NCBI RefSeq assembly: GCF_020715685.1 | Contig: NZ_CP085840.1 | Coordinates: 806,001-870,000 of the forward strand | Reading direction: 5' to 3' | Source of the DNA: Dermatobacter hominis | GTDB taxonomy: Bacteria > Actinomycetota > Acidimicrobiia > Acidimicrobiales > Microtrichaceae | DNA length: 64,000 nt | In this document: one piece after another, positions 1 through 64,000 of the stretch | How the letters are laid out: every line of letters starts with the position of its first letter | Numbering within the stretch: position 1 is the first letter of the stretch | Position numbers and translations under genes: made by a program | Notes under the pieces: model-generated | What the model was told of the DNA's origin: nothing | Seen by the model: the letters and a program-made list of their open reading frames with translations, nothing else | Database searches by the model: none

Positions 1-546
1 GTCGGTCGCGGCCAGGAGCGACGCGTGGGTGTGGCGCACCGCCTTGGGCATGCCGGTGGTCCCCGAGCTGAACACGAGCACCGCCTCCCCCGACCCGTCC
101 CCCTCTGGTCGCGGCGGCTCGTCGCCCGCGGCGTCGACGGGGCGGCTGATCGCCGCGGCGTCGAGGTCGACCACGGCGTCGGCCCCGAGGCGGTCGGCCA
201 GGATCCCGCCGTCGCCGGCGTCGACCAGGGCTCGCCGGGCCCCGGTGAGGTCGAGGGCGTGGTCCACCTCTCGCTCGCGCCACGCGGGGCTGAGGAGCAC
301 CGCCGCGGCGCCGAGCCGGCAGAGGGCGAGCACGGCGACCGGCAGCTCGGCCCGGTTGCCGCTGCGGACGGCCACCCGGTCGCCCGGGCGCACGCCCCAG
401 CGGTCGAGCTGCGACGCGAGCCCGGTGCAGGCCGCGTCGAGCTCGGCGAAGGACCAGGACCGGTCGCCCTCCCGGATCGCGGCCCGCCCGCCGTGGGTGG
501 CCGCGGCGTCGGTGAGCACCGCGTCGAGCCGACCGGACCGGGCCAT
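1..546 (-). CDS. Acyl-CoA synthetase (AMP-binding), N-terminal part only
   Basis: Class I adenylate-forming ligase that should activate a carboxylic acid to its CoA thioester. About 182 residues are visible before the gene leaves the left edge. The P-loop-like motif SSGTTGMPKAV lies near the visible end (about residues 161-171), and the residues before it read like the N-terminal half of a FadD-type enzyme (fold motif RPGDRVAVRSGNRAEL). The ATG at 546 was taken as start; an in-frame GTG three codons upstream (555) is equally possible. It is the last visible gene of the leftward run behind the two acyl-CoA dehydrogenases, 40 bases after them, so it probably activates the acid those enzymes desaturate. 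The substrate cannot be read from the sequence. Confidence 0.9.
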   Translation of the reverse strand, partial: MARSGRLDAVLTDAAATHGGRAAIREGDRSWSFAELDAACTGLASQLDRWGVRPGDRVAVRSGNRAELPVAVLALCRLGAAAVLLSPAWREREVDHALDLTGARRALVDAGDGGILADRLGADAVVDLDAAAISRPVDAAGDEPPRPEGDGSGEAVLVFSSGTTGMPKAVRHTHASLLAATD

Positions 547-586
547 CGTCGTCACCGCTGCCAGGGCCCTGTCGCGGCCCGCGCCG

Positions 587-1555
587 TCAGGCCGCGCCGG
601 CGGCCATCACGGCCGCGGGGTAGGCGGGATCGACGCCGGAGGTGCGGAGCCAGGCGCCGAGCTCGTGGGTCAGCTCCGCCGAGGAGCCGAGCAGGGCGTC
701 GAGCAGCAGCACGCGGCTGTGGAACAGGTGGTGGTCGTGCTCGGCGGTGAAGCCGATGCCCCCGAAGGCCTGCAGGGCCCGGTCGCAGGCCCGCCGGCCG
801 TTCCGGCCGGCGATGGCCTTCACGACCTCGCCGAACCGCTCGGGAGGGTCGCGCCGGACGTCGACCCCGCGCCGCACGACCGCGTCGACGGCCACGCAGT
901 CGGTGCCCGCCCACGACAGCAGGTGGCGCAGCGCCTGGAACGTGCCGATCGGACGGCCGAACTGCTCACGGACGCACGCGTACTCCGTGGCCATCCCGAC
1001 GACCTGCTCGGCGGCGCCCAGGATCTCGGCCGCGGCGCCGAGCCGGCCCAGGTAGGCAGCACGAGCCCGGACCGCGGCGGCCGGCGCTTCGGGCAGGTCC
1101 GGGCGGCGACCGGCGAGGTCGACCTCGACCTCGACGACGGACAGCCGTCCGGGGACCTCGATCTCGGTGCGCCCGACGTCGCCGGCCTCGACGACGTGGG
1201 CGCCACGACCGGGCTCGTCGAAGAGGATCGAGCGGTCCGACGCCGCCCCGGTGAGCACCCACACGTCGCCCCGGGCCGGCGAGCGGCGGGCGATCGCGGC
1301 CACGATCGACCCGGGCGCCGCGCCCAGCAGCTCGACGTGGGGCTGGGCCAGCAGGCCGCCGAGGGCCGGCGTGTCGGCGAGCTGGCGGCCCTGGGCCCGC
1401 AGCGCGCCGATGACGGCCGAGGCCGCCTCGTCGTCGTCGAGCGCCGGCAGCAGGTCCCACCACGTGAGCGCGTCGAGTGCGGCGTCGCCCTGCTCGGCGC
1501 CCATCGCCCGCACCGCGGCGGCCGTGAACTCGTCGTCGACGGCGATCGCGGTCAC
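587..1555 (-). CDS. Acyl-CoA dehydrogenase, small subunit type (FadE28-like)
   Basis: FAD-dependent acyl-CoA dehydrogenase of 322 residues, shorter than the usual 380-400. It keeps the C-terminal four-helix half: REQFGRPIGTFQALRH (FAD-contact helix) and GGIGFTAEHDHHLFHSR near residue 285. The N-terminal half is degenerate and lacks the usual SEPDAGSD motif. Its GTG start overlaps the stop of the larger acyl-CoA dehydrogenase by four bases (GTGA), so the two are translationally coupled. In mycobacterial steroid catabolism, small/large FadE pairs (FadE28-FadE29, FadE26-FadE27) form alpha2beta2 heterotetramers acting on bulky steroid-CoA. The same arrangement is inferred here from size, coupling and motif distribution. 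Confidence 0.93.
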   Translation of the reverse strand: MTAIAVDDEFTAAAVRAMGAEQGDAALDALTWWDLLPALDDDEAASAVIGALRAQGRQLADTPALGGLLAQPHVELLGAAPGSIVAAIARRSPARGDVWVLTGAASDRSILFDEPGRGAHVVEAGDVGRTEIEVPGRLSVVEVEVDLAGRRPDLPEAPAAAVRARAAYLGRLGAAAEILGAAEQVVGMATEYACVREQFGRPIGTFQALRHLLSWAGTDCVAVDAVVRRGVDVRRDPPERFGEVVKAIAGRNGRRACDRALQAFGGIGFTAEHDHHLFHSRVLLLDALLGSSAELTHELGAWLRTSGVDPAYPAAVMAAGAA

Positions 1556-2703
1556 GGCAGCCCCAGGATCTGCTTGGCGATCGTGTCGAGCTGCATCTGC
1601 TGCGACCCGCCGTAGACGGTGACGATCCGGGAGAAGAGGTACTCCTGCCGCCGCACCGCCACGTCGGGGACCTGCAGTCCCACGGCGATGTCGGGATCGC
1701 CGGCCAGCGCCCGGTCGTGGACCGACTGCTCGGCGGCGCAGAGCAGCAGCTTGTTGAAGGCGGCGCGCGGTCCGAGGGTGGCGCCGGTCGCGTGCGCCGC
1801 GATGCCGTCGTAGCCCGCAGCCGTGGCCGCGGCGAGGTCGAGCAGCGCGTCGCCGAGCGCGGCGTCGTCGCGGCCGGTGGCCCGGTGGGCGGTTGCGAGG
1901 AGCTCCTGGTACTGGAAGCAGTGGCGGAACCAGGCGAACGTCCCGCGCTCGTGGCTCAGGATGTGCATGGCGACCGCCCAGCCGCCGCCGACCTCGCCGA
2001 CGACGCGGTCGGCCGGGACGTGCACGTCCTCGAAGTGGACCTCGGCCAGCTCGTCGGTGCCGTTGGCCTGCTCGATCGCCCGGACCTCGACGCCGGGCTG
2101 GCGCAGGTCGACGACCAGCGCGGTCAGTCCCCGGTGCCGCGACGCGGCGTCGCCGGTCCGGACCAGCAGCAGGCACCACGTGGCGTACCGGGCCCAGCTC
2201 GTCCAGATCTTGTTGCCGTTCACGACGTAGTGGTCGCCGTCGAGCACCGCGGTCGTCCGGAGGCTCGGCAGGTCCGAACCCGCGTCGGGCTCGGAGAACC
2301 CCTGCGCCCAGAGCTGGCGCCCCGACAGGTACTCGGGGAGCAGCTCGGCGACGAGGTCGGTCGGGCCGTGGGCCGCGAGCACCGGGGCGAGGATCTCGAG
2401 GTGCTCGAACAGCGCCATGCCGGGGAGGCCGCGGCGGGCCAGCGCCTCCCACATCGCGGCCCGGTGGACGATCGAGCCGCCGGCACCCCCGAGCTCGACC
2501 GGCCAACCGACCCGCGACCAGCCGGCTGCGTGGAGGTCGCCCATGAACCGGCGGAGGACCTCGACGCGCCGCTCGTAGTCGGGCTCGGGCTCGCAGGCGG
2601 CGGCCAGCGAGTCGGGACCGGGGTCGAGCCAGCGGGCCAGCTCGGTCGAGTAGGTCGGCAGGTCGAGCGGGCGGTCGACGGTGTCCGGGGCCAGCGCTGA
2701 CAT
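1552..2703 (-). CDS. Acyl-CoA dehydrogenase, large subunit type (FadE29-like)
   Basis: FAD acyl-CoA dehydrogenase of 383 residues with the FAD/substrate motif SEPDAGSDLPSLRT (about 138-151) and the middle beta domain (NGNKIWTSWARYATW). At the place of the usual catalytic glutamate (EGTNEIQ) it reads VYGGSQQMQ, so the base is missing there and must come from elsewhere or from the partner subunit. Start chosen at ATG 2703: upstream lie TACATT (2716-2711) and TTGCGG (2739-2734) 17 bases apart, putting the transcript start at or next to the ATG. A 16-base perfect palindrome spans the -10 and the start codon. It forms a coupled pair with the following 322-residue dehydrogenase. Confidence 0.95.
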   Translation of the reverse strand: MSALAPDTVDRPLDLPTYSTELARWLDPGPDSLAAACEPEPDYERRVEVLRRFMGDLHAAGWSRVGWPVELGGAGGSIVHRAAMWEALARRGLPGMALFEHLEILAPVLAAHGPTDLVAELLPEYLSGRQLWAQGFSEPDAGSDLPSLRTTAVLDGDHYVVNGNKIWTSWARYATWCLLLVRTGDAASRHRGLTALVVDLRQPGVEVRAIEQANGTDELAEVHFEDVHVPADRVVGEVGGGWAVAMHILSHERGTFAWFRHCFQYQELLATAHRATGRDDAALGDALLDLAAATAAGYDGIAAHATGATLGPRAAFNKLLLCAAEQSVHDRALAGDPDIAVGLQVPDVAVRRQEYLFSRIVTVYGGSQQMQLDTIAKQILGLP

Positions 2704-2739
2704 TGACGTCAATGTAGAAAACGGTGGCCGACGCCGCAA
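2700..2739 (-). promoter_or_regulatory. Promoter with 16-bp palindromic operator at the start codon of the acyl-CoA dehydrogenase pair
   Basis: ACATTGACGTCAATGT at 2700-2715 is a perfect palindrome centred between 2707 and 2708. On the minus strand it overlaps the likely -10 TACATT (2716-2711) and the ATG (2703-2701). A TTGCGG at 2739-2734 with a 17-base spacer is a fair -35. A dimeric repressor bound here would block a leaderless transcript. The binding protein is not identified; a TetR-type repressor is a guess from the symmetry. Confidence 0.6.
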
Positions 2740-2782
2740 CCGCAGCGCCGGGCGACCGCACGATCGCGGCGGCCTCGGGGCG

Positions 2783-3553
2783 CTACTTCGGCGGGAACCG
2801 CAGCGCGCCGTCGAGGCGGATGTTCTCGCCGTTGAGGTAGTCGTTGCGCACGATCGACTCGACCAGGAGCGCGAACTCGTCGGGCCGCCCCATGCGCTTG
2901 GGGTTGACGATGCTGCCGACGAGCTTCTCCTTCAGCTGCTCCGGCGCGGACTCCATGATCGGGGTGCCCATCGTCCCGGGGGCGATCGCGCACACGCGGA
3001 TACCGACCGGGGCGAGGTCGCGGGCGAGCGGGAGCGACATGCCGAGGATCGCCGCCTTGGCCGCGCCGTACGCGAGCTGACCGGTCTGGCCCTCGAGGCC
3101 CGCGATCGACGCGGTGTTCACGACCACGCCGCGCTGGCCGTCCTCGTCGGCGTCGTGCTCGGAGATCGCAGCGGCGGCGAGCCGCGTGACGTTGAAGGTG
3201 CCGACGGCGTTCATCGCCATCGTGTCGATGAAGCCCTGCTTGTCGTGGGGCGTGCCGTCCCGGCTGAGCGTCCGCCAGCCACCGGTCGCTCCGCCGGCCA
3301 CGTTGACGACGATCGACAGGGTGCCCACACCCTCGGCGGCGGCGATGGCGCCGGCCACGTCGTCGTCGTCGGTCACGTCGCCGCCGACGCCGACTGCGGC
3401 GTCGCCGAGCTCGTCGGCGAGGGCCACCGCCCGGTCGCCGTCGCGGTCGAACACCGCGACGCCGACGCCGAGGTCGACGAGGTGGCGGACGGTCGCCGCC
3501 CCGAGGCCGCCGGCCCCTCCGGTCACGATCGCGGAACGGCCTTCGAGCTGCAT
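2783..3553 (-). CDS. SDR family 3-hydroxyacyl-CoA dehydrogenase (HSD10-like)
   Basis: Short-chain dehydrogenase of 256 residues. It has the NAD motif TGGAGGLG (about 11-18), NVAGG in place of NNAG, the catalytic Ser in NTASIAG, and Tyr/Lys in YGAAK. The insertion between strand 4 and the catalytic Ser (ISEHDADEDGQRGVVVNTAS) and the ending GENIRLDGALRFPPK resemble the HSD10/FabG-like 3-hydroxyacyl-CoA dehydrogenases of beta-oxidation. AGGGGG lies five bases before the ATG. It sits between an enoyl-CoA hydratase and the acyl-CoA dehydrogenase pair, so it can supply the NAD-dependent third step of the same spiral. An alcohol of another ring intermediate is an alternative substrate. Confidence 0.93.
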   Translation of the reverse strand: MQLEGRSAIVTGGAGGLGAATVRHLVDLGVGVAVFDRDGDRAVALADELGDAAVGVGGDVTDDDDVAGAIAAAEGVGTLSIVVNVAGGATGGWRTLSRDGTPHDKQGFIDTMAMNAVGTFNVTRLAAAAISEHDADEDGQRGVVVNTASIAGLEGQTGQLAYGAAKAAILGMSLPLARDLAPVGIRVCAIAPGTMGTPIMESAPEQLKEKLVGSIVNPKRMGRPDEFALLVESIVRNDYLNGENIRLDGALRFPPK

Positions 3554-3647
3554 CTGGTCCCCCTGTTGGTGAGTGCCGGCCGAGGTCGGTCGGCCGGCGG
3601 TCGGACAGTACGGCCCGGCACCGGTGCCGGCGCCGGTGGCGTCCCGC

Positions 3648-4412
3648 TCAGCGAGAGCGCTCGAGCATGCGGGCGAGGTTCGCCCGGAACGCGGGTTCGT
3701 CGAACGACCGGGTCTCGGCGTCGATGCTCGGGCGCAGCACCGAGTCGACCGCGGCGCGCAGTGCGGTGTTCAGCGCGACCTTCGTCTCGCGCACCGCCTG
3801 CGGGGGCAGCGCGGCCAGGCGCCGGGCCAGCTCGGTGGCGACGTCGAGCGCCGTGCCGGTCGGCACGACCCGGTTGGCGAGCCCCAGCTCGAGCGCCTGG
3901 GCCGCGGGGAGGCGGTCCCCGAGCAGCAGGAACTCCTTGGCCCGCAGCAGGCTGGTCAGGAGCGGCCACGTCAGGGCGCCGCCGTCGGCCGCCACGAGGC
4001 CGAGCATGACGTGCGGGTCGGCGTAGTACGCCTGCTCCTCCATCACGACGAGGTCGCTCATCGCGGCCAGGCTGCAGCCCAGCCCGACGGCCGGGCCGTT
4101 GACCGCGGCGACGATCGGCACGGGCACGGCGGTCATCGCCTCGACGATGTCCACCCCCTCGGCCATGATCCGCTCGCGCAGCGCGAGGTCCCCGGTCATG
4201 CGCTGCAGCAGGTCGAGGTCGCCACCACCCGAGAAGGCCCGCCCGCTGCCGGTCAGCACGATCGCCAGCACGTCGGGGTCCGCCGACAGCCTCGGCCAGA
4301 CCGCCGCGAGCGCGCCGTGCAGCGCCTCGTCGGTCGCGTTCAGCGACTCGGGCCGGTTCAACGTCACGACGGCGATGCCGTCGTCGACCGCCACCAGGAG
4401 CTCGTCACCCAT
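3648..4412 (-). CDS. Enoyl-CoA hydratase/isomerase (crotonase fold)
   Basis: Crotonase-family protein of 254 residues, normal length for EchA. The oxyanion-hole regions read GSGRAFSGGGDLDLL (about 55-69) and NGPAVGLGCSLAAMSDL. At the position of the second hydratase glutamate the protein reads ADGGALTWPLL, so one catalytic acid may be missing and isomerase or another crotonase activity is possible. GAGGAGG stands eight bases before the ATG. Divided from the next hydratase by only 27 bases, it belongs to the leftward P450/EchA/SDR/FadE run. Confidence 0.92.
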   Translation of the reverse strand: MGDELLVAVDDGIAVVTLNRPESLNATDEALHGALAAVWPRLSADPDVLAIVLTGSGRAFSGGGDLDLLQRMTGDLALRERIMAEGVDIVEAMTAVPVPIVAAVNGPAVGLGCSLAAMSDLVVMEEQAYYADPHVMLGLVAADGGALTWPLLTSLLRAKEFLLLGDRLPAAQALELGLANRVVPTGTALDVATELARRLAALPPQAVRETKVALNTALRAAVDSVLRPSIDAETRSFDEPAFRANLARMLERSR

Positions 4413-4439
4413 CGTGTCCCTCCTCGTCCCGTCCGACCC

Positions 4440-5336
4440 TCAGCCCTCGGCCCGGACCTGGTCGCGACGCGCCGGCACGACGGGCGGCGCCTCCTTCCAG
4501 TTCGGGACGCCGTCGGACTCCTGGGCGATCGGGTACCGGTCGTCGTGCACCTGCGCCCAGTGCGAGTGGTTCAGCTCGTGCAGCGTGAAGCACGCGTTGA
4601 GCGCGTTGTAGAAGCCCATGTTGTCGACGCTCTGGTTGACCGCCTCCTTGATGAGCAGGGCGGCCATCGTCGGGGTGTCCGCGATGCGGCGTGCGAACTC
4701 GAGGGTGCGCTCCGGCAGCTCGTCGACCGGGAACACCTTGGACACCATGCCGAGCTGGTACGCCTCGTCGACCGACAGCGAGTCGCCGGTGAGCAGGAGC
4801 TCCTTCGCCTTCCTCGGACCGAACTCCCACGGGTGGGCGAAGTACTCGACGCCGCACATCCCCAGGCGGGTGCCGACCACGTCCGCGAACACCACGTCGT
4901 CGGCGGCGACGATGAGGTCGCAGGCCCACATGAGCATCAGCCCCGCGGCGTACACCGGCCCGTGCACCTGGGCGATCGTGATCTTGCGCAGGTTGCGCCA
5001 GCGCCGGGTGTTCTCGAAGTAGTGGTGCCACTCCTGGAGCATCAGGCGCTCGGCCCCCTGGCGGGTGGCGCCGTTCTCCTGCCACGACGGATGCGTCTGC
5101 ATCTCCTCGATCGACACCTTCGAGCCGAGGTCGTGGCCCGAGGTGAACATGGGGCCGGCGCCGCCGAGGATCACCACGCGCACGTCGTCGTCGGCCTCGG
5201 CCCGCAGGAAGGCGTCGTGCAGCTCCACGAGCATCCCGCGGTTCTGGGCGTTCCGCGCCTCGGGCCGGTCCAGCAGGATCCGCACGATGCGGCCGTCGTC
5301 GAGCGGCTCGTAGCGGACGTACTCGTACTCGGACAT
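4440..5336 (-). CDS. Enoyl-CoA hydratase family protein, long form
   Basis: Crotonase-fold protein of 298 residues, about 40 longer than typical because of a C-terminal tail (HWAQVHDDRYPIAQESDG onward) and an insertion after the first oxyanion motif (GPMFTSGHDLGSK, then HPSWQENGATRQGAERL). The second oxyanion motif is HGPVYAAGLMLMWACDLI. Proteins of this long type occur in actinobacterial steroid and lipid clusters as EchA paralogues of uncertain substrate. It is 70 bases downstream of a P450 and 27 bases before a shorter EchA, so two different crotonase reactions are served by the same transcript. Confidence 0.92.
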   Translation of the reverse strand: MSEYEYVRYEPLDDGRIVRILLDRPEARNAQNRGMLVELHDAFLRAEADDDVRVVILGGAGPMFTSGHDLGSKVSIEEMQTHPSWQENGATRQGAERLMLQEWHHYFENTRRWRNLRKITIAQVHGPVYAAGLMLMWACDLIVAADDVVFADVVGTRLGMCGVEYFAHPWEFGPRKAKELLLTGDSLSVDEAYQLGMVSKVFPVDELPERTLEFARRIADTPTMAALLIKEAVNQSVDNMGFYNALNACFTLHELNHSHWAQVHDDRYPIAQESDGVPNWKEAPPVVPARRDQVRAEG

Positions 5337-5406
5337 GGTGTGCGTGCTCCCTCGATCGGATGTCTGGTTCGGTCGGGCCGCCGGCGGGCGACCGTCGTGG
5401 CGGTGG

Positions 5407-6591
5407 TCAGCCGGTGCGCACCGGCAGCCGCTCCCACCCCCGCACGTGGGCGGTGTGGGCCTGCTTGGCGTTGTCCCAGTCGACGTCCCACTCGGGCCAC
5501 CGGTCGAGCACCTCGTCGAGCGCGACCCGCCCCTCGACGCGGGCGAGCGCGGCGCCGAGGCAGAAGTGGATGCCGTGGCCGAAGCTGAGGTGGCTGCGCT
5601 GCTCCCGGTGGATGTCGAAGCGGTCGCCGTCGGCGAACTCCCGGTCGTCGCGGTTGGCCGACCCGTTGAGCAGCACGATCACGCTGCCCGCGGGGAGGTG
5701 CTCGCCGTACCACTCGACGTCGCGGGAGCAGACCCTCGCCTGGACCGGCGACGGCGCCTCGAAGCGCAGGATCTCCTCGACCGCCTGGTTGACGAGCGAC
5801 CGGTCCTCCACGATCTGGCGGCGCTGGTCGGGGTGCTCGGCCAGCAGCTTGCCCGTCCAGCCGATCAGCCGCGTCGCCGTCTCGTTGCCCGCGCCGGCGA
5901 TCATCACGATGTACAGCAGGGCCTCGTCGCGGGTGAGCGTGCGGACGGTCCCGGTCTCGTCGGTGAACTCCGTGTGGATGAGCTCGCTCATCAGGTCGTC
6001 GCGCGGGTGCGCCATGCGGTCGTCGACGTATGGGCTGAAGTCGACGCCGCCGAAGGGCCCCTCGTCGCGGTCCACGTCGAGCGAGAGGGCCGCGTCCATG
6101 CGGTCGCGGATCTCCTCCTGGTCGTCCTCGGGGATGCCGAGCAGCATCCCGATCGTGCGCATGGGCATCTGCGCGCCGAGGTCGGCGATGAAGTCGAACC
6201 CGCCCGAGCCGACCAGCGGGTCGAGGCTGCGAGCGCAGAAGGCCCGGACCTGGTCCTCGAGCGCGTTCATGCGGCGCGGCGTGAACACCCGGGACAGGAG
6301 GCCGCGGTGCACGTCGTGGACCGGCGGGTCCTCCATGAGGATGATCCCCGCCGGGACCTCGATCCCGGCCTTGATGAAGTCGAGCGTGGACCCCTTGCCG
6401 GAGCGGTAGGCGTCCCAGTCGCGCATCGCCTCCTGGACGTCCGCGAAGCGGCTCAGCGCCCAGAAGTCGTGGCGCTCGTTGTACCAGAGGGGCGCCTCCT
6501 CCCGGAGCCGGCGCCACACCGGGTACGGGTCCCGGTCGAGCTCGATGTCGAACGGGTCGTAGTAGAGCTCGGGCTCCTCGACGGTGGTCAC
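5407..6591 (-). CDS. Cytochrome P450
   Basis: Soluble bacterial P450 of 394 residues. The I-helix reads AGAGNET (about 231-237), the ExxR motif is EILR, and the heme-binding loop is FGHGIHFCLGAALAR with the ligand near Cys344. The GTG at 6591 was chosen because GGAGG precedes it by five bases and the protein then starts right before YYDPFDIELDRDPYPVWRRL, the usual P450 N-terminus; a longer upstream reading is low-complexity. Closely similar in layout to the P450s at 7571 and 44917 (YYDPYD/HYDPYT start, GWE(R/T)LPVR end). It probably hydroxylates the hydrophobic substrate whose acyl chain the downstream enzymes degrade. No ferredoxin adjoins it. Confidence 0.95.
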   Translation of the reverse strand: MTTVEEPELYYDPFDIELDRDPYPVWRRLREEAPLWYNERHDFWALSRFADVQEAMRDWDAYRSGKGSTLDFIKAGIEVPAGIILMEDPPVHDVHRGLLSRVFTPRRMNALEDQVRAFCARSLDPLVGSGGFDFIADLGAQMPMRTIGMLLGIPEDDQEEIRDRMDAALSLDVDRDEGPFGGVDFSPYVDDRMAHPRDDLMSELIHTEFTDETGTVRTLTRDEALLYIVMIAGAGNETATRLIGWTGKLLAEHPDQRRQIVEDRSLVNQAVEEILRFEAPSPVQARVCSRDVEWYGEHLPAGSVIVLLNGSANRDDREFADGDRFDIHREQRSHLSFGHGIHFCLGAALARVEGRVALDEVLDRWPEWDVDWDNAKQAHTAHVRGWERLPVRTG

Positions 6592-6750
6592 TCCGGCCTC
6601 CTGCTCGCCCTCGGACCGGCCACCCCGGAGCCGGCGGCACCGCCGCCCGCACCACCGTCGCCGACCGGCGTTCCCCCGGCGCTCGTGCCCCCGCCGGGAT
6701 CGGATGGACGTCGGCGGCGACCATAACACCGGCCGATCGGAGGGGTGATT

Positions 6751-6766
6751 CCGACGTCGACGTCGG
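6751..6766. promoter_or_regulatory. 16-bp perfect palindrome in the divergent P450/DUF427 gap
   Basis: CCGACGTCGACGTCGG is perfectly self-complementary. It lies in the 269-base gap between the leftward P450 (start 6591) and the rightward DUF427 gene (start 6861), followed by GGTTACCGTCC, a possible -10 for the rightward gene. An operator is plausible, but a GC-rich genome produces some palindromes by chance. Nothing else recognisable was seen in this gap. Confidence 0.35.
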
Positions 6767-6860
6767 TTACCGTCCCCACGGTGGAGCCGCCGGCCGTCGT
6801 CCTGCACCCGGGAACACCGACGGCGGCCCCCGTCCAGCGGGCCCTCCCGGCGGGGTCGGC

Positions 6861-7538
6861 GTGAGCCTCACCCACGTCCGCGGACCGCTGGGCACGGAGC
6901 CGGCCGGCTCGTCCTCCCCTGCCCTGCCCGACGGCGGCACCACCTACGTCGAGCCGCACCCGCGCCGGATCCGCGGCGTGGTCGACGGGGTCGCGGTGAT
7001 CGACACCGAGCGGGCCCTGCTCGTGCACCGCCCGGGCCGCACCCTCCAGTACGCCTTCCCGGCCGACGCCGTGGCGGACCTGCCGTCCGAGCCCGCTCCC
7101 CTGTCGCCCGGCTTCGTCACCGTGCCGTGGGACGCGGTCGACACCTGGACCGAGGAGGGACGGGAGCTCGTGCACTACCCGCCCAACCCGTACCACCGGG
7201 TCGACTGCCGTCCGGGCGACCGACGGCTGCGCGTCGAGGTCGCCGGCGAGGTGCTCGTCGACGCCGACCGCACCGTCGCGCTGTTCGAGACCGGGCTCGC
7301 GCCGCGGCTGTACGTGGAGCCGGGGCTCGTCCGCACCGACCTGCTGCGCCGGTCCTCGACGTCGACCTACTGCAACTACAAGGGCTGGGCGACGTACTGG
7401 GACGCCGTCGTCGACGGGTCCATCGTGGCCGACGTCGCCTGGTCCTACGAGGAGCCGCTGGCCGAGAGCACCGCCATCGCCGGGCACCTGTCGTTCGACG
7501 CGGCGCGCGCCGCGGTCGTCGCCGAGCTGCCGGGCTGA
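6861..7538 (+). CDS. DUF427 domain-containing protein
   Basis: A 225-residue protein with two similar halves of the DUF427 type. The first covers IRGVVDGVAVIDTERALLVHR and continues to the AFPADAV segment; the second covers RRLRVEVAGEVLVDADRTVALFETG to YCNYKGWATYWDAVVDG. The motif YCNYKG(W/T)A..W is characteristic of the family, whose biochemical function is unknown. A small beta-rich fold is expected, with no signal peptide or membrane segment. GTG start at 6861 was chosen because it opens the conserved region. It stands alone on the plus strand between two leftward P450 genes, so a role linked to the same substrate is only a guess from position. Confidence 0.88.
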   Translation: MSLTHVRGPLGTEPAGSSSPALPDGGTTYVEPHPRRIRGVVDGVAVIDTERALLVHRPGRTLQYAFPADAVADLPSEPAPLSPGFVTVPWDAVDTWTEEGRELVHYPPNPYHRVDCRPGDRRLRVEVAGEVLVDADRTVALFETGLAPRLYVEPGLVRTDLLRRSSTSTYCNYKGWATYWDAVVDGSIVADVAWSYEEPLAESTAIAGHLSFDAARAAVVAELPG

Positions 7539-7570
7539 GCGCGCCGGTCCGGCCGGCCGGGCCCCGACGC

Positions 7571-8767
7571 TCAACCGAGGTGGACGGGCAAGGTCTCCCA
7601 TCCGCGCATCGTCGAGGTGTACACCCGCCGGGCCGCGTCGTCGTCGACCTCCCAGTCGGGGAACCGCGCCAGGACCTCCTCGAGCGCGATCCGCCCCTCG
7701 AGCCGGGCCAGCGAGGCGCCGAGGCAGAAGTGGGCGCCGTGGCCGAAGGTCAGGTGCGTGCCGTCGGTGCGGTGGATGTCGAAGCGGTCCGGGTCGGTGA
7801 ACCGGCGCGGGTCCCGGTTGCCGGCGGCCACGACCAGCATCAGCGCGCTGCCGGCCGGCAGCGTCTGACCGTGCAGCTGGACGTCGACGTTGACGTAGCG
7901 GGCGATGCTCGCTCCGGTCGGCTCGTAGCGGAGGACCTCGTCGACCACGCTCGGCAGCAGCGAGGGATCGGCCGCCACCTCTCGGCGCACGTCGGGGTGG
8001 TCGCCGAGGATCCGGCCGAGCCAGCCGATCAGCCGGCCGGTGGTCTCGAAGCCGGCGCCGGCGATGACGCCGACGAAGATGAGCAGCTCGTCCCGGGTCA
8101 GCCGGCGGGTGACGCCGCTCGAGTCGGTGAACTCGACGCCGAGGAGTTCGGTCACCAGGTCGTCCGACGGGTGCTCGGCGCGCCAGTCGACGTACTCGCC
8201 GAAGCTGTCGGCCGTGAAGTAGCGATCGCGGCGAACGGCCATCGGGCTGCCCGCCTCGGAGTGGAGGCGCCGGTCCGTGCGGTCGCGCTCCGCCGGCTGC
8301 ATCGAGTCGGGGATGCCGAGGAGCATCCCGATCGCCCGCATCGGCAGCTCGTCGCCGAGGTCGGCCACGAAGTCGAACCGGTCCGCGCCCTCGAACGGCT
8401 CGAGGCACGACACGCAGAACGCCCGGATGCGGTCCTCGACGTCGCGCATGCGCCGCGGCGTGAACGCCCGGGCCACGAGCGCCCGGTGGATCGTGTGGTC
8501 GGGCGGGTCCTCGTTGATGAACATCCCGGGCGGGATCGCCGGATCGGCCTTGATGACCTCGAGGATGTTGCCGTGCGCCGAGCTGTACCGGTCGACGTCG
8601 CGGAAGGCGGCCTCGATGTCGGCGAAGCGCGACAGGGCCCAGAAGTCCTTCTCCTCGTTGTGGTACAGCGGCGCCTCCTCGCGGAGCCGGCGGTACACCT
8701 CGTTCGGGTCAGGCGCCAGCTCGACCGTGTACGGGTCGTAGTGGAGCTCCTCGCTGGCGATCGACAT
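7571..8767 (-). CDS. Cytochrome P450
   Basis: P450 of 398 residues. I-helix AGAGFET (about 235), ExxR as EVLR, heme loop FGHGAHFCLGASLAR with Cys348. Start ATG 8767 is preceded by GGGGGG seven bases upstream and opens directly on the conserved HYDPYTVELAPDPNEVYRRL segment. A longer reading upstream is unsupported. Its gene end lies 32 bases from the convergent DUF427 gene. In sequence layout it groups with the P450s at 5407 and 44917 (end GWETLPVHLG), so the cluster carries three members of one subfamily with presumably different positions of attack on the substrate. An upstream pair of direct repeats may control it. Confidence 0.95.
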   Translation of the reverse strand: MSIASEELHYDPYTVELAPDPNEVYRRLREEAPLYHNEEKDFWALSRFADIEAAFRDVDRYSSAHGNILEVIKADPAIPPGMFINEDPPDHTIHRALVARAFTPRRMRDVEDRIRAFCVSCLEPFEGADRFDFVADLGDELPMRAIGMLLGIPDSMQPAERDRTDRRLHSEAGSPMAVRRDRYFTADSFGEYVDWRAEHPSDDLVTELLGVEFTDSSGVTRRLTRDELLIFVGVIAGAGFETTGRLIGWLGRILGDHPDVRREVAADPSLLPSVVDEVLRYEPTGASIARYVNVDVQLHGQTLPAGSALMLVVAAGNRDPRRFTDPDRFDIHRTDGTHLTFGHGAHFCLGASLARLEGRIALEEVLARFPDWEVDDDAARRVYTSTMRGWETLPVHLG

Positions 8768-8791
8768 CGAGACCCCCCGGTCGGCGCGGAT

Positions 8792-8865
8792 GCTGCTGTG
8801 CGAGTGCCCACGCAGCGATGGCGGGTCGGCCAGGGCTGCGTAGGCGAACGCTGCTGTGCGACTGC
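8792..8865. promoter_or_regulatory. Pair of 16-base direct repeats between divergent P450 genes
   Basis: GCTGCTGTGCGAGTGC at 8792-8807 and GCTGCTGTGCGACTGC at 8850-8865 differ at one base and are 58 bases apart, in the 224-base gap between P450 genes starting at 8767 (minus) and 8992 (plus). Direct repeats of this kind could be tandem regulator sites. The spacing is close to 5.5 helical turns. No clear -35/-10 pair was found for either gene. Confidence 0.4.
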
Positions 8866-8991
8866 TTAGCACAGGCGATGTGGCTCGGGGACGGTCATGC
8901 CGTTGGATGAGACCGACGTGCCCGTCCCACGGAAACGTCGTTCTCTCACGCGCTAGCTTCTGACGACGGACGGGCACACCGGGTGGGGGCC

Positions 8992-10305
8992 ATGAGCGAC
9001 GACGCCACGACCGAGGACACCATGACCCAGGACATCGACGCGCCGGACTTCTTCACCGACGGGGAGCTGCTGCGCGACCCGTACGACTGGTTCCGCGCCC
9101 TCCGTGACGAGTGCCCGCTGCGCCGCGAGGTGCACCACGACGTCGTGATGGTGACGGGCTACGACGAGGTCGTGTCGATCTACAACGACACCGAGCACTT
9201 CTCGTCGTGCACCTCGGTGACCGGACCGTTCCCCGGCTTCCCGGTCCCGGTCGACGGCCTCGACGACATCTCGGAGCTGATCGAACAGCACCGCGACGAC
9301 CTGCCGTTCAGCGACCAGCTGCCGACGCTCGACCCGCCGGTCCACACCGACCACCGCGCCCTGCTCGCCCGGATGATCACGCCGAAGCGCCTGCGGGAGA
9401 ACGAGCAGTTCATCCGCCGCATCGTCGACGAGCAGCTCGATCACGCCCTGTCGGGCGACGGCCGCACCGAGCTCATCGGCGACTTCGCCGCACCCGTCGC
9501 CATGCTCGTGGTCGCCGACCTGCTCGGCGTCCCCGAGGAGGACCACCCTGAGTTCCGGGAGGCGATGCTCAACAAGGCCGGCACGGTCGGCAGCACCAAG
9601 GGCGAGGACATGAAGCACTCGCCGCTCGAGTACCTGTACGAGCGGTTCGGCGTCTACATCGCCGACCGCCGGGCGGCGCCGCAGGACGACGTGCTGACCG
9701 GCGTCGCCGCCGCCACGTTCCCCGACGGCAGCACGCCCGAGGTCATCGACGCCGTGCGCGTCGCGGCCAACCTGTTCGCGGCCGGCGGCGAGACGACCGT
9801 CCGCCTGCTGAGCACCGCCGCCATGTTGATCGCCGAGGACCCCGAGCTGCAGGCGTCGCTGCGCGCCGACCGCTCGCTGGTGCCCAACTTCATCGAGGAG
9901 TGCCTCCGCTACGAGTCGCCGGTCCGCGGCGACTTCCGCCTGTCGAAGGTGCCGGTGACCGTCGGCGGCGTCGAGCTGCCGGCCGGCACCACCGTCATGC
10001 TCGTGAACGCCGCCGCCAACCGCGACCCGGCCCGCTTCCCCGACCCCGACGTGTTCGACCCCACGAGGGAGAACGCCCGCAGCCACGTCACCTTCGGGCG
10101 TGGCGTGCACACCTGCCCGGGCGCACCGCTGGCCCGCGCCGAGGCGGTCGTGAGCATCGAGCGGCTGCTCGACCGGACCGCCGACATCGCCATCGACGAC
10201 GAGCACCACGGACCGCCCGACGCGCGGCGCTACCGCTACGTGCCGACGTTCATCCTGCGTGGGCTGACCCAGCTCCACCTGCGGTTCACGCCGGCGGCCG
10301 GGTGA
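8992..10305 (+). CDS. Cytochrome P450 (ferredoxin-coupled)
   Basis: P450 of 437 residues. I-helix AAGGETT (about 263-269), ExxR as ECLRYE, heme loop FGRGVHTCPGAPLAR with Cys375. The long B-C region with GPFPGFPVPVDGLDDISELIEQHRDDLPFSDQ and the C-terminal YRYVPTFILRGLTQLHLRF segment match the P450 at 56113 closely, so these two form a second subfamily distinct from the other three P450s here. ATG 8992 was preferred over GTG 8983 because a GGTGGGGG stretch lies just before it. The stop overlaps the GTG of a ferredoxin gene by three bases, giving it a dedicated electron donor; an SDR follows. Confidence 0.95.
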   Translation: MSDDATTEDTMTQDIDAPDFFTDGELLRDPYDWFRALRDECPLRREVHHDVVMVTGYDEVVSIYNDTEHFSSCTSVTGPFPGFPVPVDGLDDISELIEQHRDDLPFSDQLPTLDPPVHTDHRALLARMITPKRLRENEQFIRRIVDEQLDHALSGDGRTELIGDFAAPVAMLVVADLLGVPEEDHPEFREAMLNKAGTVGSTKGEDMKHSPLEYLYERFGVYIADRRAAPQDDVLTGVAAATFPDGSTPEVIDAVRVAANLFAAGGETTVRLLSTAAMLIAEDPELQASLRADRSLVPNFIEECLRYESPVRGDFRLSKVPVTVGGVELPAGTTVMLVNAAANRDPARFPDPDVFDPTRENARSHVTFGRGVHTCPGAPLARAEAVVSIERLLDRTADIAIDDEHHGPPDARRYRYVPTFILRGLTQLHLRFTPAAG

Positions 10306-10514
10306 AGGTCACCGTCGACCCCGACCTCTGCGCGGCGCACGGGGCCTGCATGGTGATCTGCCCGGAGGTGTTCCGGATCGGGGACGAGGGCTGGGCCGAG
10401 GTCCTGGTCGACGAGGTGCCCGCCGAGCTCGAGGAGCAGGTGCAGCGCGCCGTCGTGCAGTGCCCGACGCAGGCCATCTCGGTCACCGTCGACCGCTCCG
10501 CTCACGCAGACTGA
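10302..10514 (+). CDS. P450-type ferredoxin (3Fe-4S-like)
   Basis: Small ferredoxin of 70 residues: CAAHGACMVICPEVF near the N-terminus and CPTQAI near the C-terminus. The spacing is that of the single-cluster ferredoxins that serve actinobacterial P450s, where the position of the second cluster cysteine is occupied by another residue (here His in CxxHxxC), typical of 3Fe-4S or unusual 4Fe-4S clusters. The GTG start overlaps the P450 stop (GTGA), so it is co-translated with that P450 and very likely reduces it. No ferredoxin reductase is encoded in the window. Confidence 0.95.
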   Translation: MKVTVDPDLCAAHGACMVICPEVFRIGDEGWAEVLVDEVPAELEEQVQRAVVQCPTQAISVTVDRSAHAD

Positions 10515-10542
10515 CCGCCTCGGACCGGACGAGGGAGACGAC

Positions 10543-11301
10543 ATGCCGTTCGAAGGCACCACTGCGATCGTGACGGGCGGCGCGTCCGGCATCGGGCTCG
10601 CCATCACCGAGGCGCTCGCCGAGCAAGGCTGCTCCGTGGCGGTGCTCGACCTCCAGCAGGAGGCGCTCGACGAGCAGGTCGCCCGGCTGCGCGACCTCGG
10701 GCGCGACGTCCACGGCCACGTCTGCGACGTCACCGACCGCCCGGGCGTCGAGGCCACGGTCGAGCGGGTACGGGAGGAGCAGGGCGTGCCGCTGATCCTC
10801 GTCAACAACGCGGGGCGGCCACTCTTCCGGCCCTTCCTCGGCATCACCCTCGAGGAGTGGCAGGGGGTGCTCGACGTCAACCTCACCGGCACCTTCCACC
10901 TCTGCCAGGTCGTCCTGCCGGGCATGGTCGACGCGGGGTGGGGACGGGTCGTGAACATCTCGTCGTCGAGCACCCACGGCGGCCAGCCGTACCTGTCGGG
11001 CTACGTCGCGGCCAAGAGCGCGGTGGTCGGCCTGACCAAGTCGCTCGCGCTCGAGCACGGTCCCGACGGGATCACCGTCAACACCATCCCGCCCGGGTTC
11101 ATCGACACGCCGATGCTGCAGGCCGACGCCGCCCGCGGCCGGCTCGGGCCCGGCGGGGTCGACGACGCGATCGCCCGCACCCCGGTGCGCAGGATCGGCC
11201 GGCCCGAGGACATCGCCCACGTCTGCGTGTTCCTGTGCCAGGACGAGTCGTCCTACATCACCGGCCAGGTGATCGGCGTCAACGGCGGCCGCAACACCTG
11301 A
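10543..11301 (+). CDS. SDR family oxidoreductase
   Basis: Classical short-chain dehydrogenase of 252 residues: TGGASGIG (about 11-18), NNAG, catalytic Ser in NISSSSTHGG, Tyr/Lys in YVAAK, and the C-terminal ITGQVIGVNGG. It follows the P450-ferredoxin pair by 28 bases with a GAGGGAGA ribosome site before the ATG. Acidic Asp in VLDLQQ after the second strand suggests NAD rather than NADP. Inferred role: oxidation of the alcohol made by the P450 to a ketone. The substrate is unknown. Confidence 0.93.
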   Translation: MPFEGTTAIVTGGASGIGLAITEALAEQGCSVAVLDLQQEALDEQVARLRDLGRDVHGHVCDVTDRPGVEATVERVREEQGVPLILVNNAGRPLFRPFLGITLEEWQGVLDVNLTGTFHLCQVVLPGMVDAGWGRVVNISSSSTHGGQPYLSGYVAAKSAVVGLTKSLALEHGPDGITVNTIPPGFIDTPMLQADAARGRLGPGGVDDAIARTPVRRIGRPEDIAHVCVFLCQDESSYITGQVIGVNGGRNT

Positions 11302-11322
11302 CGGCCGTGCCCGCCGGCGCGG

Positions 11323-12882
11323 TCAGCGCTCGGCGGGGACGAACCGCTCGCGCAGCGCCCGCTTGGCGAGCTTGCCGGCCTCGGTGCGGGGCAGGTCGTC
11401 GGCGAAGAACCAGCGGCGCGGCACCTTGTAGCTGGCGAGCCGGGTCCGGCAGTGCGCCTCGAGCTCGGCCTCGACACCGGCGTCGGGCACCCGGTCCCCC
11501 ACGAGCTGCACGACGGCCGCGACGGTCTCGCCCCAGTCGGGGTCGGGCACGCCGATGACCCCGGCGTCGTGGACGGCGGGGTGGTCGAGCAGGACGCCCT
11601 CGACCTCGGCCGGGTACACGTTGGTGCCGCCGGTGATGATCATGTCCTTGGCGCGATCCGCGATGAAGAGGAACCCGTCCTCGTCGAGGTAGCCGACGTC
11701 GCCCAGGCTGAAGCGCCGGCCCCGGAACGCGGCCGCCGTCTGCTCGGGGTCGTCGTGGTAGGCGAACCCGACCCCGTTGTCGACGTAGATGTTGCCGACC
11801 TCGCCCGGCGGCAGCTCGTTGCCGTCGTCGTCGAGGATCGACAGCCGCACGCCGCGGACGGCGCGGCCGACGGTGCCCGGGTGCTCGAGCCAGGCGGCCG
11901 GCTTGGCGATCGTCGCCGCGCCCTCCATGCCGCCGTACGTCTCCCAGATCACCGGGCCCCACCAGGCGAGCATCTGCTCCTTGACCACCCTCGGGCACGG
12001 CGCGGCCGAGTGCACGATCGAGTGCAGGCTCGACAGGTCGTACCGGCGGCGCACGTCGTCGGGGAGCTGCAGGAGCCGGTGGAACTGCGTCGGCACCATG
12101 TAGCCGGTCCGGACCCGGTGCTCCTCGATCGTCGCCAGCGTCCGCTCGGCGTCGAAGCGATCCATGACCACGAGCGCGTGGCCGACGTTGAGGCCACCCA
12201 TGTAGTAGGCGTGCGAGCCGCCGTGGAACATGCCCGTCGACACGAGCATCGGTCCCTCGAACGGCCGGAAGTCGAACGCGCGGCCGAACACGGCGGCGGC
12301 GTTCGCGAGCTCGCCCACGTCGCCCTGCGCCAGGGGCCGGCGGATGCCCTTCGGATGCCCCGTGGTGCCCGACGTGTAGACGAACAGACCGCCCTGGCGC
12401 CGGTCGGCGGGCTCGGTCGTGGGGTGCGGGGCGCGAGCGTCGGCGAGGCTGGTCAGGCCCTCGGCCTCGCCGATGGCCAGCACCGTCACGTCGAGCCCCG
12501 AGAGGTCGACGTCGTCGAGGAGCGCGGCGAAGCGCGCGCCGAGGAGCAGCACGCCGGCCTGCGAGTGGCGCAGGATCGCCTCGAGCTCGTGCGCGCTCAG
12601 GTGGGTGTTGAGCGGGATCATGTGCAGGCCGCTCTCGTGGCACGCGAGCGACGCCTCGAGCAGCGTGTTGCCGTTGTCGGCCATGACCGCCACGGGCGCG
12701 TCGGGACCGGCGCCGAGGTGGCGGAAGAGGTGCACCAGCTGGTGCGCCCGAGCCGCCAGCTCGGCGTAGGTGAGCGGTCCGTCGGGCCCGGCCAGGACCG
12801 CGGGCGCGTCGGGGTGGTCCTCGGCGATCCACCAGAACCCCAGCCGCCGGTCCCACGGGTGCGCAGGCGTCGTCCCGGTCAT
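11323..12882 (-). CDS. Acyl-CoA synthetase (fatty-acid/steroid-acid CoA ligase family)
   Basis: Adenylate-forming CoA ligase of 519 residues, full length. Motifs in order: YTSGTTGHPKGIRR (about 172-185), YGGMEGA, the hinge region GDVGYLDEDGFLFIADRAKDMI, GGTNVYPAEVE, and the C-terminal catalytic Lys in TEAGKLAKRALRERF. GTG or other starts upstream are not needed: the ATG at 12882 lies 8 bases downstream of TAGTAT on the same strand, so the mRNA is probably leaderless or nearly so. It is divergent from an acyl-CoA dehydrogenase, an arrangement that suggests shared control and successive steps (activation, then desaturation). Confidence 0.94.
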   Translation of the reverse strand: MTGTTPAHPWDRRLGFWWIAEDHPDAPAVLAGPDGPLTYAELAARAHQLVHLFRHLGAGPDAPVAVMADNGNTLLEASLACHESGLHMIPLNTHLSAHELEAILRHSQAGVLLLGARFAALLDDVDLSGLDVTVLAIGEAEGLTSLADARAPHPTTEPADRRQGGLFVYTSGTTGHPKGIRRPLAQGDVGELANAAAVFGRAFDFRPFEGPMLVSTGMFHGGSHAYYMGGLNVGHALVVMDRFDAERTLATIEEHRVRTGYMVPTQFHRLLQLPDDVRRRYDLSSLHSIVHSAAPCPRVVKEQMLAWWGPVIWETYGGMEGAATIAKPAAWLEHPGTVGRAVRGVRLSILDDDGNELPPGEVGNIYVDNGVGFAYHDDPEQTAAAFRGRRFSLGDVGYLDEDGFLFIADRAKDMIITGGTNVYPAEVEGVLLDHPAVHDAGVIGVPDPDWGETVAAVVQLVGDRVPDAGVEAELEAHCRTRLASYKVPRRWFFADDLPRTEAGKLAKRALRERFVPAER

Positions 12883-12885
12883 GAC

Positions 12886-12922
12886 GGAAAATACTAACCG
12901 AATTTCCGCACCCGGCTATCGT
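12886..12922. promoter_or_regulatory. Overlapping divergent promoters with an inverted repeat
   Basis: Between the ligase (ATG 12882, minus) and the acyl-CoA dehydrogenase (ATG 12929, plus) only 46 bases remain. TAGTAT (12896-12891, minus) and TATCGT (12917-12922, plus) are placed 8 and 6 bases from their ATGs, so both transcripts would be leaderless. GGAAAAT (12886-12892) and AATTTCC (12901-12907) form an imperfect inverted repeat over the minus-strand -10, a candidate operator for one regulator controlling both genes. Confidence 0.5.
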
Positions 12923-12928
12923 CCGGTC

Positions 12929-14110
12929 ATGGTCGACGTCGAACGCTTCCGCGCCGAGGTGCGGGAGTTCCTGGACGCCCGCTACGTGCTGCTCGACCCG
13001 CTCGCCGACGACCGGCGCGAGGACATCATCTCCCGCACCCCCGACGGCGAGCAGGCCTTCGTCGACGACGCCGTCGCGCTCCAGCGCGAGCTCGCCGCCG
13101 CGGGGCTCGCCGCCGTGCACGTCCCGGTCGAGTACGGCGGTCGCGGGCTCACGCCCGAGCACCAGAAGGTGGTCGAGGCGGAGCTGCGCCGCTACGACGC
13201 GCCGTCGCTGCGGCCGCTGCGGATCGGGATGCACCTCGCGCTGGCCACGCTCCTCCGGTCGGCCTCCGACGAGCAGAAGGCGCGCTACGTGCCCCCGCTC
13301 GTCCGGGCCGAGGAGCAGTGGTGCCAGCTGTTCTCCGAGCCGGACGCCGGCTCCGACCTCGTGGCGCTGCGGACCCGGGGCGTCCGCGACGTCGACGGCT
13401 GGGTGCTCGACGGCCAGAAGGTGTGGTCGTCCTACGCCGCCCGGGCCGACTTCGGCCTCCTGCTCGCCCGCACCGACCCCGATGCGCCCAAGCCGCAGGC
13501 CGGGATCACGATGTTCGTCCTGCCGATGGGCGCGGCCGGCGTGACCGTCCGGCCGCTCGTCGACATCACGGGCGGCCGGCACTTCAACGAGGTCTTCCTC
13601 GAGGGCGTGCGGGTCCGCGACGACGACGTGATCGGCGAGGTCCACGGCGGCTGGTCGGTCTCGCAGGGCACGCTCGGCGGCGAGCGTTCCGGCTACATGG
13701 GCGGCTCGGGAGGGGGCCGGCGCCGGCGCCAGGTCGTGCGGGCCGCGACGCGGACCGGCCGGCTCGACGACCCCGTCCTGCGCCAGCGGATCGCGAAGGT
13801 CGTCACGACGGAGCGGGTGCTCGAGTGGGTGCGGGACCGCTACGTCGGCGGCACGCTGTGCGACGGCCACCCCGCCGCCGGCTCGATGATGAAGCTCATC
13901 GGCGGGTCGCTCGAGCAGGAGTGCGCCGAGCTGATCGCCGACATCGCCGGCCCGGCCGGGCAGGCCTGGTCGCCCGACGACCGCGACGGCGACGTCGTCG
14001 CGCACGACCTGAACGCCACCCGGCAGGCCCGCATCGCCGGCGGCACGCACGAGATCCAGCGCAACCTGCTCGGCGAGCGGGTGCTGGGCCTCCCCCGCCA
14101 GCCGGCCTGA
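12929..14110 (+). CDS. Acyl-CoA dehydrogenase with altered catalytic motif
   Basis: FAD acyl-CoA dehydrogenase of 393 residues. SEPDAGSDLVALRT (about 134-147) and DGQKVWSSYAARADF are the FAD/substrate motifs. The usual EGTNEIQ reads IAGGTHEIQRN, so the canonical catalytic glutamate is replaced by Gly, as also seen in the dehydrogenases at 1552 and 18126. In the FadE29/FadE34-type enzymes of steroid side-chain degradation the base is held elsewhere, which is the likely explanation. The ATG at 12929 was chosen over in-frame upstream codons because a -10-like TATCGT stands six bases before it. It converges with the GntR gene 19 bases away. Confidence 0.94.
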   Translation: MVDVERFRAEVREFLDARYVLLDPLADDRREDIISRTPDGEQAFVDDAVALQRELAAAGLAAVHVPVEYGGRGLTPEHQKVVEAELRRYDAPSLRPLRIGMHLALATLLRSASDEQKARYVPPLVRAEEQWCQLFSEPDAGSDLVALRTRGVRDVDGWVLDGQKVWSSYAARADFGLLLARTDPDAPKPQAGITMFVLPMGAAGVTVRPLVDITGGRHFNEVFLEGVRVRDDDVIGEVHGGWSVSQGTLGGERSGYMGGSGGGRRRRQVVRAATRTGRLDDPVLRQRIAKVVTTERVLEWVRDRYVGGTLCDGHPAAGSMMKLIGGSLEQECAELIADIAGPAGQAWSPDDRDGDVVAHDLNATRQARIAGGTHEIQRNLLGERVLGLPRQPA

Positions 14111-14129
14111 GCCGCCGGGCGGCGGGCCG

Positions 14130-14861
14130 TCACTCGACGGCGAGGACCGTCACCGGCTCGTCGGCGTCGTGGGCGCCGATCGTGTAGCGCATCGTGGCCT
14201 CCCAGTGGGCGGCCGCCCCGGCCTCGTCGCCGGCGTCGATGAGGTCGAGGAGCTTGCGGTAGCCGCGCACCGCCCGCCGCATCAGGCGCTGGTCGATCCG
14301 GTCGATGTTGCGCGTGTAGTAGGCGCGGACCATGTGCTGCAGCAGCTTCGACAGCGTGGACAGGGTCCGGTTGCCGGAGCTCTCGACCAGCGCGTCGTGG
14401 ACGCCGGCTGCGGCCAGGCCGAACGCCATGGCGTCGTCCCGCTCGGCCGCCTCGGCCGCGAGGTCGATCGCCTCCTGGAGCGCGGTGAGGTCCTCGGGAC
14501 GGTGGCGGCGGGCCAGCTGGCCGGCGATCTGCGGCTCGATCAGGCGCCGGGCGTCGTCGAGGTCCGACACCGACGTGCCCTGCAGCTGCAGCGACGCCGC
14601 GAGCGCCATCGAGATCGGCGCGAGGTCGGGGTGCGTGACGATCGGGCCGCCGCCGCGGCCGCGACGGATCGTGATGAGCCCTTGCGACTCGAGCACCCGC
14701 AGGGCCTCTCGCAGCGTCGTGCGCGCCACCCCGAACTGGGCGGTGAGCTCCTCCTCGACCGGGAGGTGCTCGCCCTCGACCAGCTCGCCGTTGAGGATCC
14801 GGTCGCGCAGCTCGTCGGCCACCACCGCGTGGGTCTTCCGCCTGGGCCCCTCGGTCGCCAT
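14130..14861 (-). CDS. GntR family transcriptional regulator, FCD (FadR-like) subfamily
   Basis: Regulator of 243 residues. An N-terminal winged helix (about 12-75) has the recognition segment VARTTLREALRVLESQGLITIRRGRGGG. The C-terminal all-helical FCD ligand domain (about 95-225) contains DLDDARRLIEPQIAGQLA and the metal/ligand His region AAAGVHDALVESSGNRTL. Members bind acyl-CoA or other acid effectors. ATG 14861 lies 7 bases after TAGACT, again suggesting a leaderless mRNA. It is divergent from an enoyl-CoA hydratase with only 25 bases between, and an inverted repeat fills this gap, so control of both genes is likely. Confidence 0.94.
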   Translation of the reverse strand: MATEGPRRKTHAVVADELRDRILNGELVEGEHLPVEEELTAQFGVARTTLREALRVLESQGLITIRRGRGGGPIVTHPDLAPISMALAASLQLQGTSVSDLDDARRLIEPQIAGQLARRHRPEDLTALQEAIDLAAEAAERDDAMAFGLAAAGVHDALVESSGNRTLSTLSKLLQHMVRAYYTRNIDRIDQRLMRRAVRGYRKLLDLIDAGDEAGAAAHWEATMRYTIGAHDADEPVTVLAVE

Positions 14862-14863
14862 CG

Positions 14864-14880
14864 AAATCAGTCTACGATTT
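14864..14880. promoter_or_regulatory. Inverted repeat and overlapping divergent leaderless promoters, GntR/enoyl-CoA hydratase
   Basis: AAATC (14864-14868) and GATTT (14876-14880) form an inverted repeat with a 7-base spacer, inside the 25-base gap. TAGACT (14874-14869, minus) and TACGAT (14873-14878, plus) are -10-like and overlap each other, 7 and 8 bases from the respective start codons. One bound dimer would cover both promoters, fitting autoregulation by the GntR protein. Confidence 0.55.
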
Positions 14881-14886
14881 TGCGCC

Positions 14887-15675
14887 GTGGACGACGGCGG
14901 GCGGTACGAGACGATCGAGTTCGAGGTGCGTGACCACGTGGCCACGATCACGCTCGACCGGCCCGACCGGATGAACTCGTTCGACCGGACGATGTGCGAG
15001 GAGCTGCAGGCCGCCTGGATCACCGTCCGCGAGACCGACGACGTCCACGTCGCGGTGCTGCAGGCCAACGGCGACCGGGCCTTCTGCACCGGCATGGACG
15101 TCAAGGAGGGCGTCTGGTGGCGTGACCAGAACATCTGGAACCACGTCGACCCGGGCGCCTACCTGGGACCCCGCTCCAACAAGGTGTGGAAGCCCGTGGT
15201 GTGCGCCGTGCAGGGCATGTGCGCCGGCGGCGGCCAGTACATGGTCAACGAGTGCGACATCGTGATCGCCGCCGAGGAGGCCACCTTCTTCGACCCGCAC
15301 GCCAACGGGTCGATCGTGTCGGCCGTCGAGCCGATCGGCATGCTGCACCGCGGCGTCCCGCTGGGCGAGGTCCTGCGCTGGGCGCTGATGGGCTCCGACG
15401 AGCGCCTGACCGCCGCCACCGCCCAGCGGATCGGGCTCGTGACCGAGGTCGTCACCGGCGGCGACCTCCGGGCCCGCGCCGCCGACGTTGCGGCGCAGAT
15501 CGCGGCGCGCGACCCGATCGCGATCCAGGGCACGGTCCGGGCCATCTGGGAGGCGACCGAGATGCCGCCATCCATGGCCAAGCAGAACGGGCTGCTCTAC
15601 ACGCACGTCGGGAACCGCCCGCCGGGCGAGCGGCTGGTGCAGCCGAAGCGCGAGGGCCCCCCGCACCTCCGCTGA
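14887..15675 (+). CDS. Enoyl-CoA hydratase/isomerase family protein
   Basis: Crotonase-fold protein of 262 residues. DRAFCTGMDVKEG (about 60-72) and the oxyanion segment QGMCAGGGQYMVNECDI are clear, and AVEPIGMLHRGVPLGEV follows. The GTG start at 14887 begins the conserved YETIEFEVRDHVATITLDRPDRMNSF segment and is placed directly downstream of a -10-like TACGAT; a longer in-frame extension upstream runs antisense to the regulator and is rejected. The adjacent divergent GntR regulator is the likely controller. No co-transcribed gene follows: a strong hairpin stands between it and the convergent MaoC gene. Confidence 0.93.
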   Translation: MDDGGRYETIEFEVRDHVATITLDRPDRMNSFDRTMCEELQAAWITVRETDDVHVAVLQANGDRAFCTGMDVKEGVWWRDQNIWNHVDPGAYLGPRSNKVWKPVVCAVQGMCAGGGQYMVNECDIVIAAEEATFFDPHANGSIVSAVEPIGMLHRGVPLGEVLRWALMGSDERLTAATAQRIGLVTEVVTGGDLRARAADVAAQIAARDPIAIQGTVRAIWEATEMPPSMAKQNGLLYTHVGNRPPGERLVQPKREGPPHLR

Positions 15676-15699
15676 CCGCTCTCTCCCCTTCCTCCCCGT

Positions 15700-15765
15700 C
15701 GCCCGCTCTGTTCCACCTTTTCGACGCTGTGACGTCGAAAAGGTGGAACAGAGCGGGCGGGGGTC
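15700..15765. repeat. Palindromic repeat element (26-bp stem), convergent intergenic copy
   Basis: 15700-15725 and 15734-15759 are perfectly complementary over 26 bases around an 8-base loop. The stem carries GCTCTGTTCC and its complement GGAACAGAGC. The right arm continues into GGGCGGGGGTC and touches the stop codon of the MaoC gene (15764). It can end transcription from both convergent genes, but lacks a T-run. The 21 bases at 15745-15765 recur with one mismatch at 53147-53167, so this is a dispersed repeat and not only a terminator. Confidence 0.85.
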
Positions 15766-17032
15766 AGTCGCGGAGGCGGTCGATCTCGTGCTCGAGCATG
15801 GCGTCGATCGAGTCGGCGGGCGGAGTCGGCAGCACCACCGGTCCGTGCTCCCGGCTGGGGAGCAGCACCACCGCGGTGCCCGGGCTCGTGACGACGCCGC
15901 GCTGGTTGGTCACCCGGATGTCGAGGTGGACCTCGGACCGCACGCCCTGGTCGGTGTCGACCCGGCGCTTGTCGGTGACCTCGCCGGTCAGCCACGACGC
16001 GTCGCCCATGAAGTTGAAGCGCCGGTGCTGGCACTCCAGCCGCCACAGCCAGGCGTCGTCGCCCATCCAGTCGGTCACGAGGTGGCAGAGCCACGCCTCC
16101 CGCAACCCGCCGTAGTCGTACGACATGGGCAGGCCCAGCTCGCGCGCCCGCTCGGGCTCCCAGTGGAGGCGCTGCACGGTGTCGGGCACGTTGAGCGAGT
16201 TGGGCGGGTACAGCCCCGGCGCCTTCTGCCGCACCTTCCACGCGAGGCGGAAGCTGCCCGGGGGCGTCAGCTGCATGCCCCAGCCGAGGTGCCACACCAC
16301 GACATCGGTGGTGGTCAGCGGGCCCTTCACCTTGCGGTCGAGCTCGTCGCCGACCTCGACGTCCTCGAACCAGCGCGGCTCGGCCCCGCGGCGCGACTCC
16401 GCGGCGTAGGCGGCGTCGATCTCGGCGAGCTGCTCGGGGGTGTACGGCTCGGCCAGCTGGTGGCGGTCATCGCGGTCCCCGGACCGCTCCTTGGACGCGC
16501 TGCGCTCGGTGTTGACCCACGTGCCGCGCCGGATGGCGTGCAGCCGGTCGTCCTGGTCGGCGTAGATGAAGTCGTGCGTGACGTGGGCGCTGCGGCCGCC
16601 GAAGTCGCTCCGCTTGTCCTGCACGCCGACCTGGGCGCGCAGGCAGCGGAGCCGGTCGCCGAGGTGGAGCGGTCGCCACCACTCGAACGCCATCACCGCC
16701 TGGTACGAGCCCAGCCCGGCGAACGGGTCGCCCCGCAGGACGGCCTTGTGCTCGGGCGGCGTCGGGCGGGGCGAGGCGTCCTCGCCCATCGTGTAGAGGA
16801 ACGCCGGCGGGGCGACGACGCCGCCCCAGCGCGAGGCCGAGGCGTGCTCCTCGTCGCAGTACAGGGGGTTGTCGTCGCCGTACCCGTAGGCGAAGTGCCG
16901 GATCCCGTCGCGCGACACCTCCAGGTTGTGCGGCATGTTCGGCAGCCGCACCGGCACGCCGATGCGCGACCGCGAGCGTTCGAAGCTCTCGTCGGTGAGC
17001 CGCCCGTAGTCCGCTGCGCTGGTGTCGGTCAC
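15764..17032 (-). CDS. MaoC-type dehydratase with two hot-dog domains
   Basis: Protein of 422 residues with an N-terminal FAS1-type dehydratase hot-dog domain (about 15-150, with FAYGYGDDNPLYCDEEHA as the substrate loop) and a C-terminal MaoC-like domain (about 200-400, VEVGDELDRKVKGPLTTTDVVVWHLGWG). Double hot-dog hydratases of this length are found in actinobacterial lipid and steroid clusters and hydrate or dehydrate bulky acyl-CoAs. The GTG start overlaps the stop of the LLM oxidoreductase (GTGA) and so the two are coupled. Which hydratase residues are functional is not certain: the first domain keeps an Asp-Asn pair in the loop, while a canonical His partner is not obvious. Confidence 0.9.
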   Translation of the reverse strand: MTDTSAADYGRLTDESFERSRSRIGVPVRLPNMPHNLEVSRDGIRHFAYGYGDDNPLYCDEEHASASRWGGVVAPPAFLYTMGEDASPRPTPPEHKAVLRGDPFAGLGSYQAVMAFEWWRPLHLGDRLRCLRAQVGVQDKRSDFGGRSAHVTHDFIYADQDDRLHAIRRGTWVNTERSASKERSGDRDDRHQLAEPYTPEQLAEIDAAYAAESRRGAEPRWFEDVEVGDELDRKVKGPLTTTDVVVWHLGWGMQLTPPGSFRLAWKVRQKAPGLYPPNSLNVPDTVQRLHWEPERARELGLPMSYDYGGLREAWLCHLVTDWMGDDAWLWRLECQHRRFNFMGDASWLTGEVTDKRRVDTDQGVRSEVHLDIRVTNQRGVVTSPGTAVVLLPSREHGPVVLPTPPADSIDAMLEHEIDRLRD

Positions 17033-18123
17033 GATCGTCCTCCCGTCGCGGTGGCCCCCGCCGCGCTCGCCGCCCCGTCGCCGACGAGCTCGACGATCGC
17101 CTCGGCGTACGCCGTGGCCCGCCTCGGCGAGACCATGAACGACGGGACCGAGTGGAAGCGCAGGTCGGGCAGGCGCCGACGCGCCGCCAACCGGTCCCGG
17201 GCCTCGGCCGCGGTGCCGTACACGGCGATGGCGTCGAGCATGTCGACGGGGATCGCGTCCGCCATCGCGTCCATGTCGCCGGCCCGGAACGCCTCGCGGA
17301 CGGCGCGGACGGCGTCGTCCCACCCGTGCATCGAGGTGAGCGTGTCGTAGGTCTTCACGGTGACGTAGAAGCCGACCATGAGACGGGCGTCGCGCTCCGC
17401 CCGGGCCGGATCGGCGTCGTCGACCGACGTGATGACCCACCCCCAGCGCTGGAGCGAGCCGGCGTCGCGGCCCGCGCTCGACGCGCCGGCCGCCAGGTGC
17501 GGGTCGACGACCTCGTCCCACCACCGGTCGGTGAACAGCCCGTGGCCGATGATGCCGTCGGCCACCCGTCCGGCGACCTCGAGCATCCCGCGGTTGAACG
17601 CGCCCACGACGATCGGGACGTCGATCGGCCCGAGCACCGGTGCCATGATCGTGGCGTCGATCGGGTAGAACTCGCCGTCGTGGCGGACCGGCCGGCGGTT
17701 CGGGGCCCGGAGGTAGGCCCGCACCGCCCCGACCATGTCGGCCATGCGGGCCAGCGGGCGGTCGGCGGGGACGGCGAACCAGTCCTCGTTCATCCGACGG
17801 GTCCCGGCGCCGAGCCCCAGGAACGTGCGCCCCGGTGCGAGCTTGTCCACGTGGCGCATCGCCGACGCGTGCACGAACGGCGACCGGGCGAAGGCGTAGG
17901 CGACGCCGGTGCCGATCCGGGCGGAGCTCGTGTTCGCCGCCATCTCGGCGAGCGTCACGTAGGCGTTGCCGTCGACGAACTCGCCGGTGCAGAACGCCGA
18001 GCACCCCGCCGCCTCGGCGAGGGCGCCCACCTCCGCGCCGGGCCAGCGCATCCCCCAGCCCGACCACGGCGGTGCGCCCGCCGAGCCGGCCTCGTCCTGC
18101 CGGGACTCTCCGTCCTGCGACAC
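17029..18123 (-). CDS. LLM class F420-dependent oxidoreductase
   Basis: Luciferase-like (TIM barrel) oxidoreductase of 364 residues. Features are an early GWGMRWPGAEVGALAEAAGCSAFCTGEF strand-helix pair, then RTFLGLGAGTRRMNEDWF (about 110-128), DMVGAVRAYLRAPNRRPVRHDGEFYPI, and PIVVGAFNRGMLEVAGRVADGIIGHG, the typical sequence order of F420-dependent members. The GTG at 18123 was chosen because GAGGAGG ends eight bases before it; another in-frame GTG at 18129 overlaps the previous stop (GTGA) but is only two bases from the ribosome site. It may reduce or oxidise a keto or enoyl intermediate with F420. F420-type assignment rests on family resemblance; FMN use cannot be excluded. Confidence 0.9.
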   Translation of the reverse strand: MSQDGESRQDEAGSAGAPPWSGWGMRWPGAEVGALAEAAGCSAFCTGEFVDGNAYVTLAEMAANTSSARIGTGVAYAFARSPFVHASAMRHVDKLAPGRTFLGLGAGTRRMNEDWFAVPADRPLARMADMVGAVRAYLRAPNRRPVRHDGEFYPIDATIMAPVLGPIDVPIVVGAFNRGMLEVAGRVADGIIGHGLFTDRWWDEVVDPHLAAGASSAGRDAGSLQRWGWVITSVDDADPARAERDARLMVGFYVTVKTYDTLTSMHGWDDAVRAVREAFRAGDMDAMADAIPVDMLDAIAVYGTAAEARDRLAARRRLPDLRFHSVPSFMVSPRRATAYAEAIVELVGDGAASAAGATATGGRS

Positions 18124-18125
18124 GG

Positions 18126-19370
18126 TCACGACCTCCTCATCTCCCTGAACGGGACGTCGGCGTCCACCGCCGGCTCGCGGGGCAGGCCCAACGTGCGCTC
18201 GCCGACGATGTTGCGCTGGATCTCGTTCGTGCCCCCGCCGAGCGAGGGCACGAAGGCCGAGAGGCCGGTGCGGACGACGCGGCCGCCGTCGGGCGCGTCG
18301 TCGCCGGCGAGCATGGCGTCGGGCCCGAGCAGCGCCATCGACACGTCCCGGGACTCGTGCGCCAGCCGGGCCAGGTCGAGCTTCATCGCCGAGCCGTCGA
18401 GCGCGGTCGGCACCCGGGCGCGGGCCAGGTCGCGGACGCGCTGGCCGTTCCGCCGGTACACCTCGCTGTGGACGAAGTAGCGCACCACCCGGTCGCGCAG
18501 CGCCGGGCGGTCCGCCACGCCGCGCGCGCGGGCGAGCTGCACGACGGCCCGCGAGCTCAGCAGCGGCGGCTGCCGGCGCGGCGCCCCGCCGGCGGCCTCC
18601 CACTCCCGCACGAGGTCGCCGACCCGGCGGTCGAGGTTCCCGGCGATGGTCCCGGCCTCGACGACCACGGCGCCCGTGCCGGCGGCGGCCGCCGAGGCGG
18701 CGCGCTCGTGCGCCAGCGTCGTGCGGGCGACGTCCCACCCCCCGCCGATCGCGCCGACGACGTCCGCGACCGGGACACGGGCCTCGGTCAGGAACACCTC
18801 GCTGAACTCGCTCGCGCCGTTCATCTGCACCAGCGGGCGGACCTCGACGCCGGGCTGGCGCATGTCGAGCATGAGGAACGTGATGCCGCGGTGCTTGGGC
18901 ACGTCGAGGTCGGTCCGGCAGAGGAGCATCCCCCACTCGCTGACGTCGGCCTTCGAGCTCCACACCTTCTGACCGGACACGACCCACTCGTCGCCGTCGA
19001 GCTCGGCGCGCGTCGACAGGCTGGCCAGGTCGGATCCGGCCCCGGGCTCGCTGAACAGCTGGCACCACTGCGCCCTGCCGCGGCCCATCGGGGCGACGAA
19101 CCGCTCCCGTTGCTCCGCCGTGCCGTGCTCGATCACCGTCGGGCCCCCCATGTTCGGGCCGTTGCCCGCGGGCGCGGCGATCGCACCGGCGTCGGCCAGC
19201 GCCGCGGCGACCCGGCGTGCCTCGGCCGCGGTGGCCCCGGTGCCGCCGAGGCCGGCCGGCCACGTCGGGAACGCGAGGCCCGCGTCGAACAGCAGGTCCC
19301 ACCACTCGCCGAGGGTCAGGTCGGGCGTCCAGTGCTCACCGATCCACGCCGCCCACTCGCTGTCGGACAT
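18126..19370 (-). CDS. Acyl-CoA dehydrogenase with altered catalytic motif
   Basis: FAD acyl-CoA dehydrogenase of 414 residues. SEPGAGSDLASLST (about 106-119) and SGQKVWSSKADVSEWGMLLCRT mark the FAD site. The C-terminal signature reads PSLGGGTNEIQRN, so the usual catalytic Glu before GT is Gly. An extra region with an Ala-rich helix and arginine-rich loop (about 225-260) makes it longer than average. First gene of the leftward ACAD/LLM/MaoC set, followed by the LLM gene with overlapping ends. It is divergent from another, canonical dehydrogenase 85 bases away. The set could carry out desaturation, reduction and hydration of one CoA intermediate. Confidence 0.93.
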   Translation of the reverse strand: MSDSEWAAWIGEHWTPDLTLGEWWDLLFDAGLAFPTWPAGLGGTGATAAEARRVAAALADAGAIAAPAGNGPNMGGPTVIEHGTAEQRERFVAPMGRGRAQWCQLFSEPGAGSDLASLSTRAELDGDEWVVSGQKVWSSKADVSEWGMLLCRTDLDVPKHRGITFLMLDMRQPGVEVRPLVQMNGASEFSEVFLTEARVPVADVVGAIGGGWDVARTTLAHERAASAAAAGTGAVVVEAGTIAGNLDRRVGDLVREWEAAGGAPRRQPPLLSSRAVVQLARARGVADRPALRDRVVRYFVHSEVYRRNGQRVRDLARARVPTALDGSAMKLDLARLAHESRDVSMALLGPDAMLAGDDAPDGGRVVRTGLSAFVPSLGGGTNEIQRNIVGERTLGLPREPAVDADVPFREMRRS

Positions 19371-19443
19371 CGACCCCCCGGACGATCGTCGGCCCCTCGC
19401 CGCGGCGACGCCCGTTCCGAGGGCTCGCCGTTAAATAGGTGAG

Positions 19444-19449
19444 TATATT
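19444..19449 (+). promoter_or_regulatory. -10 element TATATT for a leaderless acyl-CoA dehydrogenase mRNA
   Basis: TATATT lies six bases upstream of the ATG at 19456 in an AT-rich patch (GTTAAATAGGTGAG just before it) within otherwise GC-rich DNA. This spacing puts the transcript start on the ATG. No good -35 was found at 17 bases and no ribosome site exists, consistent with a leaderless transcript. Confidence 0.6.
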
Positions 19450-19455
19450 CCGGGG

Positions 19456-20601
19456 ATGGACCTGACGCTCGATGACGCGGAGCGGGAGCTCGCGGAGCTC
19501 TGCCGCAGCTTCGCCGACAAGGAGATCGCCGTCCGGGCGCCGGCGGCCTGGGAGCGCGCAGAGTGCCCCACCGACCTGCTCCGGGAGATGGGCGAGCTCG
19601 GCCTGCTGGGCATGCTGGTCCCCGAGCGGTGGGGCGGCATCGGCATGTCGACCGTCGGCTTCGTCGCCGCGCTCGAGCAGCTCGGCCGCGCCGACCAGTC
19701 GGTGGCCGCCGCCTTCCAGGCCCACGTCACGATCGGGTCGGTGCCCCTGCTGCTGTTCGGCACCGACGAGCAGCGCGAGCGCTGGCTGCGCCCGCTGGCC
19801 GAGGGCAGGGTGCTCGGCGCCTTCGGGCTCACCGAGCCCGACGCCGGCTCCGACGCACGCGGCATCAGCACCCGCGCGGAGCGCCACGACGGCGGGTGGC
19901 TGCTCAACGGCCGCAAGACGTTCATCTCGAACGCCGGCACCGACATGAGCTTCGGGGTGACCGTGCTGGCCCGCACGGGCGACGCCGACAACGGCCCTCG
20001 CTTCGGGAGCTTCGTGGTCGAGAAGGGCACGCCCGGCTACTCGATCGGGCCGAAGATGCGCGGCATCGGCTGGCGGGGGCTCGACACGCGCGAGCTCTGG
20101 TTCGACGACGTCTGGGTGCCCGACGACCACCTGGTCGGCGACCCGGACCTGGGGCTGGGGCAGTTCCTCCAGACCCTCGAGGTCGGTCGGATCTCGATCG
20201 CCGCGCTGTCGCTCAGCCTGACCCAGGCCGTGCTCGACCTGTCGCTCGCGTACGCCGGCGAGCGTCGTCAGTTCGGCCAGCCGATCGGCAGCTTCCAGGC
20301 CATCCAGTTCAAGCTCGCCGACATGGCGACCGAGCTCGAGGCGGCGCGCTGGCTGACCTACCGGGCGGCGTGGCTCCGCGACTCGGGCCAGCCGTTCCTC
20401 AAGGAGGCGGCGATGGCGAAGCTGAAGGCCAGCCGGCTCGCGGCGTGGGCGGCGTCGGAGGCCGTGCAGATCCACGGCGGCGTCGGCTACATGCTCGAGT
20501 CGCCGGTGGCCCGCTTCTACTGCGACGCCAAGGTGCTCGAGATCGGCGAGGGCACCAACGAGATCCAGCACCTCGTCATCGCGCGGGCGCTCGGCTGCTG
20601 A
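19456..20601 (+). CDS. Acyl-CoA dehydrogenase, canonical
   Basis: FAD acyl-CoA dehydrogenase of 381 residues, the only one in the window with the complete classic signature: FGLTEPDAGSDARGIST (about 125-141), NGRKTFISNAG, RRQFGQPIGSFQAIQFKLADM, QIHGGVGYMLE and the C-terminal LEIGEGTNEIQ with the catalytic Glu. It should therefore be an ordinary homotetrameric alpha,beta-dehydrogenase of short or medium acyl-CoA (GCVGYM-type C-terminus) feeding ETF. It starts with ATG 19456, likely leaderless. Gene end faces a convergent SDR across a hairpin. Confidence 0.95.
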   Translation: MDLTLDDAERELAELCRSFADKEIAVRAPAAWERAECPTDLLREMGELGLLGMLVPERWGGIGMSTVGFVAALEQLGRADQSVAAAFQAHVTIGSVPLLLFGTDEQRERWLRPLAEGRVLGAFGLTEPDAGSDARGISTRAERHDGGWLLNGRKTFISNAGTDMSFGVTVLARTGDADNGPRFGSFVVEKGTPGYSIGPKMRGIGWRGLDTRELWFDDVWVPDDHLVGDPDLGLGQFLQTLEVGRISIAALSLSLTQAVLDLSLAYAGERRQFGQPIGSFQAIQFKLADMATELEAARWLTYRAAWLRDSGQPFLKEAAMAKLKASRLAAWAASEAVQIHGGVGYMLESPVARFYCDAKVLEIGEGTNEIQHLVIARALGC

Positions 20602-20625
20602 TGCCGGACCGGCGAGGCCCCGGTG

Positions 20626-20656
20626 CCGACCCCACGGCGCGGTCGTACGGGGTCGG
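20626..20656. terminator. Hairpin between convergent acyl-CoA dehydrogenase and SDR genes
   Basis: CCGACCCC (20626-20633) and GGGGTCGG (20649-20656) form an 8-bp GC stem with a 15-base loop, halfway in the 65-base convergent gap. No T-run follows, as is common in high-GC actinobacteria. It may serve both directions. Confidence 0.4.
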
Positions 20657-20666
20657 GGCCCCCGGC

Positions 20667-21437
20667 TCAGGGCGCGGCGTAGCCGCCGTCGACCACGAGC
20701 GCGGCACCCGTCGTCCAGGCCGATCCCCCGCCGGCGAGGTAGGAGTACGCCCCGGCCACGTCGGCGGCGGCGCCGAGCCCGAGCGGGTGGCGCGCCGCGA
20801 TGGCGTCGAGCGCCTCGTCCGGGAGCCCGTCGTGGATGGCCGATCGGAACGTCCCCGGGCAGACGCAGTTCACGCGGATCCCGTCGCGGGCGTACTCCAC
20901 GGCCGCGACCTTGGCGAGCTCGATCACCCCGGCCTTGGTGACGCAGTAGGGGCCGGCGTGGCTCCACGCGGTCATGCCCGACACCGACGCGGTGAGCACG
21001 ATCGACCCACCGCCCTGCGGTCTCATGACGCCGACCGCCGACCGCACGGCGTTGACGGCGCCGAGCACGTTGACCCGGAAGGCGCGCTCCCAGTCCTCGG
21101 TGCGCAGGTTGTGGATGCGGCCGTTCGGCGACAGCACGCCGGCGTTGCTGATCACGACGTCGAGCCGGCCGAACCGCTCGACGGCCCGAGCCGTCACCTC
21201 GTCGACCTGGTCGGGGTCCGACACGTCGGCGAGCAGGGTCTCGACCGATCCGGTCGCGCCCTCGAGCCCGTCGACGGTGGCACCCAGCGTGTCCTCGCGC
21301 AGGTCGCTCAGCACCAGGTCCGTCTCCGGCTCCGACGCCAGGCGGGACGAGATGGCCGCGCCCAGCGCCCCTCCCGCCCCGAGGATCGCCACGACGCGAC
21401 GGCCACCGCCGTCACCGCTCCGCTCCCCCACGTCCAC
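20667..21437 (-). CDS. SDR family oxidoreductase
   Basis: Short-chain dehydrogenase of 256 residues with a non-classical cofactor motif AILGAGGALG (Thr replaced by Leu), NAGV after SNAG, catalytic Ser in LTASVSG and Tyr/Lys in YCVTK, ending in TGAALVVDGGYAAP. Asp in VLSDLRED after strand 2 suggests NAD. GTG start at 21437 is preceded by GGAGGGAG five bases away. It lies directly downstream of another SDR (24-base gap) next to the C-C hydrolase and Rieske genes. Inferred role: dehydrogenase of a dihydrodiol or hydroxyl intermediate of the ring-degrading pathway. Confidence 0.92.
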   Translation of the reverse strand: MDVGERSGDGGGRRVVAILGAGGALGAAISSRLASEPETDLVLSDLREDTLGATVDGLEGATGSVETLLADVSDPDQVDEVTARAVERFGRLDVVISNAGVLSPNGRIHNLRTEDWERAFRVNVLGAVNAVRSAVGVMRPQGGGSIVLTASVSGMTAWSHAGPYCVTKAGVIELAKVAAVEYARDGIRVNCVCPGTFRSAIHDGLPDEALDAIAARHPLGLGAAADVAGAYSYLAGGGSAWTTGAALVVDGGYAAP

Positions 21438-21461
21438 GCTCCCTCCGTCGGTCCCGTCCGG

Positions 21462-22238
21462 TCAGACGAGCAGGTAGCCGCCGTCGACCGCGAGCACGGT
21501 GCCGGTCACGAACCCCGCGGCCTCCGACGCCAGGAACAGGTAGGCCCCGGCCAGGTCCGCCGGGCGGCCCCACCGGCCCTGAGCGGTGTGGTTCAGCACC
21601 GCTCGGGAGAGCCGCTCGTTCGACGTCCAGCCCGCGGCGAGCGGCGAGTCGAACCAGCCCGGGTTCACGACGTTCACGGTGATCCCGGCCGGCGCGAGAT
21701 CGAGCGCCAGCGACTTGGCCAGGGCGACGAGCCCGGCCTTCGACGCGCTGTAGGCGGCGAGCCCGCGGGCGGGCCGCTCGGCGAGCACCGAGCCGGTGAA
21801 GATCAGCCGTCCGCCGTCGCCCATCACCGACGCGGCGGCCCTCGCCCCGAGGAAGGCGCCGGTGAGGTTCACCTCGAGCACGTGGCGCCACACGTCCGGG
21901 TCGACGTCGAGCGGTCCTGCGACGACCGGCGAGATGCCGGCGTTGCAGATCCACGCGTCCACGCCGCCCCACTCCGCCACCACCGCCGCCGCGACGGCTG
22001 CGTTCACCGCGTCGTCGCAGACGTCGCCGGCCACGACCAGCGACTCGCCCGGCAGCGCGGCGGCCACCTCCTTGAGGTCGCCCTCGTCGCGGGCGACCAG
22101 GGCCACCCGTGCCCCGGCGTGGGAGAAGGCGTGGGCGAGCAGCTCGCCGAGGCCGCGGCTCGCGCCGGTGATCACCACGCGCCGTCCGGCGACGCCACCG
22201 TCGGGGAACGACGCCGGTATCTCGATCCGCTCCGCCAT
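21462..22238 (-). CDS. SDR family oxidoreductase
   Basis: Classical short-chain dehydrogenase of 258 residues: TGASRGLG (about 24-31), CNAGISP, catalytic Ser in FTGSVLAERPARGLAAYSASK with Tyr/Lys, and VTGTVLAVDGGYLLV at the end. Arg in LVARDEG after strand 2 hints at NADP or broad use. ATG 22238 has AGGAGG eleven bases upstream. It is divergent from the HsaD-like hydrolase with 60 bases between, so both may respond to one regulator. A function as dihydrodiol dehydrogenase working after the Rieske oxygenase is plausible but unproven. Confidence 0.92.
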   Translation of the reverse strand: MAERIEIPASFPDGGVAGRRVVITGASRGLGELLAHAFSHAGARVALVARDEGDLKEVAAALPGESLVVAGDVCDDAVNAAVAAAVVAEWGGVDAWICNAGISPVVAGPLDVDPDVWRHVLEVNLTGAFLGARAAASVMGDGGRLIFTGSVLAERPARGLAAYSASKAGLVALAKSLALDLAPAGITVNVVNPGWFDSPLAAGWTSNERLSRAVLNHTAQGRWGRPADLAGAYLFLASEAAGFVTGTVLAVDGGYLLV

Positions 22239-22281
22239 CGGGCGCTCCACCTCCTGGCGCGACACCCTAACCCCTAGATTG

Positions 22282-22296
22282 GACTGATCGGTACAG
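22282..22296 (+). promoter_or_regulatory. Operator-like site upstream of the C-C hydrolase
   Basis: GACTGATCGGTACAG at 22282-22296 matches GACTGGTCGTTACAG upstream of the TetR gene (35903-35917) at 13 of 15 positions and lies immediately before the hydrolase ATG (22299). TAGATT at 22275-22280 is a fair -10. This may be a fourth, weaker member of the operator set at 35900, 38577 and 42084. Confidence 0.4.
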
Positions 22297-22298
22297 CG

Positions 22299-23150
22299 AT
22301 GGACCTCACCTACGACGCCACCAGCCGCACGGTCGACACGCCGGTCGGCGCGCTCCACTACCACGAGGCCGGCGACGGCCCGCCGCTCGTGCTCCTGCAC
22401 GGGTCCGGTCCCGGCGTCAGCGCGTGGGCGAACTTCCGCGACAACCTCGGTGCGTTCGCCGAGCACTTCCGGACGATCGCGCTCGACTTCCCCGGCTTCG
22501 GCACCAGCGCCCCCTGCGACGACAACCCGCTCGCCGTCGCCCCGGGCGCCGTCACCGCGCTGCTCGACGCCCTCGAGCTCGGCCCGGTCCCGGTGCTCGG
22601 CAACTCGATGGGCGGCAACGTGGCCGCCAGGGTCGCGGCGGCCGAGCCCGAGCGGATCACGCGGCTGGTCACCATCGGGGGCCTCGGGGTCGGGCTGTTC
22701 AGCGCGAGCCCGCCCGAGGGCGTGAAGCTGCTGGTGCAGTTCGTCGAGGACCCGACCCGCGACCGCCTGGTCGCGTGGATGGAGTCGATGGTGTTCGACC
22801 CGGCGATCCTCACGGACGAGTTCGTCGAGCTGCGGTGGCGGACGGCCAACGACCCCGCCGCCCTGGCGGACGTGCGTCGCATGTTCAACCCGAAGGTGCT
22901 CGCCGCCATGCGGCGCGCCCCGCTCGGCGCCCCCGACCAGGTGGCGACGCTCGCCCGCATCAAGGCGCCCACGCTCGTGACGTGGGGCCGCGACGACCGC
23001 GTCACCCCGCTCGACAACGTGCTGCTGCCGCTGCGCGTCATCCGCGACTGCGAGGTCCACGTGTTCCCCGACTGCGGGCACTGGGCGATGATCGAGCGCA
23101 AGGACGAGTTCGAGCGCGTGGTGCTCGAGTACCTACTGAGAGGGCGGTGA
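22299..23150 (+). CDS. hsaD: Meta-cleavage product C-C bond hydrolase (HsaD/BphD type)
   Basis: Alpha/beta hydrolase of 283 residues. LLHGSGPGVSAWANFRDN (about 31-48) is the oxyanion region typical of carbon-carbon bond hydrolases. The nucleophile elbow is GNSMGG with Ser103; the acid is in GRDDRV (Asp233) and the base in DCGHWA (His261), spaced as in HsaD. It hydrolyses the ring-opened product of extradiol cleavage to a hydroxydienoate plus a second acid. Family knowledge gives HsaD for the steroid A/B ring and BphD for biphenyl; the substrate here is inferred from the HsaC-like dioxygenase 5 kb away. The stop overlaps the 3' end of the convergent NTF2-like gene by 18 bases. Confidence 0.93.
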   Translation: MDLTYDATSRTVDTPVGALHYHEAGDGPPLVLLHGSGPGVSAWANFRDNLGAFAEHFRTIALDFPGFGTSAPCDDNPLAVAPGAVTALLDALELGPVPVLGNSMGGNVAARVAAAEPERITRLVTIGGLGVGLFSASPPEGVKLLVQFVEDPTRDRLVAWMESMVFDPAILTDEFVELRWRTANDPAALADVRRMFNPKVLAAMRRAPLGAPDQVATLARIKAPTLVTWGRDDRVTPLDNVLLPLRVIRDCEVHVFPDCGHWAMIERKDEFERVVLEYLLRGR

Positions 23151-23684
23151 CCGGCGCTCCCGGGACACGTCGAGGGGGCGGAGGTACGACACGTCGTCGG
23201 CGTCGCGCCGGGGCGCCACGAACACCGGGTACCTCGGCGGCCCGCCCTGCGCCGTGCCCTCCCACTCGACCACCACGACCCGGCGGGCGATGCGCCACGT
23301 CCGGTCCCGGCGCTCGAGCCGGTCGACGTAGCGGCCGCCGCTCAGCAGGACCTCGCCCGCGTCGTCGCGGCGGAGCACGCACAGGTAGTAGCTCTCGGCG
23401 TGGGCCGTGTCCCCGTCGAGGTCGACCGAGGTGTTGGTGACGAAGCGCTGGTAGCCCGGGAACGGCGCGTGGGCCGAGGCCAGGAAGTCCACGAGCCCGT
23501 CGACGTCGCCGATGTACGCGCCGTGGTCCTCGACCGCGTCCGGGTGGTACGCCGAGCGGACGAGCTCGACGTCACCGCGGTCGACGCCCCTGGCGTAGCG
23601 GTGGATGCAGTCGACGACGGCCTGCCGGTCGACCAGGGCCCGCAGCGCCGCGACGTCCAGGTCGCCCACGTCCTCGTTCGCCAT
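23133..23684 (-). CDS. NTF2-like (SnoaL-type) protein
   Basis: Protein of 183 residues with the SnoaL/NTF2 fold: VDRQAVVDCIHRYARGVDRGDVELVRSAYHPDAVEDHG is the typical N-terminal helix-loop, and WRIARRVVVVEWE the closing strand. ATG 23684 was taken; an upstream in-frame reading is low in support. Divergent from the Rieske oxygenase gene, 101 bases away. Beta subunits of ring-hydroxylating dioxygenases also have this fold and length (170-190 residues), so it may be the structural or a catalytic partner of that oxygenase; SnoaL-like proteins also act as isomerases or dehydratases. Its 3' end overlaps the hydrolase gene by 18 bases. Confidence 0.85.
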   Translation of the reverse strand: MANEDVGDLDVAALRALVDRQAVVDCIHRYARGVDRGDVELVRSAYHPDAVEDHGAYIGDVDGLVDFLASAHAPFPGYQRFVTNTSVDLDGDTAHAESYYLCVLRRDDAGEVLLSGGRYVDRLERRDRTWRIARRVVVVEWEGTAQGGPPRYPVFVAPRRDADDVSYLRPLDVSRERRSPPSQ

Positions 23685-23749
23685 GCGACGGACCCTATGT
23701 GGGCACCCCGTCGGGCCGCCGCCCACATCCCGTCCGATGAGACGGGTGG

Positions 23750-23786
23750 TTGACCCCTCCGACGGTCCGCCGTTATGACCACCTTG
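23750..23786 (+). promoter_or_regulatory. Promoter TTGACC-N17-TTATGA with leaderless start of the Rieske gene
   Basis: TTGACC (23750-23755) and TTATGA (23773-23778) are separated by 17 bases, the best -35/-10 pair seen in the window. The predicted transcript start is at about 23785, at the GTG codon 23786. An upstream in-frame TTG at 23750 would lie inside the -35 and is therefore an unlikely start. Confidence 0.7.
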
Positions 23787-25219
23787 TGCCAGATGGATCG
23801 CTGAGCCAGGCCTCACCGCGGTTCGACGGCGACGTCGACCCGGAACGTGTCCCCGAGCGCTACCGGCTCGGGCCGGCGTTCGTGCCCAAGGGACGGTACC
23901 TCGACGAGGACTTCCTGCAGCTCGAGCTCGAGCTCGTGTTCCCCCGGACGTGGCTCATGGCCTGCCGCCTGGAGGAGCTCCCGGGCACCGGCAGCTACGT
24001 CGAGTACCGGATCGGCGACCGCTCGATCCTGATCGTCCGCGAAGGGCCCGACTCCATCCGGGCGTACCACAACGCCTGCCGCCACCGCGGCACCCGCCTG
24101 GCGACCGGCCGCGGCCGCGTCGGCTCGATCATCTGCCCGTTCCACGGGTGGCGGTGGAACCTGGACGGCACGATCCGGCTCCAGCTCGACCCCGAGGAGT
24201 TCGTCCCCCGCTCCGACGAGGACCTCGGCCTCCAGCCCGTGCTCTGCGACACCTGGGGCGGGTTCGTGTTCATCAACATGGACCGCGACGCCATGCCGCT
24301 GCACGAGTACCTGGACCCCATCCCGACGGTGCTGGCGCCGTTCGGGCTCGAGAACATGCGCGTCCGCTGGTTCAAGTCGACGATCGTCCCGTGCAACTGG
24401 AAGACGGTGCTCGACGGGTTCCTCGAGGGCTACCACATCCCCGGTACGCACCCGCAGCTCAACCGCCCCGATCGCGGCAACGACAAGTTGGCGACCATGA
24501 AGGAGATGGACACGCTCCGCAGCTGGTCGCCGACGACCGTGACCGAGCGCCACGCGATGTACCAGAGCCTCGGGGTCAAGCGCCGACAGAACAAGCGCCA
24601 GGACAAGGACCCGTCCCGTCGCCCCGGCGCCGGGCTCGGCGAGGACCCGCGCGAGGGCATCGCCAACGCCGTCGAGTACATCTACGAGGAGCTCCGCGCG
24701 CTCGAGACCGAGCGCAGCGTCCGCGCCGCACAGCTCCTGCGGGAGTCCGAGGTGCCCGAGGGCGTGTCGGCCGGCGAGTACCACCTGCAGCTCTACCGGG
24801 AGCTGGCGCTCGCGGACGGCCTCGACTGGGCCACGATCACGCCGCAGCAGTGGGCCGCGGCCGGGACGGCATGGCACGTGTTCCCCAACACGATCATCCT
24901 CGGCAACCAGGGCTCGTCGCTCGTGTACCGGGCCCGCCCCGACGGGCTGGACCCCGACCGGGCGCTGTTCGAGATCATGTGCCTCGAGCAGATCCCCGTC
25001 TCGGACTACGACCGCAGGTGGGAGGTCACGCCGGTGCACTACGAGGACCACCGCATCGGCGACTTCGGCCAGATCCTCACGCAGGACCTGGAGAACGTGG
25101 AGAACATCACCGTCGGCATGCACTCGCCGAGCTTCGACGGGCACCGGCTCAGCACCGAGCAGGAGATGACGATCTACAACCACCACCGCGTGGCCGACCG
25201 CTACCTGTGGGGAACGTGA
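23786..25219 (+). CDS. Rieske non-heme iron oxygenase, alpha subunit
   Basis: Ring-hydroxylating oxygenase of 477 residues. Rieske cluster ligands are C98-x-H100 and C117-x2-H120 (CRH and CPFH). The mononuclear iron site includes His217 and His222 in EGYHIPGTH, and a C-terminal QDLENVENI segment probably gives the Asp ligand. An insertion with KRRQNKRQDKD and a long helix (about 265-350) separates the two. Longer than KshA-type enzymes (about 390), it resembles aromatic-type alpha subunits. No beta, ferredoxin or reductase gene is adjacent, except perhaps the NTF2-like gene. It could form the dihydrodiol or hydroxylate a polycyclic intermediate. The stop overlaps the next start (GTGA). Confidence 0.93.
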   Translation: MPDGSLSQASPRFDGDVDPERVPERYRLGPAFVPKGRYLDEDFLQLELELVFPRTWLMACRLEELPGTGSYVEYRIGDRSILIVREGPDSIRAYHNACRHRGTRLATGRGRVGSIICPFHGWRWNLDGTIRLQLDPEEFVPRSDEDLGLQPVLCDTWGGFVFINMDRDAMPLHEYLDPIPTVLAPFGLENMRVRWFKSTIVPCNWKTVLDGFLEGYHIPGTHPQLNRPDRGNDKLATMKEMDTLRSWSPTTVTERHAMYQSLGVKRRQNKRQDKDPSRRPGAGLGEDPREGIANAVEYIYEELRALETERSVRAAQLLRESEVPEGVSAGEYHLQLYRELALADGLDWATITPQQWAAAGTAWHVFPNTIILGNQGSSLVYRARPDGLDPDRALFEIMCLEQIPVSDYDRRWEVTPVHYEDHRIGDFGQILTQDLENVENITVGMHSPSFDGHRLSTEQEMTIYNHHRVADRYLWGT

Positions 25220-25773
25220 GCGCCTCGGAGCTGCGGTCGCTGAGCGACCTGCTGCGCGAGGTCATCCAGCTCGCGTACGTCACCGACGACATCGCCGCCG
25301 GCGTCGAGTGGCTGCAGGACACCCTCGGCACGAGCCCCTGCCACGTCATGTACGCGTCGTCGCTCGGCGGGACGGTCGTGGTCGACGGCGAGGTGGCGGA
25401 CGAGTGGGTGATCGACGTGGCGCTCGTGAACGCCGGGCCGACGAACATCGAGCTGATCCGCCCGGTCAGCGGGGCGGTCGCCATGTACCGCGACGGCATC
25501 CGACCGGGCGCGCCGGCGACGTTCCACCACCTGGGCGTCCGGGTCGACGACCTGGACGCGGCCACGGCGCTCATCGAGGCGCACGGCCGGTCCTGGGAGC
25601 AGCACGGGACGATGCAGGGCGCGATCCGGTTCGGCTACCTGGACATGACCGCCGAGCTGGGCCACCGCATCGAGGTCATGGAGCTCCTCCCGGGCATGCG
25701 CCAGATGCTCGACCTCCTCGAGGAGGAGTCGGACCGGCCCGCTCGGGCCCGGCCGCCGTCCGCCCCGTCCTGA
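25216..25773 (+). CDS. VOC superfamily (glyoxalase/methylmalonyl-CoA epimerase-like) protein
   Basis: A 185-residue protein of the vicinal-oxygen-chelate fold. Two beta-alpha-beta-beta-beta modules begin at IQLAYVTDDIAAGVEWLQDTLG (about 15-36) and FHHLGVRVDDLDAATALIEAHG (about 100-121). Possible metal ligands are His in FHHLG and Glu in HRIEVMELLPG. It is coupled to the Rieske gene by a GTGA overlap, so it very likely acts in the same pathway, as an isomerase, epimerase or accessory protein. No specific activity can be assigned. Confidence 0.85.
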   Translation: MSASELRSLSDLLREVIQLAYVTDDIAAGVEWLQDTLGTSPCHVMYASSLGGTVVVDGEVADEWVIDVALVNAGPTNIELIRPVSGAVAMYRDGIRPGAPATFHHLGVRVDDLDAATALIEAHGRSWEQHGTMQGAIRFGYLDMTAELGHRIEVMELLPGMRQMLDLLEEESDRPARARPPSAPS

Positions 25774-25838
25774 GAACCCGGTTTCCGTCCTGTAGTAAGG
25801 TAGCGTTCACTCACCAACGCCAGGGACGGGGGGTTCGC

Positions 25839-26672
25839 ATGGCGACGAGCGACCACACCAAGCAGGGGGATCGCCGGTCCGGCGCCGAGGCGGGTCCGGA
25901 CGGGCTCGACGGCCTGGACGGCGAATCGGGCAGGAGCCTGGTCGGGCGGATCGCCTCGATCATGGACTCGTTCGACCAGCAGGACCCGGTCCTGTCGCTC
26001 GTCGAGCTCAGCCGCCGGTCGGGCCTGCCGAAGTCCACCGCCCACCGCCTGGCCGAGCAGCTCCGTGCGCTCGGGTGGCTCGAGCGCGACGGCCGCGGGT
26101 ACCGCGTCGGCATGCGCCTGTTCGAGCTCGGCGGTCTGGCATCCGAGCAGAGCCAGCTGCGGGACCCGGCCGTCCCCCACCTGCACGCGCTCGCCGGCCG
26201 GACCGGGCTGGCGGTGCAGCTCGGCGTCCTCGACGGACCCGACGTCGTCTACCTCGACCGGGTCGTCGTCGGGAACTACCGGCTCCCCACCCGCCAGGGC
26301 GGGCGCATGCCGGCCTACTGCACCGGGCTCGGAAAGGCGATGCTCGCGTTCGACGACGCTGCGGCGCAGCAGGTGCTCGGCGCCGAGCTGCCGGTGCGCA
26401 CGTCGAGCACCCTGTCCGACGTCGACCGCCTGCGCGACGACCTGCAGCGGGTCCGCTCCACCGGCGTGGCGTTCGACCGCCAGGAGGCGTACGACGGCCT
26501 CGGCTGCGTGGCCGCGCCCATCCGCAACTCCGGTCGGGCGATCGGCGCGGTGTCGGTCACCGGCCCGATCGGCCGCATCGACTGGGACGTGCTCACGACG
26601 ATGGTGCAGAACACCGCGTCGAGCATCTGGAACTCCCGGTTCGCCCCCCGCGGCGCGCACGCCGCGAACTGA
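25839..26672 (+). CDS. IclR family transcriptional regulator
   Basis: Regulator of 277 residues. A charged N-terminal tail (first 30 residues), a winged HTH (about 30-95: LSLVELSRRSGLPKSTAHRLAEQLRALGWLERDG) and the IclR effector domain (about 105-265) with TGLAVQLGVLDGPDVVYLDRVV, YCTGLGKAMLAF and GAVSVTGPIGRID. Such proteins commonly control aromatic catabolic operons. GGGGGG precedes ATG 25839 by about five bases. Its last codons (GAHAAN and stop) lie in the first unit of a 65-bp tandem repeat. Placed in the middle of the ring-cleavage genes, it is the best candidate for their regulator. Confidence 0.93.
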   Translation: MATSDHTKQGDRRSGAEAGPDGLDGLDGESGRSLVGRIASIMDSFDQQDPVLSLVELSRRSGLPKSTAHRLAEQLRALGWLERDGRGYRVGMRLFELGGLASEQSQLRDPAVPHLHALAGRTGLAVQLGVLDGPDVVYLDRVVVGNYRLPTRQGGRMPAYCTGLGKAMLAFDDAAAQQVLGAELPVRTSSTLSDVDRLRDDLQRVRSTGVAFDRQEAYDGLGCVAAPIRNSGRAIGAVSVTGPIGRIDWDVLTTMVQNTASSIWNSRFAPRGAHAAN

Positions 26673-26804
26673 CGCGACCATCCGAGCGGCCGACGCGGCG
26701 CGCTCGCCAGCGGCACGGCGCGCACGCCGCGAACTGACGCGACCATCCGAGCGGCCGACGCGGCGCGCTCGCCAGCGGCACGGCGCGCACGCCGCGAACT
26801 GACG
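26651..26804. repeat. 65-bp direct tandem repeat at the 3' end of the IclR gene
   Basis: Copies begin at 26651, 26716 and 26781. The first two are complete 65-base units of apparently identical sequence, the third stops after about 24 bases, and a degenerate piece (GCACGCCGCGACCTG) follows. Each unit has CGCACGCCGCGAACTGAC, which includes the IclR stop codon in copy 1. The unit length is not a multiple of three. It fills the gap to the convergent hydratase gene at 26828. Confidence 0.95.
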
Positions 26805-26827
26805 GAGCCTGCACGCCGCGACCTGCG

Positions 26828-27625
26828 TCAGTCGGCGAACGCGGCGCGCACGGTCCCGAGTCCGCTGAAGCGGGCCTCGTAGGTCCGGCCCGGCTCGGCG
26901 ACCGCCAGCGGTCCGAGCGATCCCGACAGGATCACCTCGCCGGCCTGCAGCGGCGCACCGCGCTCGGCCACCGCGTTGGCGAGCCACACGACCGCGTTGA
27001 CCGGGTGGCCGAGGCACGCCGCACCGGTGCCCGAGCTCACGACGTCGCCCTCGCACGTGAGCGCCATCTCGATCGAGCGGACGTCGTCGACGTCGGTGAG
27101 CCGCCGCGGCGAGCCCCCGATCACGAACAGGCCCGACGAGGCGTTGTCGGCCACGGTGTCGACGATCGAGATGTCCCAGTCGCGGATCCGGCTGTCGACG
27201 ACCTCGATCGCGGCGACCACGAACTCGGTCGCCCGGAGCACGTCGGTGGTCACGACGGGGCGGTCGGGCAGGTCGGTGCCGAGGACGAAGGCGACCTCGG
27301 CCTCGACCCTGGGCTGCAGGAGCCGCTCCGACGGGATCGGCTCGGAGTCGCCGAAGGCCATGTCGGCGAGCAGCACGCCGAAGTCGGGCGTGTCGACGCC
27401 CATCTGCTGCTGCACCGCCGCCGAGGTGAGACCGATCTTCCGCCCGACTCGGCGCACGCCGGCGCGGCTCAGCTCGAGCGAGCGCTGCGCCACGGCGTAG
27501 GCGTCGTCGATCGTCCCGTCGGGGAGCAGGTCGCGGATCGGCTCGCAGGGCGTCCGCGTCGCCGCGGCCTCGACGAGGCGCTGGGCCGCCGCCTCGTGCG
27601 CCTCCCCCACCGCGGTCCGGCTCAT
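26828..27625 (-). CDS. hsaE: 2-keto-4-pentenoate (2-hydroxypenta-2,4-dienoate) hydratase
   Basis: Hydratase/decarboxylase-fold enzyme of 265 residues. The signature GRKIGLTSAAVQQQMGV (about 60-76) is that of MhpD/HsaE, followed by the metal-site EAEVAFVLG and DNASSGLFVIG. The C-terminal NAVAERGAPLQAGEVILSGSLG is also family-typical. It hydrates the hydroxydienoate released by the C-C hydrolase to a 4-hydroxy-2-oxoacid for the aldolase. Coupled to the extradiol dioxygenase (ATGA overlap at 27622-27625), with the two transcribed together leftward. The Hsa name is given by context, not by proof of the steroid substrate. Confidence 0.95.
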   Translation of the reverse strand: MSRTAVGEAHEAAAQRLVEAAATRTPCEPIRDLLPDGTIDDAYAVAQRSLELSRAGVRRVGRKIGLTSAAVQQQMGVDTPDFGVLLADMAFGDSEPIPSERLLQPRVEAEVAFVLGTDLPDRPVVTTDVLRATEFVVAAIEVVDSRIRDWDISIVDTVADNASSGLFVIGGSPRRLTDVDDVRSIEMALTCEGDVVSSGTGAACLGHPVNAVVWLANAVAERGAPLQAGEVILSGSLGPLAVAEPGRTYEARFSGLGTVRAAFAD

Positions 27626-28479
27626 CGTTCGGGCGGCGGGCTGAACCGGTGGCCCCAGAAGGCGCCGGCGGTGATCTCGTACGTGGGCACCGGCTCCTCG
27701 ACGCGCAGGCCGTCCCAGCCGAACTCGATCGCGTGGTCCTCGGGTGAGTACACGTAGAACGACACCATCCGGTCGTTCGTGTGCTTGCCCAGCGTGTGCA
27801 TCATCGGGACGCCCATGCGGTGGGCGCGGTCGAGGGCGAGCCCCACGTCGTCGAGCGTCGCCACCTCGACCATCAGGTGCAGCAGCCGGCCGGGGCCCTC
27901 CTGGGTGGTGATCCCGAGCGTGTGGTGGCGGGGGTTGCAGCCGAGGAACACGACCCGCCCCCGGGCCATCGTGTTGCGCTCGATGAACCCGAGCACGCGC
28001 GTGTAGAAGTCGTACGCCGCCTCGCCGTCCTCGGCGCTGACGATGACGTGGCCCATCCCCATGTCGCCGGTGACGAAGGCCGACACGGTCGGGGTCTGCA
28101 CCGGCGAGTGCTGGAGCAGCGGGCCGTAGAACAGCTCGATCGGGTTGCCGCCCGGGTCGGCGAAGCGGACCAGCCCGCTGACGCGCCGCTCCTTGCACTC
28201 CTCGCGGGTGCCGGGGGTGACCTCGATGCCCTCGGCCGCGACGGCGTCGGCCAGCTCGGCCAGCTCCCGGCGGTCCATCACCTCGAACCCGATGGCCGTG
28301 GCTGCGGCCTCGCCCGGCGAGACGACGAGCCGCGCCGGGAAGTCGTCGATCCGGAAGTACGCCGATTCGGGGTCGCCGCCCTCGGCCGGCATCATGCCGA
28401 GGAAGTCGCCGGCGAATGTCCGCCACGCGTCGACGTCGGGGGCGGCCAGCCGCAGGTAGCCGAGTGATCGAACGCCCAT
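27622..28479 (-). CDS. hsaC: Extradiol ring-cleavage dioxygenase (HsaC-like, VOC type I)
   Basis: Two-domain type I extradiol dioxygenase of 285 residues. Fe(II) ligands His144 (MGMGHVIVS), His201 (RLLHLMVE) and Glu252 (AIEFGW) are in the second domain. The start [19 protein letters not shown], the [11 protein letters not shown] segment and FLGCNPRHH read like HsaC, the 3,4-DHSA dioxygenase of steroid degradation. It cleaves a catechol next to its hydroxyls. ATG 28479 lies 8 bases after TACGTT on the same strand, so a leaderless transcript is possible. It is divergent from the aldehyde dehydrogenase/aldolase pair; together with HsaD-, HsaE-, HsaF- and HsaG-like genes a full meta-cleavage route is encoded. 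Confidence 0.95.
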
Positions 28480-28582
28480 CCGTGCGGAACGTAGCATCGG
28501 CCCCCTCCGGCGCTCCGGGAGCCGTCTCGCCGAACGGAACAGGGCCCTCTCCGGCGCCGTCGCCATCGGCCACGATGATCCC

Positions 28583-29482
28583 ATGACCTCCTCCGCCGTG
28601 ATCGTGGGCTCGGGCAACATCGGCACCGACCTCATGTTCAAGCTGCTCCGCTCCGAGCAGATCGACCTGCGGGCGGTGATCGGGATCGACCCCCGGAGCG
28701 AGGGCCTCGCGCTCGCCCGCGAGCACGGCGTCGAACCGGTCGCCGACGGCGTGGACTGGATCTTCGAGCAGTCCGAGCTGCCCGACATCGTCTTCGAGGC
28801 CACCTCGGCCTACGCCCACGTCGCCAACGCCCCGCGGTACCAGGAGGCGGGCATCAGGGCGGTCGACCTCACGCCGGCGGCGATCGGGCCGTACGTCATC
28901 CCGGTCGTGAACCTGGACGAGCACGTCGACCGGCCCAACGTGAACATGGTGACCTGCGGCGGCCAGGCGACGATCCCCATGGTGTCGGCGGTGTCGCGGG
29001 TGGTCGACGTCCCCTACGCCGAGATCGTGGCCACGGTCGCGTCGGTGTCGGCGGGCCCCGGCACCCGCGCCAACATCGACGAGTTCACCCGCACGACCTC
29101 GTCCGCGGTCGAGGTGCTGGGCGGGGCCGAGCGGGGCAAGGCGATCATCATCCTCAACCCCGCCGAGCCGCCGCTGATCATGCGCGACACGATCTTCTGC
29201 CAGATCCCCGACGACGCCGACCAGGCGGCCATCGAGGCGTCGATCGACCAGGTGATCGCCGAGGTGCAGGAGTACGTGCCCGGCTACCGGCTCCGACAGC
29301 GCCCGCAGTTCGACGAGTCGTCGCCCGGGCGGCCGGCCCGCGTCGCCATCTTCATCGAGGTCGAGGGGGCCGGTGACTACCTCCCGCCGTACTCGGGCAA
29401 CCTCGACATCATGACCGCCGCCGCCACCAAGGTCGGCGAGGAGATCGCCCGCCACCTCTCCCGCACGGAGGTCCGCACCTGA
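28583..29482 (+). CDS. hsaG: Acylating acetaldehyde/propanal dehydrogenase
   Basis: Aldehyde:CoA dehydrogenase of 299 residues: NAD motif [10 protein letters not shown] (about 6-15), catalytic Cys in [10 protein letters not shown] (about 127-136), and NIDEFTRTT. The normal MhpF/HsaG length is about 300. It takes the aldehyde from the partner aldolase by channelling and gives acetyl-CoA or propionyl-CoA with NAD. The gene ends TGATG with the aldolase start (one-base overlap), the usual arrangement of this bifunctional complex. ATG 28583 opens directly on the NAD fold. The promoter region is shared with the divergent extradiol dioxygenase. Confidence 0.96.
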
Positions 29483-30507
29483 TGCCCTACTCCGACGAGC
29501 TCGACATCCGCATGACCGACTCGGCGCTGCGCGACGGATCGCACGCCAAGTCGCACCAGTTCACCGAGCAGATGGTCCGCGACGTCGTGACCGGCCTGGA
29601 CCGCGCCGGCATGCCGGTGATCGAGGTCACCCACGGCGACGGCCTCGGCGGCTCCTCCTTCAACTACGGCTTCAGCCACACCGACGAGCGCGTGCTCATC
29701 GCCGCCGCGGTCGAGAGCGCGGAGCGGGCGAAGATCGCCGCGCTGATGCTGCCCGGGCTGGGCACGAAGGACGACATCACCGCGGCGGCCGACCTCGGCG
29801 TGTCGGTCATCCGCATCGCCACCCACTGCACCGAGGCCGACATCGCGGACCAGCACTTCGGCCTCGCCCGCGACACCGGGCTCGAGACCGTCGGCTTCCT
29901 GATGATGGCCCACTCGCAGCCGCCCGAGGTGCTGGCCGCGCAGGGCCGGATCATGGTCGACGCCGGCTGCCAGTGCGTCTACGTCGTCGACTCGGCCGGG
30001 GCGATGATCCTCGACGATGTGACCGAGCGGGTGGCCGCGCTCGTGGCCGAGGTCGGCGACGACGCCCAGGTCGGCTTCCACGGCCACGAGAACCTCGGGC
30101 TCGGCGTGGCCAACTCGATCTGCGCCATCCGGGCGGGCGCGACCCAGGTCGACGGCTCGACCCGCCGCTTCGGCGCCGGTGCCGGCAACACGCCGTGCGA
30201 GGCGCTCGCCGCGGTGTGCGAGAAGCTCGGCATCCGCACCGGCATCGACGTCCTGGCCATGTTCGACGTCGCCGAGGACGTCGTCCGCCCGGTCATGGAC
30301 GGCGAGGCCGCGCTCGACCGCCTGGCGCTGATCATGGGCTACGCCGGCGTGTACTCGTCGTTCCTGCGCCACGCCTACCGGGCGGCCGAGCGCTACGGGG
30401 TGTCCGGCGCCGACATCCTGCTCGAGTGCGGCGAGCGCCGGCTCGTCGGCGGCCAGGAGGACCAGATCATCGAGATCGCGGTCGGCCTCGCCGCCACCCC
30501 CCACTGA
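29482..30507 (+). CDS. hsaF: 4-hydroxy-2-oxovalerate aldolase
   Basis: DRE-TIM family aldolase of 341 residues. Substrate/metal motif [17 protein letters not shown] (about 10-26) has Asp/Arg catalytic residues, and the metal-binding HGHEN (about 195-199) and NTPCEALA segments are clear. It cleaves 4-hydroxy-2-oxoacids to pyruvate and an aldehyde; the complex with the preceding dehydrogenase channels the aldehyde. The ATG overlaps the preceding stop by one base. An inverted pair of repeats follows its 3' end. Confidence 0.96.
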
Positions 30508-30536
30508 CCCACCCCCCGTTCCGGACGCCACCCCCG

Positions 30537-30648
30537 GTTTTGACGCCACCAGGTGCGCTCTGTGACGCACGATCGTCACGAGAACGCGGGCGCCGCGCGT
30601 TCCCATGTCGATCCTGCGTCACCAGCCCCACTTCGTGGCGTCAGAAAC
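30537..30648. repeat. Inverted pair of the second intergenic repeat family
   Basis: Two oppositely oriented copies of a repeat: copy one 30537-30585 (contains TGACGCCAC, a 9-base spacer, then 27 bases beginning TCTGTGACGCACGATC) and copy two 30648-30615 on the other strand (TGACGCCACGAAGTGGGG, then CTGGTGACGCA). The 27 bases at 30559-30585 are identical to 62315-62341. They flank 29 bases and could form a long cruciform between the convergent aldolase and KstD-like genes, doubling as a terminator. Confidence 0.85.
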
Positions 30649-30651
30649 CGG

Positions 30652-32241
30652 TCAGGTGGGCGGCCGGAGGGGGTCCTCGCCGGCCATGTCCAGCGCAGCG
30701 AGCCACGAGAACACCATCGCCGAGCCGATCGGACCGCCGGCCCCGGGGTACACGCGACCGGTGGCCGGGGCCATCGTGTTGCCCGACGCGTAGAGCCCGT
30801 GGATGACCGTGCCGTCGGGCCGCAGGGCGCGGGCGTGGTCGTCGGTGCGCACGCCGCCCTTGGTGCCGAGGTCGGTGACGACGACCTGCACCGCGTACCA
30901 CGGCGGGGCGTCGAGCACGCCCAGGCACCGGTTCGGCCCGTCGGTGTGCGGGGTGACCACGTTGGCGATGACGCGGTCCCAGGGCGACTCGCCCCGATGG
31001 AACCGCTCGTCGACGCCGGAGCGGGCGAAGCCGTTGTACTCCTCGACGGTCGCGACGAGCGCGTCGGCGGGCACGCCGATCAGGCCGGCGAGCTCCTCGA
31101 GGGTGTCGGCCCGCTGCAGCACGCCGGCCTCGAGCCACCGGTCGACGTCGAACCAGTCGGGCACCTGCGGGTCGACCGGCAGCATCCGGAACCCCTGCTG
31201 GTCGACCTGGCGCTGGTCGAAGACCCAGTGCGCCGGGATGTGGTCGACGTCGGTCGTGTTCTGCAGGCGCATGAGCTCGTGGCCGGCCCGGTCGTAGGGC
31301 AGCCGCTCGTTCATGAACCGCTCCCCCGCTGCGTTCACCCAGACCCCGCCCCACACCATCGTGTAGAAGACCGGCCCCCCGGACGGTGTGACGAGTCCCG
31401 GTGCGAACCACGCCTCGTCGAGCAGCGCGGTGTCGGCGCCCACCTCGATCGCGGCGAGGAGCGCGTCGCCGGTGTTCTCGGGGCAGCCGCTCGTCCACTC
31501 GTCGGTGAGCGGCGCCTGGAACCTCTGGCGCAGCTCGCGGTTGCGCTCGAACCCGCCGGCGGCGAGCAGCACGCCCCGGTCGGCCAGGTAGCGGACCGGC
31601 TCGCCGTCGCGCTCGGCGTCGACGCCGACCACGCGGTCCCCCTCCACCACCAGCGCCTTCAGCGCCGTCGAGGTGTGGACGGTCGCGTTGCCGGTGGCCA
31701 TCAGCGCCAGCAGCGAACGGGCGGTGAGCGCCTGGCCGCCGACCATGCGCTCGGTCGGCTCGGTCCCCCAGCGCTCGGTCCACAGCGGGCGGCGCACCAG
31801 CGGTTCGAGCTCGCCGAGCTCGGCGCGGTCGATGTCGCGCGGGAAGATCGTCCGGCCCTGCTTCAGGAACCCGGGCCGCCCCTCGAAGTAGTCGGGGATG
31901 CCCCGCCACGAGAACTCGCCAAAGTGCTCGTCGCGCTCCAGCTCCTCGATCATCGGCGGCCCGGCCCGGAGGAACGCCTCGCGCAGCTCGACCGGCGCGT
32001 CGTCGCCCACGATGGAGTCGAGGTAGGGCCGCGCCGCGTCGGGCGAGTCCTCGATGCCGGCCCGCAGGATCGCGGGGTTGCCGGGGAGCCAGATGCCGGC
32101 CCCCGAGTACGCGGTCGTCCCACCGACGTGGGCGGCCTTCTCGATCACGAGCGTCCGCAGGCCCCGACCGGCCGCGGCGAACGCGCCGATCAGCCCGCCG
32201 CCCGACCCGACGACCACGACGTCGTAGCGCTCCTCGGTCAC
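30652..32241 (-). CDS. KstD-like FAD-dependent dehydrogenase
   Basis: Flavoprotein of 529 residues in the fumarate reductase/3-ketosteroid delta1-dehydrogenase family. N-terminal FAD motif DVVVVGSGGGLIGAFAAAGRG plus IEKAAHVGGTTAYSGAGIWLPGN; C-terminal GLYASGNTMAPATGRVYPGAGGPIGSAM. Tyr and Gly of VYPGAG correspond to the YxGxG pair needed in KstD. GTG start at 32241 overlaps the cupin stop (GTGA). Inferred role: FAD desaturation of a ring ketone. A different alkene-forming flavoprotein activity remains possible, and the two conserved regions alone do not prove steroid use. Confidence 0.9.
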   Translation of the reverse strand: MTEERYDVVVVGSGGGLIGAFAAAGRGLRTLVIEKAAHVGGTTAYSGAGIWLPGNPAILRAGIEDSPDAARPYLDSIVGDDAPVELREAFLRAGPPMIEELERDEHFGEFSWRGIPDYFEGRPGFLKQGRTIFPRDIDRAELGELEPLVRRPLWTERWGTEPTERMVGGQALTARSLLALMATGNATVHTSTALKALVVEGDRVVGVDAERDGEPVRYLADRGVLLAAGGFERNRELRQRFQAPLTDEWTSGCPENTGDALLAAIEVGADTALLDEAWFAPGLVTPSGGPVFYTMVWGGVWVNAAGERFMNERLPYDRAGHELMRLQNTTDVDHIPAHWVFDQRQVDQQGFRMLPVDPQVPDWFDVDRWLEAGVLQRADTLEELAGLIGVPADALVATVEEYNGFARSGVDERFHRGESPWDRVIANVVTPHTDGPNRCLGVLDAPPWYAVQVVVTDLGTKGGVRTDDHARALRPDGTVIHGLYASGNTMAPATGRVYPGAGGPIGSAMVFSWLAALDMAGEDPLRPPT

Positions 32242-32717
32242 GACTGCCCTCCGTGCGCCCAGGCGTCGCCCGGGTACCAGGTCGTGTCGGCGCCGTCGAC
32301 GTCCTGCGGCCAGCACTCCGTGTAGGTCGCGCCGTCGGGCCCCGCCGAGATCGAGTGCACGGTGCCCTCGTCGATGACGCAGAACTCGCCGGCGCCGACG
32401 ACCTGCTCCGCCGAGCCCTCGCCGTCGTCGGTCGCTGCGCTCCGCACGACCACCGTCCCGGCGAACACGATCATCAGCAGCGGCTGGTCGTGGCGGCGAT
32501 CCGGTCCGCACCAGCCGGGCGCCAACCGGACCCCGTGGAGGCCGAACGAGGGGTCGATCCCCGTCGAGCGACGGATGGCCGCGAAGGTCGACGCGACGTC
32601 GACCGGCGCGGCGTCGAGCGTGCCGCCGTCGGCCCACCCGGTGCCGGACCCCTCGGGCACGAGCGGGACGGGTGCCCACCCGTCGTCGGCGAGCAGGTCC
32701 AGGAACTCGATGGGCAC
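32238..32717 (-). CDS. Cupin-like protein, degenerate metal site
   Basis: A 159-residue protein paralogous to the divergent one at 32831: both have DLLxDxxWxP, APVD(V/F)A(S/A)TF, (V/I)(F/L)AG, VGxGEF, (E/A)GT, AGPxGxTYxExWP and TYW/TWY followed by GD/DEGW. The metal-binding His row of its partner (PRHHHSLDEM) is replaced by DRRHDQPLLM, so metal binding is doubtful. GTG 32717 was chosen because it aligns with the paralogue start; an upstream 191-residue reading is probably too long. It couples to the KstD-like gene by a GTGA overlap, which suggests a related small-molecule or chaperone role. Confidence 0.8.
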   Translation of the reverse strand: MPIEFLDLLADDGWAPVPLVPEGSGTGWADGGTLDAAPVDVASTFAAIRRSTGIDPSFGLHGVRLAPGWCGPDRRHDQPLLMIVFAGTVVVRSAATDDGEGSAEQVVGAGEFCVIDEGTVHSISAGPDGATYTECWPQDVDGADTTWYPGDAWAHGGQS

Positions 32718-32830
32718 GACCGAACTCTGCCGATCGGGCTCGGACGGTGTCGAGAGCGATGTCCTGATGGGCGGGACCCCGCCCGTAGCGGGACGGGCGC
32801 GCCCGGCGGCCATCCGTCATCATCACGGGG

Positions 32831-33307
32831 ATGGGCGTCTTCGTGGCCGACCTGCTGGACGATGCCGACTGGGTCCCGCTCTCCCTGGACCAGCAGGCCA
32901 ACCCGACGTACTTCTGGCACGACGGCCGCCCGCTCTCGGAGGCGCCGGTCGACTTCGCCGCGACGTTCGACGGGGCGATGTGGATGTGCGCCAAGCGCAT
33001 CCGGATCCGCCAGTTCAACCGGAACCCGCTGCGGGTCCGGCCGCACTTCGTCGTCCCGCGCCACCACCACAGCCTCGACGAGATGGTCATCGTCCTGGCG
33101 GGCCAGTACCGGATCGACCACGGCGACGCCGGCGACCGGGCCTCGATCACGGTCGGACCGGGCGAGTACTTCATCAGCCGCGCCGGCACCCCGTACACGA
33201 TGACCGCGGGCCCCGAGGGCGTGACCTACATCGAGACGTGGCCCGAGCCGGTGCCGGAGCTGCTCACGTACTGGCACGACGAGGGCTGGGTCGACCGGGA
33301 CCCCTGA
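32831..33307 (+). CDS. Cupin domain protein
   Basis: A 158-residue single-domain cupin. First motif HFVVPRHHHSLDEMVIVLAGQYRI (about 77-100) with three His and a Glu; second motif GPGEYFISRAGTPYTM. It could bind Fe or Mn and act as an isomerase, dioxygenase or sensor; none can be assigned. Divergent from the degenerate paralogue at 32238, 113 bases away. Start ATG 32831 directly follows TCATCATCACGGGG; no clear ribosome site other than GGGG is seen. Convergent with the VOC gene after 42 bases. Confidence 0.85.
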   Translation: MGVFVADLLDDADWVPLSLDQQANPTYFWHDGRPLSEAPVDFAATFDGAMWMCAKRIRIRQFNRNPLRVRPHFVVPRHHHSLDEMVIVLAGQYRIDHGDAGDRASITVGPGEYFISRAGTPYTMTAGPEGVTYIETWPEPVPELLTYWHDEGWVDRDP

Positions 33308-33349
33308 CCCGCCCGACGCTCTCGCCGCGCAGGGACCGCGCCGGGATGA

Positions 33350-34273
33350 TCAGGGCCGGGGGTCGCCGGGCACCGTCGTGGTCGTGAACCGCCACGGGAT
33401 CCCGAGCCCGGCCGCGGGGTCGACGACCAGCGTGTCGTCGGTGCGGGCGACGAGCCCGAGGTCGACCGCCGCGAGGTGCTCGGCCACCCGGTCGAGGTCT
33501 GCGACCTGCCAGGCGATCGAGTGGTACGAGTCGTGCGGGAGCACGGCGGCGAGCTCCCCCGCCGCGACCGTGCAGGGCTCGGGCACCGCGTACTCGACGA
33601 TCCCGTCGGCCAGGTGCACCCAGGTCGCGGTCGCGCCGAGCACGTCGTCGCGCCCTCGGTGCACGACCGTGCCGCCGAACACCTCGAGCGCGAGGCGCAG
33701 CGCCCGGTCGGGCCGCGCGGTCAGCACGACGTGGTGGGAGCACCGGACGATGCCGAGCGGATCGTCGTCGGCGACGGGCGGCAGCGACCACCCGTCGTCG
33801 AGGCGGGGGTCGAGCGGGAACGGGATGCACGGCAGCAGCTCGTAGCGGAGGCCGGCGTCGTCGGGGGTCGTGAACAGGAGCGGCATCGGCGAGCCGACGG
33901 CGGTCGGGGGCTCCTCGCCGTCGACGACGCGGTCGAGCTGGTCGACGACGGTGTAGCCGTGCTCGAGCAGGGACCGGTGCAGCGAGCCGATGCCGTCGAC
34001 GTACCAGCCCATGCCCTTGAGCCGGGGGCGGTCGACGTCGGCGTAGCGCTGCTGCCCTGCGACGACGTAGCGGCGCGGATCGATGGAGTCGAAGAGCACG
34101 TCGGCGATCGGTGTGAACGTCGAGTGGTCGGGCACCGGCCGGCGCGGCGGCGACCCGTCGGGCCCGGGACGGGCGAGCGCGGAGAGAGGCGTGCTGGGTC
34201 GGCCGAACACCCGGGCGAAGAACGCCTCGGCCTCGGCGAGGTCGGGGACGTGGTGGCTCGGGTGGTAGAGCAT
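33350..34273 (-). CDS. VOC protein with two glyoxalase-like domains
   Basis: A 307-residue protein of two VOC domains, about 1-150 and 165-300. The first begins YHPSHHVPDLAEAEAFFARVFGRPS and the second CSHHVVLTARPDRALRLALEVFGGTVV. His pairs at YHPSHHV, CSHHV and YHSIAWQV recall extradiol-type ligand positions, but the final Glu is not certain. Gene starts 18 bases after the adenylate-forming ligase. Possible roles are extradiol dioxygenase, glyoxalase or hydroxyphenylpyruvate-dioxygenase-like chemistry. No clear ribosome site precedes ATG 34273. Confidence 0.82.
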   Translation of the reverse strand: MLYHPSHHVPDLAEAEAFFARVFGRPSTPLSALARPGPDGSPPRRPVPDHSTFTPIADVLFDSIDPRRYVVAGQQRYADVDRPRLKGMGWYVDGIGSLHRSLLEHGYTVVDQLDRVVDGEEPPTAVGSPMPLLFTTPDDAGLRYELLPCIPFPLDPRLDDGWSLPPVADDDPLGIVRCSHHVVLTARPDRALRLALEVFGGTVVHRGRDDVLGATATWVHLADGIVEYAVPEPCTVAAGELAAVLPHDSYHSIAWQVADLDRVAEHLAAVDLGLVARTDDTLVVDPAAGLGIPWRFTTTTVPGDPRP

Positions 34274-34290
34274 CGCCAGCCGGTGGTCGC

Positions 34291-35793
34291 TCAGCGCTCC
34301 TCCCGCAGCTCGCGCTTGAGCACCTTGCCCGACGGGTTGCGCGGCAGGGCTTCCAGGAACTCGACGTCCGCCGGCACCTTGAACCGGGCCAGCTGCCCGC
34401 GGCAGTGCTCGATCAGCTCGTCGGCGGTCGGCGCCGAGCCGGGCCGGGCCACGACGTACGCCACGGGGACCTCGCCCCAGCGCTCGTGCGGACGGCCGAC
34501 GACGGCGACCTCGAGCACCGCCGGGTGCTCGTCGAGCACGCGCTCGACCTCGGAGCCGGCGATGTTCTCGCCGCCCGAGATGATCATGTCCTTGAGCCGG
34601 TCGACGATGTACACGTAGCCGTCGGCGTCGACGACGCCGATGTCGCCCGTGTGGAACCAGCCGCCCTCGAACGCCCGCGCCGTGGCGTCGGGGTCGCGCC
34701 AGTAGCCGGCGAAGACCTTGGGCCCCCTGAGGACGACCTCGCCGCGCTCGCCGGGCGGCACCGGACGACCCTCGGCATCCCAGACCTGCAGGTCGAGGTA
34801 GGGGCACGGACGGCCGACGCTGCCGAGCTTCGACCGCGTGCTCGCCGGGTCGAGGAACGTGTCGCCGGAGACGGTCTCCGTCAGGCCGTAGGCGTCGGCG
34901 AGCCAGGCGGACGGGAAGGTGCGCTCGAGCCGGTCGATGAACGGGATCGGCAGCTTCTCGCCGCCCGCGATGATCAGCCGCACCGACGAGAGGTCGCGGC
35001 GCTCGACGTCGGGCTCGTCGAGCACGGCGCGGAGCATGGCCGGCGCCATCCACACGCACGTCACGCGGGACCGCTCGATCTCGTCGACCACCGCGGCGGC
35101 GTCGAAGGTGCGGTGCACGACGGTGGTCGCGCCCACCGAGATCAGCGAGGTCGTGATCAGGTCGAGCGCGCCGACGTGGTACAGCGGCCCGCAGGCCAGG
35201 CCGACGTCGGCGGCGGTGAACCCGAGCTCGGCCACGTGGGCGGCGTTCTTCCACGCCAGGTTGGCGTGGGTGAGCATGACGCCCTTGGGCCGCCCGGTGG
35301 TGCCCGAGGTGTACATCAGCCGGTGGACGTCGCTGCCGGCGGCCTCGGCCCGCGGCGCCGGCTCGGCCGCCGCCAGCTCCTCGAAGGTCGCCCAGCCGTC
35401 GCCTCCCGCGCCGTCGATGCCCGGGACCGGGACGCAGATCCGGAGGAGGTCGAGACCGGCCGCGGCGTCGCCGCCGAGGTCGAGCAGCTCGGCGTCGCAC
35501 ACGAGCGCCCCGGCGCCCGAGTGCTCGAGGAGGTAGCGGATCTCGGGTGCCGCCAAGCGCCAGTTGATCGGCATGGCGATCGCGCCGAGCGCGTTGGCGG
35601 CGAAGATCGTCTCCAACATCTCGACGCTGTTGTACGAGAGCAGCCCGACGACGTCGCCGCGTCCGACGCCCCGGGCCGAGAGCCCGCCGGCCACGCGGAG
35701 GCTCCGGTCGAGCGCCTCTGCGTACGTCGCCGATCGGGCGGCGCTGACGGCCATCGGCCGGTCCGGCGTGCGGGCGGCGTGGTGCTCGAGCAC
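34291..35793 (-). CDS. Acyl-CoA synthetase / AMP-dependent ligase
   Basis: Adenylate-forming enzyme of at least 500 residues. MYTSGTTGRPKGVMLTH (about 160-176), YGLTET, GDIGVVDADGYVYIVDRLKDMI, GGENIAGSEVE and the C-terminal Lys in NPSGKVLKRELREER are all present. The only ordinary start is GTG 35793 (VLEHHAARTPDRP). An in-frame extension (LNWTS... read upstream to about 35856) looks coding and has AGGGGAG before a CTG at 35856, so a CTG start is possible. It is divergent from the TetR regulator, which may control it. It should activate an acid of the pathway, substrate unknown. Confidence 0.9.
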   Translation of the reverse strand: MLEHHAARTPDRPMAVSAARSATYAEALDRSLRVAGGLSARGVGRGDVVGLLSYNSVEMLETIFAANALGAIAMPINWRLAAPEIRYLLEHSGAGALVCDAELLDLGGDAAAGLDLLRICVPVPGIDGAGGDGWATFEELAAAEPAPRAEAAGSDVHRLMYTSGTTGRPKGVMLTHANLAWKNAAHVAELGFTAADVGLACGPLYHVGALDLITTSLISVGATTVVHRTFDAAAVVDEIERSRVTCVWMAPAMLRAVLDEPDVERRDLSSVRLIIAGGEKLPIPFIDRLERTFPSAWLADAYGLTETVSGDTFLDPASTRSKLGSVGRPCPYLDLQVWDAEGRPVPPGERGEVVLRGPKVFAGYWRDPDATARAFEGGWFHTGDIGVVDADGYVYIVDRLKDMIISGGENIAGSEVERVLDEHPAVLEVAVVGRPHERWGEVPVAYVVARPGSAPTADELIEHCRGQLARFKVPADVEFLEALPRNPSGKVLKRELREER

Positions 35794-35899
35794 CGACGTC
35801 CAGTTGAGGTCGGCGGGCGCCGCGACGGCGCCGCGCTCCGGCGGTTCCGGTGACAGGTCGAGCTCCCCTCTGACGCACCCACGCCCGGCGCGGAATTGT

Positions 35900-35917
35900 T
35901 TCGACTGGTCGTTACAG
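35900..35917. promoter_or_regulatory. Operator-like site upstream of the TetR gene
   Basis: TTCGACTGGTCGTTACAG contains CGAC-TG-GTCG, an exact inverted repeat (35902-35911). TTCGACTGGTCG differs by one base from 42084-42095 and by two from 38577-38588. It lies in the 140-base gap between the ligase and TetR genes, 16 bases before the TetR GTG. This pattern fits autoregulation by the TetR protein. Confidence 0.65.
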
Positions 35918-35933
35918 AGACTAGGGTCGCCGG

Positions 35934-36560
35934 GTGGCCGCCGGCGACCCCATCCGAGCAGACGCTCCGGCCGGGCCGGCGCGCAGCGCCAAGTGGCAGC
36001 GGCGCCGCCGGCTGATCGTCGACACCTCGGCGCGCGTGTTCGCGGAGCGCGGGTTCCACGGCACCAGCACCACCGAGCTGTGCGACGCCAACCAGCTGGG
36101 CAAGGGCGCCCTCTACTACTACATCGGCTCCAAGGAGGAGCTGCTCGCCGCCATCCACGACCGGGTGATGGACGAGGTCATGGCCGGCGCGGCCCGGGTG
36201 GCAGAGGCCGGCGGATCGCCGCCCGAGCAGCTGGCGCGCATGGGCCACGAGCTCCTCGACGTGATCGCCCGCTACCCCGACCACGTGTGGGTGTTCCTCC
36301 ACGAGTTCCCGGCGCTGACCGGTGAGAACGCGACCCAGTTCCGCGCCCGCCGCCACGAGTACGAGCACGCCGTCGAGTCGGTCATCGCCGCCGGCGTCGC
36401 CTCGGGCGACTTCCGGCCGGTCGACCCGCGCCTGACCAGCCGGGCCTGGCTCGGCATGTACAACTACACCTACCTCTGGCTGAAGCCGGGCGGGTCGCTC
36501 TCGGCGGCCGAGGTCGCCGAGCAGTTCGCCGACGTGTTCATCAAGGGGATCGCCGAGTGA
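35934..36560 (+). CDS. TetR family transcriptional regulator
   Basis: Regulator of 208 residues. The N-terminal HTH (about 20-65) reads LIVDTSARVFAERGFHGTSTTELCDANQLGKGALYYYIGSKEELLAAI, including the recognition helix LGKGALYYYIGSKEEL. The rest is helical, with WLGMYNYTYLWLKPGG near the end, typical of TetR ligand domains. GTG start at 35934. It overlaps the E1 fusion gene (GTGA) and so is co-transcribed with it. Palindromes of the same core at its own promoter, at the BVMO and at the PhyH gene suggest a local regulon. Confidence 0.95.
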   Translation: MAAGDPIRADAPAGPARSAKWQRRRRLIVDTSARVFAERGFHGTSTTELCDANQLGKGALYYYIGSKEELLAAIHDRVMDEVMAGAARVAEAGGSPPEQLARMGHELLDVIARYPDHVWVFLHEFPALTGENATQFRARRHEYEHAVESVIAAGVASGDFRPVDPRLTSRAWLGMYNYTYLWLKPGGSLSAAEVAEQFADVFIKGIAE

Positions 36561-38536
36561 GCGACGCGGCGGCCGACGAGGTCGCCGACCTCGTCGAGCG
36601 GCACCGGCGGATGCTGCTCATCCGTGGGTTCGAGGACCGGGTGGCCGCCCTCTACCGGGACGGCGAGGTGCCGGGCTTCGTCCACCTCTCGACCGGGCAG
36701 GAGGCCTCGGCAGTCGGGGCGTGCTGGCCGCTCCGCCCGGGTGACGTCATCACCTCCACGCACCGCGGCCACGGGCACTGCCTCGCCAAGGGGCTGTCGC
36801 CGGTCGCGATGTTCGCCGAGCTGATGGCCCGCGACACCGGGACGAACCGCGGCCGGGGCGGCTCGATGCACATCGCCGATCCGTCGCTCGGGATCTTCGG
36901 CGCCAACGGCATCGTCGGGGCGGGCCTCCCGATCGCGGTCGGCGCCGCGACCGCGAGCCGGCTCCGCGCCGACAACGGGCTGGCGGTCGCCTTCTTCGGC
37001 GATGGCGCGGTCGCCCAGGGGGCGTTCCACGAGGCCGTCAACCTGGCTGCGGTCTGGCGGCTGCCGGTCGTGTTCTGGTGCGAGGACAACGGCTACGCCG
37101 AGTTCTCCCCCGCCGAAGCCCAGCACGCCGTGCCGCTCGCCCGGCGCGCCGACGGCTACGGGCTCACGCACCTCCAAGTGGACGGCAACGACGTCGAGGC
37201 CTGCGTCGACACGATGGCGCGGGCCGCCGCCCAGGTCCGGGCCGACGGCCCGCCGGTCCTCGTCGAGGCCACCACCTACCGCTGGCACGGCCACTACGAG
37301 GGCGACCCCGAGCGCTACCGCACCGCCGACGAGCGGGAGCGGTGGAAGGGGCGGGACCCGCTGCTCGTGCACCGCGCCCGCCTGCTCGAGGCGGGCGTCG
37401 ACGCCACGGAGCTCGACGCGCTGGTCGCGGCGGTCGACCGCGAGCTCGACGAGGCCGTCCGCACGGCCCGGGCCGCGCCGTCGCCCTCGGTCGACTCCCT
37501 CCACGACTTCGTCGTCCGGCCCCGACCCGTGGTGCCCGAGCCGACGGCGCCCGAGCCCGATGCCGAGCCGTTCCGCATGATGGACGCGATCCACGACGCC
37601 CTCGAGGTCGAGCTCACCGACGACGAGCGGACGTTCGTCGCCGGCATCGACGTCGGCGACGGCGGCAACGTGTTCGGCCTGACCCGGGGCCTGCGCGACC
37701 GCTTCGGCGACCGTGTCCGCGACACCCCGATCTCCGAGACCGCGATCGTCGGCCTCGGCGTCGGCGCCGCGATGGCCGGCATGCGGCCCGTCGTCGAGAT
37801 CATGTACCTCGACTTCGTCGGCGTGTGCCTCGACCAGCTGCTGAACCAGGCGGCCAAGCTGCCGTTCATGACCGGCGGCGGTGCGCCGATGGGCCTGACG
37901 GTCCGGACGCAGTTCGGGGCGGGGCGGTCCTCGGGGAGCCAGCACTCGCAGAGCCTCGAGGCGCTGCTCGCGCACATCCCGGGGCTCAGCGTCGTCATGC
38001 CGAGCACCCCTGCCGACGCGTACGGGCTCCTCCGCGCCGCCATCCAGGACCCGAACCCGGTCGTGTTCATCGAGAACCGCCTCACCTACGGCATGAAGGG
38101 ACCGCGCCCGCCGCGGGACCACCTGCTGCCGATCGGCCGGTCCGCGATCGTCCGGGCCGGCACGCAGATCACGCTCGTGTCGGTCTCGCGGATGGTGCAC
38201 GAGGCGCTCGCGGCGGCCGAGGCCGTCGCCGCGGAGGGGTTGTCGGTCGAGGTGATCGACCTGCGCACCGTCGCCCCGCTCGACCTCGGGCCGGTGCTCG
38301 AGTCGGTGGGCCGGACCAGCCGGCTGCTGATCGCGCACGAGGCGGTCGTGCCGTTCGGCATCGGGGCCGAGATCGCGGCGACGGTCGCCCGGGAGGCGTT
38401 CTGGTCGCTGGACGCGCCGATCGAGCGCATCGGTGCGGCGCCGACGCCCGCCCCGTACGCGCCCGACCTCGAGCGGGCGTGGCTGCCCGATCGCGACCGC
38501 ATCGCCGAGGCGCTGCGCCGCCTCGCCGCGGTCTGA
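36557..38536 (+). CDS. TPP-dependent dehydrogenase E1, alpha-beta fusion
   Basis: A 659-residue fusion of E1 alpha (about 1-310) and E1 beta (about 338-655). TPP motif GDGAVAQGAFHEAVNLAA (about 151) with the Asn of WCEDNGYAEF, and beta motifs EIMYLDFVGVCLDQLLNQAAK and LLIAHEAVVPFGIGAEIAA. Fused E1 is known for 2-oxoisovalerate- and acetoin-dehydrogenase-like enzymes. No E2 or E3 gene is in the window, so either these are elsewhere or the protein acts as another 2-oxoacid enzyme. Overlaps the TetR stop by GTGA. Substrate unknown; a branched or ring-derived 2-oxoacid is a guess. Confidence 0.92.
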   Translation: MSDAAADEVADLVERHRRMLLIRGFEDRVAALYRDGEVPGFVHLSTGQEASAVGACWPLRPGDVITSTHRGHGHCLAKGLSPVAMFAELMARDTGTNRGRGGSMHIADPSLGIFGANGIVGAGLPIAVGAATASRLRADNGLAVAFFGDGAVAQGAFHEAVNLAAVWRLPVVFWCEDNGYAEFSPAEAQHAVPLARRADGYGLTHLQVDGNDVEACVDTMARAAAQVRADGPPVLVEATTYRWHGHYEGDPERYRTADERERWKGRDPLLVHRARLLEAGVDATELDALVAAVDRELDEAVRTARAAPSPSVDSLHDFVVRPRPVVPEPTAPEPDAEPFRMMDAIHDALEVELTDDERTFVAGIDVGDGGNVFGLTRGLRDRFGDRVRDTPISETAIVGLGVGAAMAGMRPVVEIMYLDFVGVCLDQLLNQAAKLPFMTGGGAPMGLTVRTQFGAGRSSGSQHSQSLEALLAHIPGLSVVMPSTPADAYGLLRAAIQDPNPVVFIENRLTYGMKGPRPPRDHLLPIGRSAIVRAGTQITLVSVSRMVHEALAAAEAVAAEGLSVEVIDLRTVAPLDLGPVLESVGRTSRLLIAHEAVVPFGIGAEIAATVAREAFWSLDAPIERIGAAPTPAPYAPDLERAWLPDRDRIAEALRRLAAV

Positions 38537-38576
38537 ACCGATCGACGGGACGGCCGGATCGCCGTCCCTCGAAAAG

Positions 38577-38595
38577 TTCGACCGCTCGGTCTAAT
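38577..38595 (+). promoter_or_regulatory. Operator and -10 of the BVMO operon
   Basis: TTCGACCGCTCGGTCTAAT carries GACCG-CT-CGGTC, an inverted repeat overlapping the likely -10 TCTAAT (38590-38595). It is identical except for one base to 42084-42102. Gene start at 38629, with GAGGGGGG before it. No good -35 is present at 17 bases. Confidence 0.7.
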
Positions 38596-38628
38596 CTCGC
38601 GCACCAGCGGAACGACCCGAGGGGGGAC

Positions 38629-40266
38629 ATGGGAGACGCAGCGCCGGGGGGCGCGGTCGACGTCGAGGTGCTGGTGATCGGCGCCGGGGTGACCGGGCTG
38701 TACCAGCTGTACCGCGCCCGGGAGGACGGCTTCTCGACCCTGCTGCTCGAGGCCGGCGACGGCGTGGGCGGGACGTGGTACTGGAACCGCTACCCCGAGG
38801 CGCGGTTCGACTCGGAGAGCTACACGTACGCCTACGTGTTCTCCGAGGACATGTTCCGCGAGTGGGAGTGGAGCGAGCGCTTCGCCGGGCAGCCCGAGGT
38901 CGAGCGGTACTTCCAGCGCTTCGTCGAGCGGTTCGACCTGGCGCCGCTGATCCGGTTCGGGACGAAGGTCACCTCGGTGGTCTGGGACGACGCGTCGGGC
39001 ACCTGGACGGTCACCGCCGAGGACGGCCGGCGCTGGGTCGCCCGGTTCGTCGTCGCCGCCACGGGGATGCTGTCGTACCCGTACGTCCCCGAGGTCCCGG
39101 GCCGTGACGACTTCCGCGGCGAGTCGCACCACACCGGGTTGTGGCCCGCCGAGGGGGTCGACGTCACCGGCAAGCGGGTGGCGGTGATCGGCACGGGCTC
39201 GAGCGGCGTCCAGGTCATCCCCCCGATCGCCGCCGAGGCCGCCGAGCTCGTCGTGTACCAGCGGACACCGAACTGGTGCACCCCGCTCAACAACGCGCCG
39301 ATCACCCCCGACGAGCAGCGGGCTCTGCAGGCCGGCTTCGAGCACATCCAGCGGACGCTCAACACCTCCGCCACCGGCTTCCTCACGCCGCCGCCCGAGC
39401 GGATGTCGACCGAGGACACCGCCGAGGAGCGCCAGGCGTTCTTCGAGACGATGTGGAACAGCCCCGGTTTCGCCAAGCTGCTGGCCAACTACAAGGACCT
39501 GCTGAGCGACCCCGACGTCAACCGCGAGTGGTGCGATTTCATCGCCGCCAAAGTGCGCGCCGTCGTCGAGGACCCGGCGACCGCCGAGCGCCTGATCCCC
39601 AAGGACCACCGCTACGGCGAGAAGCGGCCGCCGTTCGTGACCGGCTACTTCGAGGTCTTCAACGAGCCGCACGTCTCGCTGGTGTCGCTCGAGGAGCACC
39701 CGATGGTGCGGCTCACCGAGACCGGCATCGAGACCACGGACGGCCACCGCGAGTTCGACGTCGTCGTCTGGGCGACCGGCTTCGACTACGGCACGGGCCA
39801 GCTGCGGCGGCTCGGCGTGCGAGGCGTCGACGGCGTCGCGCTCGAGGACCACTGGGCCGACGGGCCGCTCACCTACCTGGGCGTCCACAGCAGCGGCTTC
39901 CCCAACTTCTTCTTCCCCGGCGGGCCCCACGGCGCGAGCGCGAACGTGCCGCGGTACAACACCGACCAGGCCGACCACGTCGCCGACCTCCTGGTCGCCA
40001 TGCGGGAGCAGGGCCACGACGTGGTCGACGTCCCGCCGGCGCTCGAGCAGGAGTTCACCGACATGATCGACCAGCTCTCGCGGCACGTGCCGTTCACGAA
40101 GATCAGCTACTTCTTCGGCTCGAACATCCCGGGCAAGCCGGTGCGGAACCTCCTGAACCCGGGCGGGCGGCCCATGCTGTTCCGGTTCATCCAGGAGCTC
40201 CGCGACGACGGGTACTCGTCGCTGTCGCTCTCGTCCCGGGCCGCCGCCGACCCGGCCGCCCCGTGA
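38629..40266 (+). CDS. Baeyer-Villiger monooxygenase (flavin-binding)
   Basis: Type I BVMO of 545 residues. First Rossmann motif GAGVTG (about 18-23), GGTWYWNRYPEARFDSES, the BVMO fingerprint FRGESHHTGLW (FxGxxxHxxxW, about 163-173), a second Rossmann motif GTGSSG and the ATG-type motif VWATGFDYG. Uses FAD, NADPH and O2 to turn a ketone into an ester or lactone. It is followed by an SDR (one-base overlap) and an alpha/beta hydrolase (ATGA overlap): a cassette that can make a ketone, insert oxygen and hydrolyse the ester. ATG 38629 has GAGGGGGG seven bases upstream. Confidence 0.95.
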   Translation: MGDAAPGGAVDVEVLVIGAGVTGLYQLYRAREDGFSTLLLEAGDGVGGTWYWNRYPEARFDSESYTYAYVFSEDMFREWEWSERFAGQPEVERYFQRFVERFDLAPLIRFGTKVTSVVWDDASGTWTVTAEDGRRWVARFVVAATGMLSYPYVPEVPGRDDFRGESHHTGLWPAEGVDVTGKRVAVIGTGSSGVQVIPPIAAEAAELVVYQRTPNWCTPLNNAPITPDEQRALQAGFEHIQRTLNTSATGFLTPPPERMSTEDTAEERQAFFETMWNSPGFAKLLANYKDLLSDPDVNREWCDFIAAKVRAVVEDPATAERLIPKDHRYGEKRPPFVTGYFEVFNEPHVSLVSLEEHPMVRLTETGIETTDGHREFDVVVWATGFDYGTGQLRRLGVRGVDGVALEDHWADGPLTYLGVHSSGFPNFFFPGGPHGASANVPRYNTDQADHVADLLVAMREQGHDVVDVPPALEQEFTDMIDQLSRHVPFTKISYFFGSNIPGKPVRNLLNPGGRPMLFRFIQELRDDGYSSLSLSSRAAADPAAP

Positions 40267-41009
40267 TGCTCGCCGGCCGCACCGCGGTCATCACCGGCGG
40301 CGCCTCGGGCATGGGCCGCGCCGCGTCGGTCCTGTTCGCGGAGAACGGCGCGCACGTGGTCGTCGTCGACCGCGACGGACCGGCCGGCGCCGAGGTCGTC
40401 GACGAGATCCGCGCCGCGGGCGGCTCCGCCGAGCACCACGTGCTCGACCTGTCGGACCAGGGCGCGGTGGCCCCGTGGTCCGAGGCGCTCGAGCACGAGG
40501 TCGTCGACGTCCTGTTCAGCCACGCCGGGCTCCCGGGCCCGCCGGGGTGGCGGTTCGACGCCGACTCCTGGAACGAGACGATGGTCGTCAACGTGTGGGC
40601 GCCGATGGAGGTGACCCGCCAGCTGCTGCCCCGCCTCCGGCGGGCGCCGTCCGCCTCGCTGATCTACACCGCGTCCACCTCGGGCATCCGGGCGGTGCCC
40701 GGGCTGCTCACCTACTCGGCGAGCAAGGGCGCGCTCATCCAGTTCGTGCGCTCGCTCGCCGTCCAGCTGGCCCCCGAGGGCATCCGGGCGAACGCCATCT
40801 GCCCCGGCGCCACCGACACCCCGGCCCTCCGCCGCGACATCGAGGACGGCACCGTGACCGCATCGATCGAGACCATCGCCCAGCACATCCCCATGCGCCG
40901 GCTCGGCACCGTCGACGACGTCGCCGGGGTCGCGCTGTTCCTCGCGTCCGACGCGTCGGCCTACGTCACCGGCCAGGCCATCCCGATCGACGGCGGGGCG
41001 ACGGCATGA
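40266..41009 (+). CDS. SDR family oxidoreductase (BVMO cassette)
   Basis: Classical short-chain dehydrogenase of 247 residues: TGGASGMG (about 9-16), HAGLPG for the NNAG region, catalytic Ser in TASTSG, Tyr/Lys in YSASK, and VTGQAIPIDGGAT at the end. Asp in VVDRDG suggests NAD. The ATG overlaps the BVMO stop by one base and the stop overlaps the esterase ATG. It probably supplies the ketone for the BVMO or works on the alcohol released by the esterase. Confidence 0.93.
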   Translation: MLAGRTAVITGGASGMGRAASVLFAENGAHVVVVDRDGPAGAEVVDEIRAAGGSAEHHVLDLSDQGAVAPWSEALEHEVVDVLFSHAGLPGPPGWRFDADSWNETMVVNVWAPMEVTRQLLPRLRRAPSASLIYTASTSGIRAVPGLLTYSASKGALIQFVRSLAVQLAPEGIRANAICPGATDTPALRRDIEDGTVTASIETIAQHIPMRRLGTVDDVAGVALFLASDASAYVTGQAIPIDGGATA

Positions 41010-42037
41010 GCACCGCCCTGCGCGACGACCCCCGCGTCGACCCCCGGCTGGTCGCCGCGGTCGAGCCGTTCGGCCTGGCGGACCCGCTGCCGCCGTCCGC
41101 GCTCGACGCGTCGGCGCCGCTCGAGGTCATCCGCTCGGTGCTCGGCAAGCTCGAGGCCGGCTCGGCGCCCATGATCGCGACCGCCACCCACGGGCTCGCG
41201 CCGGTCGAGGGCGTCGAGCGCTCGGTCGAGGTCGTCACCGGCGGCGACGGCCACGAGATCACGCTGCACGTCCACCGGCCCGCCGATGCCGACCGGCCGG
41301 CGCCGGGCGTGCTCCACCTGCACGGCGGCGGCGGCGTGATGATGGCCGCCGTCGATCCGAACTACGTGCGCTGGCGCGACGAGCTCGCGGCGCTCGGCCT
41401 CGTCGTCGTGGGCGTCGAGTTCCGCAACGGCGCCGGGCGCCTCGGCGCCCATCCGTTCCCCGCGGGGCTCGACGACTGCGCCGACGCGCTGGCGTGGGTC
41501 GACGCCCGGCGTGACGTGCTCGGCATCGACCGGCTCGTGGTGTCGGGCGACTCGGGCGGTGCCAACCTGGCGATCGCCACCGCGCTGCGGGCGAAGCGGG
41601 AGGGCGTGCTCGACCGGATCGACGGCGTCCACGCCATGTGTCCGTACATCTCCGGGACCTACGCGGCGCCACCCGAGGACCTGCGGTCGCTCGTCGACAA
41701 CGACGGCATCCTGGTGTCGGTGGCGCTGATGGGCGCCATGGCCAAGGCGTACACGCCCGATCCGGCCGACAGCTGCAACCCGCTCGCGTGGCCGTACCAC
41801 GCGACTGCGGAGGACCTCTCCGGCCTGCCGCCGCACGTGATCTCGGTCAACGAGCTCGACCCGCTCCGCGACGAGGGCCTCGCGCACTACCGCCACCTCC
41901 TCGCCGCCGGCGTCCCGGCCCGGGCCCGGACGGTCAACGGCACGTTCCACGCCGCCGAGACCGGCCACTTCGCCGCGATCCCCGACGTCGCCCGCTCGAC
42001 GCTGGCCGACGTCGCCGCCTTCGCGAGGTCGCTGTGA
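41006..42037 (+). CDS. Alpha/beta hydrolase, hormone-sensitive-lipase type
   Basis: Esterase of 343 residues. HGGGGV (about 95) is the oxyanion motif of the HSL family, GDSGGAN holds the nucleophile Ser183, and Asp (NELDPLRDEG) and His (GTFHAAE) complete the triad. HSL-type esterases act on hydrophobic esters. Overlaps the preceding SDR stop (ATGA) in a BVMO-SDR-esterase operon, so it most likely hydrolyses the ester or lactone made by the BVMO. No signal peptide; it is intracellular. Confidence 0.93.
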   Translation: MSTALRDDPRVDPRLVAAVEPFGLADPLPPSALDASAPLEVIRSVLGKLEAGSAPMIATATHGLAPVEGVERSVEVVTGGDGHEITLHVHRPADADRPAPGVLHLHGGGGVMMAAVDPNYVRWRDELAALGLVVVGVEFRNGAGRLGAHPFPAGLDDCADALAWVDARRDVLGIDRLVVSGDSGGANLAIATALRAKREGVLDRIDGVHAMCPYISGTYAAPPEDLRSLVDNDGILVSVALMGAMAKAYTPDPADSCNPLAWPYHATAEDLSGLPPHVISVNELDPLRDEGLAHYRHLLAAGVPARARTVNGTFHAAETGHFAAIPDVARSTLADVAAFARSL

Positions 42038-42083
42038 GCGGCCTCCGACACGTCCCACCCACCGGTCGGCGCCCGTGGACGAA

Positions 42084-42102
42084 TTCGACCGGTCGGTCTA
42101 AT
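42084..42102 (+). promoter_or_regulatory. Operator and -10 of the PhyH gene
   Basis: TTCGACCGGTCGGTCTAAT; its CGACCGGTCG at 42086-42095 is a perfect palindrome. The last six bases TCTAAT (42097-42102) form the likely -10. Except for one base, it equals the site at 38577-38595 and shares its core with 35900-35911. Located 54 bases before GTG 42156. Confidence 0.7.
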
Positions 42103-42155
42103 TTCCGGGGTGGCCCGCGCACGGGCCGGACCGGCGTGTCACAGGGGGTTTCGCC

Positions 42156-42977
42156 GTGAGCATGACCGAACCTCGGATCGAGGCGGGCGATCGCAGCCTG
42201 GACACGCCGTACCCGGTCACCGACGAGCAGGTCCGCAGCCTGCAGCAGGACAGCTGGGCCCCGCTCCCGGGGCTGCTCGACACCGAGACCGCGACCCAGC
42301 TGCGGGACGCGCTCCTCGCCGCCGAGCCCCGCACGACGATCAGCGGTCCCACCAAGCCGGCCGCCGACCCGCACGCCCTGCTCAGCCACGAGGGCGTCGC
42401 GTGGCGCGACCCCTTCGTCCGCAGCGTCGCGACCTCGCGCCGCCTGTCCAGCGCAGTGGTGGCGCTGATCGAGCAGACCGACGCGCTCTTCTGCCAGGAC
42501 ATCAGCTTCTTCAAGCCCGAGGGCGCCAGCCCGATCCCCTACCACCAGGACTACTCGTACTGGCCGTTCGATCGGAAGGGCTGCGTGACCCTCTGGATCG
42601 CGCTCGTCGACCTGACGGCCGAGATGGGATCGCTGCGCTACCTCAAGGGCTCGCACAAGGAGGGCCCGCTCGGGCTCATCGAGCAGCGCGACATCCGCGA
42701 CGCCTACCCCCACCTCCGCGACAGCGAGGTGGTCGGCGGCACGCCCATGAAGGCCGGCGACGCCCGTGCCCACTGGGAGCTGACGCTGCACGGATCGGCC
42801 CGCAACAAGGGGCCGGGGCGCCGCGAGGCCGTCGCCTTCCGCTACATCCGCAGCGACACGATCTACATCGGCCTCACGCACCCGCACTACGACCAGTTCG
42901 GCCTCGAGCCGGGCCAGCGCTTCATCGAGAGCGACGCGTTCCCCCACGTCGACGCGGACGGCCTCGTCGAGCGCTGA
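42156..42977 (+). CDS. Phytanoyl-CoA dioxygenase family (PhyH) oxygenase
   Basis: Fe(II)/2-oxoglutarate oxygenase of 273 residues. The facial triad is seen in YHQDYSYWP (HxD) and the distal AHWELTLHGSARN His, with the 2-oxoglutarate Arg likely in the C-terminal FRYIRSD. PhyH-type enzymes hydroxylate the alpha carbon of branched acyl-CoAs or related substrates. GGGGG precedes GTG 42156 by about eight bases. A promoter with an operator shared with the BVMO operon controls it, which suggests a joint response to the same inducer. Confidence 0.93.
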   Translation: MSMTEPRIEAGDRSLDTPYPVTDEQVRSLQQDSWAPLPGLLDTETATQLRDALLAAEPRTTISGPTKPAADPHALLSHEGVAWRDPFVRSVATSRRLSSAVVALIEQTDALFCQDISFFKPEGASPIPYHQDYSYWPFDRKGCVTLWIALVDLTAEMGSLRYLKGSHKEGPLGLIEQRDIRDAYPHLRDSEVVGGTPMKAGDARAHWELTLHGSARNKGPGRREAVAFRYIRSDTIYIGLTHPHYDQFGLEPGQRFIESDAFPHVDADGLVER

Positions 42978-42992
42978 CCGGGGGGCCGACGA

Positions 42993-43015
42993 GCCCGACG
43001 GCGGACCGGTCGGGC
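42993..43015. terminator. Hairpin between convergent PhyH and PanE-like genes
   Basis: GCCCGAC (42993-42999) and GTCGGGC (43009-43015) form a 7-bp stem with a 9-base loop in the 51-base convergent gap. No T-run; modest support as a bidirectional terminator. Confidence 0.4.
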
Positions 43016-43028
43016 GGTCGCAGCCGGG

Positions 43029-43967
43029 TCAGGCCCCGTCCGGATCGGCGAAGCGCGATTCGCGCGCCCGGAGCACCGCGCAGAGCGACTCGTTGTACGG
43101 CGTGTCGTGACCCAGCCGGCGGCCGAGCTCGACGACCTGGCCGTTGATCACGTCGACCTCGGACGGTCGCCGTGCGAGGTGGTCCAGCCGCATCGACGGG
43201 CTGGCGTCCGGGATCGTGGAGGCGAACTCGGCGACGTAGGCCACCGGGTCCTCGAACGAGAACGTCACGCCGAGCTCGACCCCGATGCGGTGGGCCTCGA
43301 GCATGCAGCCGATGGCGACGGCCCAGAGCTCGGGGGCGGCCTGCAGCTGCCCGACATTCACGTCGAACGCCGCGGTCGGCGCGCTCAGCGTGACGTTGCA
43401 GATGAACTTCTCCCAGATCATCTGCTCGATGTCGGTGAAGGCCCTCACGTTGAAGCCGGCGTCGCGCCACTCCCGCTCGATGCGCTGCACCCGGTCCGTG
43501 AGGCCGCCCGCCATCTCGCCGATGCGGATGAGCCGCATGCCGTTGTGGTGCACCGATCCCGGGGCGGGGATGGACGAGCCGAAACCCTCGGCGATGCCGA
43601 TCACGACGTGGCGCCGGTCGACGTGGCGCACCACGCGCTCCCCCGCGCCGAGCCCGTTCTGGAAGGGCATGACGACGTCGTCGGGCCGCACGAGCGGGGC
43701 GACGTCGGCCATCACGTCGTCGACGTCGGCCGCCTTCGTGGCGATCACCCAGAGGTCGCACGGTCCGGCGTCGCCGGCCCGGGCCCCCACCTGGATGCCG
43801 TCGACCACGTAGTCGCCGCTCGCCCCCGACACCTGGAGCCCGTCGGACTCGATGGCGTCGAGGTGGGCGGCCCAGCGGTCGATGGCCCAGACCTCGTGGC
43901 CGGCCTTGGCCAGCAGCGCGGCGTACACCGCGCCCATCGACCCGGTGCCGACGATCCCGACCTTCAT
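43029..43967 (-). CDS. 2-dehydropantoate 2-reductase family (PanE/ApbA) protein
   Basis: NAD(P)-binding reductase of 312 residues. Cofactor motif GIVGTGSMGAVYAALLAKAGH (about 4-24), FQNGLGAGE, and the catalytic Lys in EQMIWEKFICN of the C-terminal domain. Many actinobacterial genomes have several PanE paralogues in catabolic clusters that act on other 2-oxo or 3-oxo acids. Here a coenzyme A precursor role is less likely than reduction of a pathway intermediate. It is followed by an SDR on the same strand, with a 25-base gap, both transcribed leftward. Confidence 0.92.
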   Translation of the reverse strand: MKVGIVGTGSMGAVYAALLAKAGHEVWAIDRWAAHLDAIESDGLQVSGASGDYVVDGIQVGARAGDAGPCDLWVIATKAADVDDVMADVAPLVRPDDVVMPFQNGLGAGERVVRHVDRRHVVIGIAEGFGSSIPAPGSVHHNGMRLIRIGEMAGGLTDRVQRIEREWRDAGFNVRAFTDIEQMIWEKFICNVTLSAPTAAFDVNVGQLQAAPELWAVAIGCMLEAHRIGVELGVTFSFEDPVAYVAEFASTIPDASPSMRLDHLARRPSEVDVINGQVVELGRRLGHDTPYNESLCAVLRARESRFADPDGA

Positions 43968-43992
43968 GCTGCGGTCCTCCTCGGGGACGAGC

Positions 43993-44703
43993 TCACGGCA
44001 GCACCGCCGCCACCGTCCCGCCGTCGACGAGCACGTCGGTGCCCGTGACGTACGACGCCGCGTCGGAGCAGAGGAACGCGATCACCGACGCGAGCTCCTC
44101 GGGTCGACCGGCGCGGCCGAGGCTGCTCGCGGCGGCCATCTGGTCGGTGCCGTTGCCGGACGCGATCTCCGCCTCGCCCATCGGCGTGTCGACGACGCCG
44201 GGCGACACCGACACGATGCGCGCGCCGCGCCGTCCCCAGGCCGGAGCGGTGCGGCGCACCAGGCGGATGACGCCCTGCTTGGCGTAGACGTAGGCCATCG
44301 ACGGGTCGTCGGTGAGCCCCAGGACGGCGTCCCGGTCGAGCGGACGGTCGACGACCTCGAGCACCTCGGGCGGCAGCGCCATCAGGTGGCCCGCCATCGA
44401 GGCGACGCAGACGGCGACGGTGCCCTCCCGGACGAGCGGGTCGAACGCCTCGACCACGCGGGCCATGCCGACGAGGTCGACGTCGAGGACCAGCTCGGCG
44501 GTGCCCATGCTCGGCGACACCCCTGCGGTGACGACCAGGGCGTCCAGGTCGTCGACGGCGTCGACCAGGGCCTGCACCGAGGACGGGTCGGTGAGGTCGC
44601 AGCGCACGTCGCCGCCCGTGCGGTCGGCGACGATCGTCCGGCCCGGGAGCAGCAGCGCGACGGCCGCACCGATGCCCGACATGCCCCCGATCACCACGTT
44701 CAC
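43993..44703 (-). CDS. SDR family protein, short and atypical
   Basis: Short-chain dehydrogenase of 236 residues. Cofactor motif IGGMSGIG lacks the usual Thr; catalytic Ser in CVASMAG and Tyr/Lys in YVYAK remain, and VTGTDVLVDGG closes the fold. The strand-2 region is shortened (IVADRTGGDVRCDLTD). GAGGGGG precedes the GTG at 44703 by five bases. It is divergent from a P450 whose promoter carries a strong inverted repeat and may be expressed with it. Confidence 0.88.
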   Translation of the reverse strand: MNVVIGGMSGIGAAVALLLPGRTIVADRTGGDVRCDLTDPSSVQALVDAVDDLDALVVTAGVSPSMGTAELVLDVDLVGMARVVEAFDPLVREGTVAVCVASMAGHLMALPPEVLEVVDRPLDRDAVLGLTDDPSMAYVYAKQGVIRLVRRTAPAWGRRGARIVSVSPGVVDTPMGEAEIASGNGTDQMAAASSLGRAGRPEELASVIAFLCSDAASYVTGTDVLVDGGTVAAVLP

Positions 44704-44823
44704 GACGACCCCCTCGGCGCGACGGCAGGTCCGCCGGCGGCGACGACACATCCAACCACGCGACGCCGGTCGCCCGTCGGGACCCGACCGTCCCGCGTAC
44801 CGGGGGACGGGACGGGGCGACCG

Positions 44824-44885
44824 TTGACGGCCCGGGACGCGGCTGCCAAGCTCCCAGCAATTGATGTCACCACCGTGACACCAAT
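44824..44885 (+). promoter_or_regulatory. Promoter and operator of the P450 at 44917
   Basis: TTGACG (44824-44829) and CAAGCT (44847-44852) are 17 bases apart. Just downstream, ATTGATGTCAC (44860-44870) and GTGACACCAAT (44875-44885) form an inverted repeat with one mismatch and a 4-base spacer; the inner TGTCAC/GTGACA is exact. A repressor bound here would block at +1. Half-site ATTGAYGTCA recalls the 2700 palindrome. Confidence 0.65.
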
Positions 44886-44916
44886 TCGCGGAGACGCACG
44901 AGGGGGGCTCCTGCCG

Positions 44917-46119
44917 ATGACCACGACGAACGCCGCGGCGGCGTACTACGACCCGTACGACGTCGCCATCAACGCGGATCCGTACCCCGCGTTCCGGGCC
45001 CTCCGCGAGGAGGCGCCCGTCTACTACAACGACGTCCACGACTTCTGGGCGCTCAGCCGGTTCGAGGACATCGACCGGGCGATCCGCGACCACGGCACGT
45101 TCATCTCCGGTCGCGGCGGCATCCTCGAGCTCATCAAGGCGGGCATCGAGATGCCCCCGGGCATCCTCATCTTCGAGGACCCGCCGTCGCACACGGTCCA
45201 CCGCCGGCTCCTGTCGCGGGTGTTCACGCCCAAGCGGGTGGCCGAGCTCGAGCCCAAGGTGCGCGAGTACTGCGTCCAGTGCCTCGATCCGTTCGTCGGG
45301 GAGGAGGACTTCGACTTCATCGCCCACCTCGGTGCGCAGGTGCCGATGAAGACGATCAGCATGCTGCTCGGCATCCCCGAGAGCGACCAGGAGTTCATCC
45401 GCGACAAGGTCGACGCCAGCCTCCGGACCGAGGAGGGCAAGCCGATGGAGGTCCGCGAGGACTTCGTCAGCGGCGACATGTTCGCCGACTACGTCGACTG
45501 GCGGGCCGAGCACCCGTCCGACGACCTCATGACCGACCTGCTGCAGGCGACGTTCACCGACGACAAGGGGGAGGTCAGGTCGCTGAGCCGGGAGGAGATC
45601 CTGACCTACGTCAACGTGATCGCCGGCGCCGGCAACGAGACGACGAACCGACTGATCGGCTGGACGGGCAAGACGCTGGCGGACCACCCCGACCAGCGCC
45701 GGGAGCTCGTCGAGGACCACTCGCTGATCCCGAACGCCATCGAGGAGCTGCTCCGGTTCGAGGGGCCGGCGCCGCACGTGGGGCGCTTCGTCGTCGAGGA
45801 CGTCGAGATCCGGGGCACGACCGTCCCGGCCGGCAGCGCCATCCTGCTGCTGCTCGGGTCCGGCAACCGCGACGAGCGGCGCTGGCCCGACGCCGACCGG
45901 TTCGACATCCACCGCGACGTCGGCCAGATGCTGACGTTCGGCTACGGCATCCACTTCTGCCTCGGGGCCGCACTGGCCCGCATGGAGGGCCGGGTCGCGC
46001 TCGAGGAGCTGCTCACCCGCTTCCCCGAGTGGGAGGTCGACGAGGAGCGCGCCCGCCTGTCGCCCACGTCGACGGTCCGCGGCTGGGAGACCCTCCCCGT
46101 GCGCCTGGGGGCGGGCTGA
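44917..46119 (+). CDS. Cytochrome P450
   Basis: P450 of 400 residues. I-helix AGAGNETT (about 236-243), ExxR as ELLR, heme loop FGYGIHFCLGAALAR with Cys348. Close in layout to the P450s at 5407 and 7571 (YYDPYDVAINADPYPAFRAL start, GWETLPVRLG end). ATG 44917 has GGGGGG about nine bases upstream. The stop shares one base with an SDR start and a TetR gene follows, so it heads a P450-SDR-TetR operon under a palindromic operator. It likely hydroxylates the same class of substrate. Confidence 0.95.
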   Translation: MTTTNAAAAYYDPYDVAINADPYPAFRALREEAPVYYNDVHDFWALSRFEDIDRAIRDHGTFISGRGGILELIKAGIEMPPGILIFEDPPSHTVHRRLLSRVFTPKRVAELEPKVREYCVQCLDPFVGEEDFDFIAHLGAQVPMKTISMLLGIPESDQEFIRDKVDASLRTEEGKPMEVREDFVSGDMFADYVDWRAEHPSDDLMTDLLQATFTDDKGEVRSLSREEILTYVNVIAGAGNETTNRLIGWTGKTLADHPDQRRELVEDHSLIPNAIEELLRFEGPAPHVGRFVVEDVEIRGTTVPAGSAILLLLGSGNRDERRWPDADRFDIHRDVGQMLTFGYGIHFCLGAALARMEGRVALEELLTRFPEWEVDEERARLSPTSTVRGWETLPVRLGAG

Positions 46120-46868
46120 TGGGAGAGCTCGACGGCAAGGTCGCGGTGATCACCGGTGCCGGGTCCGGCATGGGCAAGGCCTCGGTGAAGGTGTTCCTCC
46201 GCGAAGGGGCCACGGTCGTCGCGGCCGACATCAGCGGCGCCGAGGCCACCACCGCCGAGGAGGCGGTCGCCGAGCACGGCGGCGAGGTGCTGCCCGTGCA
46301 CTGCGACGTGACGCAGGAGCCCGAGGTCGAGGCGCTGTTCGCCGCCGCGCTCGAGTCGTTCGGCCGCGTCGACTCGGTGCTCAACGTCGCCGGCATCGCC
46401 GACGGAGGGCTGCTCACCGACCTGTCGATGGAGACCTACGACCGCATCATGGAGGTGAACCTCCGCGGCGTGGTCCTGGGCATGAAGCACGGCATCCGCG
46501 CGCTGCTGCGCTCGGGCGGCGGCACGGTGACCAACTGGTCGTCGGTGGGCGGGCTCAACGGGTCGGCCGGCACCGCGGTGTACTCGGCCTCGAAGGCCGG
46601 CGTCCTCGCCGCGACGCGCTCTGGCGCGGTGGAGTTCGGCGACCAGGGCGTTCGCGTCAACGCGATCTGCCCCGGCTTCATCCTCACCGAGATCATGGGC
46701 GCGATGGGCGCCGACCTGCCGGGCATCAAGGAGAAGGCCGCGCTGAACCGCGCCGGGCTCCCCCACGAGGTCGCCGAGGTCGGCGCGTTCCTCGCGTCGG
46801 ACCGGGCCTCGTTCCTCACGGGGGCGATCATCCCGGTCGACGGCGGCTGGTCGGCCAAGCTGGCGTGA
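46119..46868 (+). CDS. SDR family oxidoreductase (P450 operon)
   Basis: Classical short-chain dehydrogenase of 249 residues: TGAGSGMG (about 12-19), NVAGIA, NWSSVGG with catalytic Ser, YSASK, and LTGAIIPVDGG. The start MGELDGKVA is the same as in the SDR at 57426, which also follows a P450. Overlaps the P450 stop by one base and the TetR start by four. Expected to oxidise the hydroxyl made by the P450 with NAD(P). Confidence 0.94.
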   Translation: MGELDGKVAVITGAGSGMGKASVKVFLREGATVVAADISGAEATTAEEAVAEHGGEVLPVHCDVTQEPEVEALFAAALESFGRVDSVLNVAGIADGGLLTDLSMETYDRIMEVNLRGVVLGMKHGIRALLRSGGGTVTNWSSVGGLNGSAGTAVYSASKAGVLAATRSGAVEFGDQGVRVNAICPGFILTEIMGAMGADLPGIKEKAALNRAGLPHEVAEVGAFLASDRASFLTGAIIPVDGGWSAKLA

Positions 46869-47494
46869 GCACCCGTCCGGCCGAGCCCGCCCGTCGGCGC
46901 TACGACAACACGCTCCGCAGCGAGCAGGCGGCCGGGACGCGCCAGCGGATCGTCGACGCGGCGTGCGAGCTCGCACGAGAGTCCGGCATGCGCGACTGGC
47001 GGGGGCTGACCGTGACCGCCACGGCCGAGCGGGCCGGCGTGAGCGCACGGACCGTGTACCGCCACTTCACCTCGGAGGTCGGCCTCCGCCAGGCGGCGAT
47101 GGCCGAGATGGAGCAGCGGGCCGGCATCGACCTGTCGACGCTGTCGCTCGACGGCGTGGCCGATGCCGCGGCACGGATCTTCTCCGAGGTCGGCGGGTTC
47201 CGCACCGCGCCGGCCGCCGAGGCGGACCCGGTGCTGGCCGAGGCCGGGGCCCGTCAGCGCGAGGCGCTCGTCGCCGCGGTCGCCGAGGTGGCCGACGGGT
47301 GGACCGACGAGGAGCGCATCCGGGCCGCCGCGGTGCTCGACGTGCTGTGGTCGCCCGCCGCGTACGAGCGCCTGCTCGGGAACTGGGGGCTCGGGCCCGA
47401 CGGCGCCTCCGAGGCGCTCACGTGGGCGGTGCGGCTCGTCATCGGGGCGGTCCGGGGCAATCGCCAGCCCGTTGACTTTACTACGAGTTCGTAG
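46865..47494 (+). CDS. TetR family transcriptional regulator
   Basis: Regulator of 209 residues. The HTH (about 25-70) reads RQRIVDAACELARESGMRDWRGLTVTATAERAGVSARTVYRHFTSEVGLRQAAM. The C-terminal ligand domain is helical. GTG start overlaps the SDR stop (GTGA). Its last codons and stop lie inside a 22-base palindrome (47477-47498), which is at the same time the promoter of the following amidohydrolase operon. It is a good candidate to bind there and repress that operon. Confidence 0.94.
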   Translation: MSTRPAEPARRRYDNTLRSEQAAGTRQRIVDAACELARESGMRDWRGLTVTATAERAGVSARTVYRHFTSEVGLRQAAMAEMEQRAGIDLSTLSLDGVADAAARIFSEVGGFRTAPAAEADPVLAEAGARQREALVAAVAEVADGWTDEERIRAAAVLDVLWSPAAYERLLGNWGLGPDGASEALTWAVRLVIGAVRGNRQPVDFTTSS

Positions 47495-47500
47495 TAAATC
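47472..47500 (+). promoter_or_regulatory. Promoter and 22-bp operator of the amidohydrolase operon
   Basis: TTTACTACGA (47477-47486) and its exact complement TCGTAGTAAA (47489-47498) are 2 bases apart. The stop of the TetR gene (TAG, 47492-47494) lies inside. TTGACT (47472-47477) with TAAATC (47495-47500) gives a -35/-10 pair with 17-base spacing, so the palindrome fills the spacer and touches both boxes, the usual position of a repressor site. The GTG start follows at 47536. Confidence 0.75.
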
Positions 47501-47535
47501 TCCTGCGGGGACATCGACACGACAGGGGGGACGAG

Positions 47536-48750
47536 GTGGCCGACACCAGCACGCTCGTGTATCCGACCGGGGGCCTCGGCGCGCCCAAGGACCGCAGCCC
47601 GGGAGCACCCGTCGACCTCGGCCTGCCCGCCGGGTTCGAGGTGTTCTCGGCCGACGACCACATCAGCCTGGCCGACGACATCTGGTACGAGGGCTTCCCG
47701 GAGCGCCTCCGCGACCAGGCGCCGCGCGTGATGCAGGTCGACGGCGGCTGGGTCCTCGGCTCGAACGGGACGACCTTCCTGCCGCCGGCGTTCATCGAGG
47801 TCCTCAACCAGTACGACCCGGTGCCGGGCTCGCACACGGGCGACATCGACGCCCGCCTCGCCGCCCTCGACGCCGAGGGCGTGACCTCCGAGCTGGCGTT
47901 CCCGAACGCGATCCTCGCCCTGCTCATGTGGCCCGACAAGGAGGTCCGGGAGCTGTGCTTCCGGATCTACAACGAGTACCTGGCCGGCGTGCAGGAGCGG
48001 TCCGGCGGGCGCATCTGGGGCGTCGGGCTCATCAACTGGTGGGACGCCGAGGGCGCCGCCCGCACGCTCGACGAGCTCACCTCGCTCGGCATCCGCACGT
48101 TCCTGATGCCGCTCAACCCGGGCAAGGGCGACGACGGCAAGCCGCTCGACTACGCCAGCGACGCCATGGACGGCGTCTGGTCCGCGATCGAGGACTCCGG
48201 CGTGCCCGTCTCGCACCACATCGGTGAGACCACGCCGGGGATCCCGAGCCAGCACAACACGCTGGGCGTCGGGATGCTGCAGTCGGTGGCGCCGTTCCGG
48301 GAGGTGTTCGCCAAGTACGTCCTCGGTGGCATCCTCGACCGCCACCCCGCGCTGCAGGTGGGCTGGTTCGAGGGCGGCATCAACTGGGTCCCCTCCGCGC
48401 TGCAGGACGCCGAGCACATCGCCGCGTCGTTCGCGCACCTCCACGACCACGAGCTGCAGCACCCGGTCCAGCACTACTGGGAGGCGCACATGACCGCCTC
48501 GTTCATGGTCGACCCGCTCGGCCTCGAGCAGATCGACCGCATCGGCGTGACCCGGGCCATGTGGTCCTCGGACTTCCCGCACAACGAGAGCACCTACGGC
48601 TACACGCCCGAGGTGCTCGCGTCGGTCGTCGCCCAGGTCGGGCCCGAGGCCGCAGAGGCGATCCTCGGCGACAACGTGCGGTCCTTCCTCGGGCTCGGCG
48701 AGGCGGCGGGCGACGGGGTCCGGGACCGCAGCCCTCGGGACGCCCGCTGA
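47536..48750 (+). CDS. Amidohydrolase family (amidohydrolase_2) protein
   Basis: TIM-barrel metal-dependent hydrolase/decarboxylase of 404 residues: VFSADDHISLADD is a variant of the DxH metal motif, with HHIGETTPG, WFEGG, and SSDFPHNES near residue 350 giving the His/Asp site. Homologues act on keto acids or carboxylates (ACMSD-like decarboxylases). GTG 47536 has AGGGGGGAC upstream. First gene of an eight-gene run (47.5-58.2 kb) with 0-4-base overlaps. The exact reaction is unknown; decarboxylation or hydrolysis of a ring-fragment acid is plausible. Confidence 0.9.
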   Translation: MADTSTLVYPTGGLGAPKDRSPGAPVDLGLPAGFEVFSADDHISLADDIWYEGFPERLRDQAPRVMQVDGGWVLGSNGTTFLPPAFIEVLNQYDPVPGSHTGDIDARLAALDAEGVTSELAFPNAILALLMWPDKEVRELCFRIYNEYLAGVQERSGGRIWGVGLINWWDAEGAARTLDELTSLGIRTFLMPLNPGKGDDGKPLDYASDAMDGVWSAIEDSGVPVSHHIGETTPGIPSQHNTLGVGMLQSVAPFREVFAKYVLGGILDRHPALQVGWFEGGINWVPSALQDAEHIAASFAHLHDHELQHPVQHYWEAHMTASFMVDPLGLEQIDRIGVTRAMWSSDFPHNESTYGYTPEVLASVVAQVGPEAAEAILGDNVRSFLGLGEAAGDGVRDRSPRDAR

Positions 48751-49967
48751 TGCCCGCCGGCCTCATGGAGCGGGCCGCGCCGGCGCGGCTCCCCTCCTCC
48801 CCCGACCTCGGACGCATGCGGGCCGATCGGATCGCCAAGGTGCGGGCGAACATGCAGCAGGCGGGCCTCGACGCCGTCGTCCTGCTGGGCAACACGAACG
48901 TGGTCTACGCGACCGGCGCGACCTGGCCGCTCGGCGACCCGGGGCGGGCCAACTTCGAGCAGCCGGTCGCCGTGGTGCTGGCCGACGACGAGTGGCCCCA
49001 CCTCTTCACGCCGCTGCCCGACGATCCCGGCCTGCCCGCCGACCACGTCCACGGGCCCGTGTACCTCGACCTCGACGAGGGCGTGCAGCGCTTCGAGCGC
49101 CAGCTCGCCGAGCTGGTGCCCGCCGGCGCCAGCATCGGCGTCGACGAGTGGACGTTCGCGATGGCCAGGGAGAGCTCGCTGCTCTTCTCCGACGGCACGC
49201 CGCGGGACGGCGGCAAGGCCATCACGAAGGCCAAGGCGGTCAAGACGCCCGACGAGCTGGCGGGGCTGCGCGAGGCGCTCCGCATCACCGAGCAGGCCAT
49301 CGCAGAGGTGCAGGCGGCGATCGCCCCCGGGATGCGCCAGGTCGAGATGACCGCCACCTTCCTCCGGGCCGTCTTCGACGCCGGCGCCGACGCCAACACC
49401 CTCGACCCGATCTGGCAGGTGATGCCGCCCACCATGGGCGACGGCCCCTGGACGACCCACGGCGACCTCGCCTGCCCGCTGCTCACCACCGAGCGGGAGC
49501 TGCAGCGCGGCGACGTGCTGTGGGTCGACACGAGCATCACGCACCGGGGCTTCCACTCCGACTTCGGGAGGACGTGGATCGTCGGTGCGGACCCCACGCC
49601 GCGCCAGCGGGCTCAGTTCGAGCTCTGGTCCGACATCGTCCGCGCCGTCCTCGACGTCACCTGCGCCGGCGCGGCGCAGTCCGAGCTCACCGCCGCCGCA
49701 CGGGCGGTCGCCGGCGACCGGACGCCGTGGATGCCGCACTTCTACCTGGGCCACGGCCTCGGCATCGACGCCGCCGAGATGCCGTACGTGGGCAGCGACC
49801 TCGGCGAGCAGTTCGACGCCGGCCACGCGCTCGAGGCCGGCATGGTCCTCGTGCTCGAGCCGCTCGTGTGGGACGACGGCGCCGCCGGCTACCGCGCCGA
49901 GGAGGTCGTCGTCATCACCGAGGACGGCTGGGAGCCCATGACCGACTACCCCTACGACCCGTTCTGA
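48750..49967 (+). CDS. M24 family (pita-bread fold) hydrolase, intact metal site
   Basis: Aminopeptidase P/creatinase-like protein of 405 residues. An N-terminal domain (to about 165) is followed by a pita-bread domain with the five metal ligands Asp260 (VDTSITH), Asp271 (HSDFGRTW), His335 (YLGHGLGID), Glu370 (LVLEPLVW) and Glu384 (YRAEEVV). It may cleave C-N or related bonds. Start overlaps the amidohydrolase stop by one base. It is followed by a paralogue with these ligands lost. Substrate unknown; the setting in a catabolic operon points away from peptides. Confidence 0.9.
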   Translation: MPAGLMERAAPARLPSSPDLGRMRADRIAKVRANMQQAGLDAVVLLGNTNVVYATGATWPLGDPGRANFEQPVAVVLADDEWPHLFTPLPDDPGLPADHVHGPVYLDLDEGVQRFERQLAELVPAGASIGVDEWTFAMARESSLLFSDGTPRDGGKAITKAKAVKTPDELAGLREALRITEQAIAEVQAAIAPGMRQVEMTATFLRAVFDAGADANTLDPIWQVMPPTMGDGPWTTHGDLACPLLTTERELQRGDVLWVDTSITHRGFHSDFGRTWIVGADPTPRQRAQFELWSDIVRAVLDVTCAGAAQSELTAAARAVAGDRTPWMPHFYLGHGLGIDAAEMPYVGSDLGEQFDAGHALEAGMVLVLEPLVWDDGAAGYRAEEVVVITEDGWEPMTDYPYDPF

Positions 49968-51115
49968 TGGCCGGCACCCTCACCACCGAGGTCCAGCCCG
50001 ACGCCGCCGCCCTCCGGCGCGAGCGCCGGGAGCGGGCGCTGGCCGAGATGGAGGCGGACGGCATCGACGTCCTGATCCTGGGCCGCGAGGGCAACGCCCG
50101 GTACGTCGCCGGCGCCCCCCGCCTGTGGACCGCCGGCTCGCGCCCCTTCACCCCGGGCTGCGTGCTCGTGCGGGCGACCGGCGACGTGCACCTGCTGTCG
50201 ACGTGGGACGAGGGCATCCCCGACGACATCCCCCACGAGCACCTCTACGGCATCACCTTCAACCCCATGAACATGGTGCAGGTGCTGCAGGGCGTCGCCG
50301 GCGCCGCGACGGCGGCGCGCGTCGCCACGGACTCGCTCACGCCGATGTTCGCCCAGCTGCTGCCGGCCGCGTTCCCGATGGCGGAGATCGTCGACGGCGA
50401 GGCGGCCATGCGGCGCGCCCGGCGCATCAAGACGCCGGCCGAGGTGGACGAGATCCGGCGGTCGGTGGCGGTGGCCGAGCGGTGCCTGGCGGCGGCCGAG
50501 GCGGTGCTCACCGCCGGCACCACCGAGCGCCGGCTCACCGGCGCGTTCATGGAGGAGATGGCCCTGGCCGGGGTCACGACCCCGTCGAACCAGGACGTCG
50601 CCTGGATCACCTCGCCCGAGCACCCGTGGCGGCGGGGCGACCGGGACGCGGTCGTGGCCGACGGCGACGTGGTCGTGCTGGGCGGCGGTGTGGTGCGCGG
50701 CGGCTACGTGGGCGAGCTCGCACGGACCCATGCGGTCGGCGGCGGACACGGCCCGGTCCTCGACCGCCTCGCCGAGCTGCGGGGCGAGCTGCTGGCGGCC
50801 TGCCGGGCCGGCGCACCGGCGAGCGCGCTGCTCGACGTGTACGCATCCGGCGGGGTCACCCCGCCGCCGGCGCCGATCGCCCGTGGGCTCGGCCTGGGCT
50901 TCGACCTCCCGATCGTCGCCCCCGACCTCCCGGGCACCGCCGCTGCGGAGCCGCTCGACGTGGGCGTCGTGTTCGCGCTGACGAGCTTCGTGTGGGAGCC
51001 CGGCACCGGTGCCGCCATCGCGGTCGACCCGGTGCACGTGACCGAGCACGGCGCCGAGCTGCTGAGCAGCCCCGCGCCATCGACCAGCCCGACGAGCGCA
51101 CAGGAGCAGGCGTGA
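49967..51115 (+). CDS. M24-fold protein with lost metal ligands (pseudoenzyme)
   Basis: A 382-residue paralogue of the upstream M24 protein: MEADGIDVLILGREGNARYVAG aligns with the same N-terminal domain, and KTPAEVDEIRRSVAVAERCLAAAEA with the pita-bread start. The ligands are not kept: VVVLGGGVVRGGYVGELART lacks the first Asp and has Glu for the second, GLGLGFDLPIV lacks the His, and FALTSFVWEPG lacks the first Glu. Catalysis is therefore unlikely. Starts with a one-base overlap (TGATG). Its likely role is a partner or regulator of the intact M24 protein. Confidence 0.85.
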   Translation: MAGTLTTEVQPDAAALRRERRERALAEMEADGIDVLILGREGNARYVAGAPRLWTAGSRPFTPGCVLVRATGDVHLLSTWDEGIPDDIPHEHLYGITFNPMNMVQVLQGVAGAATAARVATDSLTPMFAQLLPAAFPMAEIVDGEAAMRRARRIKTPAEVDEIRRSVAVAERCLAAAEAVLTAGTTERRLTGAFMEEMALAGVTTPSNQDVAWITSPEHPWRRGDRDAVVADGDVVVLGGGVVRGGYVGELARTHAVGGGHGPVLDRLAELRGELLAACRAGAPASALLDVYASGGVTPPPAPIARGLGLGFDLPIVAPDLPGTAAAEPLDVGVVFALTSFVWEPGTGAAIAVDPVHVTEHGAELLSSPAPSTSPTSAQEQA

Positions 51116-52071
51116 GCGACATCCCCGCACCCGAGGAGATCGTCCGGTACGAGAAGGACGTGGCGAACAGGATCGCCACGATCACGTTCGACCGGCCGGA
51201 CCGCCTCAACGCCCCGACCATCGGCGCCCGCCGCCGCTACGGCGACCTCATCTTCAAGGCCAGCCTCGACGACGACGTCAAGGTCCTGGTGATCCGGGGC
51301 GAGGGCGACGACCTCGGGTCCGGCGCCGACCTCGACGAGCTCATGGCCAAGCGGGAGGGCGACGCCGCGCTGCGCGAGGAGTTCGGCGTCGAGGACGACG
51401 ACGACATCACGATGCCGCCGCCACGCAACTACCGGAACGGCGCGTCGCTCGTGCAGTGGTACGCCGATCCCCGGGCCGGTTGCCGGTCCCTGCAGGACTT
51501 CAAGAAGATCAGCATCCTCGAGGTCAAGGGCTACTGCTACGGCTGGCACTTCTACCAGGCCGCCGACGCCGATCTGGTGGTGTCGTCCGACGACGCGCTG
51601 TTCGGCCACGCCGCCTTCCGGTACGTCGGCTACGCGCCGCGGATGTGGCAGTGGGCGACGCTCATGGGCCTGCGGAAGTTCCAGGAGATGGTCTTCACCG
51701 GCCGGCCCTTCACCGCCGCCGAGATGGCCGAGCTCAACTTCATCAACAGCGTCGTGCCCCGCGACCAGCTCGAGGACGAGACAGCCAAGTACGCGATGGC
51801 GTGCGCGAACAACCTGCCCACCGACACGGTGTTCGCGCAGAAGGTGTTCTTCGAGATCATGAAGCAGCACCAGGGCGAGCACATGGGCAGCCTGATCAGC
51901 GCCTGGCTCGAGTCCATGCGGGGGCCGCTCAAGCCCGACGCCGACCGGTCGGTCATCGGCCTCGACCGCGAGACGATGGAGTCGGGGCTGAACAACGCGG
52001 TCAAGGGCAACGACCGGAACTTCCCGCCCGAGTGGCGGCTCTCCAAGTCCGGACGGGAGCAGCCCGAGTGA
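51112..52071 (+). CDS. Enoyl-CoA hydratase family protein
   Basis: Crotonase-fold protein of 319 residues, longer than average. GEGDDLGSGADLDELM (about 64-79) and KGYCYGWHFYQAADADLV replace the usual oxyanion segments, and an acidic insertion (REEFGVEDDDDITMPPP, about 88-104) is unusual. The C-terminal tail includes KSGREQPE. Substrate is unusual; it may act in ring hydration or another CoA step. The GTG start overlaps the preceding stop and the stop overlaps the CoA-transferase start. Confidence 0.88.
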   Translation: MSDIPAPEEIVRYEKDVANRIATITFDRPDRLNAPTIGARRRYGDLIFKASLDDDVKVLVIRGEGDDLGSGADLDELMAKREGDAALREEFGVEDDDDITMPPPRNYRNGASLVQWYADPRAGCRSLQDFKKISILEVKGYCYGWHFYQAADADLVVSSDDALFGHAAFRYVGYAPRMWQWATLMGLRKFQEMVFTGRPFTAAEMAELNFINSVVPRDQLEDETAKYAMACANNLPTDTVFAQKVFFEIMKQHQGEHMGSLISAWLESMRGPLKPDADRSVIGLDRETMESGLNNAVKGNDRNFPPEWRLSKSGREQPE

Positions 52072-54410
52072 GCTCCGACGCAGCGGTCCGGCCGCTCGCA
52101 GGGCTCGAGGTCGTCGACCTGTCGAGCTGGATCGCCGGCGCGTACTGCAGCCGGCTCCTCGCCGACGCCGGCGCCGCCGTCACGCGGGTCGAGCCCGACG
52201 GCGGCCACCCGCTGCGGACCTGGTCGGCCTCGGGCGAGTCCGCCGGCGCGCTGCACCGGCACCTGACCGACGGGCTCGCCGAGCGCCCGGCGGACGAGCT
52301 CGACGACGTCCTGGCCACGGCGGGAGCGTGCGTGTGGTCGCCCGGGGCCGCGTTGGACCCCCTCGCGATCCGGACCGCCCACCCGCACCTCACCGTCGTG
52401 GCCATCTCCCCCTTCGGGCTCGACACGCCCTGGAGCGACCGTCCCGCCACCGAGTTCACCCTGCAGGCCTGGTCCGGCGGGATCATCGGCCTGGGCCGCG
52501 GCGCCGCCGACCTGCCACCCGTGCACGTCGGTGGCCAGGTCGGCGAGTGGCTCGCCGGCGCCTACGCCGCGGTCGGGCTGCTGGCGGCCCTGCGCGACGG
52601 GGGCGGTGAGCTCGTCGACGTCTCGATGCTCGAGGTCCAGGCGATGTGCCTCACCTACTACCCCGTCACCTTCCACGACTCGTTCGGCCGTCCGATGCGC
52701 AAGCGCCGCGCCCTCACCGTCCCGGGCGTCGCAGCCGCGAGCGACGGGCTCGTCGGGCTCGGGGTCGGCACCGGCCAGCAGTGGCTCGACTTCTGCGTGA
52801 TGGCCGGCCACCCCGAGTGGGCCGAGGACGCCTCCCTGTTCACCGAGCGCGGCGCCCTCGCCGGGCAGATCGACGAGTGGGTCGGCGGGCAGACCGTGGC
52901 CGAGGTGCTCGACACGGCCTCCGCGTTCCGCATCCCCAACGCCCCGATCGTCGACGGCGCCAACGCCCCGACGATCGAGCACCTCCGCGAGCGCGAGGTG
53001 TTCCGCACCGCCGAGGACGGGACCGTCCGGCCCCGACCGCCGTTCCGTATCACGACCCCGACCGGCGCCGGTCCCGCCCCCACGCCACGTTCTGCCCCCG
53101 CGCCACGTTCTGTTCCCGGGACCTGGGGCGTTCGCCCCGGTCCTCGGGAACAGAACGGGCGGGGGTCGCCGTTCCGCGGGTTGCGCGTGCTGGACATGAC
53201 CGCGTACTGGGCCGGCCCGTCGGCCAGCCACCTGCTCGCCCTGCTGGGCGCCGAGGTCGTGCACCTCGAGTCGGCCCGCCGCCCCGACGGCGCCCGCCTG
53301 GTCGGCGGCCGGTCCCAGGACCTCGACCGGTACTGGGAGCAGGGCCCGATCTTCGCCGCCCTCAACACCAACAAGAAGAGCCTCACGCTCGACTTCGCCA
53401 AGCCCGAGGGGCTCGACCTCCTCCGCCGCTTCATCGCCACGTGCGACGTGGTGATCGAGAACTTCACGCCGCGGGTGCTCGATCAGCTGGGCTTCACCTA
53501 CGAGTCGCTCCGGGAGCTGCGCGACGACCTGATCGTGGTCAGGATGCCCGGCTTCGGGCTCGACGGGCCGTGGCGCGACAACGCCGCCTTCGCCTTCGTC
53601 ATCGAGGACGCGTCGGGCCTCACCTGGATGACCGGGCACCCCGAGCAGCACCCGGTCGAGCCGTACTGCACCGGCGACTCGAACGCCGGGCTGCACGCTG
53701 CCTACGGGCTGCTCCTCGCCCTCGCCCAGCGCGACGCGACCGGCACCGGCTGCCAGGTCGAGGCGGCGATGGTCGACGCCGCGCTCAGCATCACCGCGGA
53801 GCAGGTGGTCGAGCACTCGACGAGCGGCGTCCGCCTGGCGCGCGACGGCAACCGGGGTCCCGCGGCGGCCCCCCAGAACCTCTACGAGTGCGCCGACGCC
53901 GACGAGTACGGCCGCGAACCGGCCCGGGTGGCCGTTGCGGTCGCCACCGACGAGCAGTGGACGGCGCTGCGTGGCGCCCTCGGCGACCCCGACTGGGCCG
54001 CGGACCCCTCGCTCGACGACCACGCCGGCCGCCGGGCCGCGCACGACCTGATCGACGACCGGCTGCGCGAGTGGTGCGCGTCGAGGACTGCGGACGAGGT
54101 CATCGGGGCGCTCTGGAGCGCCGGCGTGCCGGTCGGGCGGGTCCTGCAACCGCACCGCCAGCCCGAGCTGCCGCCGCTGCAGGCGCGGGGCTTCTTCGAG
54201 GAGCTCGACCACCCGGTCATGGGACCGGCGCGGTACAGCACGATCCCGTTCCGCCTCGGCGGACGGCCCGAGGCGCTGCACCGGCGTCACGCTCCGCTCC
54301 TCGGCGAGCACACCGCCGAGCTGCTCGGCGAGCTGGGGCTCGGGCCGGCGGAGCTGGCGCAGCTCGAGGCCGACGGCGTGATCGCCACGGCCCTGGAGGG
54401 CGCCGCATGA
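52068..54410 (+). CDS. Fused CoA-transferase family III (CaiB/BaiF), two domains
   Basis: A 780-residue protein with two complete CaiB/BaiF-type domains: about 10-330 and 360-775. The C-domain has the catalytic Asp537 in CTGDSNAG; the N-domain reads VHVGGQVGEWLAGA at the same place (Gly155-Gly156), so only one active site is expected. The linker (about 340-365) is Pro/Arg rich and is encoded by a palindromic repeat of an intergenic type. It transfers CoA between carboxylates. The GTG start overlaps the preceding stop; the stop overlaps the KstD-like start (ATGA). Confidence 0.92.
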   Translation: MSSDAAVRPLAGLEVVDLSSWIAGAYCSRLLADAGAAVTRVEPDGGHPLRTWSASGESAGALHRHLTDGLAERPADELDDVLATAGACVWSPGAALDPLAIRTAHPHLTVVAISPFGLDTPWSDRPATEFTLQAWSGGIIGLGRGAADLPPVHVGGQVGEWLAGAYAAVGLLAALRDGGGELVDVSMLEVQAMCLTYYPVTFHDSFGRPMRKRRALTVPGVAAASDGLVGLGVGTGQQWLDFCVMAGHPEWAEDASLFTERGALAGQIDEWVGGQTVAEVLDTASAFRIPNAPIVDGANAPTIEHLREREVFRTAEDGTVRPRPPFRITTPTGAGPAPTPRSAPAPRSVPGTWGVRPGPREQNGRGSPFRGLRVLDMTAYWAGPSASHLLALLGAEVVHLESARRPDGARLVGGRSQDLDRYWEQGPIFAALNTNKKSLTLDFAKPEGLDLLRRFIATCDVVIENFTPRVLDQLGFTYESLRELRDDLIVVRMPGFGLDGPWRDNAAFAFVIEDASGLTWMTGHPEQHPVEPYCTGDSNAGLHAAYGLLLALAQRDATGTGCQVEAAMVDAALSITAEQVVEHSTSGVRLARDGNRGPAAAPQNLYECADADEYGREPARVAVAVATDEQWTALRGALGDPDWAADPSLDDHAGRRAAHDLIDDRLREWCASRTADEVIGALWSAGVPVGRVLQPHRQPELPPLQARGFFEELDHPVMGPARYSTIPFRLGGRPEALHRRHAPLLGEHTAELLGELGLGPAELAQLEADGVIATALEGAA
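53107..53167. repeat. Palindromic repeat inside the coding linker of the CoA-transferase
   Basis: 53107-53123 and 53139-53156 form an 18-bp stem with one bulge, with a nested GGGGC/GCCCC hairpin as loop. The right part 53147-53167 matches 15745-15765 at 20 of 21 bases. The element is in frame and encodes a low-complexity linker around residues 347-367. CGCCACGTTCTG is directly repeated just before and within it. Confidence 0.8.
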
Positions 54411-56098
54411 CCGCCGACGCCGCACCGGCGCACGAGTGGGACCACGAAGTCGACGTCGTCATCGTCGGTTCGGGCGGCGGCGGCATGGTCGCGGCGCTCG
54501 CCGCCGCCGATGCGGGCGCGAGCGCCGTCGTGCTGGAGAAGCGCGACCTCATCGGCGGCTCGACGGCCATGTCGGGCGGGGTGGTCTGGATCCCCGACAA
54601 CCCGCTGCTCCGCGCCGACGGCGTGGCCGACTCCTACGAGGACGCCATGGCCCACTTCGAGGCCGTCGTCGGCGACGTCGGGGCCTGCTCGTCGCCCGAG
54701 CGCCGCAGCGCCTTCCTCACCTCCGGACCCGAGATGGTGACGTTCCTGCAGGAGCAGGGCGTCCGCTTCGAGCGGTGCGTCGGCTACAGCGACTACTACT
54801 CCGACGAGAAGGGCGGGCTCGCCACCGGTCGTTCCATCGAGCCCGAACCGTGGGACGGCCGGCGGCTCGGCGCCCTCGAGCCGCGCCTCCAGCCCGGGCT
54901 CGCCGCCGGCGTCGGCCTGGCGGTCAAGACCAACGAGGTCCGCACGCTCGCGCACTGGAACCGGACGCCGCGGGCCTTCGGTACCGCCACCCGGGTCATC
55001 ACCCGGACCTGGGCCGCGAAGGCCCGGCGCCGGCACCTGCTCACCAACGGCGCGGCGCTGATCGGCCAGATGCTCGCCATCGCCCAGGACCGGGGCGTGC
55101 CGGTGTGGACCGACTGCCCGGCCACCGACCTCGTGGTCGAGGACGGGCGCGTCGTGGGCGTGCGGGCCACGCGTGACGGCGAACCGATCACGATCCGGGC
55201 CCGGCGTGGCGTCCTGCTGGCCGCCGGCGGGTTCTCGCACAACGCCGAGATGCGCCGCGAGCACGCCCCCGACCGGCGCCAGCAGCCGCGTTGGTCGATC
55301 GCCAACCCGGGCGACACCGGGGACGCGCTGCAGGCCGCCATGGCCCTGGGAGCGCAGACCGATCTCATGGACGAGGCCTGGTGGCTGCCCACGCCGCGCG
55401 GCGGCAAGTTCGGCCAGTCGACGCTGGTCGACGCCCGGTTCCGACCCGGCGCGATCTTCGTCGACGCCGAGGGCCACCGGTTCGTGAACGAGGCCAACTC
55501 GTACATGGAGATCGGCCGGGCCATGTACGAGCGCGACCGCACCGCGCAGGCGGTGCCCTGCTGGCTCGTGTTCGACGACGGCTACCGGCGCCGCTACTCC
55601 CACGGTCTGTCGCGCCCCGGCAAGCTGCCGAAGGGCCTCATCGAGAGCGGCACGCTGAAGCGGGCCGACACCATCGAGGCGCTGGCGGCGGAGTGCGGCA
55701 TCGACCCCGCCGGGCTGGCGGCCGAGGTCGCCCGGTTCAACCGCGAGGCCGAGCACGGCCGCGATCCCGAGCACGGTCGCGGGTCGTCGGCGTACAACCG
55801 CGCGATGGGCGACCCGGGCCACCGGCCCAACCCGTCGCTCGGACCGCTCGCGAGGGCGCCGTTCTACGCCGTCGAGGTGGTGCCGTCCGACATCGGCACG
55901 TGCGGCGGCCTCGTCACCGACGCCGACGCCCGCGTGCTCGGCCCCGACGACGCCCCGATCCCCGGCCTCTACGCCACCGGCAACATCACGGCCACGGTGA
56001 TGGGACGGCGCTACCTCGGCGCCGGGGCGAGCATCGCCAACACGATGGTGTTCGGCTACCGGGCCGTCCGCCACGCCACCAGCCCACCGACCGACTGA
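54407..56098 (+). CDS. KstD-like FAD-dependent dehydrogenase
   Basis: Flavoprotein of 563 residues in the fumarate reductase/KstD family. DVVIVGSGGGGMVAALAAADAG (about 17-38), LEKRDLIGGSTAMSGGVVWIPDN, LLAAGGFSHN, and the C-terminal GLYATGNITATVMGRRYLGAGASIANTMVFGY, in which YLGAG supplies the Tyr/Gly pair known from KstD. It is longer than the KstD-like protein at 30652 and probably acts on a different ring or keto intermediate. Overlaps the CoA-transferase stop (ATGA). A P450 follows after 14 bases. Confidence 0.92.
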   Translation: MTADAAPAHEWDHEVDVVIVGSGGGGMVAALAAADAGASAVVLEKRDLIGGSTAMSGGVVWIPDNPLLRADGVADSYEDAMAHFEAVVGDVGACSSPERRSAFLTSGPEMVTFLQEQGVRFERCVGYSDYYSDEKGGLATGRSIEPEPWDGRRLGALEPRLQPGLAAGVGLAVKTNEVRTLAHWNRTPRAFGTATRVITRTWAAKARRRHLLTNGAALIGQMLAIAQDRGVPVWTDCPATDLVVEDGRVVGVRATRDGEPITIRARRGVLLAAGGFSHNAEMRREHAPDRRQQPRWSIANPGDTGDALQAAMALGAQTDLMDEAWWLPTPRGGKFGQSTLVDARFRPGAIFVDAEGHRFVNEANSYMEIGRAMYERDRTAQAVPCWLVFDDGYRRRYSHGLSRPGKLPKGLIESGTLKRADTIEALAAECGIDPAGLAAEVARFNREAEHGRDPEHGRGSSAYNRAMGDPGHRPNPSLGPLARAPFYAVEVVPSDIGTCGGLVTDADARVLGPDDAPIPGLYATGNITATVMGRRYLGAGASIANTMVFGYRAVRHATSPPTD

Positions 56099-56112
56099 CT
56101 TCGGGACCGACG

Positions 56113-57423
56113 ATGACCGACACGAACACGACCGACGCGACCACCGGGGCAGCGGGCGAGGGCGCGGCGCCGGCCGATGCGGACTACTTCCGGTCCGGCC
56201 GCCTGATCCGCGACCCCTACCCGTACTGGGACGCGCTGCGCGCCGAGTGCCCGGTGCACCAGGAGCCGCACGAGGGCGTCTACATGGTCACGGGCTACGA
56301 CGAGGCGCTCGCCGTCTACCACGACCCCGGCACGTTCTCGTCGGTGAACTCCGTGATCGGCCCGTTCGGGAAGTTCCCCGTGCCGCTCGAGGGCGACGAC
56401 CTCACCGAGCTGATCGAGGAGCACCGCGGCGCCCTGCCCTTCACGGACCAGCTGCCCTCGTTCGACCCGCCCAGGCACACCGAGCACCGCAGCCTGCTGA
56501 TGCGGCTGTTCACGCCCCGCCGCCTCCAGGAGAACGAGGAGGCGATGGGCCGGATCTCGAACGAGCTGATCGACGGGTTCGCCGCATCGGGGGCCTGCGA
56601 GTTCGTCGGTGACTTCGCGTCGCCCATGGCGATGCTGGTGATCGCCGACCTGCTCGGCGTGCCCGAGGAGGACCGCGGTCGCTTCCGCGACCAGCTCGCC
56701 GCGCCGTCGACGAGCGGCAAGGCCGGCGTCGACCACTCCCCCCTCGAGTTCCTGTACGAGACCTTCCGCACCTACATCGAGGACCGCCGGGCGAACCCAC
56801 GCGACGACGTGCTGACCCGGATCGCACAGGCCACGTTCTCCGACGGCTCGACCCCCACCGTCACCGACGTGATGCTGCTCGCCTCGAACCTGTTCGCCGC
56901 CGGGCAGGAGACCACCGTCCGGCTGCTCACCTACTCGCTGCAGAAGCTGGCCGAAGACCCGGAGCTCCAGGCCCGGCTCCGCGCCGAGCCCGACGCCATC
57001 CCCAACTTCATCGAGGAGGCCCTGCGGTTCGAGAGCCCCATCAAGGGCGACTTCCGCCTCGCAAAGCGCACCACCGAGGTCGGCGGCGTGACGATCCCCG
57101 CCGGGTCCACGGTCATGGTGATCAACGGCGCCGCCAACCGCGACGAGACCAAGTTCGAGTGCCCGAACGAGTTCCGCCCCGATCGCCCCGACGCCCGGGA
57201 GCACATGGCCTTCGGCCACGGCGTCCACTTCTGCATCGGCGCTGCGCTCGCCCGGGCCGAGGGCCGCATCACGGTGGAGTGCATGCTCGACCGCCTCGAC
57301 GACATCCGCATCTCCGAGGAGCACCACGGCCCCGCCGGCGACCGCCGCTACCGGTACGTTCCCACCTACATGTTGCGAGGCCTGTCCCAGCTCCACCTCG
57401 AGTTCGCCCCGGCGGGCAGCTGA
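56113..57423 (+). CDS. Cytochrome P450
   Basis: P450 of 436 residues. I-helix AAGQETT (about 262), ExxR as EALRFE, heme loop FGHGVHFCIGAALAR with Cys374. Shares the GPFGKFPVPLEGDDLTELIEEHRGALPFTDQ segment and the YRYVPTYMLRGLSQLHLEF end with the P450 at 8992, and is thus a paralogue of it. ATG 56113 has GGGACC before it; no SD is strong. No ferredoxin adjoins it, so it may share the ferredoxin at 10302. An SDR starts 2 bases after its stop. Confidence 0.95.
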   Translation: MTDTNTTDATTGAAGEGAAPADADYFRSGRLIRDPYPYWDALRAECPVHQEPHEGVYMVTGYDEALAVYHDPGTFSSVNSVIGPFGKFPVPLEGDDLTELIEEHRGALPFTDQLPSFDPPRHTEHRSLLMRLFTPRRLQENEEAMGRISNELIDGFAASGACEFVGDFASPMAMLVIADLLGVPEEDRGRFRDQLAAPSTSGKAGVDHSPLEFLYETFRTYIEDRRANPRDDVLTRIAQATFSDGSTPTVTDVMLLASNLFAAGQETTVRLLTYSLQKLAEDPELQARLRAEPDAIPNFIEEALRFESPIKGDFRLAKRTTEVGGVTIPAGSTVMVINGAANRDETKFECPNEFRPDRPDAREHMAFGHGVHFCIGAALARAEGRITVECMLDRLDDIRISEEHHGPAGDRRYRYVPTYMLRGLSQLHLEFAPAGS

Positions 57424-57425
57424 AC

Positions 57426-58220
57426 GTGGGTGAGCTCGACGGCAAGGTCGCGATCGTCACCGGCGGCGCCAACGGGATCGGGAGGGCGACCGTCGAGCTG
57501 TTCGTCGCCGAGGGCGCCGGCGTGGTGATCGCCGACCTGGACGAGGACGCCGGCACCGCCCTGGCCGACGGGCTCGGCGACGCGGCTGCGTTCGTCCGCA
57601 CCGACGTGGGCGACCGGGACTCGATCGAGGCGGCCGTCGACCGGGCCGTCCAGCGCTTCGGCGGCCTGCACGTCATGTACAACAACGCCGGCGTGTCGGG
57701 CGTGCCCCGCCGGTTCCTCAAGGACACGCTCGCCGACTTCGACCAGGTGATCGGCGTGTCGCTGCTCGGGGTGATGCTCGGGAGCCAGGCCGCCGCCCGC
57801 CGGATGGTCGAACAGGGCACCGGCGGCGCCATCGTCAACACCGCGTCGCTCGCCGGGATCACCCCGGGCGCCGGCGTCATGTCGTACCGCGTCGCCAAGG
57901 CCGGGGTCATCCACTTCACCCGCTGCCTGGCGCTCGAGGTGGCCGAGCACGGGATCCGGGCCAACGTCGTCGCGCCCGCCAACATCGCCACCGCGATCAA
58001 CGCCGGCTTCGACATGGGCCGGACGATCGAGGTGACCCAACCGCTCGCCAGCCACGGCACCCCCGAGGACGCGGCCCAGGCCGCGCTCTACCTCGCGTCG
58101 GACCGGGCCCGGCAGGTGACCGGCACCGTGCTGCCCGTCGACGGCGGCACCTCGGTCGGCATCCCGGTGCAGCGGATGGCCGAGATCATGCGGCCCCGGA
58201 CGCCGCCCACGGACCCGTAG
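57426..58220 (+). CDS. SDR family oxidoreductase (P450 operon)
   Basis: Classical short-chain dehydrogenase of 264 residues: TGGANGIG (about 12-19), NNAGVSG, NTASLAG, YRVAK, and VTGTVLPVDGG, with an extra C-terminal tail (VGIPVQRMAEIMRPRTPPTDP). Start MGELDGKVA equals that of the SDR at 46119. GTG 57426 is 2 bases after the P450 stop. Together with the two other P450-SDR sets, it fits the use of hydroxylation followed by oxidation to a ketone. Confidence 0.94.
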   Translation: MGELDGKVAIVTGGANGIGRATVELFVAEGAGVVIADLDEDAGTALADGLGDAAAFVRTDVGDRDSIEAAVDRAVQRFGGLHVMYNNAGVSGVPRRFLKDTLADFDQVIGVSLLGVMLGSQAAARRMVEQGTGGAIVNTASLAGITPGAGVMSYRVAKAGVIHFTRCLALEVAEHGIRANVVAPANIATAINAGFDMGRTIEVTQPLASHGTPEDAAQAALYLASDRARQVTGTVLPVDGGTSVGIPVQRMAEIMRPRTPPTDP

Positions 58221-58231
58221 CCTGGGCCGCC

Positions 58232-58801
58232 ATGGCGTACCGGCCGTCCCCCTACGACGTCGTCGAGGCCTCGCGCCGGGTGTGGGTCGAGCGCTGGGAC
58301 GGCCCCGCCGCGTCGGGCAACGCCGTGTTCACCGCGATCCTGCGCTCCCAGCAGATGCTGATGCACCAGGTGAACGAGGTGATGAAGGATCACGGCCTCA
58401 CGTTCGCCCGCTACGAGGTCCTCGCGTGGTTGGCCGCCGAGCCGCGATCGGCGCTGGCGCTCAGCTGGATCAGCGAGGTGCTGCGGATCCCGCCGGCCAC
58501 CGTGACCAACCTCATCGACCGGCTCGTCGCCGACGGGCTCGTCCGCCGCGTCCCCCACGAGTCCGACGCCCGCACGACCCTGGCCGAGATCACCGACCAC
58601 GGGCGCGCGGTCGAGCGGAAGGCGACCGAGGAGCTGAACGAGGGCGTCTACCGGCCCCTCGCCCTGTCCGAGGCCGAGCGCGACCGGCTGATCGGCCTGC
58701 TCGGCGAGCTCCGGTCCCGCGGCGGCGAGTTCGACACGAGCCGTTCCGACGACCGCATCGCCCGCCTCGACTCGACCCGGGGCGGCCCGGCGGGTCGATG
58801 A
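58232..58801 (+). CDS. MarR family transcriptional regulator
   Basis: Winged-helix regulator of 189 residues: the MarR fold runs about 30-150, with LTFARYEVLAWLAAEPRSALALSWISEVLRIPPATVTNLIDRLVADGLVRRV as helix-turn-helix and DARTTLAEITDHGRAVE as the wing. A C-terminal tail is rich in Asp/Arg. ATG 58232 is 12 bases after the SDR stop, so it closes the long operon. It may sense an aromatic or lipid intermediate. It converges with the nitroreductase gene 4 bases away. Confidence 0.94.
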   Translation: MAYRPSPYDVVEASRRVWVERWDGPAASGNAVFTAILRSQQMLMHQVNEVMKDHGLTFARYEVLAWLAAEPRSALALSWISEVLRIPPATVTNLIDRLVADGLVRRVPHESDARTTLAEITDHGRAVERKATEELNEGVYRPLALSEAERDRLIGLLGELRSRGGEFDTSRSDDRIARLDSTRGGPAGR

Positions 58802-58805
58802 CGCG

Positions 58806-59450
58806 TCAGCTCGCCGGTCCGACGATCGGCGTGGCCGGCTCCCCCCACCGGTCGAGGTAGGTCACGTCGCCGACCGGACGGCGGCGCAGCGGGCCGTGGT
58901 GGCCGCGCGGCCAGCCGACGACGACGTGGCCGGCCATCAACCAGTCGTCGGGCACGCCGATCGACGACCGCATCAGGTCCTCGCCGTAGGAGGCCCAGCT
59001 CGTGAGGCAGGCGCCGAGGCCCTGGGCCCGGGCCGCGAGCAGGAAGTTCTGCATGGCCGGGTACACCGACCCGCCGAGCAGCAGCTCCGACGCGCTGTCG
59101 TAGTGCTTGGTCGTGAACAGCACCGACGTGAACTCGCCGGCCCGGTCGTGGAACTCGTAGGTCGCCCGGTGCGAGCGGGCGATCCGGCTGCCGTCGTCCG
59201 GATCAGGACGTGACATGGAGTAGAGCGGCTCGATGATCTCGAGCGAGATCGCCGCCGCCCGGGCGACGACCTCCCGCTGCTCGGGCGAGCGCAGCACGAC
59301 GAACCGCCACGACTGCCAGTTGCCGCCGGACGGCGCCCACGTGGCCGCCTCGAGGCAGCGGCCGAGCGTGGCGTCGTCGACCGGCTCGTCGGTGTAGCGG
59401 CGGATCGCGCGGGCCGTCGCCATCGCGGTCCAGACGTCCAGGTCGGTCAT
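58806..59450 (-). CDS. Nitroreductase family protein
   Basis: FMN-dependent nitroreductase-fold protein of 214 residues: RAIRRYTDEPVDDATLGRCLEAATWAPSGGNWQSWRFVVL (about 14-53) gives the FMN-binding loop, and AMQNFLLAARAQGLGACLTSW the core helix. Longer variants start upstream but ATG 59450 gives the usual length and start (MTDLDVWTAMATARAIRRY). NAD(P)H-dependent flavin or quinone reductase activity is expected. Probably the border between the catabolic island and general genes. Confidence 0.93.
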   Translation of the reverse strand: MTDLDVWTAMATARAIRRYTDEPVDDATLGRCLEAATWAPSGGNWQSWRFVVLRSPEQREVVARAAAISLEIIEPLYSMSRPDPDDGSRIARSHRATYEFHDRAGEFTSVLFTTKHYDSASELLLGGSVYPAMQNFLLAARAQGLGACLTSWASYGEDLMRSSIGVPDDWLMAGHVVVGWPRGHHGPLRRRPVGDVTYLDRWGEPATPIVGPAS

Positions 59451-59693
59451 CGGATCCTCGCCCTCCTCGTCACGGCGAGACCACGGCGGTCGCCATCGGG
59501 ACATGCTCGCACCCGCTCGGACCGCGCCCGGGCCCGGATCCGGGCGTCCACCCCCCGATCGGAGCGTTCGTCCCATCCGCCGGGACGTGGGCGGCGCGAC
59601 CGGCCCGTCGAGCCGGCCCCGGCGCAGATCGAGCCGCTTCTTCTGGCCGCCCCGTCGAGGGGTAGACGGCGCGCACACCAAAGGAGGTGGGAC

Positions 59694-60029
59694 ATGACGA
59701 CACAGCAGTACCCGCAGCAGTACCCGCCGGCATCGACGCCGGCAGACAGGGTCTCCGACGGCAACAGCGCTTCGACGAGGCAGACCCACACGGTCAGGGA
59801 CGTCCGGGAGACCCGACCGTCGTTCAAGACGACGGAGTTCTGGGTCATGCTCGTGGCGATCGCGGGGATCCTCGTCGCCACCTACGCCGACAGCGACTCG
59901 TTCGACCGCGTCGACGGGTGGCGCTTCGTCACCTTCGTCGTCGTGGGCTACCTGATCAGCCGTGGCCTGGCGAAGGTCGCCTCGTACGACCGGGTGGACC
60001 GCGAGATGGGCGATCGCGACTCCCGCTGA
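59694..60029 (+). CDS. Small membrane protein, unknown function
   Basis: A 111-residue protein. A Gln/Pro-rich N-terminal tail (MTTQQYPQQYPP) is followed by charged linker and two membrane helices, about residues 49-65 and 76-90, with a short polar loop (DSDSFDRVDG) between. The ribosome site AAAGGAGGTG is near-perfect with a 5-base gap to ATG, the strongest in the window. A GGGGTAGAC before it could be a stress-sigma-like -10, without a good -35. Stands alone between nitroreductase and a receiver/thioredoxin-reductase-like gene. Confidence 0.85.
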   Translation: MTTQQYPQQYPPASTPADRVSDGNSASTRQTHTVRDVRETRPSFKTTEFWVMLVAIAGILVATYADSDSFDRVDGWRFVTFVVVGYLISRGLAKVASYDRVDREMGDRDSR

Positions 60030-60065
60030 CGGTCTCGGACGCGGCGCGGCGCACGGGTCGACCGA

Positions 60066-60166
60066 CACCCCACCGGGGTGCCGGGCGGCCCCGCTCCGCC
60101 GCGTCCGGTGAAGTGGGCGCTCGCGAGGCCTCACGGCGGCGTCCGACCCCGGGCGCGGAGGCGCCC
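60066..60166. terminator. Two hairpins in the convergent gap after the small membrane protein
   Basis: CACCCC-ACC-GGGGTG (60066-60080) and GGGCGC-GGAG-GCGCCC (60151-60166) are both exact short GC hairpins within the 162-base gap between convergent genes. They are candidate terminators for the plus and minus strand genes. No T-run is present. Confidence 0.45.
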
Positions 60167-60191
60167 CGACCGACGTGCGGACCGCAGCCGG

Positions 60192-61883
60192 TCAGAGGGT
60201 GCCGAGGAAGGCGTGGACGAGCGGGACCACCGAGGACCCCTCGCCGCTCGCCGCCGCCACCCGTTTCATCGACCCGGAGCGGACGTCGCCCACGGCGAAG
60301 ATCCCCAGAGCCGACGTCGCCAGGCTCGCCGGCGGGAGCCCGTCGGTCCAGGCCTCCGGCGGCACGTCCCGGCCGGTGAGCACGAACCCCCGCTCGTCGA
60401 GGTCCACCGCCGGCGGCAGCCACTCGCACCGGGGGTCGGCGCCGATCAGCAGGAACAGGCCCTCGCAGTTCCGGCGGTGCGTCTCGCCCGTCTTCGTGTC
60501 CCGCAGCTCGATCCACTCGAGCTGGGCGGCGCCGCCGCCGTCGACGACCTCGCAGCACGGGCTCACCTGGATGCGCTCGTTGTACTCGATCTCGTCGATG
60601 AGGTAGCGGGACATCGTGTCGTCCAGGCCGTCGCGCCGCACGCAGATCGTCACGCTCTTGGCGAAGCGGGCGAGGTGCAGCGCGGCCTGCCCGGCGGAGT
60701 TGCCGCCGCCGACGACCACGACGTCGAGCCCCTCCATCTCCCGCGCCGCGGTCATGGCGCTGCCGTAGAAGACGCCCCGACCGGTCAACGCCTCGATGCC
60801 GGGCACGCCGAGCTTCCGGTACGCGGCGCCGGTGGCGATCACGACGGCCCGGGCCCGCACGTCGCCGCCGTCGGTGTGCACGAGGTGGGGCACGCCCTCC
60901 TCGCAGGGGGTGAGGCCGGCGACGTCCCAGCCGGTGATGAACCGCGTGCCGAAGCGAGTCGCCTGGAGCCGGGCCCGCTGCGCCAGGCGCATGCCGGAGA
61001 TGCCCCGCGGGAAGCCCAGGTAGTTGCGGATCATCGAGCTCGTCCCGGCCTGGCCGCCGATGGCCTCGGACTCGAGCACCACGGTCGACAGGCCCTCCGA
61101 CGCGCCGTACACCGCGGCGGCGAGCCCCGACGGGCCCGCACCGACGATGCACAGGTCGTACACGGTGTCCTCGGGGATCTCGTCGGGCCGGCCGTAGAAG
61201 GCCGCGGCGAGCTCCCTCGTCGAGTGCACGGCGATGACGCCCTTCGTCAGCACGTCGACCAGCGGCAGCGTGGGCTCACCCCCGTACGAGGCGATGATCT
61301 CCCGGCCGACGTCGGAGTCGGGCTCGTGGACCCGGTGGGGCATGCCCATCCGGACCAGGAGGTCGCGCAGGTCGACCGTGAGGGAGTCGTGGGGGTCGCC
61401 GACGATCCGGACCGCCTCGACCTCGGGGTCGGCGACCGTCGACCCCCAGTCGGACAGCAGCTCCGTCACCGCGGTGTGGAACTCCTCGTCGCGTGCGCCG
61501 CGGGGCGTCAGCAGCAGGGCGTCGAACTTGCCCTTGGCCTGTCCGTGCCGGAGCTGCTCGCTGTCGGTCAGGAACCGCTCGAACGGCGACACGACCAGCG
61601 ACCGGAACGTCGGGCAGGTCTGGCGCCAGCGGTGCAGCGTGTGGAGCAGGCGCTGGTAGTCCTCGTCGGTCGACCGGTCGTCGACGAACACCGAGGTGTC
61701 GGTGACGACCATCGCCAGGTGGTCACCGGTCGCCGACACCTCGTGGATGACATCGGCGACGGCGTCCGCCGAGCGGATCAGCCGGACGTCGTAGTCGCGC
61801 TGGTAGCGGGCGAACTCCCGCTCCAGCGGTTCGGCGTCGGCGTCAGCGACGAGGAGGATGACCGGATCCACCCGGTCCAGCAT
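60192..61883 (-). CDS. Response-regulator-like/thioredoxin-reductase-like fusion flavoprotein
   Basis: A 563-residue protein. N-terminal receiver-like domain (about 1-125: VILLVADADAEPLEREFARYQ and MVVTDTSVF) is followed by a middle redox-like domain (about 150-235) and a C-terminal FAD/NAD module with GAGPSG (about 247), GGQAGTSSMIRNYLGFP and GGGNSAGQAALHLARFAKSV. The NAD domain lacks the CxxC of true thioredoxin reductases: where it should be, FYGSAMTAAREMEG stands. So it is not a standard TrxR. NCBI-type name for the family is fused response regulator/thioredoxin-disulfide reductase. Role likely in redox or stress. Confidence 0.9.
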   Translation of the reverse strand: MLDRVDPVILLVADADAEPLEREFARYQRDYDVRLIRSADAVADVIHEVSATGDHLAMVVTDTSVFVDDRSTDEDYQRLLHTLHRWRQTCPTFRSLVVSPFERFLTDSEQLRHGQAKGKFDALLLTPRGARDEEFHTAVTELLSDWGSTVADPEVEAVRIVGDPHDSLTVDLRDLLVRMGMPHRVHEPDSDVGREIIASYGGEPTLPLVDVLTKGVIAVHSTRELAAAFYGRPDEIPEDTVYDLCIVGAGPSGLAAAVYGASEGLSTVVLESEAIGGQAGTSSMIRNYLGFPRGISGMRLAQRARLQATRFGTRFITGWDVAGLTPCEEGVPHLVHTDGGDVRARAVVIATGAAYRKLGVPGIEALTGRGVFYGSAMTAAREMEGLDVVVVGGGNSAGQAALHLARFAKSVTICVRRDGLDDTMSRYLIDEIEYNERIQVSPCCEVVDGGGAAQLEWIELRDTKTGETHRRNCEGLFLLIGADPRCEWLPPAVDLDERGFVLTGRDVPPEAWTDGLPPASLATSALGIFAVGDVRSGSMKRVAAASGEGSSVVPLVHAFLGTL

Positions 61884-61954
61884 CGCGCGGGGCCGGACGT
61901 CGCCCCGGCCACGGGCATCGACGACCGCAGCCGGGACCGCCGTCCGCCGGCGGC

Positions 61955-62191
61955 TCAGCCCTCGGGCAGCGCCGCGAAGTCCTTCTTGGCCTGGTTGTAC
62001 CACTTGAGCCCCGAGACGGGCCGACGCCAGCGGCTCTTCATGTCCTTGAGCGCGGGGCCGTGGGCGTCGTCGCCGGCGGCGACGGCATCCTTCAGGTGCT
62101 GGTCCTGCAGGTGGATGACGTCGTCCGCGCTCTCGCCGTGGTGGGCGTGGTCGCACGGGCCGCCGAGCTGCTGGCAGGTCATCGTCTTCAT
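61955..62191 (-). CDS. DUF1059 family small protein
   Basis: A 78-residue protein with the DUF1059 signature MTCQQLGGPCDHAHHGESADDV at the N-terminus, then LKDAVAAGDDAHGPALKDMKSRW and GLKWYNQAKKDFAALPEG. Two Cys and several His could bind metal. Function is unknown. GAGGAGCG precedes ATG 62191 with about eight bases. It lies just upstream of the receiver-reductase gene, 71 bases away, and may be co-transcribed with it. Confidence 0.85.
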   Translation of the reverse strand: MKTMTCQQLGGPCDHAHHGESADDVIHLQDQHLKDAVAAGDDAHGPALKDMKSRWRRPVSGLKWYNQAKKDFAALPEG

Positions 62192-62292
62192 GGGGTTCGC
62201 TCCTCGTCGGTCGGGGTGCGAGGAACGTACGACGAGGCCGATCGGGGGAGCTTCTTCGATCCTGATCGATGCCTACGGCCCACCCCATCCCG

Positions 62293-62341
62293 TTTCTGAC
62301 GCCACGGAGTGGGGTCTGTGACGCACGATCGTCACGAGAAC
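62293..62341. repeat. Solo copy of the second intergenic repeat family
   Basis: TTTCTGACGCCAC (62293-62305), 9 bases, then 27 bases (62315-62341) equal to 30559-30585. It contains GTGACG-CACGAT-CGTCAC, an internal inverted repeat. Located in the 245-base gap between the DUF1059 gene and the acylase gene; nothing else recognised there except a TACGTT that may be a -10 for the DUF1059 gene. Confidence 0.85.
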
Positions 62342-62436
62342 CCGCTGAACGCGCCGGCACGGCGACTCCCTCGGGACATGCGGGTGGACCATCGGTACCC
62401 TGAGGCCCGTCGCTGGGGGCGGCGGGAGGGCACCAG

Positions 62437-64000
62437 ATGCGAGCACCGGCGGGTGTGCGACGGAGATCGGGACGAGGGCGCGCCGCGCTCGGCGCAGTCG
62501 CGGTCGTGCTGGTCGCCGGGCTGGTCGCCGCCTGCACCGTCGGACCGCCGGCCCCGACGCGGGGCCCCGAGGGCGGCACGCCGGTCGCGCCGCCGCCGAC
62601 GGGCGACCCGGCGCTGATCTCGCTGTCGGTCATGCCCCCCGGCAACGGTGGCATCGGAGGACCGACCGCCGCCCACCTCGACGACCAGCGCGAGCGCTAC
62701 GACCGGATCGACGACGCGGTCGCCGACGGCACGCTCGACGACGCCACCCTCGCGCCGTACTTCAAGGACGCCGGCCTGGGCACCTCGACCCCGGTGCGCA
62801 CGGAGACGCCGGCGGCCGGCGTCACGATCGCGTGGGACCGGTGGGGCGTCCCCCGCGTCGAGGGCGACACGGCCGAGGAGGTCGCCTGGGGTGCGGGCTG
62901 GGCCGTCGCCGACGCGCGGCTCCTCGTCGCCGAGGCGGGGCGCCTGCTGGGACGCGCCGGCACGATCGAGATGGGCGGGTCGGACGACATCGTCAAGGGC
63001 ATCCAGCAGGTGGGCACGCTCCCCCAGCTCGCCTACACCGACGAGGAGCTGCTCGACGGCCTCGACCGGGCCGTCGCCGCCGCCGGACCGGAGGGCCCGA
63101 AGATCCTGTCGTCGATCGACGCGTTCGTCGACGGCATCAACGCCTGGCTCGACCGCCACACCTTCCCGCCCGAGCTCCTCGAGCTCGGACTGCAGTGGCG
63201 GCACTGGACCCGGGCGGACGTGATCGCGGTCGGCGCCGCCGTCGACGACATCTTCGGGTCGGGCGGCGGCGACGAGGTCGGCAACGCCCGGGCGCTCGCC
63301 GCCCTCCGGGCGCAGCTCGGCGACGAGCGGGGACGGTCGGCGTTCGAACGGTTGCGCCACGCCGACGACCCCGCGGCCACCGCCCACGTCGGGGCGACCT
63401 TCCCGTACCCGGTCTTCGCGACCGCGGACGGCGGGCCCACGACCGACACCGCGGCGATCGACCCGGCGGCGGTGGCGCTGCCCGACCAGCCCGTTGCGGT
63501 CGCCGAACCCGCGGCCACGCCGTCGATGTCGAACTACATGGCGCTGACCGGGGCGCGCACGGCCTCGGGCCACCCGATCCTCGTCGGGGGCCCCCAGTCC
63601 TCCTACTTCGCCCCCCAGCTGCTGTTCGAGATGGAGCTGCGGGGCGGGGGCTACGACGCCCGCGGGATCACCTTCCCGGGGCTCGGCCCGTGGGTCGTGA
63701 TCGGCCGCAACCGCGACGCCGCCTGGACCGCGACGGCCGGCGGCTCCGACATGTCCGACCAGCGCATGGAGCTGCTCTGCGAGCCCGACGGCTCGGCCCC
63801 CCGCCCCGACTCGCTTCACTACGTCTTCCAAGGCGAGTGCCGTTCGATGACCCGGCCAGACGCGGGTGAGATGACGGCGTGGCGGACCGTGCACGGGCCG
63901 GTGGTCGGGCGCACGACGGTCGACGGCCGTCCCGTCGCGATCGCCCGGGAGCGCCTGAGCCGCTTCCAGACCGGACACGCGGCGCCGGCCTTCTGGGCGC
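62437..64000 (+). CDS. Penicillin acylase family lipoprotein (3' part outside window)
   Basis: Penicillin amidase-like enzyme, 521 codons visible before the right edge. Residues 1-35 form a lipoprotein signal (Arg-rich start, hydrophobic AVVLVAGLVAAC) with lipobox VAAC. The catalytic Ser365 sits in SMSNYMAL, where the family uses an N-terminal Ser exposed by self-cleavage, and WDRWGVPRVEGDTAEEVAWGAGWAVADARLL is the alpha-chain start. Ribosome site GGGAGGG precedes ATG 62437. Exported and anchored acylase of amides, such as N-acyl-homoserine lactones or beta-lactams; the substrate is unknown. Confidence 0.93.
   Translation, partial: MRAPAGVRRRSGRGRAALGAVAVVLVAGLVAACTVGPPAPTRGPEGGTPVAPPPTGDPALISLSVMPPGNGGIGGPTAAHLDDQRERYDRIDDAVADGTLDDATLAPYFKDAGLGTSTPVRTETPAAGVTIAWDRWGVPRVEGDTAEEVAWGAGWAVADARLLVAEAGRLLGRAGTIEMGGSDDIVKGIQQVGTLPQLAYTDEELLDGLDRAVAAAGPEGPKILSSIDAFVDGINAWLDRHTFPPELLELGLQWRHWTRADVIAVGAAVDDIFGSGGGDEVGNARALAALRAQLGDERGRSAFERLRHADDPAATAHVGATFPYPVFATADGGPTTDTAAIDPAAVALPDQPVAVAEPAATPSMSNYMALTGARTASGHPILVGGPQSSYFAPQLLFEMELRGGGYDARGITFPGLGPWVVIGRNRDAAWTATAGGSDMSDQRMELLCEPDGSAPRPDSLHYVFQGECRSMTRPDAGEMTAWRTVHGPVVGRTTVDGRPVAIARERLSRFQTGHAAPAFWA

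Follow-up and report, generated by a model that had tools for sequence, protein, structure and literature searches.

In the M24 DMSP lyase DddP, the N-terminal domain of one chain forms the walls of the tunnel to the active site of the other chain, while a single monomer supplies all metal ligands, as set out for RdDddP in the sections of the report consulted (PMC4108388). Inactive relatives of this fold are also described. According to the part of the account consulted, PID-5 carries an inactive M24-like domain, and its proposed heterodimer partner is the active relative APP-1, which it would place or control (PMC10377022), and an account seen in excerpt lists EBP1/PA2G4 as an M24-fold pseudoenzyme (PMC11266112). 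In ChsH1-ChsH2, a steroid enoyl-CoA hydratase of M. tuberculosis, a catalytic subunit and a non-catalytic homologue supplying the substrate pocket make up one active site (PMC11321319, in the portion consulted). A search of the open-licence PubMed Central literature retrieved no bacterial pair of an active and a dead M24 protein, and nothing useful on cross-subunit residues of L. lactis prolidase or creatinase; the M24 cross-subunit geometry used below was therefore taken from DddP and PepQ, as far as the accounts consulted describe it.

Here we compare these systems with P1 and P2, the products of two adjacent genes in a 64,000-nucleotide stretch of the Dermatobacter hominis genome (the window). 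P1 shares a two-domain fold, five ligands and the Pfam M24 and Creatinase_N domains with prolidase, aminopeptidase P and creatinase, but each of these is encoded by a single gene and P1-P2 by two. The top PDB match of the P1 AlphaFold2 model (mean pLDDT 83.0), and thus its closest solved fold by Z, is the ectoine hydrolase DoeA/EutD (6twk; Z 33.4, rmsd 2.9, 356 aligned), with other rows within 1-2 units. As far as its entry shows, DoeA/EutD is one gene product, in contrast to the two genes here, and P1 misses the cut-offs of the ectoine models NF038259 and TIGR02993 (38.1 of 575 and 33.9 of 613). Creatinase (1chm) matches P1 at Z 31.1, a likeness by fold only. DddP (RdDddP, 4b28; RlDddP, 4rzy) shares the M24 fold at Z 32.2 over 368 residues with 23% identity and is the top NCBIfam match of P1 by E-value, although its 73.3 bits lie far below the NF043017 cut-off of 600. 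It performs non-peptide chemistry on an M24 fold, as P1-P2 probably does, but is a homodimer from one gene. By ungapped offset from the ligand His, its proposed catalytic Tyr366 and Asp377 would correspond in P1 to H330 (82/84 pairs) and A341 (S, P or A; Ser in 70/84).

The inactive relatives are more distant comparisons. Unlike P1-P2, PID-5 and APP-1 are eukaryotic and regulatory (RNA silencing), with an extra eTudor domain, and are not a gene pair of a catabolic operon; the ligand losses in PID-5 and P2 are likely independent. EBP1/PA2G4 and the FACT subunit Spt16 (5ce6), an M24-fold pseudoenzyme among the fold matches of P2, differ in being eukaryotic and in having no comparable active sister partner in the portions of the accounts consulted. 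ChsH1-ChsH2 follows the working principle that we propose for P1-P2, and does so in ring-compound degradation, but has a MaoC (hot-dog) fold unrelated to M24.

The gene pair and its surroundings

P1 and P2 are 25% identical over 378 positions. Both exceed the Pfam gathering cut-offs for Peptidase_M24 (23) and Creatinase_N (22), with 116 and 40.1 bits for P1 and 46.3 and 30.5 bits for P2. The two genes overlap by one base, as a preliminary description of this DNA had stated (Table 1), and equal synthesis of the two proteins is plausible from this arrangement. The same genome contains a second P1-P2 pair in identical order. Rfam gave 0 matches in the window.

Table 1. Features of the P1-P2 locus, in window coordinates
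Feature	Position	Strand	Remark
P450	44917..46119	+	upstream of P1
SDR	46119..46868	+	upstream of P1
TetR regulator	46865..47494	+	upstream of P1
Amidohydro_2 protein	47536..48750	+	last base is first base of P1
P1, M24/creatinase-fold protein	48750..49967	+	405 aa, complete ORF
P1 metal ligands D260, D271, H335, E370, E384	49527, 49560, 49752, 49857, 49899	+	
P1 A342	49773..49775	+	at position of conserved His of peptidase motif HExP, by alignment
TGATG	49965..49969	+	P1 stop and P2 start share one base
P2, M24-fold sister of P1	49967..51115	+	382 aa, complete ORF
P2 N-terminal domain, residues 14-144	50006..50398	+	best conserved part; proposed closer of P1 active site
P2 loop, residues 49-65, GAPRLWTAGSRPFTPGC	50111..50161	+	conserved L53, W54, G57, F61, P63
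P2 pseudo-catalytic half, residues about 149-368	50411..51070	+	less conserved; shortened in 24/84 pairs
Enoyl-CoA hydratase/crotonase family	51112..52071	+	downstream of P2
Two fused class III CoA-transferase (CaiB) units	52068..54410	+	
3-ketosteroid-delta-1-dehydrogenase-like flavoprotein	54407..56098	+	NF009478, 799.4 bits (cut-off 789)
Second P450	56113..57423	+	downstream
Second SDR	57426..58220	+	downstream

The pair sits in a catabolic gene neighbourhood. Among the 38 loci with full flanks, a P450 lies near the pair in 30 (1/28 random windows) and any acyl-CoA gene in 32 (4/28), while relatives of the enoyl-CoA hydratase/crotonase occur in 25 and of the Amidohydro_2 protein in 21; these counts do not give a fair probability, as the queries were drawn from the same loci (self-votes removed), the genomes are related and the random windows come from four genomes only. 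Mycobacterium branderi has the Amidohydro_2-P1-P2 gene order of the window, and the homologue of the CaiB fusion in a further locus (L028) likewise shows two CoA_transf_3 stretches. The surroundings of the pair otherwise vary between loci. The preliminary description had placed the genes in a 'lipid-ring' operon, a reasonable reading given that one gene exceeds the 3-ketosteroid-delta-1-dehydrogenase cut-off. It had also called M24 proteins odd in such an operon; they are less so, since DddP and DoeA are M24 enzymes of non-peptide metabolism.

Metal sites, likely chemistry and fold

Five metal ligands served as the criterion for an active dinuclear M24 enzyme; P1 has all of them and P2 does not. 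The complete D-D-H-E-E site occurs in P1 of all 84 non-duplicate pairs, with the fifth ligand, E384, placed by alignment with P. furiosus prolidase. In P2 of the window all five positions are altered (G239, E250, R306, T339 and V353), and across the 84 pairs P2 keeps none of the ligands in 25, one in 52, two in 7 and never more. Because no P2 keeps more than two while every P1 keeps five, the loss is not due to chance. The earlier account of an intact enzyme beside a dead sister thus stands, as does its claim of five ligands in P1; its list of losses in P2 (the first Asp, the His and one Glu) was right that ligands are gone but too short, with five positions changed rather than three. The change at the second ligand, D to E, is conservative. 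At the fifth position Arg is found in 56/84 P2 proteins.

Seven residues past the ligand His, where peptidases have the conserved His of the HExP motif, all 84 P1 proteins have Ala, versus His in 31/31 ordinary single M24 proteins used as controls. On this contrast we reject an ordinary peptidase; because of the Ala, P1 is probably not a peptidase, and it may catalyse a new bond reaction, for which the preliminary description had suggested C-N or C-O bonds. A His (H237) persists at the position of the second catalytic His in 42/84 P1 proteins, which leaves room for some peptidase-like activity. P1-P2 might be imagined as a peptidase or amidase that strips amino-acid or taurine conjugates off ring acids, in keeping with the Xaa-Pro dipeptidases, the solved structures closest to P1 by sequence, and with the fold likeness to DoeA. 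We consider this improbable, as it runs against the uniform Ala and against the NCBIfam models, where P1 falls far short of every cut-off (for the prolidase and aminopeptidase P equivalogs, PepQ, 70.8 of 630, and PRK09795, 54.2 of 393).

P2 is well folded in its AlphaFold2 model (mean pLDDT 87.8), whose top PDB match is the Xaa-Pro dipeptidase 5cde (Z 32.7, rmsd 2.7, 346 aligned). With its fold kept, its catalytic residues gone and its gene under selection (see below), P2 is a pseudoenzyme. The loop in its N-terminal domain has an unvarying length of 15 in 84/84 pairs, and residues 55-58 have pLDDT below 50 in the monomer model. In the 24 shortened P2 proteins, gaps amount to 0-1% at residues 21-180 versus 1-59% in blocks of residues 181-380. 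Nevertheless, G309, G311 and K155 of the C-terminal half are invariant (84/84), and this half may therefore bind something.

Pairing, common origin and selection

P2 lies directly downstream in 79 of 80 P1-like loci of named genomes, which were fetched with P1 alone and are the best 80 of 100 P1 relatives. Carriers of the pair include the soil species Streptomyces hokutonensis (L034) and S. fulvoviolaceus (L045). In the sole exception (L092) the sequence stops 263 bases past P1, and simple repeat runs to the contig end without a P2 start. Among 396 genomes drawn from the phylum, all 16 P1 loci continue into P2, and these 16 are the only P2-profile matches above 450 bits (next best, 180 bits); because the profile scans scored the best few candidates per genome, absence from a genome is weak evidence. 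No P1 without P2 was found among loci long enough to show P2. The 84-pair counts leave out 8 duplicates, L092, L094 (Mycobacterium lepraemurium, where neither gene is intact), L059 and L073 (where a contig end truncates P2), and L012 and L015 (whose P1 is split or lies out of reach). Of 70 non-duplicate pairs, 47 have overlapping P1 and P2 genes, and in the remainder P2 starts within 61 bases, a rough count since the start codons of the relatives are predictions.

P1, P2 and other M24 proteins are each split off by one branch of the tree (support 100/100, 100/98 and 100/98). P1 and P2 are therefore sister clades from a single duplication, and their identities track each other across pairs (r = 0.934). 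As a unit, the pair is ancient and stable.

Purifying selection acts on P2: dN/dS is below 1 in 17/17 close pairs, at 0.13-0.33 in 16 of them and at 0.71, on few changes, in the other. The loss of all five ligands and the broken genes of M. lepraemurium could suggest a decaying duplicate, but the dN/dS values, the retention in 79/80 loci and the constant loop length make this very improbable; together with the ligand pattern in 84 pairs, retention and dN/dS contradict chance or a pseudogene as the explanation of P2. P2 might instead be a separate protein that has gained a new function of its own (binding or catalysis without a metal) and has no more than a transcript in common with P1, the two forming separate homodimers. 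That P2 is well folded and selected for while lacking an intact metal site would agree with this, and neighbours in an operon need not interact. We nevertheless think it quite unlikely, because P1 is never without P2 in loci able to show it, despite their differing contexts, and because two homodimers hardly explain how conservation is distributed between the proteins.

This conservation is reciprocal, lying in the catalytic domain of P1 and in the N-terminal domain of P2. The ratio of N-domain to C-domain identity is 0.72 for P1, 0.84 for ordinary single M24 proteins and 1.22 for P2, and N-domain identity exceeds C-domain identity in 0%, 3.5% and 89% of pairs, respectively. Among the top 50 P1-P2 column pairs by mutual information (84 pairs, effective number 52), 22 join the C-domain of P1 to the N-domain of P2 versus 12.8 expected, and pairs joining the two C-domains are likewise over-represented (26 versus 16.9).

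A regulator or scaffold that switches or places P1 activity, for example through an effector in the dead site, and has no role in substrate binding, would be another use for P2. The invariant glycines and K155 could mark a ligand site, the frequent Arg at the fifth ligand position would suit one, and the inactive aminopeptidase-P domain of PID-5, which associates with APP-1 in C. elegans, offers a precedent in the part of that report consulted (PMC10377022). However, a sensor in the dead site predicts a conserved C-terminal half and a freer N-domain, the opposite of what is seen, and the pairing is near-constant whatever the context. We regard this role as unlikely.

A proposed composite active site

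We infer instead a heterodimer, completion of its active site in trans and a non-peptidase chemistry. P1 and P2 are probably subunits of one enzyme in which the N-terminal domain of P2 completes the active site of P1. In our reading the two chains form an asymmetric heterodimer and share a single composite active site, because the N-domains of M24 dimers form the tunnel to the partner's active site, and the conserved pairing (79/80 and 16/16) fits a heterodimer. That P2 would complete the P1 site rather than merely control it is suggested by its N-domain being best kept while its pseudo-catalytic half drifts and shortens.

In such a head-to-tail dimer, the open pita-bread of either chain would receive the N-domain of its partner, a trans contact transferred to P1-P2 from homodimer relatives. 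The C-terminal pita-bread domain of P1 would hold the two-metal site; P2, its metals lost, would retain the fold and a strongly constrained N-terminal domain, which, together with its L-W-T-A-G-x-R-P-F loop, would line and shape the lone working site on P1. The less constrained N-domain of P1 would cap the dead site of P2. The enzyme may act by hydrolysis or elimination on an intermediate, linked to a carboxylate or to CoA, in a ring-degradation pathway that a P450 initiates, with the special partner P2 leaving space for a bulky substrate.

More tentatively, and with somewhat less than an even chance of being right, P1-P2 may represent an undescribed two-subunit M24 class, spread through Actinomycetota and perhaps other groups; after one duplication, the catalytic half and the substrate-shaping half of a homodimer would have been divided over two genes. 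At the single enlarged site of this class, bulky P450-made ring intermediates would be hydrolysed or undergo elimination, in a new, non-peptidase step that depends on metal.

Genes labelled 'M24 family metallopeptidase' and 'Xaa-Pro peptidase family protein', the names that the P1-P2 pair carries in the Mycobacterium branderi record, may encode the subunits of a single catabolic enzyme yet to be studied. If so, P2 assayed by itself would falsely appear inactive, and P1 by itself might too. The pair would also offer a clear example from nature of a dimeric enzyme that splits catalysis and substrate binding between sisters, a division already described in steroid breakdown on the different fold of ChsH1-ChsH2.

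The P1-P2 gene pair and its conservation

The window covers bases 806001-870000 of a 4.66-Mb, single-contig genome. In it P1, an M24-fold protein with a full metal site, is encoded directly upstream of its sister P2, and the two ORFs have one base in common (TGATG). Both proteins exceed the Pfam cut-offs for Peptidase_M24 and Creatinase_N, and they are 25% identical. P1 carries the ligand set of dinuclear M24 enzymes (D260, D271, H335, E370 and E384, the fifth placed via alignment with P. furiosus prolidase). The preliminary description had P2 lacking three metal ligands; the loss was confirmed, but the count was too low, as all five positions are changed (G239, E250, R306, T339 and V353). Among 84 non-duplicate pairs, DDHEE is present in every P1, while P2 retains none of the five ligands in 25, one in 52 and two in 7.

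Features of the P1-P2 locus, the rest of the window and the second gene pair
Feature	Location	Strand	Remarks
2-Keto-4-pentenoate hydratase-like, acetaldehyde dehydrogenase, 4-hydroxy-2-oxovalerate aldolase	26831-30507	-, +, +	
Second flavoprotein, 3-ketosteroid-delta-1-dehydrogenase relative	30655-32241	-	478.6 bits, under cut-off 789
Single 659-aa ORF	36557-38536		pyruvate-dehydrogenase E1 alpha-like and beta-like parts joined
Amidohydro_2 gene	upstream of P1		
P1 ORF	48750-49967		
P2 ORF	49967-51115		
P2 N-domain loop	P2 residues 49-65		conserved L53, W54, G57, F61, P63
Crotonase, fused CoA-transferase, flavoprotein, P450s, SDRs	downstream of P2		
ARAGORN tRNA-Ala (ggc) call	53663-53735	-	opposite strand within CoA-transferase ORF
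Second P1-P2 pair, same genome	3670943-3673281 (genome coordinates)		order unchanged; 49% and 41% identical to window pair

P1-P2 is a conserved unit. P2 was found in 17 of 198 genomes of the order, with P1 directly upstream of every P2 whose contig extends far enough (P1 is split at locus L012, and L015 lies at a contig end). In a sample of 396 genomes of the phylum, 16 P1 profile matches at E <= 1e-70, in 12 genomes, were accompanied in the same genomes by 16 P2 matches above 450 bits, and all 16 were adjacent by coordinates; these order- and phylum-wide scans scored the best few candidates per genome. With P1 alone as the query against named genomes, the best 80 of 100 relatives gave 80 loci, and a same-strand P2 followed P1 in 79. 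Carriers were Acidimicrobiia, Streptomyces, Nocardia, Mycobacterium, Trebonia, Frankiales and a few MAGs labelled Proteobacteria, Deltaproteobacteria or Chloroflexi, labels that may be wrong. The sequences analysed come largely from related Actinomycetota, so each count tallies rows rather than independent events. The remaining locus, L092 (Deltaproteobacteria MAG VGTG01000061.1), had no P2 start in the 263 bases between P1 and the contig end, which are a GT-rich simple repeat; it is either a true exception or an assembly limit.

Both P1 and P2 are in pieces in Mycobacterium lepraemurium (L094, CP021238.1), where an Amidohydro_2 relative is still upstream. Matches to two second-copy P2 genes (G289:C10:470222-471346 and G552:C132:130-1245) each contain one in-frame TGA, reflecting either recent decay or a match overrunning the gene end.

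Duplication, reciprocal conservation and a putative composite active site

In a tree of 78 rows (31 P1, 31 P2 and 16 other M24), each of the three sets was confined to one side of a branch, and P1 and P2 were sister groups against the remaining M24. The tree indicates that P1 and P2 arose by one duplication, after which they probably divided the labour between them. Pairwise identities of P1 and P2 across genomes are correlated (r = 0.934), with P2 less alike than P1 in 97.4% of genome pairs. That P2 is a decaying gene was ruled out by dN/dS of 0.13-0.33 in 16 of 17 close pairs; the other pair gave 0.71 on few changes.

Mean conservation scores for P1 were 0.593 in the C-terminal catalytic domain and 0.449 in the N-domain, whereas P2 had the opposite pattern (0.410 and 0.525). 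N-domain identity exceeded C-domain identity in 89% of P2 pairs within the comparable band. The same held for 0% of P1 pairs and, for an ordinary single M24 protein (P0004 with 30 relatives), for 3.5%. P2 is shortened in 24 of the 84 pairs; per 20-residue block, these had 0-1% gaps over residues 21-180 and 1% to 59% over residues 181 to 380. The 23% gaps at residues 1-20 may reflect start choice.

The conserved N-domain of P2 includes a loop that follows an N-x-x-Y-x-S/T-G motif, as the loop of prolidases does. Its length is unvarying in 84/84 P2, and its residues are widely kept (L53 in 80, W54 in 73, G57 in 83, F61 in 79, P63 in 74). In the monomer model, pLDDT falls below 50 for residues 55-58, and this would be compatible with ordering of the loop on a partner. 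In E. coli PepQ, loop 35-53 contacts the same loop of the other subunit, and one of its residues, Asp45, is close to the active site (PMC4213023). RdDddP is described as having one chain's N-domain seated in the pita-bread of its partner, where it forms the tunnel to the partner's active site, with all metal ligands supplied by one monomer (PMC4108388).

Sequence conservation and these analogies suggest a P1-P2 dimer with a composite active site. If P1 and P2 dimerise as RdDddP or PepQ chains do, the sole working site would combine the P1 metal centre with the P2 N-domain, and the other, dead site would combine the P2 centre with the P1 N-domain. The conserved halves (P1 C, P2 N) and the released halves match this proposed geometry exactly. 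The principle would be that reported for ChsH1-ChsH2, where a catalytic subunit and a non-catalytic sister, which provides the pocket, make up a single site, although the fold differs (PMC11321319). PID-5/APP-1 of C. elegans is the nearest M24 precedent in the open-licence literature consulted (PMC10377022), and a review of inactive metallopeptidases gives EBP1 for M24 in its tables (PMC11266112).

Reaction type and gene neighbourhood

P1 is probably not a usual peptidase: the HExP His is replaced by Ala342 in 84/84 P1, whereas this His is kept in 31/31 control proteins. P1 also scored far below all NCBIfam cut-offs (PepQ, 70.8/630; DddP, 73.3/600). H237 of P1 was matched by alignment and chain order to His243 of E. 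coli aminopeptidase P, a residue whose change is reported to abolish activity (PMC10377022); across the 84 P1, the residue found here is His (42), Thr (34), Asn (4), Ser (3) or Leu (1). Fold matches to DoeA (Z 33.4), DddP (32.2), prolidase (32.0) and creatinase (about 31) were too close for the reaction to be named from the fold.

The flavoprotein downstream of P2 scored 799.4 bits against the 3-ketosteroid-delta-1-dehydrogenase cut-off of 789. By sequence, the genes at 26831-30507 belong to the final part of a meta-cleavage pathway of the steroid or aromatic type, with the acetaldehyde dehydrogenase and the aldolase above their cut-offs. The tRNA-Ala call is probably false, since Rfam had no match there.

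Within 8 kb on both sides of 38 loci, we counted P450 in 30, ECH in 25, and Amidohydro_2 and CoA-transferase in 21 each, compared with 1, 0, 0 and 0 in 28 random windows from four genomes; the queries were drawn from the same 38 loci, so these counts are context, not a test. An APH-type phosphotransferase lies 1-2 genes past P2 in 17 loci, including L086 (13075-14181). An M. branderi plasmid carries P450, amidohydrolase, P1 and P2 genes in that order, with no 3-ketosteroid-delta-1-dehydrogenase among the listed features, so the substrate is not necessarily a steroid everywhere. A crotonase is still near the distant pairs L071 and L078 (MAGs labelled Proteobacteria and Chloroflexi), and thus the acyl-CoA link may be old; L071 also has a luciferase-like monooxygenase nearby. 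In the proposed pathway, P450 and SDR enzymes would oxidise a ring compound, the resulting acid would be handled by the CoA-transferase and crotonase, and P1-P2 would act on a bulky intermediate by metal-assisted hydrolysis or elimination.

Follow-up and report, generated by a model that had tools for sequence, protein, structure and literature searches.

How does a palindrome that otherwise lies between genes come to be translated as part of an enzyme, and did it make that enzyme by joining two genes into one? The question arose in a window (i.e., the whole stretch of DNA analysed) of 64,000 nucleotides from Dermatobacter hominis, in which a gene for a CaiB/BaiF (CoA-transferase family III) protein carries a long hairpin between its two domains. 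A sequence-only reading had proposed that a repeat lying between two once separate CoA-transferase genes had fused them and stayed behind as the linker. The window was compared with the rest of its own genome, with relatives of the enzyme and with sampled genomes of the order and phylum (G and L numbers are our handles for genomes and loci). The features concerned, in window positions, are as follows.

52068-54410, plus strand: two-domain CaiB/BaiF gene, 780 aa (gene call, Pfam, fused relatives)
53053-53175, plus strand: stretch that encodes the linker and has an abnormal choice of codons (codon score, alignment of relatives)
53077-53112, plus strand: 18-bp tandem duplication, two units of CCCCCRCGCCACGTTCTG, 17/18 identical (sequence; neighbouring register from repeat search)
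53109-53154, no strand assigned: 46-bp palindromic element, TCTGTTCC...GGAACAGA, with 20-nt arms and a 6-nt loop, codons 348-363
53106-53157, no strand assigned: the palindrome with its flanking stem extension CGT...ACG (inverted repeat, RNA fold)
15707-15752, no strand assigned: class B copy of the element, intergenic, between convergent genes

The palindrome and its host gene

The 780-aa gene starts at a GTG codon that overlaps the upstream stop codon. Pfam PF02515 (CoA_transf_3) matched each half of the protein, on either side of the palindrome. Codon usage collapsed at the palindrome stretch, with scores around codons 320-380 of -21 and -14 per 40 codons, whereas the rest of the gene scored about +4 to +22. 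Read in the frame of the gene, the copy is free of stop codons, and the segment that it encodes is rich in Pro, Gly and Arg. The two duplication units (53077-53094 and 53095-53112), at the element's left edge, are in frame and add six codons to the linker. The palindrome supplies part of a linker that, among relatives of the enzyme, is GC-rich, of low complexity and freely varying in both length and sequence.

The hairpin between the domains is real: 53106-53130 pairs with 53133-53157, and the predicted RNA fold has an energy of -64.1 kcal/mol, compared with -38.9 kcal/mol for shuffled sequences (z = -7.7). The stretch at 53147-53167 (GGAACAGAACGGGCGGGGGTC) agreed with that at 15745-15765 (GGAACAGAGCGGGCGGGGGTC) at 20 of 21 bases, with a single difference, and no further match within 3 mismatches was found elsewhere in the window or in 100 shuffles. 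The similarity noticed in the sequence-only reading is thus genuine and unique in the window, and the matching copy does lie in a convergent gap, between genes at 14887-15675 (plus strand) and 15764-17032 (minus strand). No described Rfam family matched the window above the gathering score.

A family of palindromes of constant length

The genome of D. hominis is a single contig of 4.66 Mb, in which copies were located by pattern searches and by two covariance models: R1, built without the CoA-transferase linker copy, and R2, built from 28 sequences that included relatives and that copy. At least 60 copies were found with R1 and about 77 with R1 and R2 together, both being minimum counts drawn from the best 150 candidates. 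The repeat could have turned out to have no other copies; instead, the element proved to be dispersed on a larger scale than had been apparent from the window, and 75 of the 77 copies are intergenic. The description of the repeat as one normally lying between genes, present here in frame and translated, therefore held.

Nearly all copies are exactly 46 bp long, with 20-bp arms, a 6-nt loop and conserved TCTG/CAGA ends; in order, they comprise an 8-nt end (TCTGTTCC or a variant), 12 nt, the 6-nt loop, 12 nt and an 8-nt end. The constancy of length was seen in several ways. For 33 of 34 extracted sites the best fit was a length of 45-46 bp, in nearly every case 46, and spans running from TCTGT to ACAGA in sampled regions measured 46 nt 43 times, with three other lengths occurring once each. 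A pattern search of the D. hominis genome that allowed 6-36 nt between the ends returned only 47-nt spans, plus a single one of 46 nt, and a few of the sites added by R2 were aligned by that model at 65 rather than 66 positions. The inner stems fall into several classes of equal length (CCCGGATCCTGGGG, ACCTTTTCGACG, ACCGGATCGACG and TCTGTCACGGCTGGCGG, and more with the wider model). The alignment of copies is gapless, and the inner pairs covary (0.443, versus 0.166 when shuffled), i.e., the stems vary by compensatory change. Across genera the covariation score was 0.730, versus 0.178 for shuffled alignments. Two identical 46-bp cores lie 3.2 kb apart, at positions 3804317 and 3807564 of the contig (G000:C1, L282), and are possibly a recent duplication. 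All six frames are open in 33 of 60 copies, compared with 26% of shuffled palindromes; a stop-free design is only suggested by this, because the copies are related and those free of stops may just be GC-rich.

The placement of the copies was far from even. Genes were called, approximately, by a codon-usage model that had been trained on the D. hominis genome itself. Of the 77 sites, convergent gaps hold 37, same-direction (tandem) gaps 33 and divergent gaps 5, and the remaining 2 are inside genes. The background was taken from these regions, which had been picked for containing copies: their element-free gaps of 60 nt or more were distributed as 11 convergent, 85 tandem and 51 divergent (chi-square p about 3e-13). 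Intergenic copies lie near gene 3' ends, at a median distance of 21-25 nt, with the preference strongest where genes converge. In tandem gaps the median distance was 21 nt to the upstream stop compared with 67 nt to the downstream start, and 32 of 33 elements were nearer the 3' end. Judged by placement, hairpins this close behind stop codons, oriented both ways between convergent genes, may terminate or protect transcripts: where it usually lies, the element would act as a 3'-end RNA hairpin, either ending transcription or stabilising the 3' end of the mRNA, as proposed for REPs. Alternatively, the element would simply spread without selection to the places where harm is least, and a distribution like this one could also result from nothing more than avoidance of promoters.

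The family extends beyond this genome. R1 found related elements in 8 of 99 genomes, and R2 gave matches in 40 of 198 sampled genomes of the order (E up to 0.001); these searches were filtered, so that a genome with no match may still carry the element. In the best loci from 17 of the 40 matching genomes, the element was 46 bp long save in one (47 bp), and had TCTG/CAGA ends save in one. In the phylum as a whole, 9 of 296 genomes matched, five within the order and four outside, and the best sequences from outside were weaker or partly devoid of TCTG ends. Across the order the family thus combines a constant length of 46 bp and GTTCTG ends with hypervariable, paired inner stems that form genome-specific classes, with members in G001, G003, G005, G015, G046 and others (loci L115-L133, L181-L193 and L241-L257). 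Two copies, at 2781-2826 of L183 in G005 and 1511-1556 of L243 in G041, lie inside or at the end of genes predicted by the gene caller.

The probable linker insertion and the age of the fusion

Proteins related to the 780-aa enzyme were drawn from 60 related genomes and a named collection. All close relatives examined (46-73% identical) are single, continuous two-domain proteins; the fused proteins come from Acidimicrobiales, including a Microthrixaceae MAG (L194, on the same contig as G005), and from MAGs named Frankiaceae, Candidatus Frankia, Rhodococcus, Williamsia and Mycobacterium. A relative from a Dehalococcoidia MAG, at 30% identity, is also one two-domain protein. Neither R1 nor R2 detected the hairpin in the linkers of the fused relatives examined, and the matches of either model away from the focal gene in that search were weak or lay outside the fusion genes.

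The linker segment very probably derives from a dispersed, REP-like palindrome that was inserted in frame when the enzyme was already a fusion. One copy would have entered the pre-existing, variable linker, and the tandem duplication at its left edge would have lengthened that linker further. The insertion would be tolerated, since its total length keeps the frame, it has no stop codon and the resulting Pro/Gly/Arg-rich segment lies between folded domains; its cost was presumably small, given how freely the linkers of relatives vary. That sequence was added rather than overwritten is suggested by the two nearest relatives (72-73% identical): within the aligned block their linkers are 79 and 73 residues long, compared with 93 here, a shortfall of 14-20 residues that is near the size of the element plus its flanks. 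At that level of identity there is no clean nucleotide-level empty site, and neither a target-site duplication nor a mobilising enzyme was identified.

Several more distant relatives (L195, L197, L198 and L204) have linkers of about the same length that contain no hairpin, and on their account the segment might instead be a replacement: in a linker that was already long, recombination or template switching with another copy of the repeat would have overwritten existing sequence with no net gain. The shorter linkers of the two nearest relatives speak against this, and we consider it unlikely, although it is the best placed of the alternatives to insertion.

The second of the two intragenic copies in D. 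hominis lies in the linker of dnaE2, which encodes an error-prone DNA polymerase (match to NCBIfam NF004225), at positions 1181807-1181852 of the contig (G000:C1, L145), behind the motif PDLNASAADATLE. Two other genomes, G015 (L225, 1087-1132) and G016 (L213, 4229-4273), have hairpins of their own, of 46 and 45 bp, in the same dnaE2 linker; these share TCTGT..ACAGA ends and differ in inner sequence, and most other relatives have a short dnaE2 linker with no hairpin. The three hairpins, in three genera, are all in frame, but each starts at a codon position of its own, as would be more likely after independent insertions or local shifts. In a dnaE2 tree, in which G015 was represented by only 19% of the kept columns, the three carriers did not form one group, a result still compatible with a single origin.

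The recurrence of such hairpins in the dnaE2 linkers of three genera, together with the very stable fold of the CoA-transferase copy, might point to a selected regulatory element, e.g., a terminator or attenuator between the domains. The copies have not decayed either: strict pairing was found at 16-17 of 20 positions in both coding copies (CoA-transferase and dnaE2), within the range of intergenic copies. Against selection, the fused relatives have no hairpin, the copy sits in a linker that is hardly constrained and, inside a translated gene, the ribosome would be expected to melt the hairpin. A regulatory role in the CoA-transferase gene thus appears improbable, rather more so than overwriting.

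Weaker still is the proposal that the repeat, lying between two separate CoA-transferase genes, fused them through the loss of a stop codon. Such an event is conceivable in principle, as the element usually lies just behind stop codons in gaps. However, all close relatives examined are already fused, with linkers free of the hairpin, so that the proposal would demand an independent second fusion in the D. hominis lineage. The repeat might also have been expected between the genes where the two domains are still encoded separately, but in the single such pair inspected (G050, L269) two adjacent CaiB-like genes abut, with neither gap nor repeat. We regard this origin as very improbable. Fused relatives without the repeat occur across several actinobacterial orders; the fusion is therefore older than the repeat at this site, and the palindrome, as judged from these relatives, did not cause it. 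What survives of the original idea is that the repeat supplies part of the linker; its supposed part in joining the genes does not. Finally, that a GC-rich palindrome arose by chance in a low-complexity linker, as the GC-rich, low-complexity linkers of relatives might suggest, can be dismissed, because R1, built without this copy, recovered it at 66.9 bits (E about 1e-12) and its length, ends and arm sequences are those of the intergenic copies.

Relation to known repeat families

Insertion of an in-frame palindrome into an existing linker is an event of a known kind, with precedents in the RPEs of Rickettsia and in intragenic REPs, including those in DnaE2. The present case extends coding palindromes to an actinobacterial order, where an intergenic repeat adds residues to a two-domain enzyme with no part in the fusion; limited searches, mostly of literature outside subscription journals, found no earlier report of this and no such palindrome family in Acidimicrobiales. 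The family looks undescribed: it is length-locked, with a hypervariable stem, and was detected in 40 of the 198 sampled genomes of the order, with no GTAG/CGTC tag seen and no Y1/RAYT transposase found in the D. hominis genome. A constant length across genera, combined with an almost free inner sequence, requires a ruler, which may be a protein or lie in the processing of RNA or in replication. We put forward tentatively, and with rather more doubt than conviction, that these palindromes of 46 bp, with GTTCTG ends, inner stems that change pairwise and genome-specific classes, are an undescribed, length-locked class that a length-measuring enzyme or copying process has spread through much of the order, and that has repeatedly entered the dnaE2 linker. 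It is this length-locked family that merits further study, and it raises a testable question, i.e., what copies or maintains a 46-bp palindrome when no REP transposase is recognisable.

Among known systems, intrinsic terminators share with the element a stable hairpin 20-25 nt behind stop codons, bidirectional in convergent gaps. They differ in having a U-tract, whereas no U-tract follows the hairpins here (the flanks are G-rich or C-rich, with no run of T), and the stem here is much longer and its outer sequence conserved. The conserved outer sequence, together with repeated, near-identical inner sequences, identifies a repeat family rather than a set of unrelated hairpins. MITEs are likewise small, non-autonomous repeats with inverted termini, but the element is far shorter than these and palindromic throughout, with no target-site duplication seen and no partner transposase identified.

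RPEs offer a parallel to the coding copies: these palindromes are inserted in frame, and tolerated, in genes whose proteins are conserved (Ogata et al., 2000; reviewed in PMC2229807). The CoA-transferase and dnaE2 genes, too, are otherwise conserved and have a repeat found throughout the genome in frame within their linkers. Compared by description, RPEs are 105-146 bp long and often intragenic (PMC2229807), whereas the element is 46 bp long and only 2 of its 77 copies are coding.

With REPs, as described by Di Nocera et al. (2013; PMC3733652), the element shares the form of short, dispersed palindromes lying mostly in convergent and same-direction gaps, near gene 3' ends and sometimes inside genes. 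The CGTC families described there have stems of 8-9 bp and loops of 4-5 nt, compared with 20-bp arms and a 6-nt loop here. The GTAG and CGTC superfamilies carry a tag at one end, whereas the present copies are single palindromes with TCTG..CAGA ends and no one-sided tag; no unpaired GTAG or CGTC tetranucleotide beside the stem was apparent on inspection of the alignments, and both ends of the element, CGTTCTG and CAGAACG, pair with each other. No match to the Y1/RAYT tyrosine transposase (PF01797) was found in the D. hominis genome (95.8% complete), with control genomes behaving as expected; CGTC REPs, too, are said to have no dedicated transposase. By the features compared, i.e., the lack of an apparent tag, a stem far longer than in CGTC families and the absence of a detectable Y1 transposase, the element is neither a GTAG nor a CGTC REP. 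DnaE2 is already listed among REP-carrying genes of other bacteria (Di Nocera et al., 2013; PMC3733652), and the dnaE2 hairpins are on that basis a recurrence of a known pattern. In the broad sense of the term, the element is what a REP is, a short palindromic repeat with a consensus, present in many copies that are mostly extragenic and near 3' ends, and the number of its copies, their palindromic form and their placement all suggest that it works like one.
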